This document shows, piece by piece, positions 1-64,000 of a DNA stretch of 64,000 nt. Every line of letters begins with the position of its first letter. Position 1 is the stretch's first letter. The notes beneath the pieces were generated by a model. It was given only the letters and a program-made list of their open reading frames with translations. It was not told the origin of the DNA and made no database searches. Origin of the DNA: Pseudalkalibacillus berkeleyi. Lineage in GTDB: Bacteria; Bacillota; Bacilli; Bacillales; Fictibacillaceae. The stretch is taken from positions 1,922,001 to 1,986,000 of the forward strand of contig NZ_JAKIJS010000001.1 in the NCBI RefSeq assembly GCF_021608225.1, in the 5' to 3' direction. Both the position numbers and the translations under genes were made by a program.

Positions 1-163
1 GATAGATTTTTGTTCCGCGTTGACGGAAAAGAATAGATCCACCTGAAACTGTTTGCCCATCAGCTCTTTTAGCCCCTAGGCGTTTAGAGATTGAGTCACG
101 ACCGTTCTTCGTACTACCAACACCCTTTTTGGATGCGAAGTACTGCAGGTTTAATTTAAGCAT
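1..163 (-). CDS. rpmA: 50S ribosomal protein L27, partial at window edge
   Basis: The reverse strand from 163 reads [20 protein letters not shown], which is L27 of the large ribosomal subunit. The frame runs off the left edge, leaving 54 residues of a protein usually about 95 long. The family member in Firmicutes carries a short N-terminal extension ending in a bulky aromatic residue, removed before L27 can work in the ribosome. Here the extension is MLKLNLQYF and the expected cut is between F9 and A10. The start overlaps the prp stop by 8 bp, and prp encodes the protease that makes this cut, so substrate and enzyme are translationally adjacent. Confidence 0.95.
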
Positions 164-503
164 GCGATGCACCTCCTAAAACCTCAATTTTAATATATTT
201 TCCATAGTCACGTTCGATTGTTCTGAGTGATACCAGCATACCTTCAAGTAAAAGTTGCATCTTCTTAGATGTTTCTTCATTTACTGAAGAAGGTGTTTTA
301 AAAAGTAAGTATCCGCCATTTTCTCGAGTTTCGACTTCAGGTTCAACCTGACAAAGCTCCTCGATTGCATTTACAGATCCAAAGGATACAGCTGTTACAG
401 CTGCACATACAAGATCATGTCCATAAGGACCTGATTCAGCATGTCCTGAAATGCTAAAAGACACGATGTTGTGCTGGTCACGATGAATATTGACGGTTAA
501 CAT
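156..503 (-). CDS. prp: Prp, cysteine protease that trims ribosomal protein L27
   Basis: A 115-residue protein of the YsxB/Prp family. The catalytic pair is visible as H21 (SGHAESG) and C33 (DLVCAAV), with the same 12-residue spacing as the characterised staphylococcal enzyme (H22/C34). In the family this protease removes the N-terminal extension of L27, which is essential for ribosome function. It sits between rplU and rpmA, as in other Firmicutes. The ATG lies five bases after the rplU stop without a strong ribosome binding site, suggesting translational coupling to rplU. Confidence 0.93.
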
Positions 504-508
504 GATAA

Positions 509-817
509 TTATCCGTTAATTTTGTCAATAACGACTTTTGTGTAAGGCTGACGATGTCCTTGCTTACGACGATAGTTCTTTTTAGGCTTGAACTTGTAAA
601 CAACGACTTTCTTATTGCGGCCTTGTTTCTCAACTTTAGCCGTAACAGTCGCGCCATCAACGTTAGGGCTTCCGACTTTAACGTCGTCTCCACCTACCAT
701 CAATACACGGTCGAATGTAATCGTTTCACCTGCTTCAGCATCCAATTTCTCGATGAAAAGCTCTTGTCCTTCTTCAACGCGGAATTGCTTCCCGCCTGTT
801 TCGATAATTGCGTACAT
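509..817 (-). CDS. rplU: 50S ribosomal protein L21
   Basis: 102 residues beginning [17 protein letters not shown], the canonical L21 start, and of normal family length. L21 is a structural protein of the large subunit that binds 23S rRNA. A GTG three codons upstream is also in frame, but it is part of the ribosome binding site (AGGAGGTG), so the ATG at 817 is chosen. It is first in the rplU-prp-rpmA operon and is preceded by a long leader with a sigma-A promoter, an L21-leader-like hairpin and a repeat element. Expression is probably feedback-regulated through that leader. Confidence 0.96.
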
Positions 818-861
818 AACTTGCACCTCCTGTTTGACTCAGACTCGCCATTGCAGGTGCT

Positions 862-1000
862 ACTGAATGAACATAGCCATCGTATTTCTTTGTTGCGTCG
901 TTACTCCGGTCCTCAAATAGTGTTACCTATGATCCGGTCCTCGTACACTTCCGCGCCTCGAAATACTCGACTCTTTTCATTCAGTTGAATCACTGAATGA
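862..1000. repeat. Compact inverted-repeat element inside the rplU leader
   Basis: ACTGAATGA at 862-870 faces TCATTCAGT at 977-985, bounding a 124-bp unit. A second ACTGAATGA at 992-1000 forms a tight hairpin with 978-985 and is also a direct repeat of the left end; the likeness extends through ACATAGCC versus ATACAGCC. Inside, CCGGTCCTC occurs at 906-914 and again at 934-942, and GAAATAC-type ends lie at both sides. The segment is GC-richer than its surroundings and has no credible ORF. It looks like an intergenic mobile or structured repeat inserted between the promoter and the L21 ribosome binding site. No named family is recognised. Confidence 0.55.
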
Positions 1001-1014
1001 ATACAGCCAATTTG

Positions 1015-1083
1015 ACTTGATATAATCAGTTAAGCTTGAAAACCTGCTTTGTGCGGTTGGAGCTTGAGGCTCCAAAAACCAAC
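1015..1083 (-). promoter_or_regulatory. L21-leader-like structured 5' UTR of rplU
   Basis: On the minus strand just after the predicted start of transcription lies a perfect 7-bp hairpin (arms 1069-1075 and 1057-1063, loop 1064-1068). It is followed by CCGCACAAAGCAGG and a short AAGCTT stretch. This arrangement resembles the ribosomal protein L21 leader described upstream of rplU in Firmicutes, thought to let L21 repress its own synthesis. The assignment is by position and remembered consensus, not by a covariance-model search. Confidence 0.5.
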
Positions 1084-1089
1084 GAAAGA

Positions 1090-1119
1090 ATCATACCATA
1101 GAAATGAAGAGATTGTCAA
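1090..1119 (-). promoter_or_regulatory. Sigma-A promoter of the rplU-prp-rpmA operon
   Basis: Minus strand TTGACA (1114-1119), an 18-bp spacer, then TATGAT (1090-1095). It lies immediately after the rng stop codon and gives a leader of about 265 nucleotides before the rplU ATG. Confidence 0.8.
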
Positions 1120-1121
1120 CG

Positions 1122-2573
1122 TTATTCCTTATCTATTCTAGCTTCAATATCAGCTTTTTGACCGATGTGTCGAATCCGAATATTAGGTCCTTCTGAATCG
1201 ATAGACTTTGTCACAAACAACCGAGCAGGTATAAGATTTGATATATGCTCTAACCGGTCTGATTGATTTTCATGAATATAAGAGTATAATTCACTCGAAA
1301 GTTCGACCCAGACGCCTTCTTCTTCTGTAGTGCTAAGTTCATGGACACGTCGTTCTAACTCATAAAATAGTGTCTTTACAGAGAATTGTTGATGTGGTGA
1401 TTGGCAGCGATTACAGTCATCCTTCATTATTGCGTGTAGACTATCTCTTACCTTTTGTCTTGTTAACTCCATTATACCAAGCGCTGTGAACCCATAAATC
1501 CTCGTTTGTATCGGATCACTTTCTAAAGCTGTCTTTAAATGCTTTTGAACTTCCAATCGGTGACGTTCGTCTGACATTCGTATGAAATCAATCACAACCA
1601 TACCACTAATATTACGGAGTCTAAGTTGTCTGGCCGTTTCTTCAGCAGCAAGTAGATTGGTCTGAAGGATTGCCTGGGCACGATCTTGTTTGCCTGTAAA
1701 TTTCCCTGTATTAACGTCAATGACGGTCAATGCTTCTGTATAATCAATTTGAATATGTCCACCGTTTTTTAACCAAATTGACTGATTCAATGCTTTTTGA
1801 ATGGATGCGTCAACTTGATAATAAGAAAAGATATTCTCATGTCCTTTATAGAGTGATAGCTTGTAATTTTTTGATAATATATTTTTACACTTTTGATAAG
1901 CTTTAAACTCGTCAAATACTAACTCCGCCTCTTTGGCTAAATGATTATTTAAAGCCGTATCGATTATAGATTTTCCTTCAAACAATAAATGAACTTCACT
2001 CATACTCTTCGACTTCCCAAGAATGTGGTGCCATTTATGTCGTAATTCATAAAATTCTTCTTCAAGCTTATCTCTTGATGTCTTGGCACTTGAGGTCCTC
2101 ATGATGACCCCCTCTTGCCCTTCAATCAAAGCTTCCCCAGCAAGCTTAACCTGATCCCTTCCGTTTTCTGTTAGCTTTTTTGAAACCGCAACATACTCTC
2201 CAAACGGCAAATAAACAAGGTTTTCTCCTGGTATTGCAATATTACCCGTCAGAAGAGGACCCTTGTTTTTCGATGCTTCTCGCTTGACCTGTACCACAAT
2301 AGTTTGACCTTCATGAATGACTTCATTAATGGGGCGTTCTTGGTTATGATCATTAACGAGATCCGTTGCATGAATGAAGCCATTTTGTTCATGTCCTATA
2401 TCAACAAATGCAGCTTGCATGCCCGGAAGGACTTTAATAACGCGGCCCAGATAGATATTTTCCGCTTTCGGATAAGCGTCTGGTCGTTCAATCAGAATTT
2501 CAACTACTTTTCCGTCCTGGATAATTGCCGCTCTTTTTTCTGAAGTGGTTAAATTAAAAATAATTTGATCCAT
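1122..2573 (-). CDS. rng: Ribonuclease E/G family endoribonuclease
   Basis: 483 residues. An S1-like RNA-binding domain lies at about 36-120, the DNase I-like catalytic core carries the metal-binding aspartates as IDVNTG (D286) and VIDFIRM (D329), and the zinc-link cysteines are C387 and C390 (CNRC). The family cleaves single-stranded AU-rich RNA in rRNA maturation and mRNA decay. The usual IDFIDM motif reads IDFIRM here, but the metal-ligand aspartate is kept. The ATG at 2573 is chosen over an in-frame TTG at 2585 because GAGGA lies between them at proper spacing. It sits between spoIVFB and rplU. B. subtilis lacks this enzyme and relies on RNase Y and RNase J. Confidence 0.9.
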   Translation of the reverse strand: MDQIIFNLTTSEKRAAIIQDGKVVEILIERPDAYPKAENIYLGRVIKVLPGMQAAFVDIGHEQNGFIHATDLVNDHNQERPINEVIHEGQTIVVQVKREASKNKGPLLTGNIAIPGENLVYLPFGEYVAVSKKLTENGRDQVKLAGEALIEGQEGVIMRTSSAKTSRDKLEEEFYELRHKWHHILGKSKSMSEVHLLFEGKSIIDTALNNHLAKEAELVFDEFKAYQKCKNILSKNYKLSLYKGHENIFSYYQVDASIQKALNQSIWLKNGGHIQIDYTEALTVIDVNTGKFTGKQDRAQAILQTNLLAAEETARQLRLRNISGMVVIDFIRMSDERHRLEVQKHLKTALESDPIQTRIYGFTALGIMELTRQKVRDSLHAIMKDDCNRCQSPHQQFSVKTLFYELERRVHELSTTEEEGVWVELSSELYSYIHENQSDRLEHISNLIPARLFVTKSIDSEGPNIRIRHIGQKADIEARIDKE

Positions 2574-2615
2574 GTGCTTCCTCAATTCTTCATTACAAAT
2601 GCCTTTTCATACATT

Positions 2616-3461
2616 TTAACGAAAAAGATCTTGGATTGCACATGTCCTAGCGCTTCTCTTAAAATAAGCGTTCAATAGTTCCTTCTCATTGCAAACAAAA
2701 GGTGGGGTGGTCTTAACATGTACTTCATGAAGATATCCTTTATGGAGTTTGGAAAGGACACCATCTAAAGTCATAGTTGGTTCAACTAAAATCACTTTCT
2801 TTTTCCTGGATTTCTCCATTATATTCAACCGCTCTAATAAAAATCGGATATACATATAGGATTGGTGCTTCCATTCCACATAATGCGCATATAGCAAGAA
2901 TGACAATACAATTAGTAGATTTAGATGGAACGAATAAATGAGGATCGTCGAAATCATAAATAGGAATAATAAACTTATTGAAGCAACCAGCATCGTACTC
3001 TTCGCACGTTTATAAGGAAGAAATACTGTCAGAAACAAAAAAAGAAGCTTGCCACCATCCAATGGCCACAAAGGGAGGAGGTTGAACAACAGAATCATCC
3101 AGTTGATTGAGATAAACTTTTCGATTAATACAGGGTCTCCATACCCCGTTAATAGCAAGAGGGAAGATAAACCAATCATCCATAAATGTTGAATGGGTCC
3201 CGCCAAAGTCACGACTATTTCCTCTAAATAGGGTCGGTTTCCGTACTCATCCATTTCCGCCACGCCACCGAACGGGAGCATTTCTACCTTAACTAAACGC
3301 CATTTGAAGAAGAGCGCAGCTAATGCATGACCGATCTCGTGAATGAAAATCACAATAAATAAGATTAGAAATTCCCTAAAATAACCTGTAAGAATACCAG
3401 TCGCTGCCACGAGCCACAGAAGCGGATTGATCCTAATCAAATTTATAAATTTCCACATCAA
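2616..3461 (-). CDS. spoIVFB: SpoIVFB, intramembrane site-2 protease that activates pro-sigma-K
   Basis: 281 residues with several hydrophobic segments. The zinc-binding HEIGH motif is at 41-45, and the second active-site element NLLPLWPLDG is at 127-136 with D135 as the third ligand. A cytoplasmic C-terminal region of CBS-like character begins near residue 215. In the mother cell the family cleaves pro-sigma-K within the outer forespore membrane. Its ATG overlaps the spoIVFA stop as ATGA (3458-3461), fitting the inhibitor-protease pair known for this operon. Confidence 0.95.
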   Translation of the reverse strand: MMWKFINLIRINPLLWLVAATGILTGYFREFLILFIVIFIHEIGHALAALFFKWRLVKVEMLPFGGVAEMDEYGNRPYLEEIVVTLAGPIQHLWMIGLSSLLLLTGYGDPVLIEKFISINWMILLFNLLPLWPLDGGKLLFLFLTVFLPYKRAKSTMLVASISLLFLFMISTILIYSFHLNLLIVLSFLLYAHYVEWKHQSYMYIRFLLERLNIMEKSRKKKVILVEPTMTLDGVLSKLHKGYLHEVHVKTTPPFVCNEKELLNAYFKRSARTCAIQDLFR

Positions 3462-4198
3462 TCTGAGGATAACGCCTTTAGAGGATCGATGAATCCGCCA
3501 TTATCCTTTATTGCAAAATAGAATAAACCTGTATCAGATTTCTCTTCCTTAGTTACTTTTCCTAAATCCGCACCTGCATCAATATAATTATATAGTTTAA
3601 TTTCCTCACTAATTTTATTTAATTTGCCATACCACGATTCACTTCCATCGAAATGTTGGACCACAACCGTCTTTCCAAGTTGTTCTTTCTCTCCAATGAA
3701 GATGATGAACCCTTCTTTTATTGAGGAAACATCTGTATTACTGCCCGTCTCTAATAAGACACCTTTACCGTTATCTTTAAAGGATTGTAGAACTTTCGCG
3801 TTTGCTGGAAGTGCGTAATTACTTGCTTTCCCAATCGAGTCAGCCGTTTTGTTCTTGGAATCAGTTGGAAATAAAGTGAGCGGCTTCCCGAAACGATTTT
3901 CATACCAGTTCGCGACAGAAGCAAATTGGAACTCTTCCTCAAACGCATTATTCACATAACCCTGTATATTCCCTAAAGGGGCAGAAGGGTTTTTGAAAAT
4001 GATACCTATAACTAAAAATAGACATATCGCTGCCATAACTCTGAAAAGAAATCCTTCTGATGAAAACAATGGGTGTCCTCCATTGCTATTTCTATTTAAA
4101 ACACTAAGACGATTAGAAGAGGATTCGTCCACATTGTTCCGATGGCTTTTAATTTGGTTCTGGTACTTCCTTCTAACCTCATCCGCTCTATTTTTCAT
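3458..4198 (-). CDS. spoIVFA: SpoIVFA, regulator and scaffold of SpoIVFB
   Basis: 246 residues. A basic N-terminal region is followed by one membrane segment at about 50-67, then an extracytoplasmic domain with the fold of LytM/M23 peptidases (QHFDGSESWYGKL near 185). In B. subtilis the protein anchors SpoIVFB and BofA and holds the protease inactive until a forespore signal cleaves SpoIVFA. The M23 zinc site looks incomplete, consistent with a non-enzymatic role. It is first in the spoIVFA-spoIVFB operon and is preceded by a candidate sigma-E promoter. Confidence 0.9.
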   Translation of the reverse strand: MKNRADEVRRKYQNQIKSHRNNVDESSSNRLSVLNRNSNGGHPLFSSEGFLFRVMAAICLFLVIGIIFKNPSAPLGNIQGYVNNAFEEEFQFASVANWYENRFGKPLTLFPTDSKNKTADSIGKASNYALPANAKVLQSFKDNGKGVLLETGSNTDVSSIKEGFIIFIGEKEQLGKTVVVQHFDGSESWYGKLNKISEEIKLYNYIDAGADLGKVTKEEKSDTGLFYFAIKDNGGFIDPLKALSSD

Positions 4199-4228
4199 TG
4201 ACCTCCACCCTCTACACCTGATTTGTAC

Positions 4229-4256
4229 ATGTTTATGACTTGTCCGTGGGGATTAT
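4229..4256 (-). promoter_or_regulatory. Candidate sigma-E promoter of spoIVFAB
   Basis: Minus strand ATA (4254-4256), 16 bp, then CATAAACAT (4229-4237). This agrees with the mother-cell sigma-E pattern of ATA and CATA-type elements spaced 16-18 bp. An inverted repeat TGTACATG/CATGTACA (4224-4231 and 4259-4266) brackets it. Confidence 0.45.
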
Positions 4257-4352
4257 GACATGTACATAGTGAGGTCAAGAAGAATAGAAGACTTCTATGT
4301 TTACATAATTAAAATATGAGAAGCCTTGGTGTCGAGTATGAATAACTGTATT

Positions 4353-4400
4353 AAAAAAGCCAGATCCCCTAGCTGCGACAAGCAATTAGGTAATCTGACC
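4353..4400 (-). terminator. Rho-independent terminator after minD
   Basis: Minus strand GGTCAGATTACCTA pairs imperfectly with TAGGGGATCTGGC and is followed by TTTTTT (4353-4358). It lies just after the minD stop. Confidence 0.75.
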
Positions 4401-4407
4401 TTTTTGT

Positions 4408-5205
4408 TTATGCTCTCATTCCGAAAAACTGTTTCACTTTCTTAAAGAGACCCTTGTCTTGCTCTAAGGACATGAGTGGAACAGATTCACCAAGAATTCT
4501 TCTAGCAATGTTCCGATAAGCTTGTGACGCTTTTGTATCTGGATTTAAGGCAATTGGTTCGCCTCGATTAGCTGCACCTAATACCGATTCATCATCAACT
4601 ACGATTCCTAATAGCTCAATCGCTAATATAGAAACAATCTCGTCTACATCTAAAGAATCACCATTTTCCATCATATGAGCTTTTAACCGATTCACAATCA
4701 GTTTCGGTGATTCCATATCCTCTTGCTCCAATAACCCAATGATTCGGTCGGCATCTCTTACAGAAGCTGTTTCAGGATTCGTAACGACAATGGATTGATC
4801 TGCACCTGCGACTGCATTCTTAAATCCTTGTTCAATTCCTGCAGGACAATCAATGATTACATAATCATAATCCTGTTTAAGCTCCGCTACAATCCGCTTC
4901 ATCTGATCTGGGGTGACAGCACTCTTATCTTTCGTTTGCGCTGCTGGCAGAAGGTATAAACATTCAAACCGCTTATCCTTGATCAGAGCTTGATGGAGTT
5001 TACATCGATTTTGTGCAACGTCCACTAAATCATATATGATTCTGTTTTCAAGCCCCATGACGACGTCCAGATTACGAAGTCCAATGTCTGTATCAATGAG
5101 ACAGACTTTCTTTCCAAGGAGTGCAAGTGACGTCCCTATATTGGCTGTAGTTGTCGTCTTTCCAACTCCGCCTTTTCCAGATGTAATTACGATCGCTTCA
5201 CCCAC
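4408..5205 (-). CDS. minD: MinD, ATPase for division-site placement
   Basis: 265 residues with the deviant Walker A motif SGKGGVGKTT at 9-18, characteristic of ParA/MinD ATPases. The C-terminal amphipathic helix (LFKKVKQFFGMRA) binds the membrane. MinD recruits MinC so that FtsZ rings are blocked at the poles. It follows minC by 17 bp in the mreBCD-minCD block conserved in Bacillus. A terminator closes the operon. Confidence 0.97.
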   Translation of the reverse strand: MGEAIVITSGKGGVGKTTTTANIGTSLALLGKKVCLIDTDIGLRNLDVVMGLENRIIYDLVDVAQNRCKLHQALIKDKRFECLYLLPAAQTKDKSAVTPDQMKRIVAELKQDYDYVIIDCPAGIEQGFKNAVAGADQSIVVTNPETASVRDADRIIGLLEQEDMESPKLIVNRLKAHMMENGDSLDVDEIVSILAIELLGIVVDDESVLGAANRGEPIALNPDTKASQAYRNIARRILGESVPLMSLEQDKGLFKKVKQFFGMRA

Positions 5206-5222
5206 AAAACATTCCCCTTTCC

Positions 5223-5906
5223 CTACAGTCGGTTTAAACCCGGTCTGATCTGGTGCAAAATGTGCAGACGATCCATTTTAATCTGATTGTCCTCATCATC
5301 TAAGTATGCACATACACCATCATATTCTTGTTCATCTTCTTCATCTTGAAATAATTGATCAGCAATTCGTACAAGAGAAGGAATCATGATTGAAGCTGAA
5401 ACGATTGCTGAGGTACGACCTTCACAGCCAGCATGAGCAATTCCTTTCAACGATCCCATAACAAAGATATTACCAGTGGCGGCAATATAACCTCCTGGAT
5501 TGACATCGCCAATCAACAAAAGGTCACCTTGTACTTTCAGAATCTGACCTGATCGGACCATCCGACTTACCGATGTTATTTCATTTTCCTTCTTCATATA
5601 TTCTGCATACTCTTTCGTGATCACTTCTGATTCGATAGCGTCAACAAGGAGATTTTTCTTTTGATAAATAATTTTATGAAGGAGCTCTTCTTGTTGCTCA
5701 GTTAAATACCTTTTGCCGACTTTCACCTTGACGGGTATTTTCGGTCCATCAGAAGGTTGGTTCTCAGATGGATGTATTAATTTTGTTTCTAATTCAGAGA
5801 GCAAATGATCGAAGGAGCAATTATCATCTAAATTGAGGATAAGACCTTCTTTCGTCCCTTTTATCGTTACAAAATGGTTGTTTACTTGTTTCTGTTTCTG
5901 TGCCAT
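5223..5906 (-). CDS. minC: MinC, FtsZ-ring inhibitor
   Basis: 227 residues. The N-terminal FtsZ-interaction domain starts with HFVTIKGTKEGL, and the C-terminal right-handed beta-helix contains the NPGGYIAATGNIFVMGSLKG repeats that dimerise and contact MinD. The ATG at 5906 is preferred over an upstream GTG/ATG region because GAGGTG precedes it and the protein then aligns with the short N-terminus typical of MinC. It is transcribed with minD. Confidence 0.95.
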   Translation of the reverse strand: MAQKQKQVNNHFVTIKGTKEGLILNLDDNCSFDHLLSELETKLIHPSENQPSDGPKIPVKVKVGKRYLTEQQEELLHKIIYQKKNLLVDAIESEVITKEYAEYMKKENEITSVSRMVRSGQILKVQGDLLLIGDVNPGGYIAATGNIFVMGSLKGIAHAGCEGRTSAIVSASIMIPSLVRIADQLFQDEEDEQEYDGVCAYLDDEDNQIKMDRLHILHQIRPGLNRL

Positions 5907-5968
5907 TACCCTGTTCACCTCAACATACACAATTTCGACAAAGTCAAATGGTAATCCTTTTTTCTACC

Positions 5969-6487
5969 CTATTTTTCTTCTAAGTCAATCGCGATGTTGA
6001 TTAACCATTTTCGAAGTGGGTAATAGACCAAAACAACGAACACACAATTCAACAACAACGTAGGTAGATATCGCTGATAAACAAATATTTCTAAGTTCAT
6101 ATTCGCAATATCGATTAAGGTGTACAATCCGAACACCAAGAATTCAAATGCCGAAAGTCCGATAATCATAACGAATAATGTCACAAAAATGTTTCCGTGG
6201 AAATAACGCGCGATAAATGTCGTAATATAAGCCGTTAACCCCATTGAAAACATGTAAACTCCGATTAGATCTGTAAAAATAAGGTCATATAAAAGGCCAA
6301 AAGCAACGCCATAAAGTACACCCCTCATTGGCGTAATATACATGCCAATGAAGCACACCATGATGACGACAAACCTAGGAATGATAATCGTCTCGTTGTC
6401 CATATGCTGTGGTGTGAAAACTTGCATCAATGTACTTTCGCTAATAAATAACAGGTATGTAAGAAAAGGAAGAAGAAAGCGAATCAT
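5969..6487 (-). CDS. mreD: MreD, integral membrane rod-shape protein
   Basis: 172 residues, nearly all hydrophobic with about five membrane segments, beginning MIRFLLPFLTYLLF. The family belongs to the elongasome, which couples MreB filaments to peptidoglycan synthesis. The start overlaps the mreC stop by 4 bp (6484-6487), so the two are translationally coupled. Confidence 0.93.
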   Translation of the reverse strand: MIRFLLPFLTYLLFISESTLMQVFTPQHMDNETIIIPRFVVIMVCFIGMYITPMRGVLYGVAFGLLYDLIFTDLIGVYMFSMGLTAYITTFIARYFHGNIFVTLFVMIIGLSAFEFLVFGLYTLIDIANMNLEIFVYQRYLPTLLLNCVFVVLVYYPLRKWLINIAIDLEEK

Positions 6488-7374
6488 GACGTTTCTTCCT
6501 CCTCTACCGTATTCGTATCAGTTTCGGTTTCGACTTCTTGTATTTTCCGTTTCACGACCATAACATGATGGATATCATAAAGGTCTGCAGCCGGTTCGAT
6601 ATAAGCTGTTTGTGTAGGTTCAACTTTATCAGGTTCAAACCTCACAATTTTTCCGATTTCACGACCTTTAGGAAAGATACCGCCTAATCCGGATGTTGTA
6701 ACCGTCTGGCCCTTTTTTAACTCTTTATCGATTCCGATCATCTTCATTGTGAGTAGTTTCTGCTTCTGATCAAATCCTTGGATTAAACCATAAACCCTCT
6801 CTTTTTCACCTTGCACCACGGCTGAGATTCGACTATTCGGATCATGGTTACTGATGAGTTCAACGGTAGAGTGAAAAGCAGAAACTTTATGGATTTTACC
6901 AATGAGTCCTTTATCCGTTATAACGGCCATATTCGGCTTAATTCCGGCCTGCTTCCCGACATCAATTTGGATAAATTGATACCATCTCTCAGGAGCTCTT
7001 CCAATAATTGTCCCATGCCAAACCGTGTAATCTGAAAGGGTTTGCTCCTTTTTCAATGTCCCACGAAGTGATTCGTTATCTTTCTTTAAATCTTTCACAC
7101 GACTAGCCAGCTTATCATACTCATTCAATTGTTGTTTGAGCACTTTATTTTGTTCGTAAATCTCTTTCATTTCAACGGCATTCCCAAAGAAACCCGCCAC
7201 AAAGTTCGCGGGTTTATAGAAGATTGACTGAGTCCAGCCAACAGTATCATGTAAGAGTTGTTCCGGCCATGAAATATTTTCTCTTTCTTTCATTGAGAAA
7301 CCAATCATGGCTACGAGAACAATCATACTAACTAACAGAATAATAAGACGTTTGTTCGAGAAAAACTGCGGCAC
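6484..7374 (-). CDS. mreC: MreC, rod-shape scaffold protein
   Basis: 296 residues. It has a single membrane anchor at about 9-26, a coiled coil at about 68-105 (EIYEQNKVLKQQLNEYDKLA), and two extracytoplasmic beta-barrel domains ending near residue 275, followed by an acidic tail rich in E and T. MreC links cytoplasmic MreB to the penicillin-binding proteins outside the membrane. It lies between mreB and mreD, as in all Bacillus genomes. Confidence 0.95.
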   Translation of the reverse strand: MPQFFSNKRLIILLVSMIVLVAMIGFSMKERENISWPEQLLHDTVGWTQSIFYKPANFVAGFFGNAVEMKEIYEQNKVLKQQLNEYDKLASRVKDLKKDNESLRGTLKKEQTLSDYTVWHGTIIGRAPERWYQFIQIDVGKQAGIKPNMAVITDKGLIGKIHKVSAFHSTVELISNHDPNSRISAVVQGEKERVYGLIQGFDQKQKLLTMKMIGIDKELKKGQTVTTSGLGGIFPKGREIGKIVRFEPDKVEPTQTAYIEPAADLYDIHHVMVVKRKIQEVETETDTNTVEEEETS

Positions 7375-7386
7375 GATTCACACCTC

Positions 7387-8430
7387 TTAATATTTTGATT
7401 TAGAACGGCCGCCACCAAATCCAGGCTTGTTTCTAACCTGTTGATAGTTTTCAATTGCACGACCTGTACCAATCGCTACGCAGTCTAATGCATTTTCTGC
7501 CACAATTACCGGCATTTTCGTTTCTTCACTAATGATTCGGTCAAGGTTACGTAGTAAAGCTCCACCACCAGTTAACACAATCCCACGATCCATAATATCT
7601 GCTGCTAATTCAGGTGGCGTCTTTTCTAATGCCAGCTTAACAGCATCCATGATCGTATCTACCGTATCTTTTAATGCACCTGCAATTTCTTCACTAGAAA
7701 TGGAGATTGTTTTCGGAAGTCCTGTTAAGAGGTCACGACCACGGATATCCATTTCTTCCATGCCATCTGAAGTATCTGCTGAACCAATATCAAGTTTGAT
7801 TGTTTCTGCAGTTCGTTCACCGATAATCACATTGTACGTTTTCTTGATGTACTGAATGATCGCGTCGTCCATTTCATCTCCAGCAACACGAATGGATTGT
7901 TTCTCTACAATTCCACCAAGTGAAATGATGGCTACTTCCGTCGTTCCTCCACCGATATCAACTACCATACTACCTGTAGGTTCCCAAACTGGAAGGTCCG
8001 CACCAATTGCAGCTGCAAGCGGTTCTTCGATCGTCTCAACGTCACGAGCTCCTGCTTGTTTCGTCGCTTCTTTAACCGCGCGCTCTTCAACGTGAGTAAT
8101 TCCGGATGGTACACAAACCATCACGAATGGTTTACGAGAAAAGACTGAACGATTCTTTTGTGCTTGTTGAATATAATACTTCATCATCGTTGCAGTTGTA
8201 TCATAATCTGCAATAACCCCATCTTTCATCGGTCGGCGTGCGACGATGTTTCCAGGTGTACGACCAATCATATTTTTAGCGGCATTACCTACTGCTTCGA
8301 TATCTCCGCTTTTCGTATTAATGGCAACTACGGAAGGTTCACGAACAACTACACCCTTCCCTTTCACATATACCAATGTATTTGCAGTACCTAAATCAAT
8401 TCCCATATCTCTTGAAAATCCACCAAACAT
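7387..8430 (-). CDS. mreB: MreB, actin-like cell-shape protein
   Basis: 347 residues. The actin-fold phosphate-1 motif is [13 protein letters not shown], the phosphate-2 motif is [15 protein letters not shown], and the adenosine motif is [16 protein letters not shown]-terminal MFGGFSRD is the usual membrane-associating segment. MreB filaments direct sidewall synthesis. It is the first gene of the mreBCD-minCD run and follows radC. Confidence 0.97.
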
Positions 8431-8504
8431 TTATGTAAATCTCCCTTCATTACTAGCAAAACTCATAACTTTGATTATACTCCAAACCCTAAGGCTTGAA
8501 CAGT

Positions 8505-9194
8505 CTAAACGTAGCCTTTTTCTTTAAGACTAACGAATTTTTGATCTCCAATAATAATGTGATCCAAAAGGTCTATCCCCATAATCTTTCCGCATTCGGT
8601 TAAACGTTGTGTGACTTCAATATCCTCCCGACTCGGACTAGGGTCTCCACTTGGATGATTGTGGAAACAAATGATGGAGGCAGCGGACCTCTTCATTGCT
8701 TCCTTAAAAACTTCTCTTGGATGAACAATGGAAGCATTTAAACTCCCAATGAAAACCGTTTGCTTATGCAATACTTGATTTTTCGTATTCAAATAGATGC
8801 AAACGAAATGCTCTTGTGATAAGAAGCGCATCTCATCCATTACATAATTCGCACCATCATCCGGAGATCGAATAATATAACGTTCATCTAATTGTAAGCG
8901 ACTTACACGTTTTCCGAGTTCTAGTGATGCAAGAATCTCTATCGCCTTTGCATTGCCAATTCCTTTGACAGAAGTCAGCTCATCAACGGTCGCATCTTTC
9001 AAAAGGTTAAGTCCTTCAAATTGTTGAATAACTCTTTGTGCAAGTTGAAGCACCGATTCTTCTTTCGTCCCGGAACGTAATAAAATCGCTAGTAATTCTT
9101 GATTGGAAAGAACGTTTGCACCTTCTTTTAGCATACGCTCTCTCGGTCTTTCATTCAATGGAAAATCACGGATGGTTAAGGGTTTCATCCCCAA
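8505..9194 (-). CDS. radC: RadC-family JAB1/MPN metalloprotein
   Basis: 229 residues. A helix-hairpin-helix lies at about 74-83 (VKGIGNAKA), and the JAMM zinc motif has H178, H180, S188 and D191 in HNHPSGDPSPSRED. The family was historically linked to DNA repair, but its enzymatic role is unsettled. The TTG at 9194 sits 8 bp after AGGAGG. The ATG at 9188 would be 14 bp away, so the TTG is preferred and the choice is not certain. The maf-radC-mreB order is standard. Confidence 0.92.
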   Translation of the reverse strand: MGMKPLTIRDFPLNERPRERMLKEGANVLSNQELLAILLRSGTKEESVLQLAQRVIQQFEGLNLLKDATVDELTSVKGIGNAKAIEILASLELGKRVSRLQLDERYIIRSPDDGANYVMDEMRFLSQEHFVCIYLNTKNQVLHKQTVFIGSLNASIVHPREVFKEAMKRSAASIICFHNHPSGDPSPSREDIEVTQRLTECGKIMGIDLLDHIIIGDQKFVSLKEKGYV

Positions 9195-9214
9195 TTCATC
9201 ATCCTCCTTAGGAT

Positions 9215-9796
9215 TTATTCCGTGACTGATCTTTTTGTAATGTCGAACGACTTTAATTCACGGACAGTCCGTGAAATAGGTAAACCAACAACATTAAAAT
9301 AATCACCATTTATCTGTTTGACAAGAGTTGAACCATAGCCTTGTATTCCATATGATCCAGCCTTATCTTTACATTCACCCAAGCTTACATATTCCTTTAT
9401 TTCCTCAGAAGTCAAAGTCCAAAACGTAACTTCTGTAGCTTCGTGAAAACAAATCTCCCGCTCCTCCGAAATAATTGCTACACCCGTATAAACTTGATGC
9501 GTTTTTCCTGAAAGCTTTGATAAAGTTTCGTATGCATCTTCATCACTTTTAGGCTTACCTAATACTTGGCCATCATAAACAACCACAGTATCTGAGCCTA
9601 GAACGACATCATCGGGGTAATATTGGGCAATATCCTTTGCTTTTCTTAAGGAAAGTTGCTCAACAATTTCAGCAGGTGTGTATTCATCACTAATGTTTTC
9701 ATTTACAGAACTTTTTTGGATAATGAATGGAAGGTGGGCTGTTTCTAGTAATTCTTTACGTCGAGGTGAGCCTGAAGCTAAAATGAGGCGTTTCAT
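9215..9796 (-). CDS. maf: Maf, nucleotide pyrophosphatase / septum-formation protein
   Basis: 193 residues starting MKRLILASGSPRRKELL, the diagnostic Maf motif, with VLGSDTVVVYDG in the active-site region. The family hydrolyses non-canonical nucleoside triphosphates such as dTTP or UTP derivatives, and its overproduction blocks septation in B. subtilis. The open frame extends 38 codons further upstream, but only the ATG at 9796 has a ribosome binding site (AAAGGGTGA) and family-like length. Confidence 0.93.
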   Translation of the reverse strand: MKRLILASGSPRRKELLETAHLPFIIQKSSVNENISDEYTPAEIVEQLSLRKAKDIAQYYPDDVVLGSDTVVVYDGQVLGKPKSDEDAYETLSKLSGKTHQVYTGVAIISEEREICFHEATEVTFWTLTSEEIKEYVSLGECKDKAGSYGIQGYGSTLVKQINGDYFNVVGLPISRTVRELKSFDITKRSVTE

Positions 9797-9907
9797 ACAA
9801 TCACCCTTTACGTTTAGAGTAGAGGTTACGATTGTCATTTTACTACAAATGAAGGGATTATTTACAGAATAGCAAATCCCTTCCAGTAAGACAACCAAAA
9901 ATAGTAG

Positions 9908-9942
9908 CACCCTCCTTTATTATCGTTCGTAACAGGAGGGTG
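9908..9942 (-). terminator. Terminator-like hairpin after spoIIB
   Basis: A perfect 8-bp inverted repeat, CACCCTCC (9908-9915) and GGAGGGTG (9935-9942), with a 19-nt loop. On the minus strand it is followed by a weak T stretch (TATTTTT). It separates spoIIB from maf. Confidence 0.6.
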
Positions 9943-9974
9943 ATTTATGACTATCTTTTGTTGAAAGCGTGTGG

Positions 9975-11018
9975 TTATTTTTTAAAGGACTGAACGAGGG
10001 CGATATAATGAATCGTCGCATCTAATTTAGCTTGTTGAATGGTCCACTTACCTTCATTTTGGTCCACTACAGCGGACATTGAATTAATGAATGCAACTGC
10101 TTTCTTTTGTTGGTCGGCTGTTAACTTTTCAACAGACCCCATCGCTTCTTTTTTCCATGATAACAAGTCAGACTCCATAGTATTCATGTCTGCAGTTCCA
10201 TAGCTCAATTCAAGCAAAGCCTTACCACTTTCGAGCCAGTGTGTATCTCCACTCGTTGGCACAGAAATTTCCTCTTCTCCCATTGTACGAGAATGGGAAT
10301 AAGGAGCTTCAGCGAGAATCTCCGTATTTTCATATACACTTGCTAACGCTTTTGCACCCTCTAGTGTACTACTTATACCAATATATACTCGGTAATCAAC
10401 AGGATCTACAGCAGCTGCATAGCCCTTTGCTATTATATTATTCGCGATTTCTTCAGCCGAAGCCGCAGATGAATAGAGTCCTGCTTGTACAACATAAGGT
10501 GAAATGATGGTATTTAATGAAGTCGTTTTGGGAGCTGAAATAGGGTTCTTAACTGGTGTTTCAACAGGTTGAGTAGCTGCTGGTGTGGTATTTGACTTAA
10601 ATTCGTCTCCTGTAAAAATCATTAATACGATCAAGCCGATGATCCCGCCAATGACAACTGCACTTACAATCGGCACTAGTAATTGCTTCGGCAATTGGAA
10701 TGGCGTTTTGGGAGCTGAAAAGGGACGTTTAAGAGAAGATGTTAACTTTTTTCGATGAATCGGCAGTCCGGGTTTTCTCTCATTTGAATAAGCATCATAT
10801 TCAGTAGATTCAGATTCATCACGATTTGCGTGAAAGAGATAAAGATTGGATGATGTATTTTCTTTCGGAAGAACCCATTCAAACGGTTGATCGATGAAAT
10901 CACCGTCTATTGATGCTGCAATCTCTTCATCTTTGTTTTGAATTTCAGCTTTTACCTCCTGCACAGGCCTGTCCTTCCCATTGACTCTAATCGTTATATT
11001 CTTTTCCTTGTCATCCAC
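9975..11018 (-). CDS. spoIIB: SpoIIB, SPOR-domain engulfment protein
   Basis: 347 residues. A charged cytoplasmic N-terminal region is followed by one membrane segment at about 118-140 (VPIVSAVVIGGIIGLIVLMI), then a low-complexity T/P linker and a SPOR domain starting near YVVQAGLYSS (about residue 175). In B. subtilis SpoIIB localises to the sporulation septum and helps recruit the SpoIIDMP engulfment machinery through peptidoglycan binding. Its position between the comC/pilus region and maf matches the Bacillus order. Sequence conservation outside the SPOR domain is low in this family. Confidence 0.85.
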   Translation of the reverse strand: MDDKEKNITIRVNGKDRPVQEVKAEIQNKDEEIAASIDGDFIDQPFEWVLPKENTSSNLYLFHANRDESESTEYDAYSNERKPGLPIHRKKLTSSLKRPFSAPKTPFQLPKQLLVPIVSAVVIGGIIGLIVLMIFTGDEFKSNTTPAATQPVETPVKNPISAPKTTSLNTIISPYVVQAGLYSSAASAEEIANNIIAKGYAAAVDPVDYRVYIGISSTLEGAKALASVYENTEILAEAPYSHSRTMGEEEISVPTSGDTHWLESGKALLELSYGTADMNTMESDLLSWKKEAMGSVEKLTADQQKKAVAFINSMSAVVDQNEGKWTIQQAKLDATIHYIALVQSFKK

Positions 11019-11115
11019 CCGGCATCAACTCCTTTTCTCTCAGTCTATTCTATGTATTTCACCAACGGATTAGAACATTATTGATAGAGTAGTAGAGAGA
11101 ATATACCATAGACCA

Positions 11116-11149
11116 AATGAAAAAGAACAAGACCTCTGTCGTCTTGTTC
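11116..11149 (-). terminator. Terminator of the type IV pilus operon
   Basis: A perfect 9-bp stem, GAACAAGAC (11125-11133) and GTCTTGTTC (11141-11149), is followed on the minus strand by TTTTTC. It lies about 30 bp past the pilO-like stop. Confidence 0.8.
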
Positions 11150-11179
11150 AGGAAAGTGTTCGAGTATTTTTGACAATAA

Positions 11180-11731
11180 TTATTGATAGTAAGTCTCCAG
11201 GTCGATTGTGTAGATGATAGGCGCTTTTTCTTCTTCACTAGATGCTGCTGTAAGATCTAATTTCAATACTTTGTACAGCCGCTCACTGCTTTCCAGCGTA
11301 CTTACGAACTTCTTAACAGATTCAATGTTAGGGGAACTGACCTCCAAAGAAAATGTCAATGGTTGAAGCTGTGAAGAAGTCACCGTTTGTTCACCTTGCT
11401 TCTCTTCATCCTCACCTTGGTTCTCTTCAAATGATAAATTACGAATTTCACTAGACGCTTCTTTTTCTGCATTCCGTAAATGAAGTACAATCTGATCTGT
11501 TGCAGGATATGAAGGAAGTGAAAACGCAATATCGGACTCTTCAGCGGATTTTTCTTTTAATTTCACTTTGGTAGCTTGAATGAGTGTTTTCTCATTTTTG
11601 ATGTCTTTTTCCAGTTGTTCGATATGTGCAAATGATGGGTGGACGAGCCACACATAGCTTGCGATCAGCACAAGAACAAGTATAAATGATAATAAAGCGA
11701 GCAACCTTTTTTGAGAAGGAACTGTAGACAT
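11180..11731 (-). CDS. PilO-like type IV pilus assembly protein
   Basis: 183 residues. A short basic N-terminus, one membrane segment at about 9-29, a charged coiled coil at about 35-60, then a compact domain. This is the architecture of PilO, which dimerises with PilN at the membrane and stabilises the pilus inner-membrane platform. Sequence identity to known PilO is low, so the call rests on architecture and on its place after the PilM- and PilN-like genes. Its ATG overlaps the preceding stop by 1 bp. It is the last gene before the operon terminator. Confidence 0.75.
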   Translation of the reverse strand: MSTVPSQKRLLALLSFILVLVLIASYVWLVHPSFAHIEQLEKDIKNEKTLIQATKVKLKEKSAEESDIAFSLPSYPATDQIVLHLRNAEKEASSEIRNLSFEENQGEDEEKQGEQTVTSSQLQPLTFSLEVSSPNIESVKKFVSTLESSERLYKVLKLDLTAASSEEEKAPIIYTIDLETYYQ

Positions 11732-12291
11732 TATCGTGTTCCTCCTTGACTTAAATATTGTAGAGGCTCATATTTCACATGTAGGTTTGCGATGTAGGAT
11801 TTCGTTGAAGCGTCCTCTGATTCTTGTTGATTGAGCTTTAGCAATTCAATGCTGTACATACCTTCCGCTTGAACCAATTGTTTTTGATATGCTGCAACGT
11901 CCTCTAAGCTTTTAAAGGAAGCCATCACATTTACATTTCCATCTTCAGCATAGGAAATATTTAATAGACCACCTGCAGGTAACCGTTTTAGGATATGATC
12001 AATGACTTTAATCGTTTCCACCCTCGTCCCTACAAGACTTTCAAATTCGTTACCAACCGATGAAGAACCATTTTCGTTTATTTCAGATAACTGCACCTGC
12101 AATCTTTCTGTCTGTGATTGATGCGCCTTGTAATCTGCTTCAAGCTGAGAAATATTTTGAGAACTTATATAATAAATGCTTCCAATACCGATTGAACAAA
12201 ACATAAATAAGGTAATAACGATCATAAAAGCTACTTTACTGGATCGAAGTCCGCTCCTTTTTTTCGGGAGTAAATTAATATCAACCTGCAC
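11731..12291 (-). CDS. PilN-like type IV pilus assembly protein
   Basis: 186 residues. The N-terminal QVDINLLPKK is the conserved PilN tail that inserts into PilM; related proteins carry an INLLP motif. One membrane segment follows at about 21-43, then a coiled coil and a small periplasm-type domain resembling the Fis1/PilN fold. It overlaps the PilM-like gene by 11 bp, which supports translational coupling and complex formation. Confidence 0.85.
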   Translation of the reverse strand: MQVDINLLPKKRSGLRSSKVAFMIVITLFMFCSIGIGSIYYISSQNISQLEADYKAHQSQTERLQVQLSEINENGSSSVGNEFESLVGTRVETIKVIDHILKRLPAGGLLNISYAEDGNVNVMASFKSLEDVAAYQKQLVQAEGMYSIELLKLNQQESEDASTKSYIANLHVKYEPLQYLSQGGTR

Positions 12292-13240
12292 GGTGACTCC
12301 CCCTCAACCCTAAGCCAACTGTCGTAAAAAACTCACGCTGAACATCCAATCCACGTTCAAGTTTGACCTTTTCTTCTGGTATTTGAATCACTTTCATATC
12401 ATACTCTGATTCTACTTTTTCTATAAATGCTTCATATTGCGGATGATCACCTGAAACGAGTATGGCATCAAATTCCGCTCCATCAGAAAGAGAAAATTGA
12501 TAAAAGTTCATGATACGACCAAGCTCAGTCGTTACTTCATTCCAGCGACCATCAATATCAAAGAAATCGTGGTCCTCATTTGCCGAGAACTGACCAATCG
12601 TATTCAAAGAGATGAAGCGTGTAAACATGGGTGAATGCTGGTAAAATGCAGATCCATTAATACCATCCCGCTCAAGATTCAGTAGTAAATACCTTTTCGC
12701 AGGATCTACTAATTCCAAATGATAATAAAGGCGATAGATTGCGAGAGAAGAGAGCTCAGCGTCTAAAGGTTTTAGTTTTGCATCATTTAAAACTTCCATA
12801 TAATCCTTCATCACGGCTTCTGGAGCAGCAAATAACAAATAATCAATATGCTCCTCTTCCTCTTTCAGCTTGTGAAGATCGAAAACTGGTTCATCAAAAG
12901 GGACATGAATAGTAGCACCTAATTCTACTTGTATGTATCCATCTAATTCCTTTTCAGGAATCGTGGAAGGAATCGGGATTTTACGAATAAATGAAATGGC
13001 ATCTGGTATCGCGAAACGAACTTTCTTACCTTTCATTTTCCAGTTGTTCACACAGCTAGTGACGATCTTAGTTAAGGCATGTTTATCAAGGATTCGTCCC
13101 TTTTGAATGATGCCGGCTGGTAATTTCGTTTCGCCAATTTTATGAATGACTAAAGGCGATTGACTTTTCATCGTAACGTATCGAATGCAATCATCTTGAA
13201 ACACAATAAATATAGGCAGCGCACTTTTGAACAGTTTCAC
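12281..13240 (-). CDS. pilM: PilM-like actin-fold type IV pilus protein
   Basis: 319 residues of the PilM/ComA-like actin-fold family. The N-terminus shows IFVVFQDDCIRYV-type first-strand character, and a central IPIPSTIPEKELDGYIQVELG segment matches the family pattern of VxxPxxPxxEL followed by a helix. In pili PilM is cytoplasmic, binds ATP and the PilN tail, and transmits assembly-ATPase state to the membrane complex. It is followed by overlapping pilN- and pilO-like genes. Confidence is good for the family, less for ATP binding, since the phosphate motifs look degenerate. Confidence 0.8.
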   Translation of the reverse strand: MKLFKSALPIFIVFQDDCIRYVTMKSQSPLVIHKIGETKLPAGIIQKGRILDKHALTKIVTSCVNNWKMKGKKVRFAIPDAISFIRKIPIPSTIPEKELDGYIQVELGATIHVPFDEPVFDLHKLKEEEEHIDYLLFAAPEAVMKDYMEVLNDAKLKPLDAELSSLAIYRLYYHLELVDPAKRYLLLNLERDGINGSAFYQHSPMFTRFISLNTIGQFSANEDHDFFDIDGRWNEVTTELGRIMNFYQFSLSDGAEFDAILVSGDHPQYEAFIEKVESEYDMKVIQIPEEKVKLERGLDVQREFFTTVGLGLRGSHRAG

Positions 13241-13255
13241 GGTCGTTGAACTCCT

Positions 13256-13996
13256 TTACCTAAAGTACCAATCTAGTATGATGTCTCCCCAGAACAATGT
13301 AATGAAAGCGGCCAACACAATGAATGGACCGAATGGCACGTGCTGTTTACGTTCAACTTTTTTGAGGATCATTAATATTATCCCGATAACGGAACCGATA
13401 AGCGATGCGAGAAATAGGATTAGCAATATCCCTTTCCAACCGAAGAAGAGACCTAGAACTGCAAATAGTTTTATATCACCGCCACCCATTCCACCTTTAC
13501 TAATAACAGCAATGAGGAATAATAAACTAAAGCCGATGATACTACCGAGCCAAGCGTCCCACCAAGGTTCTGTCGGTATCCAAAAACGGTACAAGATGAC
13601 CAATGGTGCAAAGAATAATAGGATTTTATCTGGAATCAGCATGTAAAAAATATCGCTAATAAAAATGATGATAAGTAGCGAGACAATGATCAGACTGCCG
13701 ATTAGCTCTGGTGACCATCCAAATTGTAGATAGCTAAAAGTAAACAATAATCCAGTGCTTACTTCTATCATCGGATAAATGGGAGATATTTTTGAATCGC
13801 AAGTGCGACATTTTCCTTTAAAAAGTTTGTAAGAAAGAACAGGAATTAGGTCAATGGATGAAAGTGGTCGCTGGCAGCTTGTACAATGGGAACCTGGACG
13901 GACAATCGACTTTTTCTCAGGCACCCGCAACCCAACCACATTATAAAAGGAACCAAACACCAAACCAAAAATAAAAAATAACGCTATGTACATCAA
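13256..13996 (-). CDS. comC: Type IV prepilin leader peptidase/N-methyltransferase
   Basis: 246 residues with about seven membrane segments. The cytoplasmic zinc-binding loop has C38, C41, C63 and C66, and the two catalytic aspartates are D115 (FISDIFYMLIPD) and D174 (GGMGGGDIKL). The family cleaves prepilins after the leader glycine and methylates the new N-terminus. B. subtilis has comC at exactly this position next to folC and spoIIB, where it processes competence pseudopilins. Here it lies within a full pilus operon and is the obvious processing enzyme for the pilins encoded at 14076, 18475 and 18860. Confidence 0.93.
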   Translation of the reverse strand: MMYIALFFIFGLVFGSFYNVVGLRVPEKKSIVRPGSHCTSCQRPLSSIDLIPVLSYKLFKGKCRTCDSKISPIYPMIEVSTGLLFTFSYLQFGWSPELIGSLIIVSLLIIIFISDIFYMLIPDKILLFFAPLVILYRFWIPTEPWWDAWLGSIIGFSLLFLIAVISKGGMGGGDIKLFAVLGLFFGWKGILLILFLASLIGSVIGIILMILKKVERKQHVPFGPFIVLAAFITLFWGDIILDWYFR

Positions 13997-14018
13997 AATC
14001 TACCCCTATATAGGAATG

Positions 14019-14042
14019 AAACCCTCTCGTAGGAGAGGGTTG
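14019..14042 (-). terminator. Hairpin between the pilin gene and the peptidase gene
   Basis: A perfect stem, AACCCTCTC paired with GAGAGGGTT and a 4-nt loop (14020-14041). On the minus strand a broken T-run (TTTCATT) follows. It lies 34 bp after the pilin stop within the operon, so partial termination or 3'-end protection of pilin mRNA is likely, not full termination. Confidence 0.6.
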
Positions 14043-14075
14043 TTTAAAAAATCATATTGATATCAGAACTATCTA

Positions 14076-14453
14076 TTATGGAGATGATGTTCCACTTGAT
14101 AAAGTTACACCTGTTACTTTTCCATCTGCAACCGCGACACTGAGTGTAGTATAAGCGCTACCAGTCTGAGGATCTTCTGGTATTTCTTCAAGATAGTCTG
14201 GTACTAATTGCGTATCTGTTAAAGTTCCACTTTCATATTCTTCAGCAACAATATACAATCTAGCAGCCTCTTCAACGCTTTCCTCATTAGCTGTATGTGC
14301 ATTAGTTTTTGTTTTTTCCATCAATCCACCAATAGATGGCACTGCAATCGCAGCAATAATTCCTAAAATAACGATCGTTGCTAGTAACTCAACAAGTGTA
14401 AATCCTTTTTCAGACTTAACGGCTTTCATTCTCTTTGATAAAATCTTTTTCAT
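14076..14453 (-). CDS. Major type IV pilin precursor
   Basis: 125 residues. The class III signal SEKG|FTLVELLATIVILG gives cleavage after G17, F18 as residue 1 and E22 as the conserved +5 glutamate. The hydrophobic assembly helix runs to about residue 42. The small globular domain ends in a T/S/G-rich tail. It has no cysteine pair for a D-loop. It lies between the platform gene pilC and the peptidase, and is the only pilin in the main operon, so it is the likely major subunit. It could instead be a ComGC-like competence pilin, but the linked PilT favours a true retractable pilus. Confidence 0.88.
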   Translation of the reverse strand: MKKILSKRMKAVKSEKGFTLVELLATIVILGIIAAIAVPSIGGLMEKTKTNAHTANEESVEEAARLYIVAEEYESGTLTDTQLVPDYLEEIPEDPQTGSAYTTLSVAVADGKVTGVTLSSGTSSP

Positions 14454-14471
14454 ACATTGAACTCCCCTTTT

Positions 14472-15683
14472 TTATAGATTGATATTTTCATATAACCCGA
14501 ACATGGGCAATACGACAGATAGAACAATCACACCGACAACGAGTGACAAGAACAAAATCAACACCGGCTCTAACAATGCTTGAAGTCGATCGGTAATGTG
14601 ATCTACTTCGGATTCATAAAACTGAGTAATTTTCGTTAGCATGGCATCCAAGTTTCCTGTTTGTTCACCAATCAGGATCATATGTAGCACTAACGGTGGA
14701 AAAGGCCAATCACCCCTCATTGGAACGGTCATTGAATTTCCTTCCTCTACAGATTGTATCGACTCGTTTATGATCTTTTTGAAGACGTTATTGTTCACGA
14801 TGTTACGAGTGATCTTCATCGATTGCAGGATGGGGACTGAGCTAGTAAATAGGGAGCTGAGCGTTCTGGAAAATTCAATAATTAGCGTTTTTTGTAAAAT
14901 AGTGCCTAATATTGGCACCTTTAGTATAGCATAATCTATGTAATATTTACCATACTCTTTTTTTCTAAAAAAATAGAATGCTAATATTACTACAAACCCA
15001 AGGGTAATAAATACCCACCAATACGATAATGTGAACTGACTAATTGATAAAACCCATTTCGTTAACATCGGTAATTCTTGTTCCGAGTTCGCATACATGG
15101 ATGTAAATCGTGGAACGACCATGTACAGTAATACATTTAATACCGCAATTGATACGACGCCTAAAAGAATCGGATAGGTTAAGGCTGATATTACTTTTTG
15201 CCGCATCTCATACCGTTTCTCAAAATAATCTGCGAGCCGTATCATCGCAGAATCCAAGTTTCCGCTCACTTCTCCAACTCTCGTTAAGTGGATGACCATT
15301 TGCGGAAAGACATTCGGATGACGATTCATCGCATTTGAAAGTGATTCTCCCTCTTGTACTTGATCCTTAATAGTACTTAATGCACTCTTCAATGGTTTGT
15401 ACTGTGACTGATCATGTAGGATATGAACAGATTTCACAACAGAAATTCCTGCTTCTAGTAACGCGGAAAATTGTCTTAAGAACATGACGAGTTCTCGTGG
15501 GTTAATCCCTTTGGAAATGGAAATATCCTTCGTAAAGACACTTTCACGATGCTCTGCAATGTCGATTGGAATAATGCCACGCTCCTTGAGCATGGAGACA
15601 GCACTTGTTTTCGTCTCTGCATCTACTTGGCCCTTCGTCTTTTTTCCAGTAGGATCCCTACCCTGGTATACGTAAATCGCCAT
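14472..15683 (-). CDS. pilC: PilC/GspF-family pilus platform protein
   Basis: 403 residues. It starts with the YVYQGRDPTGKKTKG motif typical of PilC, has two repeated T2SSF domains (about 70-190 and 270-395), and three main membrane segments near 170-190, 220-240 and 375-397. It forms the inner-membrane platform on which assembly and retraction ATPases act. Its start is 1 bp from the pilT stop. Confidence 0.93.
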   Translation of the reverse strand: MAIYVYQGRDPTGKKTKGQVDAETKTSAVSMLKERGIIPIDIAEHRESVFTKDISISKGINPRELVMFLRQFSALLEAGISVVKSVHILHDQSQYKPLKSALSTIKDQVQEGESLSNAMNRHPNVFPQMVIHLTRVGEVSGNLDSAMIRLADYFEKRYEMRQKVISALTYPILLGVVSIAVLNVLLYMVVPRFTSMYANSEQELPMLTKWVLSISQFTLSYWWVFITLGFVVILAFYFFRKKEYGKYYIDYAILKVPILGTILQKTLIIEFSRTLSSLFTSSVPILQSMKITRNIVNNNVFKKIINESIQSVEEGNSMTVPMRGDWPFPPLVLHMILIGEQTGNLDAMLTKITQFYESEVDHITDRLQALLEPVLILFLSLVVGVIVLSVVLPMFGLYENINL

Positions 15684-15684
15684 A

Positions 15685-16734
15685 TTAAACCATCATCTCT
15701 TTTAAGAATGGTTTTGCAGTTTCAGATGAGATCTCACCTGCACGTAACGCCTCTTGGATCGACATTTCCAATGTATACATACCTTGTGCTTTGCTCGTCT
15801 GCATCAAACTCTTGATTTGATAAATTTTCTCGTTACGGATTAAGTTCGATATTCCGGAATTATTAATAAGCAGTTCTGTAACGAGCTTTCGTCCATCTTT
15901 ACTTTGGTTCGTCAATAACCTTTGGGAAATAACAGAAACCATAACAGATGCGAGTTGCACTCTTATTTGAGATTGCTGGTTTGCTGGGAAGACGTCAATG
16001 ATTCGGTCAATCGTCGAAGGTGCATCCGTCGTATGCAAAGTACCTAGCACAAGATGTCCAGTTTCAGCAGCCGTAATCGCCGTTGATATCGTCTCTAAGT
16101 CTCGCATTTCCCCAACAAGAATAATATCAGGGTCCTGACGTAATGCAGCCCGTAAACCTGAAGGGAACCCCTTCGTATCTAATCCAATTTCTCTTTGCAG
16201 GATGACGGATTTATTATGCCTATGTAAGTATTCAATTGGATCTTCTAATGTAATGATATTCCGATTCATATGCTGATTCACATAATTGATCATCGAAGCT
16301 AGAGTTGTTGATTTACCGCTCCCAGTAGGGCCAGTTACTAATACAAGTCCTTGAGACTTGTGCATAATTTCATTGATTGTAGTTGGGAGCCCAAGCTGCT
16401 CGATTGCTGGAATTTCATTTGGAATGATTCGAATCGCTAGACTAATACTAGATCGTTGATAAAACGCGTTAATCCTGAACCTTGAAATCATCGCAATTCC
16501 GTATGAAAAGTCCAACTCACCCGTTTCATTGAATTCCTTCCATTCCGTTTCATCCATCAATTCTCTTGCAATATGCTCCGCATCTTCAGGTGTCAATCTT
16601 GGCAGATCACGTTGATTGAGCTCTCCATGAATTCGAAATACCGGTACTAACCCACTAGATAAGTGAACATCAGATGCTTTCATTTTGTGGGCTTCAATTA
16701 ATAATTCTTGAACAAACTCTAATGTATATTTCAT
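15685..16734 (-). CDS. pilT: PilT, pilus retraction ATPase
   Basis: 349 residues. It opens with a PilT-type N-domain (ASDVHLSSG at 20-28), has Walker A GPTGSGKS at 135-142, an Asp box (ITLEDPIEYLH), Walker B DIILVGEMRD at about 203-212 and the His box TGHLVLGTLHTT. It lacks the C-terminal tetracysteine zinc motif of PilB. PilT hexamers depolymerise pilin and power twitching and DNA uptake. Its presence argues for a dynamic pilus, since the B. subtilis com pseudopilus has no PilT. Confidence 0.95.
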   Translation of the reverse strand: MKYTLEFVQELLIEAHKMKASDVHLSSGLVPVFRIHGELNQRDLPRLTPEDAEHIARELMDETEWKEFNETGELDFSYGIAMISRFRINAFYQRSSISLAIRIIPNEIPAIEQLGLPTTINEIMHKSQGLVLVTGPTGSGKSTTLASMINYVNQHMNRNIITLEDPIEYLHRHNKSVILQREIGLDTKGFPSGLRAALRQDPDIILVGEMRDLETISTAITAAETGHLVLGTLHTTDAPSTIDRIIDVFPANQQSQIRVQLASVMVSVISQRLLTNQSKDGRKLVTELLINNSGISNLIRNEKIYQIKSLMQTSKAQGMYTLEMSIQEALRAGEISSETAKPFLKEMMV

Positions 16735-16746
16735 CCCAAACTCCCC

Positions 16747-18372
16747 CTAGTCAACCAATGACACACTAATGACCTCTTCTATTGTCGTCAATCCTTGCTT
16801 CGCTTTCATTAATCCATCATCAAACAACCACTTCGTATCGTTTTCCTGAAAATGTTTTTTGATTGCATCGTTTGACTTTTTCTGTAAGATCAATTCACGT
16901 ATAATATCGTCAAGTTGAATGACTTCGTGAATAGGTATCCTTCTTTTAAATCCAGAATTTCTGCAGCTTGCACACCCCGCTCCGCGATATAAGGTTTCAA
17001 CAGATAAATTTCTCGTCAAAAAGATCTCTCTCTCTTTCTCGCTCGGCGTATATTCTTGTATGCAGTCATTGCAGATTTTTCGTACGAGTCGCTGACCGAC
17101 TACGCCAGATAATGAAGAGGCAATTAAATACGGCTCAATGCCCATATCAATCAACCGGGTAATTGCACTAATCGCATCATTCGTATGTAATGTCGAGAGC
17201 ACAAGATGACCTGTTAGTGAGGACTGAATCGCAATCTCAGCTGTCTCTGCATCACGGATTTCCCCAACCATGATGATGTTAGGATCTTGTCTTAGAATCG
17301 AACGCAAACCACTAGAGAATGTCAGCCCAACGGATGTATTCACCTGAATTTGATTAATACCTTGAAGCTGATACTCAACAGGATCCTCAACCGTAATAAT
17401 ATTAACTTCCTCCCGGTTCAACCTACTCAGTCCAGTATAGAGTGTGGACGTTTTACCTGACCCAGTAGGACCCGTCAATAACATCAACCCGTTCGGCCGG
17501 TCCAGTAAAGATTTGAAAATCCGTTCATTTTTTTCTGTAAAATGTAGCGCAGACATATTCAAGTTTGTTTTTGATAAATCCAATAATCGGATAACAACCT
17601 TTTCACCATGCATTGTCGGAAGAATGGAAATACGCAAATCTACTTTACTATTGTTTAACTTTAATTTAATACGTCCATCCTGCGGGATTCTGAACTCAGT
17701 AATATCTAAATCGGCCATAACTTTAATCCTTGAGATGATAGCGCTCTGTATTTTTTTAGGGAATGAGTGCTCATTACGGAGCACACCATCGACTCGAAAT
17801 CGTACGAGAACCTGCTGTTCCTGTGGATCGATATGTATATCACTTGCTAGACTCTCAACTGCATCAGAGAGAATTTGATCGACGACTTTTACTGCTGAGG
17901 CTTCCAATTCCTCTTCCTTCTTCGGTGCTCCATCAGGCTTTCCTTGCACGGGTTTTCCGTAATATTTATTAATGGCTTGAATAATTTCGGTCTTGCCTGC
18001 AATAACCGGCATAATTTGAAAACCTGTAGATAGGCGTAAATCCTCAATGGCATAGAAGTCCATCGGATCTGCCATCGCAACAGTAAGTTGATCGTTTTGT
18101 TTCCGAATGGGTATGTAAACATTTCTTCTCGCTAATTCTTTTGGGACAAGAGACATGAGACTAGCGTCTATTTCCGTGTTGGTAAGGCGTACATGTGGAA
18201 TGCCTAATTGGAACTCAAGAACTTCAATTAGTTTATTTTCCGTAATGATTCCGCGATCAACGAGTGCGTCACCTAGCTTCTGGTTCCTTGGTTTGTCTTT
18301 TAATACTTCATCCAGCTGTGCCTGTGTAATCATTTCTTTACTAAGAAGAAGATCACCTAATCGCAGTTTCAT
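16747..18372 (-). CDS. pilB: PilB, pilus extension ATPase with MshEN-like N-domain
   Basis: 541 residues. Residues 4-57 hold two tandem motifs (RLGDLLLSKEMITQAQLDEVL and KLGDALVDRGIITENKLIEVL) resembling the MshEN domain that binds cyclic di-GMP; the first lacks its usual glycine (SKEMIT). ATPase motifs are Walker A GPTGSGKT at 301-308, Asp box 326-335, Walker B IIMVGEIRD at 366-374 and His box 388-400. A zinc tetracysteine (C434, C437, C467, C470) marks PilB against PilT. It is the first gene of the minus-strand pilus operon, in the order pilB-pilT-pilC. Confidence 0.94.
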   Translation of the reverse strand: MKLRLGDLLLSKEMITQAQLDEVLKDKPRNQKLGDALVDRGIITENKLIEVLEFQLGIPHVRLTNTEIDASLMSLVPKELARRNVYIPIRKQNDQLTVAMADPMDFYAIEDLRLSTGFQIMPVIAGKTEIIQAINKYYGKPVQGKPDGAPKKEEELEASAVKVVDQILSDAVESLASDIHIDPQEQQVLVRFRVDGVLRNEHSFPKKIQSAIISRIKVMADLDITEFRIPQDGRIKLKLNNSKVDLRISILPTMHGEKVVIRLLDLSKTNLNMSALHFTEKNERIFKSLLDRPNGLMLLTGPTGSGKTSTLYTGLSRLNREEVNIITVEDPVEYQLQGINQIQVNTSVGLTFSSGLRSILRQDPNIIMVGEIRDAETAEIAIQSSLTGHLVLSTLHTNDAISAITRLIDMGIEPYLIASSLSGVVGQRLVRKICNDCIQEYTPSEKEREIFLTRNLSVETLYRGAGCASCRNSGFKRRIPIHEVIQLDDIIRELILQKKSNDAIKKHFQENDTKWLFDDGLMKAKQGLTTIEEVISVSLVD

Positions 18373-18413
18373 ACTACCACCCTTTATCGCTTTTGATTCT
18401 TCTTTACTATTAA

Positions 18414-18441
18414 TCTATATAATAAATGAAAATAATGTTAA
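18414..18441 (-). promoter_or_regulatory. Candidate sigma-A promoter of the pilus operon
   Basis: Minus strand TTAACA (18436-18441), 16 bp, then TATAGA (18414-18419), about 40 bp before the pilB ATG. The 102-bp divergent region is very AT-rich, so chance matches are easy, and no separate plus-strand promoter could be fixed with confidence. Confidence 0.4.
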
Positions 18442-18474
18442 AATATAGTTAATTATGAAGAAAGTAGTTGAAAA

Positions 18475-18858
18475 ATGATGATGAAAAATCAAAAGGGCAT
18501 GTCTTTAATTGAAGTCTTAGTTACCATTGTCATTATAGGGATCGTATTCACCCTCATCTCACAAACCACCAGCTACGTTACAACTGCTACTCAACTACAT
18601 GACCGGAAAGCAGAAGCGATCTCGATAGCTGAAAGAACATTAAACGAAGCGCTTGAGAACAAACCAAAAGACAACTTTGCAACGAGCGAAGGACCATATT
18701 CTGTGAAAGGGTATGTTAAATCCAAGCCTGGAACGATTAATCAGTCGAACAAAGTGGTTCTTTCTGGTATCTATATTGATAAAAAAGATAAAGGCGGACT
18801 TGAACTAGAGTCACTCGAACAAGTAATCATTACAGTAGTCGTATCATGGGGGAATTGA
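18475..18858 (+). CDS. Minor pilin with type IV prepilin signal (first of pair)
   Basis: 127 residues. The class III signal NQKG|MSLIEVLVTIVIIG cleaves after G8 and keeps E13 as the +5 glutamate, followed by the hydrophobic helix. It resembles PilV/GspI-type minor pilins (IEVLVTIVI and SIAERTLNEAL). It reads away from pilB, and the next pilin starts 1 bp after its stop. Three in-frame ATGs occur at the start (18475, 18478, 18481). The ribosome binding site is weak (GAAAGTAG). Minor pilins prime assembly or modify the tip. Confidence 0.85.
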   Translation: MMMKNQKGMSLIEVLVTIVIIGIVFTLISQTTSYVTTATQLHDRKAEAISIAERTLNEALENKPKDNFATSEGPYSVKGYVKSKPGTINQSNKVVLSGIYIDKKDKGGLELESLEQVIITVVVSWGN

Positions 18859-18859
18859 T

Positions 18860-19345
18860 ATGAAGAATGAAAAGGGCATTACTTTAATAGAACTATTGGC
18901 GACTATTACAATATTTTCTATGATTGTCGGTGTGTCATACAGTATGATTACATATGTCCAAGGTTCATGGATTCATACAAAAGGAATCACTCAAACAGAA
19001 TCGAAAGTCCAGGAATTGCAAACCGTTTTAACAAGGGAACTCTCGTCACCTTTAGAAATAACCTTTTCAGGTCACTCCCTAACTTTCAAGCAAAGGGAAG
19101 GGAAAACAATTAATCTAAAATTGAACGGTAATACACTAACACTAGAAAAAGACGGGACAGTAAATCATTCTTTTTCTTTACCTGTAAACAAAATCGAGTT
19201 TCACAATGAAAAAGATAGCGCAATTGCAACGCTATCTGAGGGTATTGGATATTTGAAGATCTATTATTCTAAAACCGGACTTAAATCCAAACAAGAGAAT
19301 CTCACTTTAACAATTAATGTGTATGAAGGATCAGTTATTAAATAA
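18860..19345 (+). CDS. Minor pilin with type IV prepilin signal (second of pair)
   Basis: 161 residues. The signal NEKG|ITLIELLATITIFS cleaves after G6 and E11 is the +5 glutamate. The rest resembles PilW/ComGF/GspJ-type minor pilins with a long beta-rich domain (TFSGHSLTFKQREGKT, LKLNGNTLTLEKDG). It is translated directly after the first minor pilin. Its last 15 bp overlap the 3' end of the convergent gene at 19331, so there is no room for a terminator between them. Confidence 0.82.
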   Translation: MKNEKGITLIELLATITIFSMIVGVSYSMITYVQGSWIHTKGITQTESKVQELQTVLTRELSSPLEITFSGHSLTFKQREGKTINLKLNGNTLTLEKDGTVNHSFSLPVNKIEFHNEKDSAIATLSEGIGYLKIYYSKTGLKSKQENLTLTINVYEGSVIK

Positions 19346-20449
19346 GACAGGCTTCTTAATAGTAGTCCCTTTGAAGGTATTGTTTAGATCTACCAAGATC
19401 TTTCCACTCGTTACCTTTGATGGGATTACTTTTTTGTTGTTCCCTTGCGTAAATTCCCATCCAGCAAATAAGTATATATCCCTTTTTGAAATCATTGTTG
19501 AATTGATTACTGTTACATCCCCATTTGGTGCCTGAACGATAAGATTTCTTCTTGCACTGTTTCCGATAGTTTCTAGTGTTGTGTCATTCATAATGATATT
19601 CCCATGCTTAGAATGTACGAGGATGTTGTATGGATAATTTTGTTTTTTATCTTTACCATTTCCATCATCACAATCATCGTCATCTTTCTTTTTCTGCTTC
19701 TTTTTTTCTTTATCATCGTCTTCTTCTTCGCAATCATCTTCGTCGTCATTATCTTTTATAGCACCTTCGCCATTCCATTCAGCCTGGATTTTATATCCAC
19801 CTTTAAAGTTGATATTTCCATTTGCCACAATTTCAATTTTGGAATCTCTATGGTACTCATTGCTACCATCATTTACATCAAAGATCGTAATGTCACCATA
19901 ATAAGGAGTACCTTTTATGTAGGTATCAAAAGGAACAAATCGCTCATCCTGATGTAAATAGACGTGTTGCCCAGGTCCTAGACCAGTTGTCGTAAGGAGC
20001 TTCATTTCATGTTCCGTGTAAAAAGACTCTCCAGGATCTTTTTGATGATTACCATTTTTATCTCCAGATACACCTTGAATGACCAACGTGTACTCACCTG
20101 AATACGTTGAGAATTTGTCGAAGGTCAACTTTTTCCCGTTTTTATCAAGGACATGATGATATAAATTGTGAGAACCCCTTGAACTTGAAAGAATTTCTAA
20201 AGGTTTATTAAGTAAGTTGGAATTTGAGAGTAAATATTTCACTTGTTCTTGAGGACTTAAGTTTTCAAAGGATTCCATCGCACTGACTGCGATGTTGACC
20301 GCTTGCTTTTGATGGACGATTCTGGCGTCGTTTAACAATAACTTGTTATACATAGAATATGATGCTGGTATTAAGAGGCCAATTACCATAATGACCATCA
20401 AGACAATGACTAAGACACCACCTTGATTAGATCTTACTATACTCTTCAT
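19331..20449 (-). CDS. Pilus-locus membrane protein with acidic tract and Ca-loop-like motif
   Basis: 372 residues, no named family recognised. It resembles PilX-type pilus proteins: a short basic N-terminus and a membrane helix at about 11-30 (GVLVIVLMVIMVIGLLIPAS) followed by an export-oriented body. The G9-G11 region lacks the glutamate at +5, so it is not a canonical prepilin. Residues 130-141 (DKNGNHQKDPGE) resemble an EF-hand-like calcium loop. Residues 233-269 form a D/E/K tract with C240 and C260. The C-terminal part has repeating beta strands (HGNIIMND, NGDVTVINS) like a beta-solenoid. It may be a tip or surface component of the pilus. Confidence 0.7.
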   Translation of the reverse strand: MKSIVRSNQGGVLVIVLMVIMVIGLLIPASYSMYNKLLLNDARIVHQKQAVNIAVSAMESFENLSPQEQVKYLLSNSNLLNKPLEILSSSRGSHNLYHHVLDKNGKKLTFDKFSTYSGEYTLVIQGVSGDKNGNHQKDPGESFYTEHEMKLLTTTGLGPGQHVYLHQDERFVPFDTYIKGTPYYGDITIFDVNDGSNEYHRDSKIEIVANGNINFKGGYKIQAEWNGEGAIKDNDDEDDCEEEDDDKEKKKQKKKDDDDCDDGNGKDKKQNYPYNILVHSKHGNIIMNDTTLETIGNSARRNLIVQAPNGDVTVINSTMISKRDIYLFAGWEFTQGNNKKVIPSKVTSGKILVDLNNTFKGTTIKKPVLFNN

Positions 20450-20716
20450 ACTAACCCCCTCAATATTTATGTACCTATTCTTATTATCTAGTAAAATGTT
20501 CCTGTTGAAAAGGAAAAATTTTCAGAAATCGACAAAAAATCCTTGTTCGTCTTAGGGGATTAAGAAACTTGGAGATGAATCCTAGTTTCATGAGGCTATT
20601 GCCGTTAGAAAGAAGTCCAATTCTTTCTCCGGAGTTGCAAGCAATTTACAGGGTTCTTCCACTCTTACGTTTCACTTCCCCGAATCTCCTTCCTCTCCGT
20701 TCCTTTTCATCCACAC
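20450..20716 (-). other. Noncoding leader or intergenic region, partly structured
   Basis: About 270 bp before the 372-residue gene. On the minus strand it holds a purine-rich run near 20690-20715, a perfect hairpin AGAAAGAA/TTCTTTCT at 20607-20628, TTGC/GCAA around 20634-20644, and a CCTTG/AAACT set of overlapping short pairings up to 20600. An ORF on the plus strand across it has no ribosome binding site and looks random. It may be a structured 5' UTR, but no known riboswitch consensus was recognised. Confidence 0.35.
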
Positions 20717-20751
20717 AAAAAAGACCAAGCAGATTTTCATTCTGCTTGGTC
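20717..20751 (-). terminator. Terminator of the diguanylate cyclase gene
   Basis: A perfect 11-bp stem, GACCAAGCAGA (20723-20733) and TCTGCTTGGTC (20741-20751), is followed on the minus strand by TTTTTT. It begins 7 bp after the stop codon. Confidence 0.9.
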
Positions 20752-20757
20752 CTTAAC

Positions 20758-22455
20758 CTATCCGATATAGCTTGCTACTTTATTTCTTCCTTTTTGTTTG
20801 GCTCCTGTGTACATGGCGCGGTCAGCGTTTCGTATAAGAGTTAGTGGATCTTCACCTTGTTCCGGTGCTGTTGCGACGCCTATACTGACGGTTATGTTAA
20901 TCGCTTTGTTTCTATAATCACCTAAGTCATTTTTAATCGTGAAGGTGTTCAATGATATATCTTCTCTAATTGCCTCTGCTAACTCCAAAGTGTCAGAGTG
21001 TGCAAGATCTTCTAATAGAATGACAAATTCTTCACCGCCATATCTTGCCACAGTACCATTATCGCCAATGATTTGCACAAGGCGATCGGCGACCTGACAA
21101 AGCACAACGTTACCAGCTTGGTGACCGAAGGTATCGTTTACCTTTTTGAAATGGTCGATATCAAGTAAGATCAATGAAAATGGTTTTCTGCTCTGTTTAT
21201 GATTCACATACATTTCTGAGAGCACGTCTTCAAAATATCGGTAATTATATAAATTCGTAAGATGACATCGTTCACTTTTATGCTTAGTCGCTTCATAGTT
21301 CTTTGCTTTCTCAATAGCAACTGCCAAGTAGTTTGAAATAATTTCTAAGATCATCTCATGCGATTTTTCATATGCTCTTTTTTGAGTCGAAATAAACGTA
21401 ATAACGCCAACGACTTCTTGATTTCGATACATGGGTACAGATAGGACAGATTGTGCTGAAAGCGGCATAAAACCACGTGAGAATTTACGCCATTGATGTC
21501 GTCTTTCAAATCTTAAGCTATTGCCACTTTCCCAAACCTTACCACTGATGCCTTCGCCTTTTACCAATCCTGAGATTTGAATCGTAGGTACTTTTTTAGA
21601 TTCATACCTTCTTATTACGTTCAGGTTTTCTCCATCATTAATATCAAGTATGTATGCATAGTCTACTTTTAACATTTTCGTCATACGCGCGAGATAAATA
21701 TCTAAGATTTCATCAACATTTAGGCTCTCTGTCAATTCTTGTCCAATTTTACTCGTAAACTTTAGAAGGTGATTGATCTTTTGGCTAGAATGATACAGCC
21801 GCAAAATTAACGAGATCACTACGAATGGCAGGCCGACAAAAAGAATGGCTGCTGTTCCTAATTGAGAGTATAGAATGAAGAAGGTGATCCCTACTGGTAG
21901 GATAATTAATTCCATGAGAAGTTCCCAAAGAAAATCCTTTGCGAACAATGAACTCTTCTCTTTATATATTTCATTTCGTAGAAAATATAAGATGATGTGA
22001 TTCGTTAAAATGGCTGTAATAGAGTAGCCAATAACAGGAATGAGTGCTGGGTACTCATTCATACCGAGGCCGCCAATTTCTCCTCCTAATAAGTAATAGA
22101 CTATCGCTGCGTTCGCAGAAACTACCATAAACATGATGGAGCTCGTACCAAGTCGATATAATGGATACCTTAGCTTCATAATAGAAATCGCAATCGTAAT
22201 CTGAACGAGAACAAGCTCTACCAATAAACCAAAATGTAAAAACACTGCCAGGGAAATACCTTGTATGAATGAAATGTTTGTGCCCATGATTTGAATAGGA
22301 AAAAGAGCTACGACGACCATAAGCAACAACATGCCGAAGATATCGAACCAATATCCGTCCAAGGAGGGAATGGAAAAAGTAGAAAATGCCCAGAGGACTA
22401 TACCCCATGATGCCAAACAAATGATTGCCAATATACGTTTAGCATTCTGACTCAT
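20758..22455 (-). CDS. Membrane GAF-GGDEF diguanylate cyclase
   Basis: 565 residues. About six membrane helices fill the first 200 residues, a GAF domain spans about 225-370, and a GGDEF domain starts at about 400. The active site is RYGGEEF, with LILLDIDHFKKVNDTFGHQAG upstream, so catalysis of cyclic di-GMP from GTP is likely. No RxxD product-inhibition site precedes GGEEF. The ATG at 22455 follows AAAGGGGGG; an in-frame TTG at 22473 lies inside that site. It has its own terminator and lies between the pilus locus and folC, an unusual neighbour in Bacillus. Confidence 0.9.
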   Translation of the reverse strand: MSQNAKRILAIICLASWGIVLWAFSTFSIPSLDGYWFDIFGMLLLMVVVALFPIQIMGTNISFIQGISLAVFLHFGLLVELVLVQITIAISIMKLRYPLYRLGTSSIMFMVVSANAAIVYYLLGGEIGGLGMNEYPALIPVIGYSITAILTNHIILYFLRNEIYKEKSSLFAKDFLWELLMELIILPVGITFFILYSQLGTAAILFVGLPFVVISLILRLYHSSQKINHLLKFTSKIGQELTESLNVDEILDIYLARMTKMLKVDYAYILDINDGENLNVIRRYESKKVPTIQISGLVKGEGISGKVWESGNSLRFERRHQWRKFSRGFMPLSAQSVLSVPMYRNQEVVGVITFISTQKRAYEKSHEMILEIISNYLAVAIEKAKNYEATKHKSERCHLTNLYNYRYFEDVLSEMYVNHKQSRKPFSLILLDIDHFKKVNDTFGHQAGNVVLCQVADRLVQIIGDNGTVARYGGEEFVILLEDLAHSDTLELAEAIREDISLNTFTIKNDLGDYRNKAINITVSIGVATAPEQGEDPLTLIRNADRAMYTGAKQKGRNKVASYIG

Positions 22456-22552
22456 CCACAGCCCCCCTTTCAAATCACTTTGTGACTAACGTACTACTTT
22501 TCCTATTCATATTTTAACAAACAATTCTAAAAATTGTCACCAAGAATTTACT

Positions 22553-23851
22553 TTATTTTTTATTTTTCAAAAAATTTCGTACTGTTGAAATAAAATAAAG
22601 TGATCCAGTGATGACTAGGACAGTATTTTCATCCATTTTTTCTCTTTCTAATCGAATCGCCTTTTCAAAATTTTCCTCTAGGTCTTTCTTCTTAAAAGTA
22701 CATACATCATAAAGTGATTCGGCAGAACTAGCTCTATGAAAACGAAACGATGTAAATGTAATATGATCAATCGTATCGTATAATGTTGATAACATTTCTT
22801 CTATTGGTTTATCTTTCAGCGCACTAAAAATCAACCGCTTATTCTTGTTCGGATAATGTGATTTTAAAGTAGCTTTTAAACTTTCAATTCCTTCTTTATT
22901 ATGTGCGCCATCAACAATGATCAATGGATTCTCACTCATTGTTTCGAATCTTCCTGGCCATGATGCTTGTTTAAGACCATTTGAAATATCATTCTGTGAA
23001 ATCCTGAATTCGTTATGCTCAATTAACTTTTCTATTAATAGTACAGCGAGCGACGCATTTTTCACTTGATGCTCCCCGCTCATTTTAAGTTGAAGACTCT
23101 CATATAAGTGTCTAGTTGTTTGTAATGTGAATTGCTCCCCTTGTTCCAGTGCCATATGATTGAAGATTGAACAAGCTTGATCTAGCTTTGTCAACTCAAC
23201 GTTTTTTACACTCGCTTGTTCTTCAATGACTTGTAGTGCTTCCTCTTGTTCAACGCCCGTTACCATCGGAATGTTTTTCTTCATTATCCCGCTTTTTTCA
23301 AATGCGATTTCAGCTAGCGTTTCACCTAATATAGCAGTATGATCATAACCGATTGTTGTAATTGCGGTTAAAATTGGCTGAATGACATTCGTAGAATCAA
23401 AACGCCCCCCTAGTCCTGTTTCAAATATGATAATGTCAGGATTTTGATGTCTAGCAAAATAAACCATCGACAATACCGTAACAACTTCAAACTCAGTTGG
23501 TGTGCCAAATTCAGTTGCAGCTACTTTTTCAACAATGGGTCTTACTTCATTTGCAACCGCGACTAACTCTTGATCTGGAATGGGTACACCGTTCATCGAA
23601 ATCCGTTCATTAAATTGTTCTATATAAGGTGAAGTAAAGGTTCCAACAGTGTATCCAGCCTCTTGTAGCACACATCGCATATATGTGAGCGTTGAGCCTT
23701 TCCCATTTGTTCCTGCAATATGGACGGAGGTCAGTTCCTTTTCAGGATTTCCTAGTTCTTCAAGCATTTTTTCCATGCGGGATAGTCCAGGCTTCATCCC
23801 AAAAGCGAGCAACTCATGTATCCAGTGCAATGTTTCTTCGTATGTTTTCAT
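22553..23851 (-). CDS. folC: Folylpolyglutamate synthase / dihydrofolate synthase
   Basis: 432 residues of the Mur ligase family. The ATP loop is SVHIAGTNGKGSTLTY (about 42-57), with FETGLGGRFDSTN in the central domain and DGAHNKEGI in the C-terminal domain. The enzyme adds glutamates to folates, and in many Bacilli also makes dihydrofolate. It lies downstream of valS as in B. subtilis, here 62 bp away with a hairpin between. Confidence 0.95.
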   Translation of the reverse strand: MKTYEETLHWIHELLAFGMKPGLSRMEKMLEELGNPEKELTSVHIAGTNGKGSTLTYMRCVLQEAGYTVGTFTSPYIEQFNERISMNGVPIPDQELVAVANEVRPIVEKVAATEFGTPTEFEVVTVLSMVYFARHQNPDIIIFETGLGGRFDSTNVIQPILTAITTIGYDHTAILGETLAEIAFEKSGIMKKNIPMVTGVEQEEALQVIEEQASVKNVELTKLDQACSIFNHMALEQGEQFTLQTTRHLYESLQLKMSGEHQVKNASLAVLLIEKLIEHNEFRISQNDISNGLKQASWPGRFETMSENPLIIVDGAHNKEGIESLKATLKSHYPNKNKRLIFSALKDKPIEEMLSTLYDTIDHITFTSFRFHRASSAESLYDVCTFKKKDLEENFEKAIRLEREKMDENTVLVITGSLYFISTVRNFLKNKK

Positions 23852-23878
23852 ATTAAAAACTCCTATGTACTATGAAGA

Positions 23879-23902
23879 AGACGAATCTGATTCGATTCGT
23901 CT
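23879..23902 (-). terminator. Weak hairpin between valS and folC
   Basis: AGACGAATC (23879-23887) and GATTCGTCT (23894-23902) form a perfect 9-bp stem. The minus strand shows only TTCTTC afterwards, so it may attenuate or process rather than stop transcription. Confidence 0.4.
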
Positions 23903-23913
23903 CCTCATAATAT

Positions 23914-26556
23914 CTAATTCTTCAATTCTTTAATTCGTTCTTCAACCTTCTGACGGTTATCAAGATACATTTGTTCCTTTGCACGTTCTTCTTCAACAAC
24001 CTTTTCAGGGGCTTTCTTAACGAATCCTTCATTATTTAACTTCTTCTGAACACGATCTACTTCTGAATTCCACTTTTTATATTCGTTTTCTAATCGTTTA
24101 ATTTCCTCTTCAATATCGATTAGTCCTTCTAATGGAAGGAAGATTTCTACTCCACTTACAACTGAAGTCATCGCTTTATCAGGTGCTTCGATATCAAGTG
24201 CCAAAGTTAACGGTTCTGGGTTACAGAAACGATCCAAGTAGGTTCGATTCGTTTCCAGCTGTTTCAATGTTTCTTGATCTCGGGGCTTTAATTGAATTTC
24301 AATTGGCTTACTAGGTGGTACATTCATTTCAGAGCGTGTATTACGAACGGATCGTATGATCTCAGTTAGCAATTTCATTTCTTTTGCAGACTCAACAAAG
24401 TGAAGGTCTTCTCGTTTTTCAGGCCAAGAAGCAACTGTAATGGATTCACCTTCATGTGGAATGTGCTGCCAAATTTCCTCAGTGATGAAAGGCATGAATG
24501 GATGCAACAATCGCATCGTTTGATCAAGTACATATGCGAGCACAGATCTTGTCGTCTTCTTTTGTGCTTCATCTTCTCCATATAAAGGAAGCTTAGCCAT
24601 TTCAATGTACCAATCACAGAAATCATCCCATATGAAGTTGTATAAGGTACGCCCAACTTCACCGAATTCATAAGCATCAATCAGCTTTGTAACCGATTCG
24701 ATCGTTTCATTCAAACGAGTTAAAATCCATTTATCAGCGAGTGATTTTTCTCCGGTTAAATCGATTTCATCGTACGTCATACCGTCCATGTTCATAAGTG
24801 CAAAGCGGGACGCATTCCAAATCTTGTTTCCGAAGTTCCAAGTTGATTCTACTTTTTCCCAGTGGAATCTTAAATCGTTCCCAGGCGCACTACCTGTTGA
24901 TAAGAAATAACGAAGTGAATCTGCTCCGTATTTATCGATGACATCCATAGGATCGACACCGTTTCCAAGCGATTTACTCATCTTCTGACCTTCAGCGTCA
25001 CGAACAAGTCCATGCATTAATACATCTTTAAATGGACGTTCGTCTGTAAACTCCAGTCCTTGGAATACCATACGTGCTACCCAGAAGAAAATAATATCAT
25101 AACCTGTTACGAGTAGATCTGTTGGATAATATCGCTTTAAGTCCTCAGACGTTTTATCAGGCCAACCCATTGTAGAAAACGGCCATAACGCTGAACTAAA
25201 CCATGTATCGAGAACATCTTCATCTTGTTCCCAGTTCTCTGGGTCAGACGGCTCTGTACGTCCTACATAAATCTCACCAGTTTCTTTATGGTACCATGCT
25301 GGAACTCGATGGCCCCACCATAATTGACGACTAATACACCAGTCACGTATATTTTCAATCCAGTTCAAGTAGGTCTTATTAAACCGCTCAGGGACGAAGT
25401 TGACTTTGTCATCGCCTTTTTGTAGTTCAATCGCACGATCTGCAAGAGGTTGCATTTTAACGAACCATTGCGTTGAAAGGTACGGCTCAACTATTGCACC
25501 ACTACGTTCTGAATGTCCTACATTGTGCATGTGTTCTTCAATTTCAAATAATACACCTTGCTCTTGGAGATCTTTGATGATCTGTTTACGACAGGCGAAA
25601 CGATCCATCCCTTTATAAGGACCAGCAGAATCATTCATCGTGCCGTCTTCATTCATGACTAAAATACGTTCAAGACTATGACGGTTACCGATTTCAAAGT
25701 CATTCGGGTCATGTGCAGGTGTAATTTTTACAGCCCCAGAACCAAATTCCATGTCTACATAATCATCCGCTACGATCTCAATTTCACGGTCCGTAATTGG
25801 GAGCTTAACTTTCTTCCCGATCATATGTTGATAGCGTTCATCATCAGGATGTACCGCAACTGCTGTATCACCGAGCATCGTTTCTGGACGAGTCGTAGCA
25901 ATCTCGATATGTCCACTTCCATCAACAAGTGGATATCTCATATGATAAAGCGCACCTTGAACGTCCTTGTATATGACTTCGATATCTGATAAAGCTGTTT
26001 TCGTTTGTGGATCCCAGTTAATGATGTATTCGCCGCGGTAGATCAGACCTTTTTCATATAACGTGACAAATACTTCTCGAACAGCACTTGAAAGTCCATC
26101 GTCAAGTGTAAACCGCTCTCTTGAATAGTCGAGAGACAATCCAATCTTTGACCATTGTTTACGGATGAATTCCGCATATTCGTGCTTCCATTCCCATGAT
26201 TTCTCTAGGAATTTCTCACGTCCTAGTTCGTATCGATTTGTTCCTTCTTCTTTTAGTTTACCTTCAACTTTCGCTTGCGTGGCAATCCCCGCATGATCCA
26301 TTCCAGGTAACCACAATGCATCATAGCCTTGCATACGTTTTGTGCGAATCATGATATCTTGTAACGTTGTATCCCAAGCATGACCTAAGTGAAGTTTCCC
26401 TGTTACGTTCGGTGGTGGGATAACGATTGTGTATGGCTTTTTACCCTCTCCACCTTTTGCTTCAAAAAACTTTCCATCTAACCAATATTGATACCATTTC
26501 GCTTCCGTTTGTTGCGGATCATACTTTGTTGGCATCGAAATTTCCTGCTTAGACAT
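23914..26556 (-). CDS. valS: Valyl-tRNA synthetase
   Basis: 880 residues, class I synthetase. HIGH-type motif [15 protein letters not shown] at about 47-62, KMSKS motif [13 protein letters not shown] near residue 520, an editing domain in between, and a C-terminal coiled coil ([20 protein letters not shown]) that contacts tRNA. It charges tRNA-Val. The gene is controlled by a T-box leader directly upstream. Confidence 0.97.
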
Positions 26557-26664
26557 GGAATCTCCTCCTCTATTATGAATGATTGATTAATGATGTAAGT
26601 GATGATTTACAAAATACGGCAACCTGAATCAACATGTAACTTTATACCTTGTGTTTTTGAAAAA

Positions 26665-26950
26665 AGCTCATAAAACTAAAAAAACCTCTTTCCATCCTCA
26701 AAGGACGAAAGAAGTTCGCGGTACCACCTTTGTTTGTAGTCCAAATTATACGAAACTACACAACTCATCAACGATAACGGATTTGACTCCGACTTCTCCT
26801 ACTATATCATTTCAGAGAAATTGCTCCTGGGCGACATTCAATTGCTACATCCTAAGGAATCTTTCAGCTAATGATTCCTCTCTCTAAAGGGGTTACAATT
26901 TACTCTTCCCAATCACGGCCTAATATTTTAATTTTATTATTCAATATAAG
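26665..26950 (-). promoter_or_regulatory. T-box riboswitch of valS
   Basis: The minus strand carries the diagnostic T-box AGGTGGTACCGCG (26716-26728) followed by a strong stem (about 26680-26712, CTTCTTTCGTCC pairing with GGATGGAAAGAGG) and TTTTTTT. Upstream, AGAGAG pairs with CTCT to close stem I. GAATGTCGCC in the right arm offers GUC, a valine codon, as the likely specifier. In this family uncharged tRNA-Val pairs with the specifier and T-box and switches the leader from terminator to antiterminator. Confidence 0.93.
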
Positions 26951-26958
26951 TACTATCT

Positions 26959-26987
26959 AGTTTACTTATGAAATTTATTGTAGTCAA
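26959..26987 (-). promoter_or_regulatory. Sigma-A promoter of the valS leader
   Basis: Minus strand TTGACT (26982-26987), 17 bp, then TAAACT (26959-26964), just upstream of the T-box leader. Confidence 0.75.
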
Positions 26988-27084
26988 TAGGCTTTCCACT
27001 TTTTTTGATTTTTAAACAAAAATGGGCACCATTTATGGGCTTCTGTCATAGCTTATAGAAACCTATTGCATAGAAAGGAGCAAC

Positions 27085-27285
27085 ATGATGAGGAGAAGGC
27101 GGGGTTTTGACAAGAATCGATTCCACTTTCATTTGCGTCAGTTTCGTGCAATTTGTGCGCAATTCGTCTTTCCATTGCTCATATTTCAAGGCATACGTAC
27201 AATTTTATTTCCATCCCCGTTTGACATTTTCCTCGTTGTCTTACTATTAGGCATTCACTTGGCGATTTATTATGAGTTCTGGTGA
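27085..27285 (+). CDS. 66-residue basic membrane protein, unknown function
   Basis: Starts MMRRRRGFDKNRF with a clear ribosome binding site (AAAGGAG, 4 bp before the first ATG, 7 bp before the second). The first 28 residues are strongly basic and rich in H, R and F. The rest has two hydrophobic stretches (FVFPLLIFQGIRTILF and IFLVVLLLGIHLAIYYEF), probably two membrane helices. It is one of few plus-strand genes here and lies between valS and ysxE. The function is unknown, but the site and composition argue that it is real. Confidence 0.6.
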   Translation: MMRRRRGFDKNRFHFHLRQFRAICAQFVFPLLIFQGIRTILFPSPFDIFLVVLLLGIHLAIYYEFW

Positions 27286-27300
27286 TCAGAAACGAAAATA

Positions 27301-27375
27301 GCTGACTCTTTAGAAGAGCCAGCACCTCCAGTAAGGTTGATTTTCAGTTTTACAAGAGCTGATTGGAGGCGCTGG
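27301..27375. terminator. Overlapping alternative hairpins between convergent genes
   Basis: A near-perfect stem, GCTGACTCTT with AAGAGCCAGC (27301-27322), shares its 3' arm with a second, longer stem, CCAGCACCTCCA (27319-27330) and TGGAGGCGCTGG (27364-27375). The two cannot form together. They lie between the convergent 66-residue gene and ysxE and probably end one or both transcripts, though no long T-run follows. Confidence 0.5.
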
Positions 27376-27388
27376 TTAGTTTGATCCA

Positions 27389-28399
27389 TTACTCTTGTTC
27401 CGGTATTGCTTCTTGCAGAAATCGATCTGCAAATCGATCTAATGCTTTCATGACATTCAATTTTCGGTCCAATTTGCGGACAAGGTCCAGTTGAGACGTA
27501 CTTGGAGAACCTTGATACGTTTGGATTGTAGAAAATACAGGCTCAGGGAATTTCAAGTAACTAGCGAGTAAAACCTTTTCTTCTATTAGAAGAGGTAGAT
27601 GGCTCTCATATCGGTTCAGCCATTCTAATGCGGAATACTCACTCCACTCTGGATATTGTGCTGCTGCTCTAAAGAAATAGGCTAGATCTCGAACTGGCGT
27701 ATCCAAAATCGCCCGTTCAAAATTAATAAAGTTCCCTTCACCAAATTGGTCTTGAACAACATGCCCTCGGAATGGACGACCGTGGCATAGTACGCTTCGA
27801 TACCGTTTATTCTGTTCACAGGTTGAGTACCATTCATTCACCTTATGTTTCGCCTCTTCAGCTATTCGCATCATTTTATGAAATTGAGATAAATAACGAA
27901 GTTCAAAAGGTGAAATGTAGGTTTGCCTTTCAGCTAGCTCTGTGAATCTTTCCATTTCAAGCTGTCGTTGTTCGAAACGCTTTAATAATCCGGTGTAAGA
28001 ATCTTTAACTACATCTTCTGAAAAAGTTTGGGCCTTGACAGTATTTGCATGCAGTTTTCCGAGTTCATCTATAATGAATTCCTCATATGCAAAATCATTT
28101 CTACCATCATGCTCATACCACTTCGTTACATAATAGTAACGATTGTTCACCACTACATAAGGATCCCCATATTTGGTTGGCGTAATCGGCACAACATGAT
28201 CATACGTTAACTCATGCAACCGTTCCATACAATGGAGAAACCAAGTCATTTGTTCAGGTCCCATATCTGTTTCTTTTAATGCATACGTTCCTTTTCGAGT
28301 GGTGATTTTCTGTACCTTTCCATATGCTTCAACCTTATCAGGGAATAAATCATAATAGTAGAGAATGAGACCGTCGATTGAAATAGATGATGCCCTCAT
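27389..28399 (-). CDS. ysxE: YsxE-like spore coat protein, CotS kinase-like family
   Basis: 336 residues of the CotS/aminoglycoside-phosphotransferase-like fold. The ATP lobe holds GTYALKETD, and the catalytic loop region reads VLCHGRPFRGHV instead of the HGD-type loop, with INFERAILDTPVRDLAYF after it. The altered loop suggests a pseudokinase. YsxE-type proteins are recruited to the spore coat with SpoVID in the same region. The ATG at 28399 overlaps the upstream stop as ATGA, so the longer frame starting at 28438 is rejected. Confidence 0.85.
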   Translation of the reverse strand: MRASSISIDGLILYYYDLFPDKVEAYGKVQKITTRKGTYALKETDMGPEQMTWFLHCMERLHELTYDHVVPITPTKYGDPYVVVNNRYYYVTKWYEHDGRNDFAYEEFIIDELGKLHANTVKAQTFSEDVVKDSYTGLLKRFEQRQLEMERFTELAERQTYISPFELRYLSQFHKMMRIAEEAKHKVNEWYSTCEQNKRYRSVLCHGRPFRGHVVQDQFGEGNFINFERAILDTPVRDLAYFFRAAAQYPEWSEYSALEWLNRYESHLPLLIEEKVLLASYLKFPEPVFSTIQTYQGSPSTSQLDLVRKLDRKLNVMKALDRFADRFLQEAIPEQE

Positions 28400-29307
28400 G
28401 TGATCACCTTCTTTGAGCGATGATCGATCCAATGACACACTTCTTCAACAAGGGTCCGATTCGCTTCCCACTCTCGTTCAAATTGATCGAGCGTTGCACT
28501 AGTGGTATTCGTTTCACCAGACTCTAATCGTTGAATACACCGTTGTACTTCTCTCGGCGCAATAAGTTCTGCAGCTAAGAGCTGATCATATCCTCCCTCA
28601 ATAGGGAACGTTTCGTGAATTGAGTCTAGTAATTTATAAAGGGATTGGGTATCCGTTGAAATTCTCCAATCTGAAAGCAATTCACATAACCCTTGAAGTC
28701 CTCTTTGCGGCTCACCTTCTCCACCTTGCCAAAAAAATCGACCATGCACACGTTTACCTTGGTGTGTCATGAGTGTTGATTCTAGGTAAGGTATTTTCAG
28801 GTGACGATAACGGCTTCTTATATTATCAAATGTCGTTAACCTTTTCCTTGCCTCAGGTATACTCCTGTTTAATAAAGGGAGATTCAAATCAGTCCTATGC
28901 AAACCAAAAGACCGATACAACTCATCTCTCGATTCTTGAACATGTTCTTGGTTATCACTCATCTGGTTGATACTATTGGTAAGTAACCTACCGATCAGGA
29001 ACCCCCAATTTTGTTCATATCCATTCTTCGGAAATGGTTCATACCTTTCATCATGAAGAGTGAGAAAGCTTCCCTCGTATGGCAAATGCCATTTACCTCT
29101 ACGTGTTCTAATCATTCTATCCGTTAATAGATCATTACTTTCAAGTTGTTCTCTCCAATGGAAATGCCAATTCATTAATTGTTCGCTTGACCAAATTCGT
29201 AATCGCTTCGTTCCCGAATCTGTTTCCATTACTTCATTTTTCTGTTTCCATCGGAGAGGTTTTAACGCGTAATTTTCTTCAATAAGCTCCAATATATCCA
29301 TACTCAT
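28396..29307 (-). CDS. Divergent CotS/YsxE-like protein, unknown function
   Basis: 303 residues. No family was recognised with confidence, but parts mirror the neighbouring ysxE product: VHGRFFWQGGEGE in place of CHGRPFRGH, and DQLLAAELIAPREVQRCIQRL in place of EKVLLASYLKFPEPVFSTIQTY near the C-terminus. No kinase lysine or HGD motif is seen. It lies between spoVID (12 bp upstream) and ysxE (ATGA overlap downstream), an extra gene compared with the B. subtilis order. By context it is probably a spore-coat or coat-assembly factor produced by tandem duplication. Confidence 0.7.
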   Translation of the reverse strand: MSMDILELIEENYALKPLRWKQKNEVMETDSGTKRLRIWSSEQLMNWHFHWREQLESNDLLTDRMIRTRRGKWHLPYEGSFLTLHDERYEPFPKNGYEQNWGFLIGRLLTNSINQMSDNQEHVQESRDELYRSFGLHRTDLNLPLLNRSIPEARKRLTTFDNIRSRYRHLKIPYLESTLMTHQGKRVHGRFFWQGGEGEPQRGLQGLCELLSDWRISTDTQSLYKLLDSIHETFPIEGGYDQLLAAELIAPREVQRCIQRLESGETNTTSATLDQFEREWEANRTLVEEVCHWIDHRSKKVIT

Positions 29308-29319
29308 CGCGCCACCATC

Positions 29320-30420
29320 CTAACGAGGAGCCGATACTGGAATATATAAAATTTGTCCCTCTTCAATTTCTTCACTCTCTAACCGATTCACACGCATGAG
29401 ATGACTCGCTGGCACATCGTATTTTCCGGCGATCGTATCTAATGAATCTCCAGCTTGCGTGATGCACATTTTCATTTTTGTAAGAACTTCCTCATCTCTT
29501 GTGACCATACTGGTTAGATAAAGTGCATTTTCTTCACGCTGTGGACGATTGCTGTTATCCGATTCGCTTGAATCATCGTCCTCTTCGTACTCTTCGTACT
29601 CATAATCGTCCTCTTCATAACTGTATTCTTCTTCGTATTCCTCTTCCACGTAGTTTTGATTTTCTGATGAGTACATTTCATCTCTATACGGTTGTTGAGG
29701 TGGTTGTTGGTATTCAGGACCCCTCATATAATTAACGGAAAACTCTTCAGAAGCTCTTTGATCCTCAGTTCTTCCTGAGAATCCCACTTGCGGTTCTCGT
29801 CTAGGAGCTTGATACTCTGTCTCCTCTACCTTTTCTGCTTGACCGTAAGATTGTGGTGCTCTTCTTGACTCAAATTCTAGAATTGGGAATGGATTTGCAT
29901 TTTCTTCTGAGAAGTCATATTGACTTTCTTCCTCTACCATTACTTCCTCAGACGCATATGAGTCCGCATACGTCTCTTCATCTTGATTTTCGTAAACGCC
30001 AGATACACAAATTGAAGCAGATACTTCTATGCATGACGGAGTAGGCAGATCATAATCGAATTGTTCTACAGCAACATAAAGCTCATCAGCATTTTGAACT
30101 CGACTTTTCGGTAACGTGATATCAACTGGGAATCGGTGATCTAACTTTACTGTCTCCTCTTGCATGTCCTCTAGTTGCGAAAATGATCGATAGCTTAATG
30201 GATTTACAGAGTTTGATTCTTCTGGTTGATCCTCACTTTTATAACTGTACTCGCCAGTTAAACATAAATAACCTTTAATGCACACCTGATCTTCCGTTTC
30301 CTCAATCGTTACATTTGGATCAAGCGCAATGTTATAAAGCTCATCAACCTCCTGTCCCTTATTGAGCCAAACTGATTCCTCTATTGAAAATTGTAGCTTA
30401 GACGGATTGCGTTCTGTCAA
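29320..30420 (-). CDS. spoVID: SpoVID, spore coat assembly protein with LysM domain
   Basis: 366 residues. N-terminal SpoVID domain LQFSIEESVWLNKGQEVDEL (9-28) and beyond, an extended acidic E/Y/D-rich middle (about 160-300), and a C-terminal LysM domain (MKMCITQAGDSLDTIAGKYD to ILYIPVS). In B. subtilis it enables coat encasement by binding SpoIVA and SafA. The TTG start at 30420 follows GGGGGAG at good spacing. It is probably sigma-E controlled, together with the two coat-like genes after it. Confidence 0.92.
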   Translation of the reverse strand: MTERNPSKLQFSIEESVWLNKGQEVDELYNIALDPNVTIEETEDQVCIKGYLCLTGEYSYKSEDQPEESNSVNPLSYRSFSQLEDMQEETVKLDHRFPVDITLPKSRVQNADELYVAVEQFDYDLPTPSCIEVSASICVSGVYENQDEETYADSYASEEVMVEEESQYDFSEENANPFPILEFESRRAPQSYGQAEKVEETEYQAPRREPQVGFSGRTEDQRASEEFSVNYMRGPEYQQPPQQPYRDEMYSSENQNYVEEEYEEEYSYEEDDYEYEEYEEDDDSSESDNSNRPQREENALYLTSMVTRDEEVLTKMKMCITQAGDSLDTIAGKYDVPASHLMRVNRLESEEIEEGQILYIPVSAPR

Positions 30421-30461
30421 AGCAAACTCCCCCTCTCAACACAATTATTCCTGTACAATAC

Positions 30462-30488
30462 AGATGTATGTATGAGAGCTGATTTTAT
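30462..30488 (-). promoter_or_regulatory. Candidate sigma-E promoter of spoVID
   Basis: Minus strand ATA (30486-30488), 15 bp, CATACATCT (30462-30470), about 40 bp before the spoVID start. The spacing is 1 bp short of the usual range, so the call is weak. Confidence 0.3.
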
Positions 30489-30548
30489 ACCTAAAGAAAA
30501 CTTGGCAAAACTACTGCCTCCTAAAAAATCCTCCTCTCTTTACTTATC

Positions 30549-30580
30549 AAAAAAGGGAGCATGGCTATCGCCAAACTCCC
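30549..30580 (-). terminator. Terminator of the hem operon after hemL
   Basis: Minus strand GGGAGTTTGGC pairs with GCCATGCTCCC (with a bulged centre) and is followed by TTTTTT, 25 bp past the hemL stop. Confidence 0.85.
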
Positions 30581-30605
30581 AAAAGTTGTATTGATTGTGC
30601 AAAAC

Positions 30606-31916
30606 TTATTTTTGAAGCATGTCAGCTACAGCTTTAAATGCATGGTGACTGGCTTCAATAGTTTTTTCTATATCTTCATCTGTATGTTTTGTAGATAAGA
30701 ACAACCCTTCATATTGAGATGGTGGTACGGAAATCCCTTGCTCGATCATCGTTTGGAAATATGTCGTAAAAGCTTCTAGGTTTGAAGAACTTGCTGTTTC
30801 ATAGTTCACGACTTCACGATCTGTGAAGAAGAAGCCAACCATCGACCCAGCTCGATTAATGTGGTGCGGAATGCCGTATTTTGAAGCAGCTTCAGATAGA
30901 CCTTCTGCTAACCGTTCTGCTTTTCTATTGAATTCATCATAAGATTCTTCAGAAAGCTGACGTAATGTTTCGTAACCCGCAGTCATTGCAAGAGGGTTCC
31001 CAGATAAAGTACCTGCTTGATAAATCGGTCCACTTGGTGCGATTTGATCCATAATCTCTTTCTTCCCACCATAGGCACCTACTGGTAGTCCGCCACCGAT
31101 GACCTTTCCGAGACAAGTTAAATCTGGAGTGACATCATAATGACCTTGAGCACATTGGTAGCCGACACGGAAACCAGTCATCACTTCATCAAAGATCAGA
31201 AGTGAACCATGTTTCGTAGTGATTTCTCGTACAAACTCAAGGAATCCGTCATTAGGTGGCACAACACCCATATTTCCGGCTACCGGCTCCATAATTAAAC
31301 CTGCGATGTCATCTCCATATTGTTCAAAAGCATAACGAATACTTTCTTCGTCATTATAAGGAACGGTTATCGTATTCATCGCAATGGACTCCGGTACCCC
31401 TGGACTATCCGGTAATCCTAGAGTTGCTACTCCTGAACCCGCTTTTATTAACAATGAATCTCCGTGACCATGATAACATCCTTCAAATTTAAGGATTTTA
31501 TTACGTCCCGTATATCCTCTTGCCAAGCGTAGCGCGCTCATCGTTGCTTCAGTTCCCGAATTAACCATTCGGACAACCTCAATTGAAGGGACTCGCTCAA
31601 TTACTAATTCTGCAAGCTTCGTCTCCATTTCATGAGGTGCACCAAAGCTAGTCCCTAATTCTGTTGTCTTCTTAAGAGATTCAACGACTTGATCATCAGC
31701 ATGACCAAGAATGAGTGGTCCCCAACTTAGGACGTAGTCAATATACTCGTTTCCATCTAAGTCATAAATTTTTGATCCTTTTCCGCGGTTCATGTAAATC
31801 GGATCCATGTTCACCGAGTTAAATGCACGAACAGGACTGTTTACGCCTCCTGGCATTAACGGTGTTGCCTTTGAGAAAGCTTCCTTTGATTTGTCAAATG
31901 AACGATTTGTCATCAT
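30606..31916 (-). CDS. hemL: Glutamate-1-semialdehyde 2,1-aminomutase
   Basis: 436 residues, PLP enzyme of class III aminotransferase fold. [16 protein letters not shown] contains the cofactor-contacting aspartate, and the PLP lysine lies in [19 protein letters not shown]. It converts glutamate-1-semialdehyde to 5-aminolevulinate, the second step of C5 haem synthesis after HemA. It is the last gene of hemAXCDBL, 19 bp after hemB. Two adjacent ATGs occur at the start (31916, 31913). Confidence 0.96.
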
Positions 31917-31934
31917 TACACCCTTCCTATCTCA

Positions 31935-32912
31935 TTATCTTTCGTCAATATAACGCGCTGCATCCTTTGCAAAATAAGTAATAATTAAGTCTGAACCAGC
32001 TCGCTTCATTCCAATCAGCTTTTCCATTACGATCGATTTCTCGTCTACCCAACCATTTAATGCAGCAGCTTTAATCATCGAATACTCACCACTTACATTA
32101 TAAGCAACGAGAGGCAGTGGGAAGCGATCCTTTATTTCTCTTATAATGTCTAGATAAGCAAGTGCAGGTTTGACCATTAAGAAGTCAGCACCTTCATCAT
32201 AATCAGATTGCGCCTCACGGATTGCCTCTAATCGATTCGAAGGATCCATTTGATAAGTTTTTCGATCACCAAACTGAGGAGAACCTTGAGCTGCATCTCG
32301 GAATGGACCATAGAATGCAGATGCATATTTCACTGCGTAGGACATAATAGGTATATCCTGATACCCAGCTTCATCTAGTCCCGCACGGATAGCCGCTACA
32401 AATCCGTCCATCATATTAGAAGGAGCAATGATATCTGCTCCTGCCTTCGCTTGTGATACTGCAGTTTGTGCTAATAACGTTAATGATTCATCGTTCAATA
32501 CATCACCCTCATGAATGACACCGCAATGTCCATGGTCTGTGTACTGACATAAACACGTATCTGCAATAACGGTTAGCTGCGGGTAATTTTCTTTAACAAA
32601 TGCAATCGTTTGTTGAATAACCCCTTCTTCCGCATACGCAGAAGTCCCCTTCTCATCCTTGTCCTTCGGAACACCGAATACGATGATGGATTGAATACCT
32701 AATCCAACAATCTCATCTAACTCTTCATCTAATCGATCTAAAGAATATTGATAAATGCCCGGCATTGAAGGTACTTCCTTCTTCACGTCCTTACCCTCGA
32801 TGATAAATAATGGATAGATAAGATCTTCTTTATGTAGTGCTGTCTCTCTCACAAGTGCTCTCATGCTGTCTGAGTTTCTCAAACGGCGATGGCGTTGAAA
32901 TATATTGTTCAA
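31935..32912 (-). CDS. hemB: Porphobilinogen synthase (5-aminolevulinate dehydratase)
   Basis: 325 residues. The zinc-binding cysteines are in [15 protein letters not shown], and the two Schiff-base lysines are in [17 protein letters not shown] and [13 protein letters not shown]. It condenses two 5-aminolevulinates to porphobilinogen. It starts 2 bp after the hemD stop, so it is tightly co-transcribed. Confidence 0.97.
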
Positions 32913-32914
32913 TG

Positions 32915-33697
32915 TTACTCCTCCTTTTGAATAAAGGACTCAATCGAATCGACTAAGCCGTCAATCGTATATTCTTTTGCAATGATATTTGCGCTTATCC
33001 CATATTCTTTAAGTGCGTTAGCTGTAATCGGTCCAATGCACGCTGTGTAACGATCATTTAACGAAAAGTCTTCTCCAACTATTTTGAAAAAGAAATGAAC
33101 AGTTGATGGACTTGTAAAAGTTAAAATATCAATATGCTGATCCATCACTTCTCTTAACTTAGTTTGATGCTTTGGGTCAAAATACGTCTCATATAGAATG
33201 ACATCATGGACATCTAAGCCAAATTCTCTAAGTGAATCCTTAATGGTCGATCTTGATAAATTACCGTGTGGAATGAATACACGATCTGACCGGTCCGTTT
33301 GAGTTTTAAATTCAGTTACAAACTGCTCTCCAACAAACTCAGAAGGGTAGAAGTCTACCTTCACACCTAAATCTTTAAGTAAATGATACGTTTTTCTTCC
33401 GATTGCTGCAATTTTACATGCTTGCAACCTGCTTATAGGTAGTTTTTCTTCGTTCATCAATTGGATAAAAAAACGAACAGCATTTTGAGATGTAAAAACA
33501 ATCCATTGAAAATCATCGACCTGATGGATGGCTTGTCTCACATTTGACGTATCATCTGGTAACCGAAAAGAAAGGAGGGGGATGACAAGCGCTTCCCCTC
33601 CTTTTTTTTCAATTTCACGAACAAAAGGAAGCGCCTGTTCCTCAGATCTCGTTATTAATATTTTCTGACCTGATAAAGGCTTCTCCCGTTTCATCAT
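32915..33697 (-). CDS. hemD: Uroporphyrinogen-III synthase
   Basis: 260 residues of the two-lobed HemD fold. Conserved segments include [13 protein letters not shown] in the first lobe and [14 protein letters not shown] followed by [13 protein letters not shown] in the second. It cyclises hydroxymethylbilane with inversion of ring D. The ATG overlaps the hemC stop by 4 bp. Confidence 0.93.
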
Positions 33698-34632
33698 GAC
33701 TGATCAAGCTCCTCTTTAACTTGATCTAATATATCTTTTGCGCCTCGTTCATCTAGGCGTTTAGCTAACACTGTTCCAATCTCTTCAGGATTTGTGCCTT
33801 CAATTGTATCTTTAATAATTGTTTTACCGTCAGGCGTTGATACAAATCCAGTCAATTTAATGATACTTGACTCGGAATCAAGCTCAGCAAGTCCACCAAT
33901 CGGAACTTGGCATCCCCCTTCAAGTGTTCTTAAGAATGCACGTTCAGCTTTTACCGTATCGAATGTCTCTGGACAATTAATCTTCTCTAACCAAGACTTT
34001 AATTCTTGGTCTGTTTCACGACATTCAATAGCAAGTGAACCTTGTCCTACTGCAGGGATACAAACGTCTTGTTCTAAATACTCAGTAACGATGTCATCTG
34101 ACCAACCCATACGTTTAAGTCCTGCTGCTGCAAGGACAATCGCGTCGTAATTATCCGTTTCAAGTTTAGAAATCCTTGTGTCAATATTACCACGAATCCA
34201 TTGAATCTTAATATCCTGACGCTTCGCTAATAGTTGTGCGCCTCTTCTGAGACTACTCGTACCTATTACTGATCCAGCTGGAAGATCTTCAAATTTGGTA
34301 TGATTCTCAGAAATGAGTGCATCACGATAGTCTTCACGTGGAGGTGTGCATGCTAACTCCAATCCATCAGGAAGAACCGATGGCATATCTTTCATACTAT
34401 GAACTGCAAAATCAATTTCTTCGTCAATCATTGCTTGTTCAATTTCTTTAACGAATAATCCCTTTCCACCAACTTTGGATAGAGTTACATTTAGAATTTG
34501 ATCACCTTTTGTGACGATCTCTTTAATTTCAAACTCGAATGGTGCACCCGCTTTTTTCAACTGATCAATCACCCAACGTGTTTGGGTCATTGCTAATTTA
34601 CTTCTACGAGAACCGACAACGATCTTTCGCAT
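33694..34632 (-). CDS. hemC: Porphobilinogen deaminase (hydroxymethylbilane synthase)
   Basis: 312 residues beginning with the typical [14 protein letters not shown]. The cofactor-attachment cysteine lies in [12 protein letters not shown], and the catalytic [11 protein letters not shown] is present. It polymerises four porphobilinogens on a dipyrromethane primer. It sits between hemX and hemD. Confidence 0.97.
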
Positions 34633-34728
34633 AATTGGCCTCCAAACTGAAAATTTATTTCAATAAATATTTGATATTTTTTTGTGTATATGAAGGTATC
34701 GATGTACAACTTATCCTACAAGGTACCA

Positions 34729-35556
34729 CTAGTACCAAAGATGAAATTCTGTCAATGTAGCCGCCAAAAAGTAATTAATCAGGATGACAAGCAATCCCGC
34801 AACATTCCAATAGGATAATTGTCGACCATAAGTGCCTCTTACAACCCTTAAATATAAATAATAACCATAAACAATCAAAACAATGAATGAGCTAATTACT
34901 TTAGCATCATAGAAAATAGCAGGTGCAAGATTCATTTTATAGCCGTATATCAACCCCAAAACTAAGCTAAGGAACATGATTGGGACCCCTACTACATTAA
35001 GGAGATATGATAAATTGTCTAGCTTCCCAAGGCTATCAAATCGCCAGAGCTTCTTCCCGACTTTCTTCTCTTTCAACATGTTGTACTGCGTCACATACAT
35101 AATTGAAAGGATGCTAGACAACGTAAACGCACCATATGCGATGAAAGCCATCGTAATGTGGATGATAGCAAGCTCATTAATCAATTGATCTGAAAATTGA
35201 GGAGAGACATAACTGTTTGGTGCAAACCAACTGACAGCCATTAGGATAAATCCAATAATATTTGTAAAGAAAACAAAAAAGTCAACTCGGAAGAACCAGT
35301 TGATCAATAATGATAGGGTTACAATCATCCATGAATAAAAGAATAGCCCTTCAGTCGGCGTCAATACTGGAAATCGATTCGTTTCAAATACCCGAAAGAC
35401 TAGAACGGCAAATTGCAATACCCAGACAATAGAAAGCAACCAGAAGGCAATTCGGTTCGCCTTCCGGTTGTTTTGTAGGAAATCAACAAAATATCCTAAT
35501 ACACTTAATGCGTATAAAATAATTGTAAGGTCATAAATCCACCTAAAACTACTCAC
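34729..35556 (-). CDS. hemX: HemX, CcsA-like membrane protein of the hem operon
   Basis: 275 residues with about eight membrane helices of the cytochrome c assembly (CcsA) fold, including IHITMAFIAYGAFTLSSILS. In B. subtilis HemX lowers the cellular level of HemA protein post-transcriptionally. Its place directly after hemA, 27 bp downstream, agrees with such a feedback role. Biochemical activity is not known. Confidence 0.9.
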   Translation of the reverse strand: MSSFRWIYDLTIILYALSVLGYFVDFLQNNRKANRIAFWLLSIVWVLQFAVLVFRVFETNRFPVLTPTEGLFFYSWMIVTLSLLINWFFRVDFFVFFTNIIGFILMAVSWFAPNSYVSPQFSDQLINELAIIHITMAFIAYGAFTLSSILSIMYVTQYNMLKEKKVGKKLWRFDSLGKLDNLSYLLNVVGVPIMFLSLVLGLIYGYKMNLAPAIFYDAKVISSFIVLIVYGYYLYLRVVRGTYGRQLSYWNVAGLLVILINYFLAATLTEFHLWY

Positions 35557-35583
35557 GATATGACTCCTCTCCAGGGAGCAAGA

Positions 35584-36957
35584 CTAATTAACAGCCGGAC
35601 TAGAAGCTGGTGATGAAATATTTTTTTCTTCTTCAGCCTCCGACATACTTTGTTCGCGAGCAAGACGCTCCTCTTTTAAAACCCTGTCCAATTCTTCTTC
35701 AATCCCGAATAACTGTGTGAATAAATCTAAGTGTTCATGCGCGTTTGGTTCAGCTGCAAGTTCCTTTATCCGAGTAATTGGATCACGAAGCAGTTGATTC
35801 ACAATACTCTTTGTATGTTTACTAAGAACCTTACGTTCACGATCAGTCAATTCAGGCATTTTACGTTCAATGCTATTCAACGTTTCCCCTTGAATCATAA
35901 GAGCCTTCTGTCGAAGAGCCGTTATAATCGGTACGACGCCTAACGTATTGATCCAATTTAAGAAAGCAAGTAGCTCTTCTTCAATAATCACTTTAATTTT
36001 CTCAGCTTCATACTGACGCTCAGCTAAATTGGCTTCAACAATGCCTTCAAGGTCGTCAATATCGTACAAGAATACACTTTCTAAATCTTGCAGATCTGGC
36101 GACAAGTCTCTTGGAACTGCGATATCAACCATGAAAAGAGGCTTCCCTTTACGTTTCTTCAAAATCGGAGCAACAATAGATTTGCTCAATACATAGTCAG
36201 TTGAACCTGTTGAGCTAATCACTATGTCAGCCTTTAATAAAGACTCCTCTAAGTGGTCCATCGTGTAGCCTGTACCATTAAAGCGTGTCGCTAATTCTTC
36301 CGCCTTCTCATACGTTCGATTCAACACCGTAATTTCTTCGGCTCCGTTACTGCAAAGGTGCTTTGCAGTTAATTCTCCCATTTTTCCTGCTCCAACGATT
36401 AAGACGTTCTTTCTTTCAAGACCGCCAAAGATCTTCTTAGCAAGCTCGACAGCTGCATAACTAACTGAGACTGCATTTTCACCGATATCCGTTTCTGAAT
36501 GAGCGCGTTTAGCAAGTGTGATAGCTTTTTTGAACAACTCATTAAAGACCGTTCCTGTCGTTCCTGTTTCTTGTGCTGAGAAAAAGCTTGAACGAATTTG
36601 TCCAAGAATTTGTGTTTCGCCTAAGACCATAGAATCTAATCCACAAACGACCTTAAAGAGATGTTCAATCGCATCTTCACGTTCTTGTATCTTCAAATAT
36701 GGTGTAAGAAGATCTTTATCCAAAGCGAACCAATCAGCAAGAAATGCTTTTATATAATATCGCCCAGTGTGTAACTGGTCTGCGACTGCATAAATTTCAG
36801 TACGATTGCAGGTCGAGACGATCACACATTCAAGTATACTTTTTGTTTCCCTTAATTTCTTCAGCGCCATTTCCAACTCACCAGGTTGAAAGGACACTTT
36901 TTCACGGATTTCGACCGGGGCAGTCTTATGGTTTAATCCTACTTTTAAAATGTGCAT
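35584..36957 (-). CDS. hemA: Glutamyl-tRNA reductase
   Basis: 457 residues. The catalytic cysteine is in [15 protein letters not shown] (C50), the NADPH-binding motif is [17 protein letters not shown], and a C-terminal dimerisation helix follows. The last 20 or so residues are acidic and P/S-rich. It reduces glutamyl-tRNA-Glu and commits the cell to haem synthesis. It is the first gene of hemAXCDBL, with a promoter close upstream. Confidence 0.97.
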
Positions 36958-36983
36958 CGTTCGTCACCCCCTGTAAGTAATAT

Positions 36984-37012
36984 GTATTAAAATAAGTCTT
37001 AATAGTAGACAA
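36984..37012 (-). promoter_or_regulatory. Candidate sigma-A promoter of hemAXCDBL
   Basis: Minus strand TTGTCT (37007-37012), 17 bp, TAATAC (36984-36989), ending 26 bp before the hemA ATG. The ribosome binding site AGGGGGTGA follows. The rest of the gap to 37271 is AT-rich and shows no clear further feature apart from the plus-strand ribosome binding site of the next gene. Confidence 0.6.
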
Positions 37013-37271
37013 TCAAAAATAAAACATTCATAGTTATTTCCACTAGATAGTATAACATGGACATGCCATCCATAGATGTTAGAAATGTGAACAGTGTTTG
37101 AATGTCTTATGATAAAATAATTCCTGACGGATACGAATAAGTATTCCCGGATATTGAGTTAATTAGTACAACTAGCTCTATATAGCCAATAACCACTTAT
37201 AATGTATCAAATTTCGAAGTTTTTCGCAAAAATTCAACACGTCTAAGACGTTTCTACTAAAGGAGGAAATC

Positions 37272-37733
37272 ATGAAACAGGGTATCTTTCCAGGGACTTT
37301 GATCGCAGGGATCGGACTATACTTTCTATCTAAACAATGGGCTGTTCCTTTCATTGGTGAAATGGATGCTTTACCTGCATTTCTATTGATTATCGGTATT
37401 GCTTTCTTACTTCAAAGAAAAGAGCCATATGCGCTATTCTCCGGGGTAGTCATATGTGGCATTGCGATTCACTACTATGCGAGTGGCAATATATCAAATT
37501 GGCCCGCGATATGGATCGTTTATTTATTAAGTATCGGAGTTGGATTTATTCTACAGTACAACAAAACAAAGCAGAGTGGACTTTGGCTAGGAGCTGCATT
37601 AACAATTCTGGCACTCATTGCGTTGTTCGCTAGTCAAACAAACGGCATATTTAGGGAAATCATCCAGTACACAGAACGTTTTTGGCCAGTAATCCTTATC
37701 CTTGTCGGAGGCTATCTTATTAAGAAAAAATAG
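37272..37733 (+). CDS. Membrane protein with LiaF/DUF5668-like N-terminal region
   Basis: 153 residues with five or six hydrophobic segments and a strong ribosome binding site (AAAGGAGGAAATC). The pattern of a short helix hairpin followed by a WPVILILVGGYLIKKK tail is typical of small envelope membrane proteins with a LiaI/LiaF-type transmembrane region. No enzymatic motif is seen. It lies divergent from hemA and convergent with the amino-acid ABC operon. The function is unknown. Confidence 0.65.
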   Translation: MKQGIFPGTLIAGIGLYFLSKQWAVPFIGEMDALPAFLLIIGIAFLLQRKEPYALFSGVVICGIAIHYYASGNISNWPAIWIVYLLSIGVGFILQYNKTKQSGLWLGAALTILALIALFASQTNGIFREIIQYTERFWPVILILVGGYLIKKK

Positions 37734-37734
37734 A

Positions 37735-37779
37735 GATCAAAAAAACCTGGTCCAACCGAAATGGTTAGCCAGGTTTTCA
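37735..37779. terminator. Bidirectional terminator between 37272 gene and glnQ-like gene
   Basis: AAAACCTGG (37742-37750 region) pairs with CCAGGTTTT (37769-37777), extended by an inner AACC/GGTT stem. A T-run follows on both strands, with seven T on the minus strand. Confidence 0.88.
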
Positions 37780-37788
37780 TATTACCTA

Positions 37789-38535
37789 TTACAGTATAGA
37801 ACTAAGAAAATCTTGTGTTCGTTGTTCTTTAGGTTGGTTGAAAAGATCTTCTGGGTGCCCCTTTTCAACAATCCTTCCGTCATGCATATAGAATACCCAA
37901 TCAGCTACTTCCTTCGCAAATCCCATTTCATGTGTAACGACAACCATCGTCATTCCCTCTTTGGCTAATTGTTTCATTGTTGATAAAACTTCTCCAACCA
38001 GTTCAGGGTCTAATGCTGACGTTGGTTCATCAAACAACATGATATCAGGTTTCATAGCGAGCGCTCTAGCGATTGCAACACGTTGCTTTTGTCCCCCGGA
38101 TAATTTAGAAGGATAAACATTGGCCTTGTCTGCAAGACCGACTTTATCTAACAAATCCTTCCCTTCTTTCATTGCTTTCGCTTTACTTAATCCTTTAACC
38201 ATAGTAGGTGCTTCAATCACATTTTCAAGCACTGTTTTATGGGGAAACAGATTAAAATGCTGAAAGACCATTCCGACCCTTTCACGGACCTTATTCAAAT
38301 TATCACTCTTAGGATCGATTTCCTTCTCTTCAATAATAATTTTCCCGTCGTTTTTAATCTCTAAGAAATTAAGACACCTGAGTAAGGTACTCTTACCGGA
38401 ACCACTTGCTCCAATCAATACGACAACATCGTTCTCTTTGACAACCATATCGACATCTTTAAGGACATGTAAGTCACCGAATTTCTTATTCAATTTCTCT
38501 ATTTTGATCATTTCACGTTTTTCGCTCATATCCAC
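37789..38535 (-). CDS. Polar amino acid ABC transporter, ATPase subunit
   Basis: 248 residues. Walker [13 protein letters not shown], signature [15 protein letters not shown], Walker [17 protein letters not shown] and the switch histidine in VVVTHEMGF. It is of the GlnQ/HisP type, powering import of polar amino acids. Distal gene of a three-gene operon with the permease (8 bp upstream) and binding protein. The substrate cannot be named from sequence. Confidence 0.93.
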
Positions 38536-38543
38536 TCACTCCT

Positions 38544-39203
38544 TTAATCACTAGCTGAGAGCTTTTTCTCCATTATGCCAACAACGGCTGTTAATAAGAA
38601 AACGAGAATCAAATAGTAAACAGCTACGATCAATAAATAAGTCATTGAATCAAAGCTATTTGCACCTGAAGTTGTTGCTACATTAAATAGCTCGTACATA
38701 CCAATGAATGCAGCTAACGAGGAATCCTTTAACCCTATGATGAACTGATTCCCGAGAGGTGGGAGAGCTCTGCGGAACGCTTGTGGTAAAATGATCCTTC
38801 TCATCGTAAGAGCTGTCGTCATTCCTAAGGAACGTCCTGCCTCCATTTGACCTTTGTCAATGGACTGGATCGTGCCACGGAAAATCTCCGCTATGTAAGC
38901 ACCGTTATGGAAGGCGAGCGCGAGCGTCGCAGACCAGAACCCTGAAATATTCAACTCTGAAAGTCCGAAGTAGAAAATAAAGATTTGTACGATCAACGGT
39001 GTTCCTCGCACAATGTAAATATAGACATTTGCAATACCTTCCAATACTTTTATTTTAGAAATTTTCAGTATTGCGAAGAAAAGTCCTATAAAAATTGCGA
39101 TGAAAATAGATACTGCTGTAACCTGCAAGGTAAGTAGCATACCTTTAAAGAACACTGGATAACTATCAATAAATGTCTCAAAAAAGTGAGCAAAACTTGG
39201 CAA
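38544..39203 (-). CDS. Polar amino acid ABC transporter, permease subunit
   Basis: 219 residues with about five membrane helices and the HisM/GlnP signature GQMEAGRSLGMT, followed by IILPQAFRRALPPLGNQ, which contacts the ATPase. A 119-bp gap with a strong palindrome separates it from the binding-protein gene. Confidence 0.93.
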   Translation of the reverse strand: MPSFAHFFETFIDSYPVFFKGMLLTLQVTAVSIFIAIFIGLFFAILKISKIKVLEGIANVYIYIVRGTPLIVQIFIFYFGLSELNISGFWSATLALAFHNGAYIAEIFRGTIQSIDKGQMEAGRSLGMTTALTMRRIILPQAFRRALPPLGNQFIIGLKDSSLAAFIGMYELFNVATTSGANSFDSMTYLLIVAVYYLILVFLLTAVVGIMEKKLSASD

Positions 39204-39278
39204 CGTGTATCATCTCCTTCAGCATCTAATTAAGTTGTTAAATCAAAGCTTGTATCGCTAGAAGACGTGCTTAATAAA

Positions 39279-39306
39279 CGAATGTGCGCATAATTGCGCA
39301 CATTCG
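39279..39306 (-). terminator. Perfect palindrome between binding-protein and permease genes
   Basis: CGAATGTGCGCA (39279-39290), a 4-nt loop TAAT, then TGCGCACATTCG (39295-39306): a 12-bp perfect stem. On the minus strand TTTATTAAG follows, so termination is likely partial. Such a hairpin after the first gene would favour binding-protein mRNA over the permease and ATPase. Confidence 0.6.
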
Positions 39307-39322
39307 AAAGGATTTCCATCAA

Positions 39323-40114
39323 TTACTCAGGCTTTGTCGTAATATCTTCACCAAAGTACTTCTTACTCAGTTCCTTTAATGTTCCGTCTTCACGTAAAGT
39401 TTCGAGTGCTTTATTAATATCTTTCAATAGTTGTTCATTCTCTTTAGAGACAGCAATCGCTTGCTCACTTCTGCCAAGTAATTCTCTTGCTTCAATTTTG
39501 AACCCTTTACCGATCGCTTCTTTTCCAGTTACAAAGTCTGTAATAACAGCATCATGTTTCCCTTTACTTAATGCTTCAAGCGCGGTTACATCACTATCAT
39601 AAACTCTAATTTGATCGGTTACTTCTTTTGCAGTTTTTGCATAAGTTGAACCTTTAGAAACAGCAATTTCTTTCCCTTTCAAATCATCGAGTGTTTGAAT
39701 ATCACTATCTGGTCTTGTAAAGATTTGTGGACCTGAATAATAATATGGCGTTGAAAAATCTACAGCTTTCTTTCGTTCATCTGTAATCGTATGACTAGCT
39801 ACCGCTGCATCGAAACGACCTGTTTTTACACCTTCGACAATACTTGCGAACTTAAATTTCTCTTGGTTAGGTTCTAACCCTAATTCTTTCGCAACCGCTT
39901 CAGCTACTTCAATATCAAATCCAGACATTTCACCTGAAGCATCTGTCGTACTAAATGGTGCAAACTCCCCCGAGGATGCAAAGGTAAACTTATCGCTTTC
40001 TGCGAGATCGTACTTTGACTCTCCCTCACCATTTCCACTATCCGAACCACCACATGCAGCTAGGAGTAGAGAAAATGCTAACAACATTGTTGCCCATAGA
40101 CTGAATTTCTTCAT
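39323..40114 (-). CDS. Polar amino acid ABC transporter, lipoprotein binding protein
   Basis: 263 residues of the family 3 solute-binding proteins. Lipoprotein signal with lipobox LLAAC (lipidation at C21), followed by a G/S/N linker. The body contains FTFASSGEFAPFSTTD and SGFDIEVAEAVAKELG, typical ligand-lobe segments. It captures a polar amino acid at the cell surface for the permease downstream. It is the first gene of the operon. Confidence 0.93.
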   Translation of the reverse strand: MKKFSLWATMLLAFSLLLAACGGSDSGNGEGESKYDLAESDKFTFASSGEFAPFSTTDASGEMSGFDIEVAEAVAKELGLEPNQEKFKFASIVEGVKTGRFDAAVASHTITDERKKAVDFSTPYYYSGPQIFTRPDSDIQTLDDLKGKEIAVSKGSTYAKTAKEVTDQIRVYDSDVTALEALSKGKHDAVITDFVTGKEAIGKGFKIEARELLGRSEQAIAVSKENEQLLKDINKALETLREDGTLKELSKKYFGEDITTKPE

Positions 40115-40344
40115 TCTGTTTTGACCCTCTTTCTATTATTTTTTGGATGCGGTATACGAGAAACATACAGAGGTATAAAGCTGAATCTTCCGAAAATTAC
40201 TGACATTAGTGTGTGAAGGTCCAAACAATCGTCACACATATTTCTCTCTATCTCTGTACGTTCCTCTATGTAATGGATGAAGTATTCCATTAAATCTCCA
40301 TTTATTTGGCAGCATCCATACAACTACCTTCTACACAGAAATAC

Positions 40345-40376
40345 AAAAACCTCCCTGTTTTTTAAAACAAGGAGGT
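40345..40376 (-). terminator. Terminator after ysxC
   Basis: Minus strand ACCTCCTTGTTTT pairs with AACAGGGAGGT and is followed by TTTTTG, 13 bp after the stop. Confidence 0.85.
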
Positions 40377-40388
40377 CTCTACTATTTT

Positions 40389-40970
40389 CTAAAGTTGACT
40401 TTCAATGGTTGACCAGACTTTTTCCTTACCGAATGAGGTCTCCGAAGAGAAAGGAAGGACTACTGTGCCTTTTTCCATTTTCAATGTTTCCCGTATTACT
40501 TTAATGTGTTTTTGATGCTTCCCTTTTGGAATCTTATCGGCTTTTGTTGCCACGACTAATACAGGGATCTCGAAGTGGTTCAGCCACTCATACATCATTT
40601 GGTCTTCCTTAGATGGTGCATGTCGAATATCAACGAGTAAGACAACAGCTTTCAAGTCTTTACTTTCCATGATATATTCTTCTATCATGCGTCCCCATGC
40701 GTCTCGTTCTTTCTTAGAGACTTTTGCAAATCCATATCCGGGAACATCCACAAAATACATCTTTTCATTTAATAAATAAAAGTTGAGAGTTTGTGTTTTC
40801 CCCGGCTTAGAAGACGTTCGCGCTAGGCTCTTTCGGTTGATCATCTTGTTAATGAACGAAGATTTCCCAACATTAGATCGTCCTGCTAATGCGATTTCCG
40901 GCTTCAGGTCATTTGGGTATTGTTCTTTTTTTACGGCGCTGATTATAAGTTCAGCAGTATTGATTTTCAT
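40389..40970 (-). CDS. ysxC: YsxC/EngB, essential ribosome-assembly GTPase
   Basis: 193 residues. G1 [15 protein letters not shown]3 [11 protein letters not shown]4 VATKADK and G5-like PFSSE are present. The family is needed for 50S subunit assembly. It follows lonA by 2 bp, as in B. subtilis, so co-transcription from the lonA promoter is likely. Confidence 0.95.
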
Positions 40971-40972
40971 CC

Positions 40973-43285
40973 TTATTCCCCTATCAATGCTTCTTTTAAT
41001 ACTTCATCTAGATGAGCGACAGGAACAAATGTCAAATCCTTCTTTACGCTTTCCGGAATGTCATCTAAGTCTTTCAGGTTTTCCTCTGGGTAAATGATTT
41101 TCTCCAGCCCAGCCCGATGCGCGCTTAACGTTTTTTCCTTGAGTCCACCAATGGGTAAAACACGTCCACGAAGTGTAATTTCACCTGTCATACCCACTTC
41201 TTTTCGAACTGGTCGGTTTGTAAGAGCAGAGATTAACGCTGTTGCCATTGTTATCCCTGCAGAAGGACCATCTTTCGGCGTTGCGCCTTCAGGCACGTGA
41301 ATGTGAATATCATTCTTCTCAGAAAAGTCCGGCTCGATGTTCAATTCAGCTGCTCTTGACCGAATATAGCTGAAAGCTGCTTGAGCTGATTCTTTCATGA
41401 CATCGCCAAGCTTACCTGTTAAAATGAGCTTCCCTTTTCCAGGTGATACAGATACTTCAATTGAAAGTGTATCTCCACCTGCAGTCGTATAGGCTAACCC
41501 AGTTGCAGTCCCAATTTGGTCTTCAACTTCTGCTTGACCATACCGGAATTTAGGTTTTCCTAAATAATCTTCGATGTTCTTATCCGTTATTATGACACGC
41601 TTTTTTTCTCCGGAAACGATTTGCTTGGCAGCTTTACGGCAAAGTGAAGCGATTTGGCGTTCTAAATTACGCACACCCGCTTCTCTTGTGTATCGACGTA
41701 CGACCTCAAGTATCGCTTCGTCACGGATTTGGACTTTACCTTTTGTGAGACCATGTGCTTCCGTTTGCTTCTTCACTAAGTACTGTTTCGCAATGTGAAG
41801 CTTTTCTACTTCAGTATATCCAGCAATCTGAATCAGTTCCATACGATCAAGTAGAGGTCCTGGGATGGTTGCCATGTTGTTAGCTGTCGTGACAAACATG
41901 ACCTTCGAAAGGTCATACGGCTCTTCAATATAATGGTCACTAAACGTGTGATTTTGCTCAGGATCTAGAACCTCAAGTAAGGCCGATGCAGGATCACCAC
42001 GGAAATCATTTGCCATTTTATCGATTTCATCCAAAAGGAAAACAGGGTTGACTGAGCCAGCCTTTTTCATACCTTGAATGAGACGTCCTGGCATCGCGCC
42101 TACATATGTTCGCCGGTGCCCTCTGATCTCAGCTTCATCACGCACGCCTCCGAGTGAAATGCGTACGAAATTCCGCCCTAAAGTACGTGCAATGGATCTT
42201 GCGAGAGATGTTTTACCAACGCCTGGAGGACCAACTAAACAAAGAATCGGACCTTTCAATGAATTCGTTAATTGCTGAACAGCAAGATATTCTAGAACCC
42301 GCTCCTTCACCTTCTCGAGGCCGTAATGGTCCTCGTTAAGGATGTCTTCAGCATGGTTAATGTCCAAATTGTCTTCTGTTTCTTCAAACCAAGGAATGTT
42401 TAGGAGCCACTCTATATAATTGCGGATCACTGAACTCTCAGCTGAAGTTTGCGGCATCTTTTCATATCGATCGAGCTCTTTAAGAGCTGTTTTCTGAACA
42501 TTTTCAGGCATTTGTGATTCTTCTATTTTTTCTTTTAAGGTAGAGATTTCACCAGCTTTACCTTCTTTATCTCCGAGTTCTTTTTGAATTGCCTTCATTT
42601 GTTCACGGAGGTAGTATTCTTTTTGGGTCTTTTCCATAGATTTCTTTACACGTTGACCGATTTTCTTTTCTAGCCCAAGGACTTCTTTTTCGTTGTTCAA
42701 AATTTTGATGATTTTATTTAAACGTTCTTTAATATCCAAAGTCTCTAAAATCTCTTGTTTTTGCTTAATCTTCAGCGGTAAATGTGAAGAAACGACATCA
42801 GCTAAACGTCCTGGCTCTTCTATATCCTGTACTGAAGCGAGCGTTTCCGCTGTTACTTTTTTCGATAGGTTTATGTACTGTTCGAAGTATTGCAAGAGCA
42901 TACGCATGAGTGCCATTTCTTCGGAATCAGCATTTTGTCTTTCGTCAATTAAGTCTACTTTAACTTCAAGATATTCTTCTTGTTCCTGGAACTGTTGAAT
43001 CTTCCCTCTTTGTAGACCTTCCACAAGAACACGAATTGTACCATTCGGAAGTTTAAGCATTTGGTTCACTTTTACAAGTGTTCCCATATGATAAATTTCT
43101 TCTTCCGTTGGTTCTTCTATGGCCACTTCTTTTTGAGTGGATAAAAATATTTTCTGATCATCCATCATTACCTGTTCAAGAGCCTGTACAGACTTTTTTC
43201 GTCCCACATCTAGGTGAAGTACCATACTTGGATAAACGAGCAGTCCCCTTAAAGGTAACAACGGTATTTCTCTTGTTTGAGCCAT
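40973..43285 (-). CDS. lonA: LonA, ATP-dependent protease
   Basis: 770 residues from the ATG at 43285, which follows GGAGGTG; an earlier in-frame start (11 codons upstream) has no ribosome binding site. The N-terminal substrate-binding domain opens with [14 protein letters not shown], the AAA+ module holds [17 protein letters not shown], and the C-terminal serine-lysine protease domain holds [12 protein letters not shown]. It degrades misfolded and regulatory proteins in the cytoplasm. Confidence 0.96.
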
Positions 43286-43370
43286 AGAAACACACCTCCA
43301 AAATTCTATTTCAATCACCAGTCAATTTGGCTATGAGTATGTAAATGAAAATAGGTATTTCATCTTATCA

Positions 43371-43410
43371 ATTTTACCCGTAAATACTAGGTTTGTCTAA
43401 TGAGAGACAA
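43371..43410 (-). promoter_or_regulatory. Sigma-A promoter and overlapping inverted repeat upstream of lonA
   Basis: Minus strand TAGACA (43394-43399), 17 bp, TAAAAT (43371-43376). A perfect inverted repeat, TTGTCT-N6-AGACAA (43393-43410), covers the -35 hexamer, a good position for a repressor operator. No matching named operator was recognised. Confidence 0.5.
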
Positions 43411-43473
43411 TAAATGCGGAAGTGCTAAAAATTAAATAATACGATTCTATACTAACAGCATAAAGCCCTCACC

Positions 43474-45141
43474 TCAGACAACCTTAGGTGAAGACTCTTG
43501 TGCAGTTATTTCTTCTACTCGTTCTTTTGGAACCTTTTCTTTAAAGACGTATTCAAAAATTTCATCAAGGTGATCGACGTATTTTATTTCAACGCCTTGA
43601 ATTTCCTTTAAAATGGATTGGTGATTGTCTTTTGGCACGAACACTGTTTTTACTCCTGCTTGACTTGCTGCAGTTACTTTTGCGAATACGCCTCCAACTG
43701 GTTTAACTTTCCCATGTATACTAATTTCGCCTGTCATTGCTAGCGTATTGTCCACTTCAATGCCTTTAATGGCAGAATAGATGGCTGTTGCTATTGCAAT
43801 CCCTGCCGAAGGTCCATCAACAGGTGCACCACCTGGGAAGTTGATATGGATGTCAAAATTACTGGCTGGAACGCCCATCCTTCTTAATACAGTGATTACA
43901 TTTTCCACAGAACTTTTCGCCATACTCTTCCTTCGTATCGATTTAGATTGACTTCCGATGCTTTCCTCTTCAACAATACCCGTAATCATGATTGTTCCCT
44001 TTTCTTTTGTGGGGATGACTGTCGCTTCTAGCTCCAACAATGCTCCCGTGTTAGGGCCGTATACTGCAAGTCCATTCACATATCCGACACGTGGGCTTGG
44101 ATGAATGTTCGTTTCCATCTTCGGTGTTAATTGGCTCGAATGGAGCACCCATTCAATGTCTTCCTTAGTTAAGAGCTTACGATCTTCGGTAATGGCTAGT
44201 CCCGCAGCGATTTGAACACTATTTACTGCTTCACGACCATTTCTTGCATATCTAGACAGTAACTCTAGTGCAGATTCTTCGATACTGAAATGAATCTTTT
44301 CAACTGCCCTTTTGGCTATTCTGACGATATCTTGTGTCGTTAATTCTTTAAAGAAGATTTCTAAACATCTTGACCTGATTGCAGGTGGTATTTCATCAGG
44401 TGTTCGAGTAGTTGCACCAATTAAACGGAAATCTGCAGGTAATCCATTTTGGAAAATCTCATGTATATGCTGTGGTATTTGATTATTTTCTTCACTATAA
44501 TAGGCACTTTCAAGAAATACTTTACGATCCTCTAGCACTTTCAGAAGTTTATTCATTTGTATTGGATGAAGTTCTCCAATTTCATCTATGAACAATACTC
44601 CACCGTGTGCATTTGTTACCGCCCCTTGTTTCGGTTGTGGAATACCCGCCTGACCCATAGCGCCTGCACCTTGATAAATCGGATCATGCACAGAGCCAAT
44701 CAATGGATCCGCAATACCTCGCTCATCAAATCGAGCTGTTGTAGCATCTAATTCTACAAACACTGCAGTTGGTTTAAACGGTGATCGAGTATTTTTCTTA
44801 GCTTCTTCTAATACGATTCTTGCCGCTGCTGTCTTACCGACCCCTGGAGGACCATAAACAATAACGTGCTGCGGATTCGGTCCACATAGTGCAGCCTGAA
44901 GAGCACGAATCCCTTCTGCTTGCCCGATAATTTCATCAAACTTGGATGGCCTAACTTTTTCAGATAATGGTTCACTTAGTGATATGCTTCTTAGTTTTCT
45001 TAATTGATCCATTTCCTTTCGAGATTCTTTATCTATTGATACTTTTTGAGTCCGCTGGTTTCTTAACAAATTCCAAAAATAGAGCCCGATAATGACACCA
45101 AAGAATAGTTGGATGATTAACGCAATTCCTGTCCAACTCAT
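43474..45141 (-). CDS. lonB: LonB, membrane-anchored Lon-family protease
   Basis: 555 residues from the ATG at 45141 (AGGAGGGGAAAGC upstream); the frame starting at 45174 has no comparable site. N-terminal membrane helix at about 4-24, an AAA+ domain with [16 protein letters not shown]-type Walker A (YGPPGVGKT), and a C-terminal Lon protease domain with GPSAGIAIATAI. In B. subtilis LonB is a forespore-expressed protease that restrains sigma-G activity. It lies between clpX and lonA as usual. Confidence 0.95.
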   Translation of the reverse strand: MSWTGIALIIQLFFGVIIGLYFWNLLRNQRTQKVSIDKESRKEMDQLRKLRSISLSEPLSEKVRPSKFDEIIGQAEGIRALQAALCGPNPQHVIVYGPPGVGKTAAARIVLEEAKKNTRSPFKPTAVFVELDATTARFDERGIADPLIGSVHDPIYQGAGAMGQAGIPQPKQGAVTNAHGGVLFIDEIGELHPIQMNKLLKVLEDRKVFLESAYYSEENNQIPQHIHEIFQNGLPADFRLIGATTRTPDEIPPAIRSRCLEIFFKELTTQDIVRIAKRAVEKIHFSIEESALELLSRYARNGREAVNSVQIAAGLAITEDRKLLTKEDIEWVLHSSQLTPKMETNIHPSPRVGYVNGLAVYGPNTGALLELEATVIPTKEKGTIMITGIVEEESIGSQSKSIRRKSMAKSSVENVITVLRRMGVPASNFDIHINFPGGAPVDGPSAGIAIATAIYSAIKGIEVDNTLAMTGEISIHGKVKPVGGVFAKVTAASQAGVKTVFVPKDNHQSILKEIQGVEIKYVDHLDEIFEYVFKEKVPKERVEEITAQESSPKVV

Positions 45142-45224
45142 GCTTTCCCCTCCTATATGTATGTTCGTTATCATCTAGTATCTCCGGGCTTTCTAAGTAC
45201 TAAACGTTACGATTATTTTTCACA

Positions 45225-45258
45225 TAAAAAAAACACCTCGCAGAAATTTGCGAGGTGT
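45225..45258 (-). terminator. Terminator after clpX
   Basis: ACACCTCGCA (45233-45242) and TGCGAGGTGT (45249-45258) form a 10-bp stem, followed on the minus strand by eight T. It separates clpX from lonB. Confidence 0.93.
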
Positions 45259-45269
45259 TTTGATTTTAC

Positions 45270-46547
45270 TTATGCACTTTCTTTAGGTGTTTCTTTCTTG
45301 CTATCAACGACTGTTCCATCTTCTAGAATCAGTTTTGGCGTTATTTTATCAGAAACCGTCTCTTGTGTAATGATACATTTACTGATTTCTTCACGGGAAG
45401 GAAGATCAAACATGACATCCAGCATGATGCCTTCGATAATAGATCGTAATCCACGTGCTCCCGTTTTACGCTCTATTGCTTGCTTCGCGATTTCTATAAG
45501 GGCATCATCAGTAAACTCAAGCTCTACATCATCTAATTGAAGTAGCTTTTTGTATTGCTTCACAAGTGCATTCTTCGGCTTCGTCAAGATTTCGACTAGT
45601 GCCTCTTCATCAAGCGGCGTTAAGCTCGCTGTTACAGGAAGACGTCCAATGAATTCAGGAATTAACCCGAAACGAAGCAAGTCTTCAGGTAATACTTTTG
45701 ATAAGTATTCGCCTTGTTTCAAGTCAGCTTTTTCAGATGTTTCGGTACCGAATCCAATCACTTTCTTACCTAATCGACGTTTAACGATTTGTTCAATACC
45801 ATCAAAGGCACCACCACAAATGAACAAAATATTCGTCGTGTCAATTTGAATGAATTCTTGATGAGGGTGTTTACGTCCACCTTGAGGAGGAACACTTGCA
45901 ACCGTTCCTTCTAAAATTTTAAGTAAGGCTTGCTGTACACCTTCACCTGAAACATCACGCGTTATAGATGGATTTTCAGATTTTCGTGCGACTTTATCGA
46001 TTTCATCGATATAAATAATCCCACGTTCAGCTTTTTCCACATCATAGTCTGCAGATTGAATCAGCTTAAGTAGAATGTTTTCAACATCTTCACCGACATA
46101 TCCAGCTTCAGTAAGAGACGTTGCATCCGCAATCGCGAAAGGAACATTCAGGATACGAGCGAGTGTTTGCGCGAGTAATGTCTTACCGCTACCTGTAGGC
46201 CCGATCATTGCGATATTACTCTTTGCAAGTTCAACTTCATCAGATTTTTTAGATGCGTTGATTCGTTTATAGTGATTATAAACTGCAACTGATAATGACT
46301 TTTTAGCCATGTCTTGACCAATTACATAATCGTCGAGAATTTGTCGGATTTCTTGTGGTTTAGGAACATCCTTGAACTCAACATCTTCTTCTGTGCCTAA
46401 CTCTTCTTCTACGATTTCTGTACAAAGTTCAATACATTCATCACAGATATAGACACCTGGTCCTGCGACCAGTTTACGTACTTGATCTTGTGTTTTACCA
46501 CAGAAAGAACATTTTAATTGTCCTTTTTCTTCGTTAAATTTAAACAT
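45270..46547 (-). CDS. clpX: ClpX, AAA+ unfoldase of ClpXP
   Basis: 425 residues. An N-terminal zinc-binding domain has cysteines in CSFCGKTQ and ICDECIELC, the Walker A motif is [15 protein letters not shown], and the IGF-type loop that docks ClpP is seen as KVIGFGTE. It recognises and unfolds tagged proteins for degradation. Flanked by tig and lonB. Confidence 0.97.
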
Positions 46548-46822
46548 CTGATCACCCCTAAAAATGGTTTGGATGAATTGTTACTTTAGTTATTTGTTAA
46601 CAAGTGTATTTTACACATCGAAACATTTCCAATATGTTTTTGAGTAACAAAACGCTCTAATGATGAAACTATTGTATGTAGACAATTTTATCATGAAGAT
46701 GAGTAAAACAAAAATAATAAAGCTTTTAGTATGTGAATTCAAACATGGTGATATGTATCAGTATAGTCATATTTCATAGATGCAATTCCATAAATCAAGA
46801 ATTTTTTTGTTATTGTTACAAA
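46548..46822 (-). other. Gap between tig and clpX, presumed clpX promoter region
   Basis: About 270 very AT-rich bases. On the minus strand TTGTTT, then 15 bp, then TAAAAT (within 46685-46715) is a weak promoter candidate. No ORF, repeat or RNA structure was found apart from the tig terminator at its far end. Confidence 0.35.
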
Positions 46823-46849
46823 ACAAGGCACGAATACTCGCGCCTTGTT
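46823..46849 (-). terminator. Terminator after tig
   Basis: AACAAGGC (46823-46829) pairs with GCCTTGTT (46843-46849) around a C/A-interrupted centre and is followed on the minus strand by TTTTG. Confidence 0.7.
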
Positions 46850-46871
46850 CTGTAGTCATTCTTATTCTATA

Positions 46872-48167
46872 TTATGCAACAGTCTTGCTATTCTCTACAA
46901 GAAAATCGATTGCCTTGCGAACTTTCAAATCACCTTTAAGAAGATCAGGTCCACCTTGCATTGCAAGCATTTGTTTCATTTTATCTGTTTCCATTTGGTA
47001 CATTTCTGCCATCTTAGTGATTTCTTCTTCAACTTCTTCATCACTAATTTCAATGTTTTCAGTTTCAGCAATTGCTTCAAGAGTCAAGTTCGTTCGAACA
47101 CGCTTTTCAGCATCTTCTTTCATTTGCTCTTTCAATTGATCTTCTGATGTTCCTGAGAACTGATAATACATATCAAGATTCATACCTTGCATTTGTAGGC
47201 GTTGATCGAATTCTTTCATCATACGATCAAGCTCGGCATTAACCATTGCTTCTGGTACATCAATTTCTGCATTATCAGAAGCTTTTTGAACGAGTTGATC
47301 TTTCATTTCGTTTTCAGCTTGAGTTGTTTTTTCTTCTTGAAGACGTTCTTTAATCTTCGTTTTCAATTCATCAAGCGTCTCAACTTCTTCATTTGCATCC
47401 TTAGCAAACTCATCATCAAGCTCAGGAAGCTCTAATTGCTTAATTTCGTGAATTTTAACCTTAAATGTAGCTTCTTTACCAGCAAGCTCTTCAGCATGGT
47501 ATTCTTCAGGGAATGTTACAACAACATCCTTTTCAGCACCAGCTTCTTCGCCTTCTAGTTGTTCTTCAAAACCTGGAATGAATGATCCAGATCCGATTTC
47601 AAGAGAATAGTTCTCAGCAGTTCCGCCTTCGAATGCTTCTCCATCAACATAACCAGCAAAGTCGATTGTTACAGTGTCTCCACTTTCAACTTTACCTTCT
47701 TCTTTAACTGTAAGTTCAGCATGTTTCTTTTGAAGCTCAGTCAATTCTTCTTGTACGTGTTCATCGGTTACTTCAGTGTCTTGCTTTTCAACTTCAAGTC
47801 CTTTGTACTCTCCAAGTTTCACTTCAGGTTTTACAGTAACTGTCGCTTTGAAAATAAGGTTTTTCCCTTTTTCCATTTGCTCGATGTCAACGTCAGGTTG
47901 ATCAACTGGATCAATTCCAGTTTCTTCTACAGCTTCACTGTATGCGGTTGGCAGCAAGATGTCTAGAGCATCTTGATAAAGAGCTTCTACTCCAAAACGC
48001 TTTTCAAACATAGGACGAGGTACCTTCCCTTTACGGAATCCAGGTACATTCACCTTTTTTACGACCTTTTTGAATGCTTGGTCTAAAGCTTCGTTAACAC
48101 GTTCTGCATCAACATCAATTGTTAATACACCTTGGTTGCCTTCTTGTTTTTCCCATTTTGCACTCAT
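46872..48167 (-). CDS. tig: Trigger factor, ribosome-bound chaperone
   Basis: 431 residues. The ribosome-docking signature [19 protein letters not shown] lies in the N-terminal domain, the peptidyl-prolyl isomerase domain includes [19 protein letters not shown], and a long helical C-terminal arm rich in K, E and M follows. It shields nascent chains at the exit tunnel. Conserved neighbour of clpX. Confidence 0.97.
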
Positions 48168-48264
48168 GACTAATTTCCCTCCAACATATATCTTCTTATT
48201 ACTTCATTAACGTTCGAATGAGTTTACAACCACTACATTATAACACATGCCCATTGGTTTTCAA

Positions 48265-49332
48265 CTAGTTCGGTTGATCATCCGGTAATCCAATATCTTT
48301 CACGGAAATGCGTTCTATTTCGAGAATCTTTTCAACGACTTCTTCAACCGTTTGTTCATCGAGCGAAAACGCAATTTGTAATTCATCTCCATCAAACTCA
48401 AGTCCGTTTAGTCGATGTGCAACTTCTAGGACCGCTACTGCCCATAATTGTTCATTTAATGGTTCAGGCTGGAATGGATACACCATAAATAAATAATGGT
48501 CCCAAATTTGAACAGCCATTTCTAGTAAAGTCGGATTGTTTTGCTCCAATTCATGAACGATAATCTTTTTAACAAGTCGATAAAATTGACCCTCAGGTAT
48601 GTCTTCAAGATCACCTGTATGAATATCGATTGATTTTCCAAACTTATGTACATTTACTGTTTCATGTGCCGGTCCATCTTTTAACATTTGTAACACAATC
48701 GTTTTTAATGATGGGTTTCCGTCAGGATATGTAAGGTACCTTTTTAATTGTTCGCGAATCTCAGGATGATCGGGCATCTCAATTGACTGTACAGCTTGCC
48801 ATTGTTGTTTTGAGTCTCCAGATTTCAGCTGCGATTCTAAGTTGTTGAGATCAGTTGGTGATACAGACTCTGGTATCTCATTTTTCACATCGAGACCTTG
48901 CGATTCATCTTCGGCCATTTTCCTGCTGAAATAAAGAAGTTGGTAAAAGTTCTCAGCCATTTGTGGCGGGAGACTTTGTTCTTGTATGACAGCCTCTAAT
49001 ATTTCGACTACATCCTCATAGTCTCCGAGCTGAATTAGAATCGATATGTATATTTGTAAGACATCATAATACTCGCCAATGTCTTTCTTTAAAATTTCAT
49101 CACACTTTACTTTCGCATCTTCAAGCTGGCCTAATTCAACCAAACTTAATACAACACCAATATTCCCTTGAGGATGATCAGGTTCCATTTCAATCAGCTG
49201 CTGAAAATAATTGAGTGATTCTTTAAATTTCTTTTGTTTAAGGGCTGACATTCCCTTATTCACAAGCTTTGCAGTAAGGTTTGGGAAGTAAACGATTTTA
49301 CTGTCACGCGGCCCTTTATGGTCTTTTTCCAA
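48265..49332 (-). CDS. ysoA: TPR-repeat protein, YsoA-like
   Basis: 355 residues. Two or more TPR motifs occupy about 20-130 (ALKQKKFKESLNYFQQLIEM, VVLSLVELGQLEDAKVKCDE), followed by a longer helical region with no enzymatic motif. Position next to tig matches ysoA of B. subtilis. The function is unknown; TPR domains usually mediate protein contacts. Confidence 0.8.
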   Translation of the reverse strand: MEKDHKGPRDSKIVYFPNLTAKLVNKGMSALKQKKFKESLNYFQQLIEMEPDHPQGNIGVVLSLVELGQLEDAKVKCDEILKKDIGEYYDVLQIYISILIQLGDYEDVVEILEAVIQEQSLPPQMAENFYQLLYFSRKMAEDESQGLDVKNEIPESVSPTDLNNLESQLKSGDSKQQWQAVQSIEMPDHPEIREQLKRYLTYPDGNPSLKTIVLQMLKDGPAHETVNVHKFGKSIDIHTGDLEDIPEGQFYRLVKKIIVHELEQNNPTLLEMAVQIWDHYLFMVYPFQPEPLNEQLWAVAVLEVAHRLNGLEFDGDELQIAFSLDEQTVEEVVEKILEIERISVKDIGLPDDQPN

Positions 49333-49451
49333 ATCAATCTCCCCGCTTTTTTCAATCGTTTAAAGTAAGTTTAGCAGTTTAACTAACTAAAAACAAATCT
49401 AATCAACCTAATCGGTGTTAACAAGTGTCTTTACATAAATTATCACTAAAT

Positions 49452-49495
49452 AATAAAAAAACGCTCCTTCTCACTTTGATGTGAAAATAGCGTTT
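49452..49495 (-). terminator. Terminator of the tRNA unit
   Basis: Minus strand AACGCTATTTTCAC pairs with GTGAGAAGGAGCGTT (two mismatches, 6-nt loop) and is followed by TTTTTTT. It lies 15 bp past the tRNA-Arg 3' end. Confidence 0.85.
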
Positions 49496-49510
49496 GTATG
49501 TATTGAGTAA

Positions 49511-49587
49511 TGGCGTCCCAGGAGCGATTCGAACGCCCGACCGACAGCTTAGAAGGCTGTTGCTCTATCCTGCTGAGCTACTGGGAC
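49511..49587 (-). tRNA. tRNA-Arg (anticodon TCT)
   Basis: The minus strand folds as a full cloverleaf. The acceptor arm GTCCCAG pairs with CTGGGAC, the anticodon loop CTTCTAA gives TCT, reading AGA arginine codons, and the T-loop is TTCGAAT. The CCA end is encoded. It is the second gene of a two-tRNA unit with its own terminator. Confidence 0.97.
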
Positions 49588-49624
49588 TTAATAAAAATGT
49601 GTAAAATTATATGCGATAATTAAA

Positions 49625-49698
49625 TGGAGCGGGTGATGAGAATCGAACTCACGACCAGAGCTTGGAAGGCTCTTGTTTTACCACTAAACTACACCCGC
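49625..49698 (-). tRNA. tRNA-Gly (anticodon TCC)
   Basis: Minus strand cloverleaf with acceptor GCGGGTG and CACCCGC, anticodon loop CTTCCAA giving TCC (GGA glycine codons), T-loop TTCGATT and encoded CCA. It is 37 bp upstream of tRNA-Arg and first after the promoter. Confidence 0.97.
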
Positions 49699-49720
49699 AC
49701 GTTTATCAGCGACAATATTT

Positions 49721-49749
49721 AATATATCGTACGCGCTGAAAATTGTCAA
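49721..49749 (-). promoter_or_regulatory. Sigma-A promoter of the tRNA-Gly/tRNA-Arg unit
   Basis: Minus strand consensus TTGACA (49744-49749), 17 bp, TATATT (49721-49726). The -10 lies 22 bp before the 5' end of tRNA-Gly. Confidence 0.88.
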
Positions 49750-49780
49750 TGGTTTTTTAAAAAGTCGTGAGTCCATTTTG

Positions 49781-50296
49781 TTACAGTCTATATTCAGTTG
49801 ATAAATCGGACAATTCGTTTCCGTTATATTCAAAGAATCTCACGTTTATCTTGTTTCGGTCTTCGCGTTCGCAAATCGCATATGTTTTTTCTTTGCGACC
49901 TCTAGGCAATCTAATACTACCTGGATTGACGAAGACCATCCCATTCGACTCAAAAGATTCCGCGACGTGAGAGTGACCAAAGAAAACGAAGTCTGCCCCA
50001 TACTCCTCAGCTCTGTAGGCTAAGTTCATATATGACATTTTAACGTTATACAGATGTCCATGTGTAACAAATAAACGATATCCTTGTTCTTCGACTAAAG
50101 TTTCATTTGGAAAATCATCATGCGCAAGATCCATATTCCCTTGCACATTATAAAAAGCACGTAAGTATGGATGATCCGCTGCCAATTCCGAGTCACCACA
50201 GTGTATCATCACATCAACTTGATTCTTGTGCATTTCTTGGATTTCCTTAAGTTCTTCTGAGAGACCGTGACTGTCGCTTACAACTAGTACCTTCAA
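49781..50296 (-). CDS. ysnB: YsnB-like metallophosphoesterase
   Basis: 171 residues of the MJ0936/YfcE family. Metal motifs are SDSHG (8-12), HCGDSE, GNMDLAHDD, VTHGH and GHSHV. The family hydrolyses phosphodiesters with Mn or Ni; the cellular substrate is unclear. TTG start at 50296 after AAGGAGGACC. Last gene of the rph-rdgB-ysnB operon, 24 bp after rdgB. Confidence 0.92.
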   Translation of the reverse strand: MKVLVVSDSHGLSEELKEIQEMHKNQVDVMIHCGDSELAADHPYLRAFYNVQGNMDLAHDDFPNETLVEEQGYRLFVTHGHLYNVKMSYMNLAYRAEEYGADFVFFGHSHVAESFESNGMVFVNPGSIRLPRGRKEKTYAICEREDRNKINVRFFEYNGNELSDLSTEYRL

Positions 50297-50320
50297 GATG
50301 GAGGTCCTCCTTATAGCGAA

Positions 50321-50914
50321 CTAAAAGATTTCAGACCACTGTTCGCGCAATTTTTTTAATGCATTAGCTCTGTGACTGATCTGATTCTTTTGACTAGGCT
50401 CTAGTTGAGCCATTGTTTTTTTTAGAGATGGCACATAAAAAACAGGATCATATCCGAATCCATGCTCACCTATTTTTTCTTGAGAAATGATTCCTTCACA
50501 AGTGCCTTTAACAATAGTAGTCTCTTTACCCGGAATTGCAATGGCTAAAACAGAAACAAACTGTGCCGTTCGTTCAGATTCATGGACAGACTTCAGTTCA
50601 TAAAGGACCTTATCCATATTCGCATCATCGTTTTTGTCTTCGCCTGCGTATCTAGCTGAGAATACGCCAGGTCTCCCGTCTAATGCATCTATAACGAGAC
50701 CGGAATCATCAGCAATGACAGGTTGATGAAAGTGAGCTGAAATGGTTTCTGCTTTAATTGAAGCATTTTCTTCAAACGTAGATCCTGTTTCTTCAATTTC
50801 ATCATGAAAATCAAGGTCTCGTAATGATACAACCGAAACATCAAATTGTTTGAGCATCGAGCGGAACTCTTTAACTTTCCCTTCATTATGAGAAGCGATA
50901 ATGATCTCGTTCAT
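50321..50914 (-). CDS. rdgB: XTP/dITP pyrophosphatase (RdgB/HAM1)
   Basis: 197 residues. It starts IIASHNEGKVKEF, the NTP-binding motif, and has IADDSGLVIDALDGRPGVFSARYAG in the active-site region. It removes deaminated purine nucleotides from the pool. It starts 1 bp after the rph stop. Confidence 0.95.
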   Translation of the reverse strand: MNEIIIASHNEGKVKEFRSMLKQFDVSVVSLRDLDFHDEIEETGSTFEENASIKAETISAHFHQPVIADDSGLVIDALDGRPGVFSARYAGEDKNDDANMDKVLYELKSVHESERTAQFVSVLAIAIPGKETTIVKGTCEGIISQEKIGEHGFGYDPVFYVPSLKKTMAQLEPSQKNQISHRANALKKLREQWSEIF

Positions 50915-50915
50915 A

Positions 50916-51659
50916 TTATTTTTCTCCTATTAGATGTTGGATATCTCCGAGCGCTTCCTTTTGATGTTCGATTAGCTCAGTGATCCCTTTATCTGCAAGT
51001 TCAAGTAACGTTTGTAATTGCTTATACGAGAATGTTGCTTCTTCACCTGTACCTTGTAACTCTACAAATTCCTTTTCACTCGTCATAATTACATTCATAT
51101 CGACATGCGCTTTTGAATCCTCTAAATAACAAAGGTCAAGGATTTCTCCTTTTTCAGGTGCAACACCAACAGATGTTGCTGCAATAAATTCCCTAATTGG
51201 CATCTTTTTAATGACGCCTCTCTCTATTAAACGATTAAATGCGATTGCCATTGCAACAAATGCACCTGTGATACTTGCAGTACGAGTACCACCATCAGCT
51301 TGTATGACATCGCAATCAATCCAACATGTTCGCTCACCAATTTGATTTAAATCTACTACTGAGCGAAGTGCCCTTCCGATTAAACGTTGGATTTCCATCG
51401 TTCGTCCAGAAACTTTACCTTTACTCGATTCTCGAATGTTACGTTGTTCAGTTGCCCGTGGAAGCATTGAGTATTCAGCTGCGATCCACCCTTTTCCTTG
51501 GTTACGCATAAAAGGAGGTACCCGCTCCTCTATACTTGCATTACAAATCACTTTTGTGTCGCCAATAGATATGAGCACCGAACCTTCAGGGTGCTTTGTA
51601 TAATCTGTTTCAATATGTATATTTCTTAACTGATCGCTTGTTCTGCCATCCGTTCTCAT
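50916..51659 (-). CDS. rph: Ribonuclease PH
   Basis: 247 residues. The phosphorolytic core includes the RNase PH signature [19 protein letters not shown]. It trims tRNA 3' ends. The ATG at 51659 is 8 bp after GGAGG; the ATG at 51665 is too close to that site and the frame upstream of it only contains the site itself. First gene of rph-rdgB-ysnB. Confidence 0.95.
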
Positions 51660-51788
51660 CGTCATTTCCTCCCCTTTTTTCAAACACTATCGATTAGTAT
51701 GACCAACTATTTAGCATTCATTTAGGTTAGTCGTTCATGATTTAAATTTAAAGTTCTACATGTATGTTACACCTGCTTATAGAAACAA

Positions 51789-51813
51789 GAAAAAGGCGGC
51801 TTCAAGACCGCCT
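51789..51813 (-). terminator. Terminator after gerM
   Basis: AGGCGG (51794-51799) and CCGCCT (51808-51813) with GCTTCAAG pairing inside, followed on the minus strand by TTTTTC. Confidence 0.85.
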
Positions 51814-51843
51814 CATCCTATCTTATACTAACATAATTACAAT

Positions 51844-52926
51844 TTAAAATTCTACTGTGTTTACTTCTACAGGTCTTGAGACAGGCTCCGTTAATTTTTT
51901 CCCAACTTCAGTTAGAACCTCTGCTTCGCCATTTACCTTTATAGATACTTTCTCTACACCCGTCAATTCAGTAATGGATAATACGAGAGAATTGAGTACC
52001 ACATTTGAAATGGCCGTATTGTCTAATTCACTTAAAATCGCTTCATTAAAGTTGAGTGTTACAACACCATTCTCTTCCACCGGAGCACTTACTAGTTCTA
52101 CCGTGTTTCTAAAGTCACTTAGTAAACCAGATTGAAGAGAGGGACCATTCAACAATTCATTGACCGTTGATTTCACTAAATTATCTTTAGATGAAACAAC
52201 CCTTGTTACAGGTACATATTGATACTTCCCATCACTTGCTCCCACAAAATATACAGTGACCGTATCACTACCTGTGATATCAACAACGCCGTTTGTTTCT
52301 ATATTGATTCCGTCTGCACGCGTCATACTTTCTCCAATTGGCGTTTGATTAACTGGCATTACTTTTTGGTCGATTCCATTAATCCTAATTTTCACGGCTG
52401 AAATATTATCAAATTGAGTGAGCGTATAAGTTAACGATTGTAAAATTCTTTGTTCATCTTCAACTGCATACTCCTTAAAGTCTTCAGAGAAATCAACAAC
52501 AGCAGTTCCTTGATCAATGTTCACATCCAAGACTTCTGTGCCTGCTGGCAATACAGCCCTCATTCCATTTGGCAACATATTTGATACTTTTCCATCACGG
52601 ACTAAGTATTCGACCACTTGTTTTGCAGGCTCTTGTGATAGTGGTAAGTTCATCGTTTGCGGAACGACTAATCCGTTTTCATTAATTAAGTATACTTGCA
52701 ATTGCTGTGAATCAGTTGCACCTGCTGGGGCATCTTTCCCACCTGCCATAGCATCGGTATCCTTGCCATTTTCATCAAGAGATTCTCCCTTGTCGAGATA
52801 GTTAACCTCTTTAGGCGGATCAATTTCATTATTTGTTTTTTCAGTTAACAGTCCACATCCAGATGACACGATTAATAGACCTGTTAAAAGAGAGACGAAT
52901 ACGATCCTTCTCTGCTTTTTTCTCAT
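51844..52926 (-). CDS. gerM: GerM, sporulation/germination lipoprotein with two GerM domains
   Basis: 360 residues. Lipoprotein-type signal ending VSSGC (C24); the residue at -3 is serine, so the lipobox is atypical. Two tandem GerM domains span about 75-200 and 215-345. In B. subtilis GerM helps anchor the engulfment channel proteins at the septum. The 180 bp upstream contain no ORF; an AT-rich TATATATA stretch 40 bp before the start is a possible sporulation promoter but not assigned. Confidence 0.93.
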   Translation of the reverse strand: MRKKQRRIVFVSLLTGLLIVSSGCGLLTEKTNNEIDPPKEVNYLDKGESLDENGKDTDAMAGGKDAPAGATDSQQLQVYLINENGLVVPQTMNLPLSQEPAKQVVEYLVRDGKVSNMLPNGMRAVLPAGTEVLDVNIDQGTAVVDFSEDFKEYAVEDEQRILQSLTYTLTQFDNISAVKIRINGIDQKVMPVNQTPIGESMTRADGINIETNGVVDITGSDTVTVYFVGASDGKYQYVPVTRVVSSKDNLVKSTVNELLNGPSLQSGLLSDFRNTVELVSAPVEENGVVTLNFNEAILSELDNTAISNVVLNSLVLSITELTGVEKVSIKVNGEAEVLTEVGKKLTEPVSRPVEVNTVEF

Positions 52927-53108
52927 TCAATTCCCTCCCACAGTGGTTTGTACTACTATATATACGAGCCATCTGTCCAATTAGACCAAAGTTATCTTTT
53001 TAACTTTATAAAATTCTTAAATGCTTGTTAAAGATAGTTGAAATACCGTTCCACCTAAATGTAAAAACTTTTTTAGTTAATTATTCGATATAAACCTTCT
53101 ATAAGAAA

Positions 53109-53373
53109 AAGGGACTGTCTAAATAAGTCCCTAACAGAAAATAATACCTTCAGCAAACATTGTTGTTGATTTCAACGAAATTCACGACACTCCTGCGGGA
53201 ATAGCGAGCCAGGCGAGACCCCGCAGCAAACTTTAACTACTGGAATATGAGGTGAGCGAGGAGGCTCGCGGTTCGCCCGCGGAAAGGGAGTGAATTTCGA
53301 AGAAATCATTATCTTTATTTAACAAAGGAGCTGTCAGAAGGTCAGTTTTCACTGATTTTCTGGACAGCCCCTT
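53109..53373. repeat. MITE-like element, 265 bp, with 11-bp terminal inverted repeats
   Basis: AAGGGACTGTC (53109-53119) faces GACAGCCCCTT (53363-53373), an 11-bp inverted repeat with one mismatch. Inside are hairpins GGGACT/AGTCCC and GCTGTCAGAAGGTCAG/CTGATTTTCTGGACAGC. The core includes CTCCTGCGGGAA, GAGACCCCGCAG, GCGAGGAGGCTC and CCCGCGGAAAG, a combination recognised from a repeat scattered through many Bacillaceae genomes. No transposase is encoded. The element abuts the murI stop and may act as its terminator. The core is clearly GC-richer than its flanks. Confidence 0.85.
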
Positions 53374-53375
53374 AA

Positions 53376-54170
53376 TTACAATTCAATATGTTCGATATGT
53401 TTTATACTTTGATCAAACCACTCTTGTGTCAGTCTGTTGAATATTTGATTAGGACCTGTCGTAAAGAAACGATGCTCTGGAAGTTGATCTCCTTTATTCA
53501 ATTGCTCACTGTAATAAAGAATCGTACTCACTTCACGTGCGGTTTCAGATCCGGATGAAATAATTGAGACTGATGATCCCATCACTTCCTCAATGACTGG
53601 CTTTAAGATCGGATAATGTGTACATCCCAAAATGAGAGTATCTATCGGTAGGTTTGTTAGTGGCGCTAGTCTTTCATAAACAATTCTTTTTGTATCTCTT
53701 TCATGAACCATTCCGCTCTCAACTAAAGGTACAAATTCAGGACATGCTAGACTGTGTACATTTACCTTACTATCAATACTATGTAAAGCCTGCACATATG
53801 CTCGACTTGCTACCGTTCCTTCTGTCCCAATCACACCAATTTCACGGTTCATGGAAACCTTGATCGCAGCGCGTGCTCCCGGGTGTATAACGCCTACGAC
53901 GGGTATTGATAAGGTTCTTTGAGCTTCATCTAATACCGCTGCTGTTGCTGTATTACAAGCAATAACAAGGAGCTTAATATCTTTGCCAAGAAGATAATGT
54001 ATCATATTCCAAGTAAATGTCCGCACCTCCTCAAATTGGCGAGGGCCATAAGGACATCGGGCTGTATCTCCAAGATAATATATTTTTTCTTTTGGCAGTT
54101 GCCTCATGACTTCCCTTGCAACCGTCATACCGCCTACACCTGAATCAATAATTCCAATCGCTCTTTTCAA
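53376..54170 (-). CDS. murI: Glutamate racemase
   Basis: 264 residues. The catalytic cysteines are in [13 protein letters not shown] and [10 protein letters not shown], and the N-terminus [15 protein letters not shown] is typical. It makes D-glutamate for peptidoglycan. The homologue at this position in B. subtilis is racE. It ends where the repeat element begins. Confidence 0.96.
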
Positions 54171-54196
54171 TTAAACCCCTCATTTTCTTTACATGT

Positions 54197-54643
54197 CTAG
54201 TTAGGGTGATACATGTTCATTTTGTCATAAAGAAGATGAAGACTTTGGTGGAGGTTTTCAATCTCGTCTGCAGAAAAAGAATCTGTCAATTCCTTTAAAT
54301 AGTTCTGTCTTCTTTTAATGACTTCTTCTATTATTTCGTACCCTTTATCGAGTTTCTGTATACGTACAACGCGACGGTCATTAGGATCGCGTATACGCTT
54401 TACCAACCCATTTTTCTCCATTCGATCAATTAAATCAGTGGTTGTGCTATATGCTAAGTACATTTTATTGGATAAATCACCAATCGTCATTTCATCTTGT
54501 TCAAATAACCATTGTAGAGCAACAAACTGAGGAGGAGTAATTGAGAAATCATTCAATATTTCTCTTCCCTTTTGTTTGATGTGTCCTGAAATTTTTCTTA
54601 ATGATTTTTCCATTTCGTTAATCTTTACTTCTTTACTTTCCAA
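54197..54643 (-). CDS. ysmB: MarR-family transcriptional regulator, YsmB-like
   Basis: 148 residues with a winged helix-turn-helix (MTIGDLSNKMYLAYSTTTDLIDRMEKNGLV, about 52-80) and the basic wing RDPNDRRVVRIQ. A long C-terminal dimerisation helix follows. In B. subtilis ysmB lies between gerE and racE. The target and ligand are unknown. It is 26 bp before murI. Confidence 0.9.
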   Translation of the reverse strand: MESKEVKINEMEKSLRKISGHIKQKGREILNDFSITPPQFVALQWLFEQDEMTIGDLSNKMYLAYSTTTDLIDRMEKNGLVKRIRDPNDRRVVRIQKLDKGYEIIEEVIKRRQNYLKELTDSFSADEIENLHQSLHLLYDKMNMYHPN

Positions 54644-54749
54644 AGACGTAACCTCCTGAACATACTATTACATCTATTTTGATTGGTTTTGTTTGTTTTT
54701 TCAACTTTTATATTTTGCGCTTCCAACCATTTGGAAATATCGATACCAA

Positions 54750-54792
54750 TAAAAAAAGACTAACTCAACACGTTTAGTGTTGAATCAGTCTT
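54750..54792 (-). terminator. Terminator of the ptsGHI operon
   Basis: Minus strand AAGACTGATTCAACACTAAA pairs with GTGTTGAGTTAGTCTT and is followed by seven T. It starts a few bases after the ptsI stop. Confidence 0.92.
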
Positions 54793-54798
54793 CACCTG

Positions 54799-56517
54799 TT
54801 ACTTTAAGAAATGCTCTTCTACGTATTGCTTTACCTGTTGGTCGGTTTCTAAGTTCAAGATCAAGTCTATATGATTCGCTATTTCTTCCTTACTCAAGTT
54901 TAGTAGCTGTGTTCGAGCTGGCAATACAGAGGTTGCGCTCATACTAAACTCATCTAAACCTAATCCAAGCAAAATCGGTATAGCAATTTCATCTCCTGCC
55001 ATTTCACCACACATACCTGCCCATTTGCCTTCCTTATGAGCTGCATCTATTACATTCTTAACCAATCGCAAAATAGATGGATTGTATGGTTGATATAGAT
55101 ATGAAACTTGTTCATTCATCCGGTCGGCTGCAAATGTGTACTGTATCAAATCATTAGTACCTATACTGAAAAAGTCAACTTCCTTTGCAAATATGTCTGC
55201 CATTACTGCTGTTGAAGGAATTTCAACCATCATCCCTATTTCTATCATCTCGGAAACTTCAATCTTTTCCTGAACAAGTTTTTCTTTCTCTTCTAGCAGT
55301 ATTGCTTTTGCCTGACGAAACTCTTCCAAAGTTGCAATCATTGGAAACATGACTTTTAGGTTCCCATAGATGCTTGCTCTTAAAAGTGCTCTTAATTGCG
55401 TCCTGAAAATCTCTTGTTGATCTAAGCATAGCCTAATTGCACGGTAACCTAAAAATGGATTTAATTCCTTAGGTAGGTTCAAATATGGCAACTCTTTGTC
55501 TCCACCGATATCTAACGTCCGAATGACGACCGGTTTACCTTCCATTTTTGAAAGGACTTCTTTATAAGCTTCAAATTGTTCCTCTTCTGTCGGTAACTGG
55601 TCTCGGTTCATATATAGAAATTCTGTCCGGTATAACCCAATTCCTTCAGCACCATTGTTGAGAACCCCAGGCACATCCTTAGGCGTTCCTATATTGGCTG
55701 CAAGCTCGACATGGACACCATCTGCTGTAACAGTTTGTTCAGTTACGAGCTTAGCCCATTCTTTCTTTTGTTGTGTGTATTGTTCTTTTTTCTTCTCGTA
55801 GGTAGCAAGTTCGTCAGCAGTTGGATTGATGATGACATGACCATCAATACCATCTATGATGACTGTCGTTCCATTATCAACTGAGTCTGTAATGGTTTTC
55901 GTCCCCACGACAGAAGGTATTTCCATCGATCGTGCCATGATCGCAGAATGAGATGTTCTACCTCCGATGTCAGTAGCGAACCCTTTGACGAATTGTCGGT
56001 TTAATTGCGCAGTATCAGATGGCGTTAAATCATCAGATATAATGATCACTTCTTCAGTAATCATACTAGGTGTATTAAATTCAATGTCCATTAAATGGGC
56101 TAACACACGCTTACGAACATCTCGTATATCGGCTGCACGTTCTTTCATATATTCATTGTCCATATTCTCAAACATCGAAATGAACATACCTGTTATCTCA
56201 TCTAAAGCACTTTCAGCGTTTACAAGCTCTTCTTTAATCTTATCTTTTACATTATCAATCAACTCAGGGTCTTTTAGGACAAGAAGGTGGGCAGCAAAAA
56301 TAGCTGCCTTATCTTCTCCTAATTCCTTTTCAGCATGGTCTTTAATCGCCTCAAGTTCAATCTTAGATTGATCGATCGCATGCTTGAAACGATCGATCTC
56401 CTCAGAAGGATCTTCGATAGACTTCTTTTCAACGTCTAGGGCTGGGTTTTCAAGTTTGAATGCTTTCGCAATTGCAATTCCTGATGAAGCTCCGATCCCT
56501 GTAATGCATTGACTCAT
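54799..56517 (-). CDS. ptsI: PTS enzyme I
   Basis: 572 residues. The phosphorylated histidine is H190 in [21 protein letters not shown], and PEP-binding motifs [15 protein letters not shown] and GMCGEMAGD are in the C-terminal domain. It passes phosphate from PEP to HPr. Its ATG overlaps the ptsH stop as TAATG, and it follows ptsH and ptsG. Confidence 0.97.
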
Positions 56518-56786
56518 TACTCAGCAAGTCCTTCTTCTTTTAATAGTTCACTAAGAGAAGATAGTGCTTCGTCAGCATCATTTCCATCTGCTTTGATTGT
56601 AATTTCTGACCCCTGCTGAATCCCTAAAGACATAACACCCATGATTGATTTGAGATTAACGGTCTTCTCATTGTGTACTAAATCAATGTGTGCACTGAAT
56701 TGTCCTGCTTTGTTCACTAGTGTAGTTGCCGGTCTTGCGTGTATTCCAGATTCACTCGTTACTTTGAATGTTTTTTCTACTGCCAT
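56517..56786 (-). CDS. ptsH: HPr, PTS phosphocarrier
   Basis: 89 residues. The phosphocarrier histidine is in [12 protein letters not shown] (family His15) and the regulatory serine in [12 protein letters not shown] (family Ser46), so both PTS transfer and HPr kinase/CcpA signalling should be possible. It sits between ptsG and ptsI. Confidence 0.97.
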
Positions 56787-56801
56787 GATTCATCTTCCTT
56801 T

Positions 56802-58883
56802 CTATTTTTCAAATGAAATAATATCTTCTTCTCCAAGGTCTACTTGACCAGATTTGTTCACATTTACACTTTCTCCATCAGAAAGGTTTGTGAAAACGAT
56901 AGGTGTTACTGTAGATTTAGCATGTTTTTCAATGTAATCCAAATCAGCCTTTAGGATAGGTTGTCCTTGCTTCACCTGATCTCCTTGTTCAACAAGCACT
57001 TCGAAACCTTCTCCTTTAAGGTTGACGGTATCGATACCAAAATGAATCAATATTTCCTTTCCATCAGCAGTCTCAAGGCCAATAGCATGTTTCGTTGGAA
57101 ACACATTGACTACTTTAGCATCAGTTGGTGCAACAACCGTACCTTCTATAGGCTCAATTGCGAAACCATCACCCATCATTTTTCCAGCAAATACTTCATC
57201 TGGAACTTCTGTAATCGGTAGTATTATTCCTTTTATCGGTGATTGGATATTCATTGTGCTCATCTCAACCTCTCCTTTCAACGATTCGGGATTAACATCT
57301 TCAACTTGTTCTCTCACTTCTTGTTCGGTATCAACTTCTACCTTACGAGGGTATTTCCCCTTCATAATATCTTGCATTTGTGATTTGATCGCATCTGATC
57401 TTGGTCCAAATATCGCTTGAATATTGTTCCCAACTTCAAGGACTCCAGAGGCACCTAACTTTTTCAATCGATTTTTATCAACTTTCTTCACATCATTCAC
57501 TGAAACTCTTAATCGAGTAATACATGCATCGAGGTGAGAAATGTTATCTTGTCCGCCTAAGCCATCAAGAATATCATATGGAAGATCATCAGACTTTCCT
57601 TGGGATCCAGATGAGTCATCCTCTTCAACATCATCCTCACGACCTGGTGTCATTAAGTTGAATTTACGGATTGCAAATCGGAAACCGAAATAATAGATGA
57701 CCGCAAAAACAAGTCCAACCGGAATGACTAACCACCAGTTCGTTTGTGAATTAAGTACCCCAAAAAGGATAAAGTCAATCAATCCACCTGAGAAAGTCAT
57801 TCCAATCTTTACATCAAGTAAGTGCATTGTCATAAAAGAGAGACCTGCAAAGATTGTGTGAATACCGAATAATACTGGTGCTACGAATAAGAACGAGAAT
57901 TCAATCGGTTCTGTAATTCCAGTTAAGAACGAAGTTAAAGCTGCAGAAGCCATGATACCTGCAACGATCTTCTTTCTCTCAGGTCGAGCTTCATGATAGA
58001 TCGCAAGTGCCGCAGCTGGTAAACCGAACATCATAAATGGGAACTTCCCTGTCATAAATGTTCCAGCTGTTAAGTTTTGGACACCATCTTTAATTTGTTC
58101 GAAGAATATACGTTGATCACCACGGACCAAGTCTCCAGCTTCAGTTGTGTAAGATCCGAACTCAAACCAAAACGGTGCATAAAAAATATGATGTAAACCA
58201 AAAGGGATTAAAGCCCTTTCAATGACACCAAAAACAAATGCAGACAACGTAAGATTTGCATGGACCATGTTTTGTGAAAAAGCATTTAAGCCATCTTGTA
58301 CAGGTGGCCAAGCGAAAGTCATGATAATGCCCAATAAAACGGCACTAGCTGCAGTCGCAATCGGAACAAACCGCTTACCTGCAAAGAAACCTAAGTAGGA
58401 AGGTAGCTCAATATTATAAAACTTGTTATACATGAAGGCAGCTAGTATGCCTAGGATGATCCCTCCGAATACCCCTGTCTGTAAAGTAGGTATTCCTAGC
58501 ACGAGTGCATAGGCTGGATCTACATCTCCTCCAGTCACATCAGGAATTTCTAATCCTAAGATGACACTCATCGTGACATTCATAATTAAGAATCCTACTG
58601 TTGCAGCTAATCCAGCTACACCATCCCCACCGGCTAATCCAATGGCAACACCAACAGCAAAGAGAAGTGCTAAGTTCCCAAAAATGATTCCACCTGCTGA
58701 TTCCATGACAGATGCAATCATCACCATTGCGTCATTCTTTAAAAATGGAGCTATCTTTACCAGTGTTGGATTTTGAAGTGCATTACCAAACGCAAGTAAC
58801 AATCCCGCAGCTGGAAGAATTGCAACCGGTAACATTAATGCTTTACCGACTTTCTGTAACGTTCCAAATGCCTTTTGCATCAT
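56802..58883 (-). CDS. ptsG: PtsG, glucose-specific PTS enzyme IICBA
   Basis: 693 residues in the order IIC-IIB-IIA. The IIC membrane part spans about 1-405 with ten or so helices. IIB holds C454 in [13 protein letters not shown], followed by a linker, and the C-terminal IIA holds H614 in [12 protein letters not shown]. It imports and phosphorylates glucose. A GlcT-type antiterminator target precedes it and glcT lies directly upstream. Confidence 0.96.
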
Positions 58884-58958
58884 TTCCCCTCCTAAGATCG
58901 TTTAATTCCATTCAACCAATAAGAAGAATACGTTTACATTTTGCTTGTTAAAAGAATC

Positions 58959-59063
58959 AAAAAAGGCATGAGTAAAGAATAAAATACAGTCAAAGATAGG
59001 ATACCCATCTTCTGTATTTCAATTATTCTTCACTCATGCCTGATCGTATCAGTAACACGTAAA
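58959..59063 (-). promoter_or_regulatory. ptsG leader: GlcT antiterminator target and terminator
   Basis: After the glcT stop the minus strand reads ACGTGTTACTGATACGATCAGGCATGAGTG (split as 59058-59041 and 59040-59031), which holds a CTGAT-ACG-ATCAG hairpin (59040-59052). Overlapping it, AGGCATGAGTGAAGAATAA pairs with TTATTCTTTACTCATGCCT, followed by TTTTTT (58959-59040). An inner stem AAATACAG/CTGTATTT lies in the loop. Competing RAT and terminator structures are the known mechanism for GlcT control of ptsG in B. subtilis. Confidence 0.85.
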
Positions 59064-59075
59064 GTCATATTCTTT

Positions 59076-59915
59076 TTATTGTGATGAAAGCCTTTGCAAA
59101 TGCATCGTTAAATATATAGCCTCTGCATCAGAAGCTTTCTTCCCCAACTGATGTTGCATAACTTTCATCAGTTTCCATGCAGTATTGTAGCATAAAGGAT
59201 ATTCGTCTTTCAACACCTTTGCTAATTTATGTTGACTTCCTACTTGCTCCCCACTTTCAATCCTTTCGATTCCACGCCTTAGGTGTTGAATCAGTCTCAC
59301 GTAATTGATACTACCTTTATCCAAACTAATGTCTAGTTGTTGTTCAATAAGTTGAACAAGTGAATTCATGAGTTGTGAGTACTTATTCAGGTCTGATAGC
59401 GAGCGACTTGTAGTCGCACTATGTAAATGTAAGGTTATAAATCCAATTTCACCGTCTGGAAGGTAAACCCCTGTTTCCCGGTGAACCACTTCTACAACTT
59501 CTTCTGCGACAGCATATTCTCTCGGGTACATGAGCTGAGTCTCTTTTAAAAACGGATTCACGATGTCCATGCCTTGTTGTATTCTCTTTATCGCAAATGC
59601 AATGTGGTCCGTTAAGGCAATATGTATATGTTCATCGAATTGAACATTTAATTTCTGTTCACTAAGTTGAATTATATCATTCATAACTAGAATGATACTT
59701 TCATCAATTTCAGAAATTAATTGTTTATATTGGTGCTGCTTTTCTTCATCTTTAAGCACATATAGCTTATCTACATTTGTTTCTTCTAATCGATCACCAG
59801 ATTTCTTTGAGAAACCGATGCCTTTTCCAATTAGCACTGCTTCTTGCTGATTTTCACCAATCGCAATGACAACATTATTATTTAATATTTTCAGTATCGT
59901 ATAGTGGTCTTCCAT
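59076..59915 (-). CDS. glcT: GlcT, PTS-controlled transcription antiterminator
   Basis: 279 residues of the BglG/SacY family. An N-terminal RNA-binding co-antiterminator domain (about 1-58) is followed by two PTS regulation domains with paired histidines in VQFDEHIHIALTDH and GEIGFITLHLHSA and again near HLRRGIER and AIYLTMHLQRL. When glucose is scarce, PtsG phosphorylates it into inactivity; otherwise it opens the ptsG leader. It is directly upstream of ptsG, as in B. subtilis. Confidence 0.93.
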   Translation of the reverse strand: MEDHYTILKILNNNVVIAIGENQQEAVLIGKGIGFSKKSGDRLEETNVDKLYVLKDEEKQHQYKQLISEIDESIILVMNDIIQLSEQKLNVQFDEHIHIALTDHIAFAIKRIQQGMDIVNPFLKETQLMYPREYAVAEEVVEVVHRETGVYLPDGEIGFITLHLHSATTSRSLSDLNKYSQLMNSLVQLIEQQLDISLDKGSINYVRLIQHLRRGIERIESGEQVGSQHKLAKVLKDEYPLCYNTAWKLMKVMQHQLGKKASDAEAIYLTMHLQRLSSQ

Positions 59916-60076
59916 GCAACGCCATCCCTTTCAGTTAAACGACGGTATAAGACGTCAACATCATATCGAATCATACTGGACTCGTCAACTTTTAAGTCAA
60001 AACTAAACCTAATGGTAATGGTTTGTTACATGTTCTTGTAAATTTTTACTCATCAACAGTAACAGAGTTTGAATCC

Positions 60077-60112
60077 AAAAAAAGATGCGGCTTTCATATA
60101 TATGAAAGCCGC
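60077..60112 (-). terminator. Terminator after gerE
   Basis: Perfect 12-bp stem GCGGCTTTCATA with TATGAAAGCCGC (60087-60112) followed on the minus strand by ATCTTTTTTT. The gap between it and glcT has no further feature. Confidence 0.93.
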
Positions 60113-60118
60113 AAACCT

Positions 60119-60343
60119 CTAAATCTCCAACTCGCCAAGCCGCAGTAGCTCGACGACAGCCTGGGAGCGCCCCTTGACACCTAATTTTTGCATCGTATTA
60201 GAAATGTGATTTCGAACCGTTTTCTCACTAATGAAAAGTTGTTCAGCAATCTCCCTGGTTGTCTTGTCTTGAACAAGAAGTTCGAATACTTCTCTCTCCC
60301 TTTTTGTAAGTAGAGGCTTCGGTCGGTAGTGTTTATCTTTCAA
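60119..60343 (-). CDS. gerE: GerE, late sporulation transcription factor
   Basis: 74 residues, almost all a LuxR-type helix-turn-helix (LLTKREREVFELLVQDKTT and FISEKTVRNHISNTMQKLG). It is nearly identical to B. subtilis GerE. The TTG at 60343 gives the exact 74-residue length and follows AAGGAGG at about 10 bp. GerE tunes sigma-K genes in the mother cell, mostly coat genes. A sigma-K-type promoter precedes it and its own terminator follows. Confidence 0.96.
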   Translation of the reverse strand: MKDKHYRPKPLLTKREREVFELLVQDKTTREIAEQLFISEKTVRNHISNTMQKLGVKGRSQAVVELLRLGELEI

Positions 60344-60409
60344 TGATTTCACCCCTCCTTGCATGGGCTAACGAGCTGCGGTTATGCAGAAAAGATATTT
60401 AGTCAACAT

Positions 60410-60437
60410 ATCATATGAAGGGATGAAATTGGTCGTG
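60410..60437 (-). promoter_or_regulatory. Candidate sigma-K promoter of gerE
   Basis: Minus strand AC (60436-60437), 17 bp, CATATGATA (60410-60418), fitting the sigma-K pattern of AC and CATANNNTA. It lies about 65 bp before the gerE start, in line with gerE being a sigma-K gene. Confidence 0.6.
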
Positions 60438-60459
60438 ACTTGCCACGCATAAAAAAATC

Positions 60460-60927
60460 TTATATCTTTATCGAATTCTTTATATTTTCCATTCGTTCAA
60501 CCATGTGGCCAGACCATAATTCCGGTTTTCCAGTATTTTTATCGATATGTACAATTCGGCCACGTCCTACAAACACAGCGTTACCTTGCTCATTCTCTGC
60601 CATATAATGCAAGTCTATAGAAGTTTTACCTATCCGAGCGACTTTCACATAAATTTTGAGTGCTTCGTCGAAGTACACTTGATTTAAAAAATCACATTGA
60701 AGGTCTGACACAACTGGTATTGTATTTACCTCAGGCTTGTTCCATTCTCCCATGAAACCTAGTTCTTTAAAAAGTTGAATTCTTGCATCTTCAAAATAAA
60801 CAAAAGGTACAGTATTATTTAAATGATTAAACGGATCTACTTCAGAAAAGCGTACTTTTACATCAATAAAAAAATGAAAATCCTTTACCCAATTTTCCCA
60901 GTCTTGTATATAACTAATCTGTTTCAT
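60460..60927 (-). CDS. ysmA: YsmA-like acyl-CoA thioesterase, hot-dog fold
   Basis: 155 residues of the 4HBT family. The catalytic-region pattern VRFSEVDPFNHLNNTVPFVYFEDARI fits, with aspartate in the D-P-F-x-H-L-N-N motif. It hydrolyses acyl-CoA thioesters; the substrate is unknown. Strong ribosome binding site AGGAGGGG. Lies between sdhB and gerE, as in B. subtilis. Confidence 0.88.
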   Translation of the reverse strand: MKQISYIQDWENWVKDFHFFIDVKVRFSEVDPFNHLNNTVPFVYFEDARIQLFKELGFMGEWNKPEVNTIPVVSDLQCDFLNQVYFDEALKIYVKVARIGKTSIDLHYMAENEQGNAVFVGRGRIVHIDKNTGKPELWSGHMVERMENIKNSIKI

Positions 60928-60948
60928 AAAACCCCTCCTAATTAAATA

Positions 60949-60981
60949 ACAAGGACTGCCATTTATTCGGTCAGTCCTTGT
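60949..60981 (-). terminator. Terminator of the sdh operon
   Basis: ACAAGGACTG and CAGTCCTTGT (60949-60958 and 60972-60981) form a 10-bp stem, extended imperfectly. The minus strand continues TATTTAATT, a weak T-run. Confidence 0.75.
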
Positions 60982-60997
60982 AGTTTGTCATATTATT

Positions 60998-61759
60998 CTA
61001 TTGAGCATCTGATCCGAAAAAGCTTCGGAACGATTGTAATGTTGTATCACGATTTAATGCTGCGATAGAAGTTGTTAATGGAATACCTTTAGGACATGAT
61101 TGGACACAGTTTTGTGAATTACCACATGAAGCTAGTCCACCGTCACCCATTAATGCTTCCAAACGTTCTGCTTTATTCATTTCACCCGTTGGATGAGCGT
61201 TGAATAAACGTACTTGAGATAATGGAGCAGGTCCGATAAAGTCTGATTTATCATTCACATTCGGACAAGCTTCTAAACAAACACCACATGTCATACACTT
61301 CGAAAGTTCATATGCCCATTGTCGTTTCGTTTCAGGCATACGCGGTCCAGGTCCTAGATCGTAAGTTCCATCAATAGGAATCCACGCCTTTACTTTCTTC
61401 AATGCATCAAACATTCGACTACGATCAACTTGAAGGTCGCGTACGACAGGGAATGTTGACATTGGCTCAAGACGAATCGGTTGTTCTAACTTATCAACAA
61501 GCGCTGTACATGATTGACGAGGTTTACCGTTGATGACCATTGAACAAGCTCCGCAAACCTCTTCTAAACATCCCATTTCCCAAGTAATTGGCGTTGTGTT
61601 CTCACCCTTACTATTCACTGGGTTACGACGGATTTCCATCAATGCCGAAATGACATTCATATTCGGTCGATAAGGGATCTCAAACTGTTCATCATAAGCT
61701 GCTGAATCAGGGTTGTCCTGCCGTTTAATTATGAATTGAATCTTTTTCTCTTCAGCCAT
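60998..61759 (-). CDS. sdhB: Succinate dehydrogenase iron-sulphur subunit
   Basis: 253 residues. Cluster ligands are visible: CLEEVCGACSMVINGKPRQSC for [2Fe-2S], CMTCGVCLEACP for [4Fe-4S] and CGNSQNCVQSCPKGIP for [3Fe-4S]. It passes electrons from SdhA to the quinone site in SdhC. Starts 6 bp after the sdhA stop. Confidence 0.97.
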   Translation of the reverse strand: MAEEKKIQFIIKRQDNPDSAAYDEQFEIPYRPNMNVISALMEIRRNPVNSKGENTTPITWEMGCLEEVCGACSMVINGKPRQSCTALVDKLEQPIRLEPMSTFPVVRDLQVDRSRMFDALKKVKAWIPIDGTYDLGPGPRMPETKRQWAYELSKCMTCGVCLEACPNVNDKSDFIGPAPLSQVRLFNAHPTGEMNKAERLEALMGDGGLASCGNSQNCVQSCPKGIPLTTSIAALNRDTTLQSFRSFFGSDAQ

Positions 61760-61765
61760 GATTAA

Positions 61766-63526
61766 TTATTTCGCCCCCTTCTTCTTAGAATAATCACGCT
61801 TACGTGGTTCGATGAGAGACGTATCAACAGGTTCGTATTCAAAGTCTGGACCATTCTTCTCTGGATTAAAGATGGCTTTTGTTGTCTTCAACCATTCTTC
61901 ATCATTACGATCTGGGAAGTCTGGCTTGTAATGCGCTCCACGACTTTCGTTACGATTTAATGCTCCTAAAGTTACGACACGTGCTAATTGAAGCATGTGC
62001 CACAATTGACGTGTAAACGATACACCTTGGTTACTCCATTTAGAAGTATCATTGATGTTGATATTTTTATACCGCTCCATCAATTCCACAATCTTATCGT
62101 CTGTTTCTTTCAACTTATCGTTATGGCGAACAACTGTAACGTTCGCAGTCATCCACTCACCTAACTCTTTATGAAGTTGATATGCATTTTCAGTGCCATC
62201 CATTTTCATAATTTGCGCTAAGTGATCTTCTTCTTTCTTCACTTGACGCTCATAAACCGTAGAAGAGATATCTTCAGTTGTCTTTTCTAAACCGTTGATG
62301 TACTCTGCAGCCTTCGGTCCTGCAACCATTCCGCCAAAGATGGAAGAAAGCAACGAGTTCGCACCTAAGCGGTTTGCACCGTGCTGTGAATAATCACATT
62401 CTCCAGCTGCAAATAGACCAGGTATGTTCGTCATTTGATTATAATCGATCCACATTCCACCCATTGAATAATGGACAGCAGGGAAGATCTTCATTGGTAC
62501 TTTGCGTGGGTCATCTCCCATGAACTTTTCATAGATTTCAATGATTCCACCGAGCTTAATATCGAGCTCTTTAGGATCTTTGTGAGAAAGATCGAGGTAA
62601 ACCATGTTTTCACCATTTATACCAAGCTTTTGTCTCACACAAACATCGAAAATTTCACGTGTAGCAATATCACGTGGAACTAAGTTTCCATAAGCAGGAT
62701 ACTTTTCTTCTAAGAAGTACCAAGGCTTACCATCTTTATAAGTCCAAACACGTCCACCTTCACCACGAGCTGATTCACTCATCAATCGAAGTTTATCGTC
62801 TCCAGGAATTGCTGTTGGATGAATTTGAATAAATTCACCATTTGCATAGTGAACACCCTGTTGGTAAAGTGCTGATGCTGCTGCACCAGTATTGATTACA
62901 GAGTTCGTAGATTTTCCGAAAATGACACCAGGTCCACCTGTTGCCATAATGACAGCATCTGACTTAAAGCTTTGAATTTCAGAAGTTTTCAAGTTCTGAG
63001 CTACGATACCACGACAAACTTGATCGTCGTCTAGTACTGCTGATTGGAAATCCCATCCTTCATACTTCGTAACTAGACCTTGTACTTCATAGCGTCGCAC
63101 CTGCTCGTCAAGTGCATAAAGAAGTTGCTGACCTGTTGTGGCACCAGCAAATGCTGTTCTATGATGTTGAGTACCTCCAAAGCGTCGGAAGTCCAACAAT
63201 CCTTCTGGTGTACGGTTGAACATAACACCCATTCGATCTAATAAATGAATGATACCAGGTGCAGCATCACACATCGCTTTTACTGGCGGTTGGTTCGCAA
63301 GGAAGTCTCCACCATATACCGTGTCATCAAAGTGTTCCCAAGGCGAATCACCTTCACCTTTTGTGTTAACCGCTCCGTTTATTCCGCCTTGCGCACAAAC
63401 GGAGTGAGAGCGTTTAACAGGTACGAGTGAGAACAAATCAACGTGCATTCCTGATTCGGCGGATTTGATTGCAGCCATGAGTCCTGCCAATCCACCACCA
63501 ACAATTATGATATTACCTTTGCTCAT
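61766..63526 (-). CDS. sdhA: Succinate dehydrogenase flavoprotein subunit
   Basis: 586 residues. N-terminal Rossmann motif IIVGGGLAGLMAAIKSAESG, the FAD-linkage region with SHSVCAQGGINGAV (covalent FAD histidine H42 region), substrate-site motif HPTAIPGDDKLRLMSESARGEGG, and HGANRLGANSLLSSIFGG. It oxidises succinate to fumarate on the cytoplasmic face. Between sdhC and sdhB. Confidence 0.97.
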   Translation of the reverse strand: MSKGNIIIVGGGLAGLMAAIKSAESGMHVDLFSLVPVKRSHSVCAQGGINGAVNTKGEGDSPWEHFDDTVYGGDFLANQPPVKAMCDAAPGIIHLLDRMGVMFNRTPEGLLDFRRFGGTQHHRTAFAGATTGQQLLYALDEQVRRYEVQGLVTKYEGWDFQSAVLDDDQVCRGIVAQNLKTSEIQSFKSDAVIMATGGPGVIFGKSTNSVINTGAAASALYQQGVHYANGEFIQIHPTAIPGDDKLRLMSESARGEGGRVWTYKDGKPWYFLEEKYPAYGNLVPRDIATREIFDVCVRQKLGINGENMVYLDLSHKDPKELDIKLGGIIEIYEKFMGDDPRKVPMKIFPAVHYSMGGMWIDYNQMTNIPGLFAAGECDYSQHGANRLGANSLLSSIFGGMVAGPKAAEYINGLEKTTEDISSTVYERQVKKEEDHLAQIMKMDGTENAYQLHKELGEWMTANVTVVRHNDKLKETDDKIVELMERYKNININDTSKWSNQGVSFTRQLWHMLQLARVVTLGALNRNESRGAHYKPDFPDRNDEEWLKTTKAIFNPEKNGPDFEYEPVDTSLIEPRKRDYSKKKGAK

Positions 63527-63539
63527 CGTGACTCACTCC

Positions 63540-64000
63540 TTATAAAATTGGTAGGTTTGTCGCAAGAGAAGCAAACCATTCAGGGTATACGAATGCGAAA
63601 ATCGAACGCATTCCAATAATTGAAACTGCAAAGAATATTCCGACTGTCACATAAGTAGCGATCTTTTGTGAGCGTGGAGAAACCGCAATACCCCAGCTAA
63701 CTAAAAACGACCATAATCCGTTTGAGAAATGGAAGATCGTTGATAAGACACCAATTACGTAGAACCAAACCATGATTGGATTACTAAAAATTTCTTCCAT
63801 CATGTTGAAATTCACTTCTGCACCGAATGCAGCTGCAACTCGAGTTTCCCATACGTGCCATGAAATGAATATCAAAGTGATAATTCCTGTTACACGCTGA
63901 AGCATGAACATCCAGTTTCGGAAGTAACCATATCGGTTTGCATTATTACGAGCCTGAAATGTTATGTACAATCCAAATACAGCATGAAAGATGATCGGTA
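63540..64000 (-). CDS. sdhC: Succinate dehydrogenase cytochrome b558 subunit, partial
   Basis: The frame continues past the right edge, so only about the last 153 residues of a protein usually near 200 are present. An internal TTG at 63971 is not the real start: the frame upstream (PIIFHAVFG) matches the SdhC family. Membrane helices hold haem-binding histidines in SWHVWETR and ILSTIFHFSNGLWSF. It anchors SdhAB to the membrane and reduces menaquinone. Confidence 0.93.
   Translation of the reverse strand, partial: PIIFHAVFGLYITFQARNNANRYGYFRNWMFMLQRVTGIITLIFISWHVWETRVAAAFGAEVNFNMMEEIFSNPIMVWFYVIGVLSTIFHFSNGLWSFLVSWGIAVSPRSQKIATYVTVGIFFAVSIIGMRSIFAFVYPEWFASLATNLPIL

Follow-up and report, generated by a model that had tools for sequence, protein, structure and literature searches.

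To our knowledge, the ComG machinery has neither PilT nor PilM, PilN or PilO. It is described as having no homologs of other Pil components in a 2011 paper, which also reported pil operons from Bacillus, Geobacillus and Exiguobacterium and noted that a significant number of such operons in Gram-positive bacteria include pilT (Imam et al., PMC3244431). In the latter two genera and in Bacillus sp. NRRL B-14911 the pil operon exists alongside com operons, as in the genome analysed here (a likeness by description, not by sequence), and NRRL B-14911 carries two tad operons besides pil and com (PMC3244431). By locus tag, the type IV pilus (T4P) operon described in Paenibacillus thiaminolyticus Mbale has the gene order of our locus, encoding PilB, PilT, PilC, a pilin, PilD, PilM and PilN, and its PilB likewise carries an MshEN domain; its authors regard it as a mobile insertion, whereas our locus occupies a conserved housekeeping site (PMC9765702). 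In B. subtilis, the peptidase gene comC occupies this very site, next to spoIIB and between folC and maf (PMC7232415). Unlike in the DNA studied here, and as a sequence-only reading of our locus also stated, the other pil genes are absent at the comC site of B. subtilis.

We propose that Pseudalkalibacillus berkeleyi carries a functional, retractable T4aP-like locus at its ancestral site, that its PilD is shared with ComG, and that deletion of the pil genes in relatives gave rise to the lone comC of B. subtilis. We assign this reading a probability of roughly 0.75.

Gene content of the locus

The window, a stretch of 64,000 nucleotides, holds at 11180-20449 a type IV pilus locus with intact pilB, pilT, pilC, pilA, pilD, pilM, pilN and pilO, together with two minor pilins and a third one resembling PilX/GspK. 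The features are as follows.

11125-11149 (-), terminator-like stem of 9 pairs behind pilO
11180-11731 (-), pilO-like, 183 aa; T2SSM 20.1 bits, below cut-off
11731-12291 (-), pilN-like, 186 aa, INLLP motif; named by position, motif and relatives
12281-13240 (-), pilM, 319 aa; PilM_2 52.8 bits (Pfam cut-off 27)
13256-13996 (-), pilD/comC, prepilin peptidase, 246 aa, TTG start; A24_N_bact and Peptidase_A24 above cut-off
14076-14453 (-), pilA, major prepilin candidate, 125 aa; N_methyl 33.2 bits (cut-off 21.2)
14472-15683 (-), pilC, platform protein, 403 aa; Pfam T2SSF 201.7 bits (cut-off 25.2)
15685-16734 (-), pilT, retraction ATPase, 349 aa; TIGR01420 472.9 bits (curated NCBIfam cut-off 319.1)
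16747-18372 (-), pilB, extension ATPase, 541 aa, N-terminal MshE-type c-di-GMP domain
18475-18858 (+), GspI/PilV-like minor prepilin, 127 aa, divergent from pilB; N_methyl 34.5 bits
18860-19345 (+), GspJ-like minor prepilin, 161 aa; N_methyl 29.5 bits
19331-20449 (-), PilX/GspK-like protein, 372 aa, convergent with the minor pilins; pilin-like N-terminus
20720-20754 (-), terminator-like stem of 14 pairs behind the GGDEF gene
20758-22473 (-), GAF-GGDEF protein, putative diguanylate cyclase, adjoining folC; 571 aa from TTG; GGDEF 143.8 bits (cut-off 23.8)

Every component listed by the sequence-only reading (PilB, PilT, PilC, a pilin, two minor pilins, a peptidase and PilM/N/O) is present. Its worry that several genes might be inactivated was dispelled, as each named pil gene is an open reading frame without internal stops. 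Most pil genes have a G-rich stretch a few bases 5' of the start; it is weak at pilC and at the gene of the first minor pilin. With a PilB-type ATPase, PilT, PilC, prepilins, a bifunctional-type PilD and PilM/N/O all recognizable, the locus is probably a type IV pilus gene set of the Gram-positive T4aP-like kind, and probably a retractable one.

PilB matches T2SSE and MshEN above the Pfam cut-offs and the c-di-GMP motif model NF053729 with 56.7 bits (cut-off 38), and stays below the cut-off of the NCBIfam type_IV_pilB equivalog (591 versus 676 bits). Its N-terminal domain matches the MshEN structure 5htl (E 5e-19), it aligns with solved PilB chains over nearly the full length, and among 67 aligned PilB proteins Arg4 is kept in 64 and Gly6 in all 67. 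PilC and PilM also remain below their NCBIfam cut-offs (376 versus 424 and 71 versus 133 bits). N_methyl is matched by three prepilins of the locus, and PilA additionally exceeds the cut-off of the IV_pilin_GFxxxE model. The first minor prepilin resembles gspI (E 2e-5) and pilV (E 7e-4) and the second gspJ (E 0.002), all below cut-off.

The PilN-like protein of the window has no family match of its own; Pfam PilN is matched by 13 of 21 aligned relatives in the same position (E <= 0.01), and 62 of 64 PilN candidates carry an INLL-like motif. Pfam PilO is matched by 6 of 20 such relatives (E <= 0.01). Both proteins are thus putatively assigned from position and relatives, PilN also from its motif. 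The 372-aa protein gave no meaningful Pfam match, and its gene occurs in four congeners at 36-54% identity; this conservation and the pilin-like N-terminus suggest the name PilX/GspK-like. The gene lies within the range given by the sequence-only reading, yet was unnamed there.

The pil genes are located between spoIIB, represented by a SPOR-domain protein (9975-11018), and the GGDEF gene. The proposed placement between spoIIB and the folC side therefore holds on the spoIIB side, but folC itself is not adjacent because the GAF-GGDEF gene intervenes. For the latter, a later ATG is a likelier start than the TTG, and the GG[DE]EF motif is found in 35 of 36 relatives of more than 500 aa. We considered the GGDEF gene as a co-transcribed partner of the pil genes and rejected this: a terminator-like stem separates them (10 such sites were found in the scanned region versus 7.1 expected), and its tie to full loci is not strict, as it is in view at 18 of 27 full loci versus 5 of 15 loci without pilB/T/C. 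A search of window positions 9000-24000 for known RNA elements, c-di-GMP riboswitches among them, gave no match at E <= 1. In the part of the literature covered, VanW and type IV pili were mentioned together only through an author's name or with vanW as a resistance module.

Other filament systems and the single prepilin peptidase

A separate comG operon is present elsewhere in the genome, the second set that the sequence-only reading had suggested looking for. The locus is distinct from it and is not itself a ComG set, as its proteins score below the ComG cut-offs (PilB 277 bits versus ComGA 300, PilC 141 versus ComGB 240, pilin 29.5 versus ComGC 75). A Tad/Flp pilus was rejected as well (PilB 41.9 bits versus a TadA-type cut-off of 373). 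Three tad-like loci elsewhere in the genome reach 338-347 bits, also below that cut-off. Whole-genome searches for the PilQ secretin and PilP yielded nothing above cut-off (best E 0.18 and 0.2), bearing out their predicted absence and speaking against a diderm type IVa pilus. A single-membrane cell would need no secretin.

PilD is the sole A24_N peptidase match in the genome. All 34 family genomes likewise have just one, as do 129 of 130 order genomes; the exception, G119, has two copies. The cell has no other full-length prepilin peptidase, so PilD should also mature the ComG pilins.

Origin of the lone comC

Contrary to the expectation that such a locus is unusual for the group, it is not rare. 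Of 34 genomes of the family, 19 have a PilT above the protein-family cut-off; at E <= 1e-90, PilT occurs in 205 of 299 genomes of the order and in 224 of 398 of the class, and Bacillus pil operons have been in print since 2011 (PMC3244431). Across 76 genera (one genome each), pilB, pilT and pilC lie beside pilD in 54 and are all absent in 18. Synteny comparison revealed the same flank genes in 49 of the former and 15 of the latter, and outside the order in 13 of 20 families. Within the window's genus, a tree of the flank genes interleaves five full and three lone-pilD genomes, and the five full ones branch in the pil tree just as they do for the flanks. Partial pil remnants persist in genomes G044 and G058.

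Because site and flanks are the same, presence and absence are interleaved within a genus, pil and flank trees agree and remnants exist, the most plausible reading of B. subtilis comC is a peptidase that survived the deletion of the pilus genes. The shared site noted by the sequence-only reading is thus real, but its wording should be reversed: comC sits at the pil position. The ancestral site would lie between folC and spoIIB/maf/radC/mreB, and in many relatives the pil genes on both sides of pilD would have been deleted. PilD would have been retained because ComG pilins need a peptidase, in keeping with the presence of ComGA in the genomes of 17 of the 18 loci without pilB/T/C; genome G030 speaks against this, as it retains pilD despite a fragmented comG. 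On a 63-genome tree, a pilus present at the root implies 15-17 losses, although counts of changes by themselves cannot separate gain from loss. The peptidase evolves faster where its pilus substrates are gone in 12 of 14 pairs, and in 10 of 14 after flank correction.

Alternatively, a lone comC might be ancestral, with pil genes gained around it by transfer, repeatedly and in the same place. T4P loci are indeed mobile: the clusters of g2 genomes G001, G017 and G018 lie away from these flank genes, and the Paenibacillus operon is described as an insertion (PMC9765702). Distances among flanks, pil core and PilD correlate only moderately (rho 0.50, 0.46 and 0.43; 0 of 999 permutations each), so that either transfer also occurred or the trees are noisy. 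Moreover, the window's genus has pil genes that lie unusually far from those of other genera in the family. These long distances suggest in-place replacement of the whole cluster in this genus, an idea we did not adopt as a single family pil clade is not rejected (AU p 0.244). Repeated gain, however, would require most sampled genera to have acquired genes on either side of pilD at one and the same site and in an unchanged order, and it has against it the matching trees within the genus, the remnants and the flanks shared beyond the order. We consider it unlikely.

We hold it to be likely that the ancestor of the Bacilli possessed a retractable, c-di-GMP-linked pilus encoded between folC and spoIIB/maf, as well as a separate ComG, with one peptidase for both. 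Repeated loss in place would have made comC of B. subtilis the sole survivor of a vanished pilus operon, with faster peptidase evolution following the loss. What looks like the novelty is the direction of the story, with the pil locus as the apparent ancestral state and B. subtilis retaining a single gene.

Proposed working of the pilus

Filament formation, retraction and c-di-GMP control are predictions from the protein families. PilD would process PilA and the minor pilins, and also those of ComG. PilM-N-O and PilC would form the platform, on which PilB would extend the filament, probably upon binding of c-di-GMP by its MshE-type domain, and PilT would retract it. The GspI/J/K-like proteins may prime the pilus tip.

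It is improbable that the proteins instead form a short, non-retracting, T2SS-like secretion pseudopilus or that the locus is silent. The minor pilins are closest to GspI and GspJ models, and promoter-like sites are no more frequent than chance (32 versus 37 expected, an uninformative scan), but PilT lies above its curated cut-off, all frames are intact and the set is kept in five species of the genus. Least probable is that PilT or the whole pilus serves ComG DNA uptake: PilD is in all likelihood common to both systems and comG loci show no separate PilT among the families matched, but ComG is equipped with an ATPase, a platform and pilins of its own, ComGA is kept (E <= 1e-85) in the genomes of 17 of the 18 loci without pilB/T/C, and 17 of these 18 genomes are without any PilT.

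Implications

The pilus kind itself is common among Bacillus relatives, and the main interest of the locus is the likely ancestral state behind the lone comC. If true, our reading would explain why B. subtilis comC lies in an unrelated gene neighbourhood, away from comG, and predicts that most genera of the order assemble two type IV filaments, both served by a single peptidase. Comparing congeners that carry the locus with those that lack it would directly address the benefit of the pilus, any contribution of PilT to competence and the changes in a shared enzyme once one of its two machines is lost.

Gene content of the pil locus

The sequence-only reading had described a type IV pilus locus, and gene reading bears this out: the pil genes and minor pilins were located, and every gene of the locus in the window has an open frame, without exception.

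Features of the pil locus (window positions)
18372 down to 11180, minus strand: pilB, pilT, pilC, pilA, pilD, pilM, pilN and pilO, in that order
18475-19345, plus strand: two minor pilins, divergent from pilB, nearest the GspI/PilV and GspJ models, below cut-off
19331-20449, minus strand: 372-aa protein, convergent with the minor pilins, with a hydrophobic pilin-like N-terminus in which the usual Glu5 is absent

In profile searches PilT scored far above its curated cut-off, and PilB, PilC and PilM were over Pfam cut-offs and under those of NCBIfam. The closest named record for PilC is that of Rossellomorea aquimaris EaN35-1 (88% identity). No family exceeded its cut-off for the window PilN and PilO. 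Among aligned same-position relatives, 13 of 21 matched Pfam PilN and 6 of 20 Pfam PilO (E <= 0.01), and an INLL-like motif lies within the first 30 residues in 62 of the 64 PilN candidates. Neither a secretin nor PilP was found over cut-off across the genome, in agreement with the earlier reading.

A missing Glu5 is a mark of GspK/PilX-type tip pilins. Given its absence from the 372-aa protein and the GspI/PilV- and GspJ-like neighbours (below cut-off), the three proteins may form a GspI-J-K-like tip complex. The 372-aa protein is 36-54% identical to its counterparts in four congeners. At residues ~232-271 it has an insert rich in Asp, Glu and Lys and containing cysteines. Three of these four orthologues are without it; the orthologue in L074 has a similar insert at a different place.

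PilB has an MshE-type c-di-GMP motif over cut-off and matches MshEN 5htl (E 5e-19), and a GAF-GGDEF gene stands between the pil locus and folC. A terminator-like stem separates this gene from the pil genes, which argues for separate transcripts, so that a link of the pilus to c-di-GMP is one we infer from the predicted parts.

Distribution of the locus and its companions

PilT was detected at E <= 1e-90 in 205 of 299 genomes and 94 of 116 genera of the order, and in 224 of 398 genomes and 99 of 146 genera of the class; within the family, 19 of 34 genomes have PilT over the family cut-off. In excerpts of earlier work, Bacillus sp. NRRL B-14911, two Geobacillus and Exiguobacterium are listed as carrying pil operons (Imam et al. 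2011, PMC3244431), and Paenibacillus thiaminolyticus is described as having a T4P operon that is expressed (PMC9765702). The window locus with its parts is a further example of an already known type of pilus locus.

Several loci vary in content. Stretches L153 and L162, from genomes G117 and G146, have pilB, C, A, D, M and O with pilT not in view, and PilT was not found in either genome at E <= 1e-90; their pili are possibly non-retracting. L167 (G156) holds two neighbouring pil sets, with two PilT matches ~12 kb apart. Among the 64 PilO candidates, six of the eight longer than 300 aa, the ones examined, end in a C-terminal LysM domain over the Pfam cut-off (L095:3471-4448, L101:3377-4375, L109:3512-4453, L121:15711-16793, L130:3334-4410 and L166:15724-16812), which might tie a pilus machine that has no outer membrane to the peptidoglycan.

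A VanW-like protein accompanies 54 of the 65 full loci (pilB, pilT and pilC beside pilD) among the order and family loci L073-L168, in all 54 on the pilB strand and in 48 at most 300 bp from pilB, and 1 of the 28 loci without pilB, pilT and pilC (G058); the window and the loci of its genus have none. Pfam VanW was checked for two members. VanW is commonly listed as a resistance module (PMC5521131, in excerpt); at these loci the protein looks like a pilus companion.

The chromosomal site across genera

We read 20-kb stretches around pilD (a few shorter at contig ends) by tblastn with the window proteins as queries, using one genome for each of 76 genera (all of g5-g81 apart from g53, in whose genome A24_N had no match). 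This is the synteny comparison at spoIIB-folC that had been proposed from the sequence alone. Full loci were present in 54 genera, 49 of them with at least one flank gene (folC/valS or spoIIB/maf/radC/mreB), and 18 genera had none of pilB, pilT and pilC; in 15 of them pilD still lies between these flanks. In 17 of the 18, pilD was the sole pil gene among those sought, and in the other, G058, pilM, pilN and pilO are kept as well. The remaining four were partial: G044, G117 and G146 (both without pilT) and G120, which has a different gene order and a stretch that ends within pilB. Among the 18 genomes, PilT occurs elsewhere in one (G070), and ComGA was matched at E <= 1e-85 in 17, with the G076 match under the model's cut-off; G109 has no ComGA.

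Outside the order, 13 of 20 PilT-positive genomes, one from each of 20 families and drawn from the best PilT matches of the class search, share at least one flank. According to an excerpt of PMC7232415, comC, the peptidase gene of B. subtilis, lies between folC and maf beside spoIIB, and that of B. anthracis at a different location. Most simply, this distribution would mean that the pil locus at the folC-spoIIB/maf site is an inheritance of the class.

Probable loss of pil genes around pilD

We favour an ancestral pil locus from which the pil genes were deleted around pilD. The window's genus is represented by eight genomes: the locus is full in five, and G027, G029 and G030 have spoIIB-pilD-ggdef-folC instead, ggdef being the GAF-GGDEF gene. 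In a flank tree of mreB, radC, folC and valS (63 rows, 40 full and 23 not), G027 groups with the full G032 (support 99) and G029/G030 with the full G033 (support 100). For the five full species, the pil genes give the branching order of the flank tree, and the lone PilDs nest within the genus in the PilD tree. In genus g4, two of seven genomes are full, four have spoIIB-pilD-folC and one spoIIB-pilD-ggdef-folC. Remnants were also found: G044 has pilC, A, D and M, frames where pilN and pilO would stand and a 58-residue pilT stretch, with pilB not in view, and G058 keeps pilD, M, N and O plus the VanW-like gene and lacks pilA, B, C and T.

The 63 rows require at least 16 changes; under a midpoint root that already had the locus, the number of losses is 15-17. 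Numbers of this kind do not by themselves separate gain from loss. The case for loss is made from congruence, two-sided absence, the remnants and how widely the site is shared. Flank distances correlated with those of the pil core (rho 0.50) and of PilD of full loci (rho 0.46; 39 taxa each), as did pil core with PilD (rho 0.43, 63 taxa), each with 0/999 permutations. Since this congruence is real yet moderate, some transfer is likely alongside inheritance.

Some observations count against deletion around pilD. In three g2 genomes (L089-L092) the pil cluster is sited apart from the folC/spoIIB flank genes, with pilD elsewhere in G017 and G018, and G030 has kept pilD despite having only fragments of comG. 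The pil genes of the window's genus are also more distant from those of g3 and g4 than their flanks would suggest (ratios 1.75-2.38, against a median of 1.32). This would fit replacement of the pil cluster in place; a single clade for the family's pil genes was not rejected (AU p 0.244), which leaves such a replacement as a possibility. Searches of open-licence PMC papers brought up no text that describes comC as what is left of a pil operon.

PilD and the other filaments

A ComG-type set, for which a search had been suggested, does occur elsewhere in the genome (C1:1704000-1713000): ComGA, GB, GC, GD and GF are over cut-off, GE is under it, and the ComGG place holds a seventh frame with no match. 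The genome also has three tad-like loci, whose ATPases are nearest the TadA model (338-347 bits against a cut-off of 373). The window PilD is its one A24_N-type peptidase, and two of the tad-like loci account for the other two A24 matches, both of them shorter genes; as the single such gene, PilD would be expected to process ComG as well. In the lone-pilD congener G030, the comG place (L193, G030:C1:118000-128000) holds only fragments and pilD is intact, perhaps a very recent state of a peptidase without a Com or Pil pilus.

The median PilD/flank distance ratio was 1.47 in loci without pilB, pilT and pilC (n=23) against 1.24 (n=39), the taxa not being independent. Among 14 pairs on disjoint paths, chosen greedily, the lone PilD evolved faster than the full-locus PilD in 12 (sign test, p 0.013), and in 10 once the flank difference was subtracted (Wilcoxon, p 0.033). 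In this one analysis, with its modest p values, the rates fit a relaxed or shifted constraint on a PilD that may have outlived its pilus genes.
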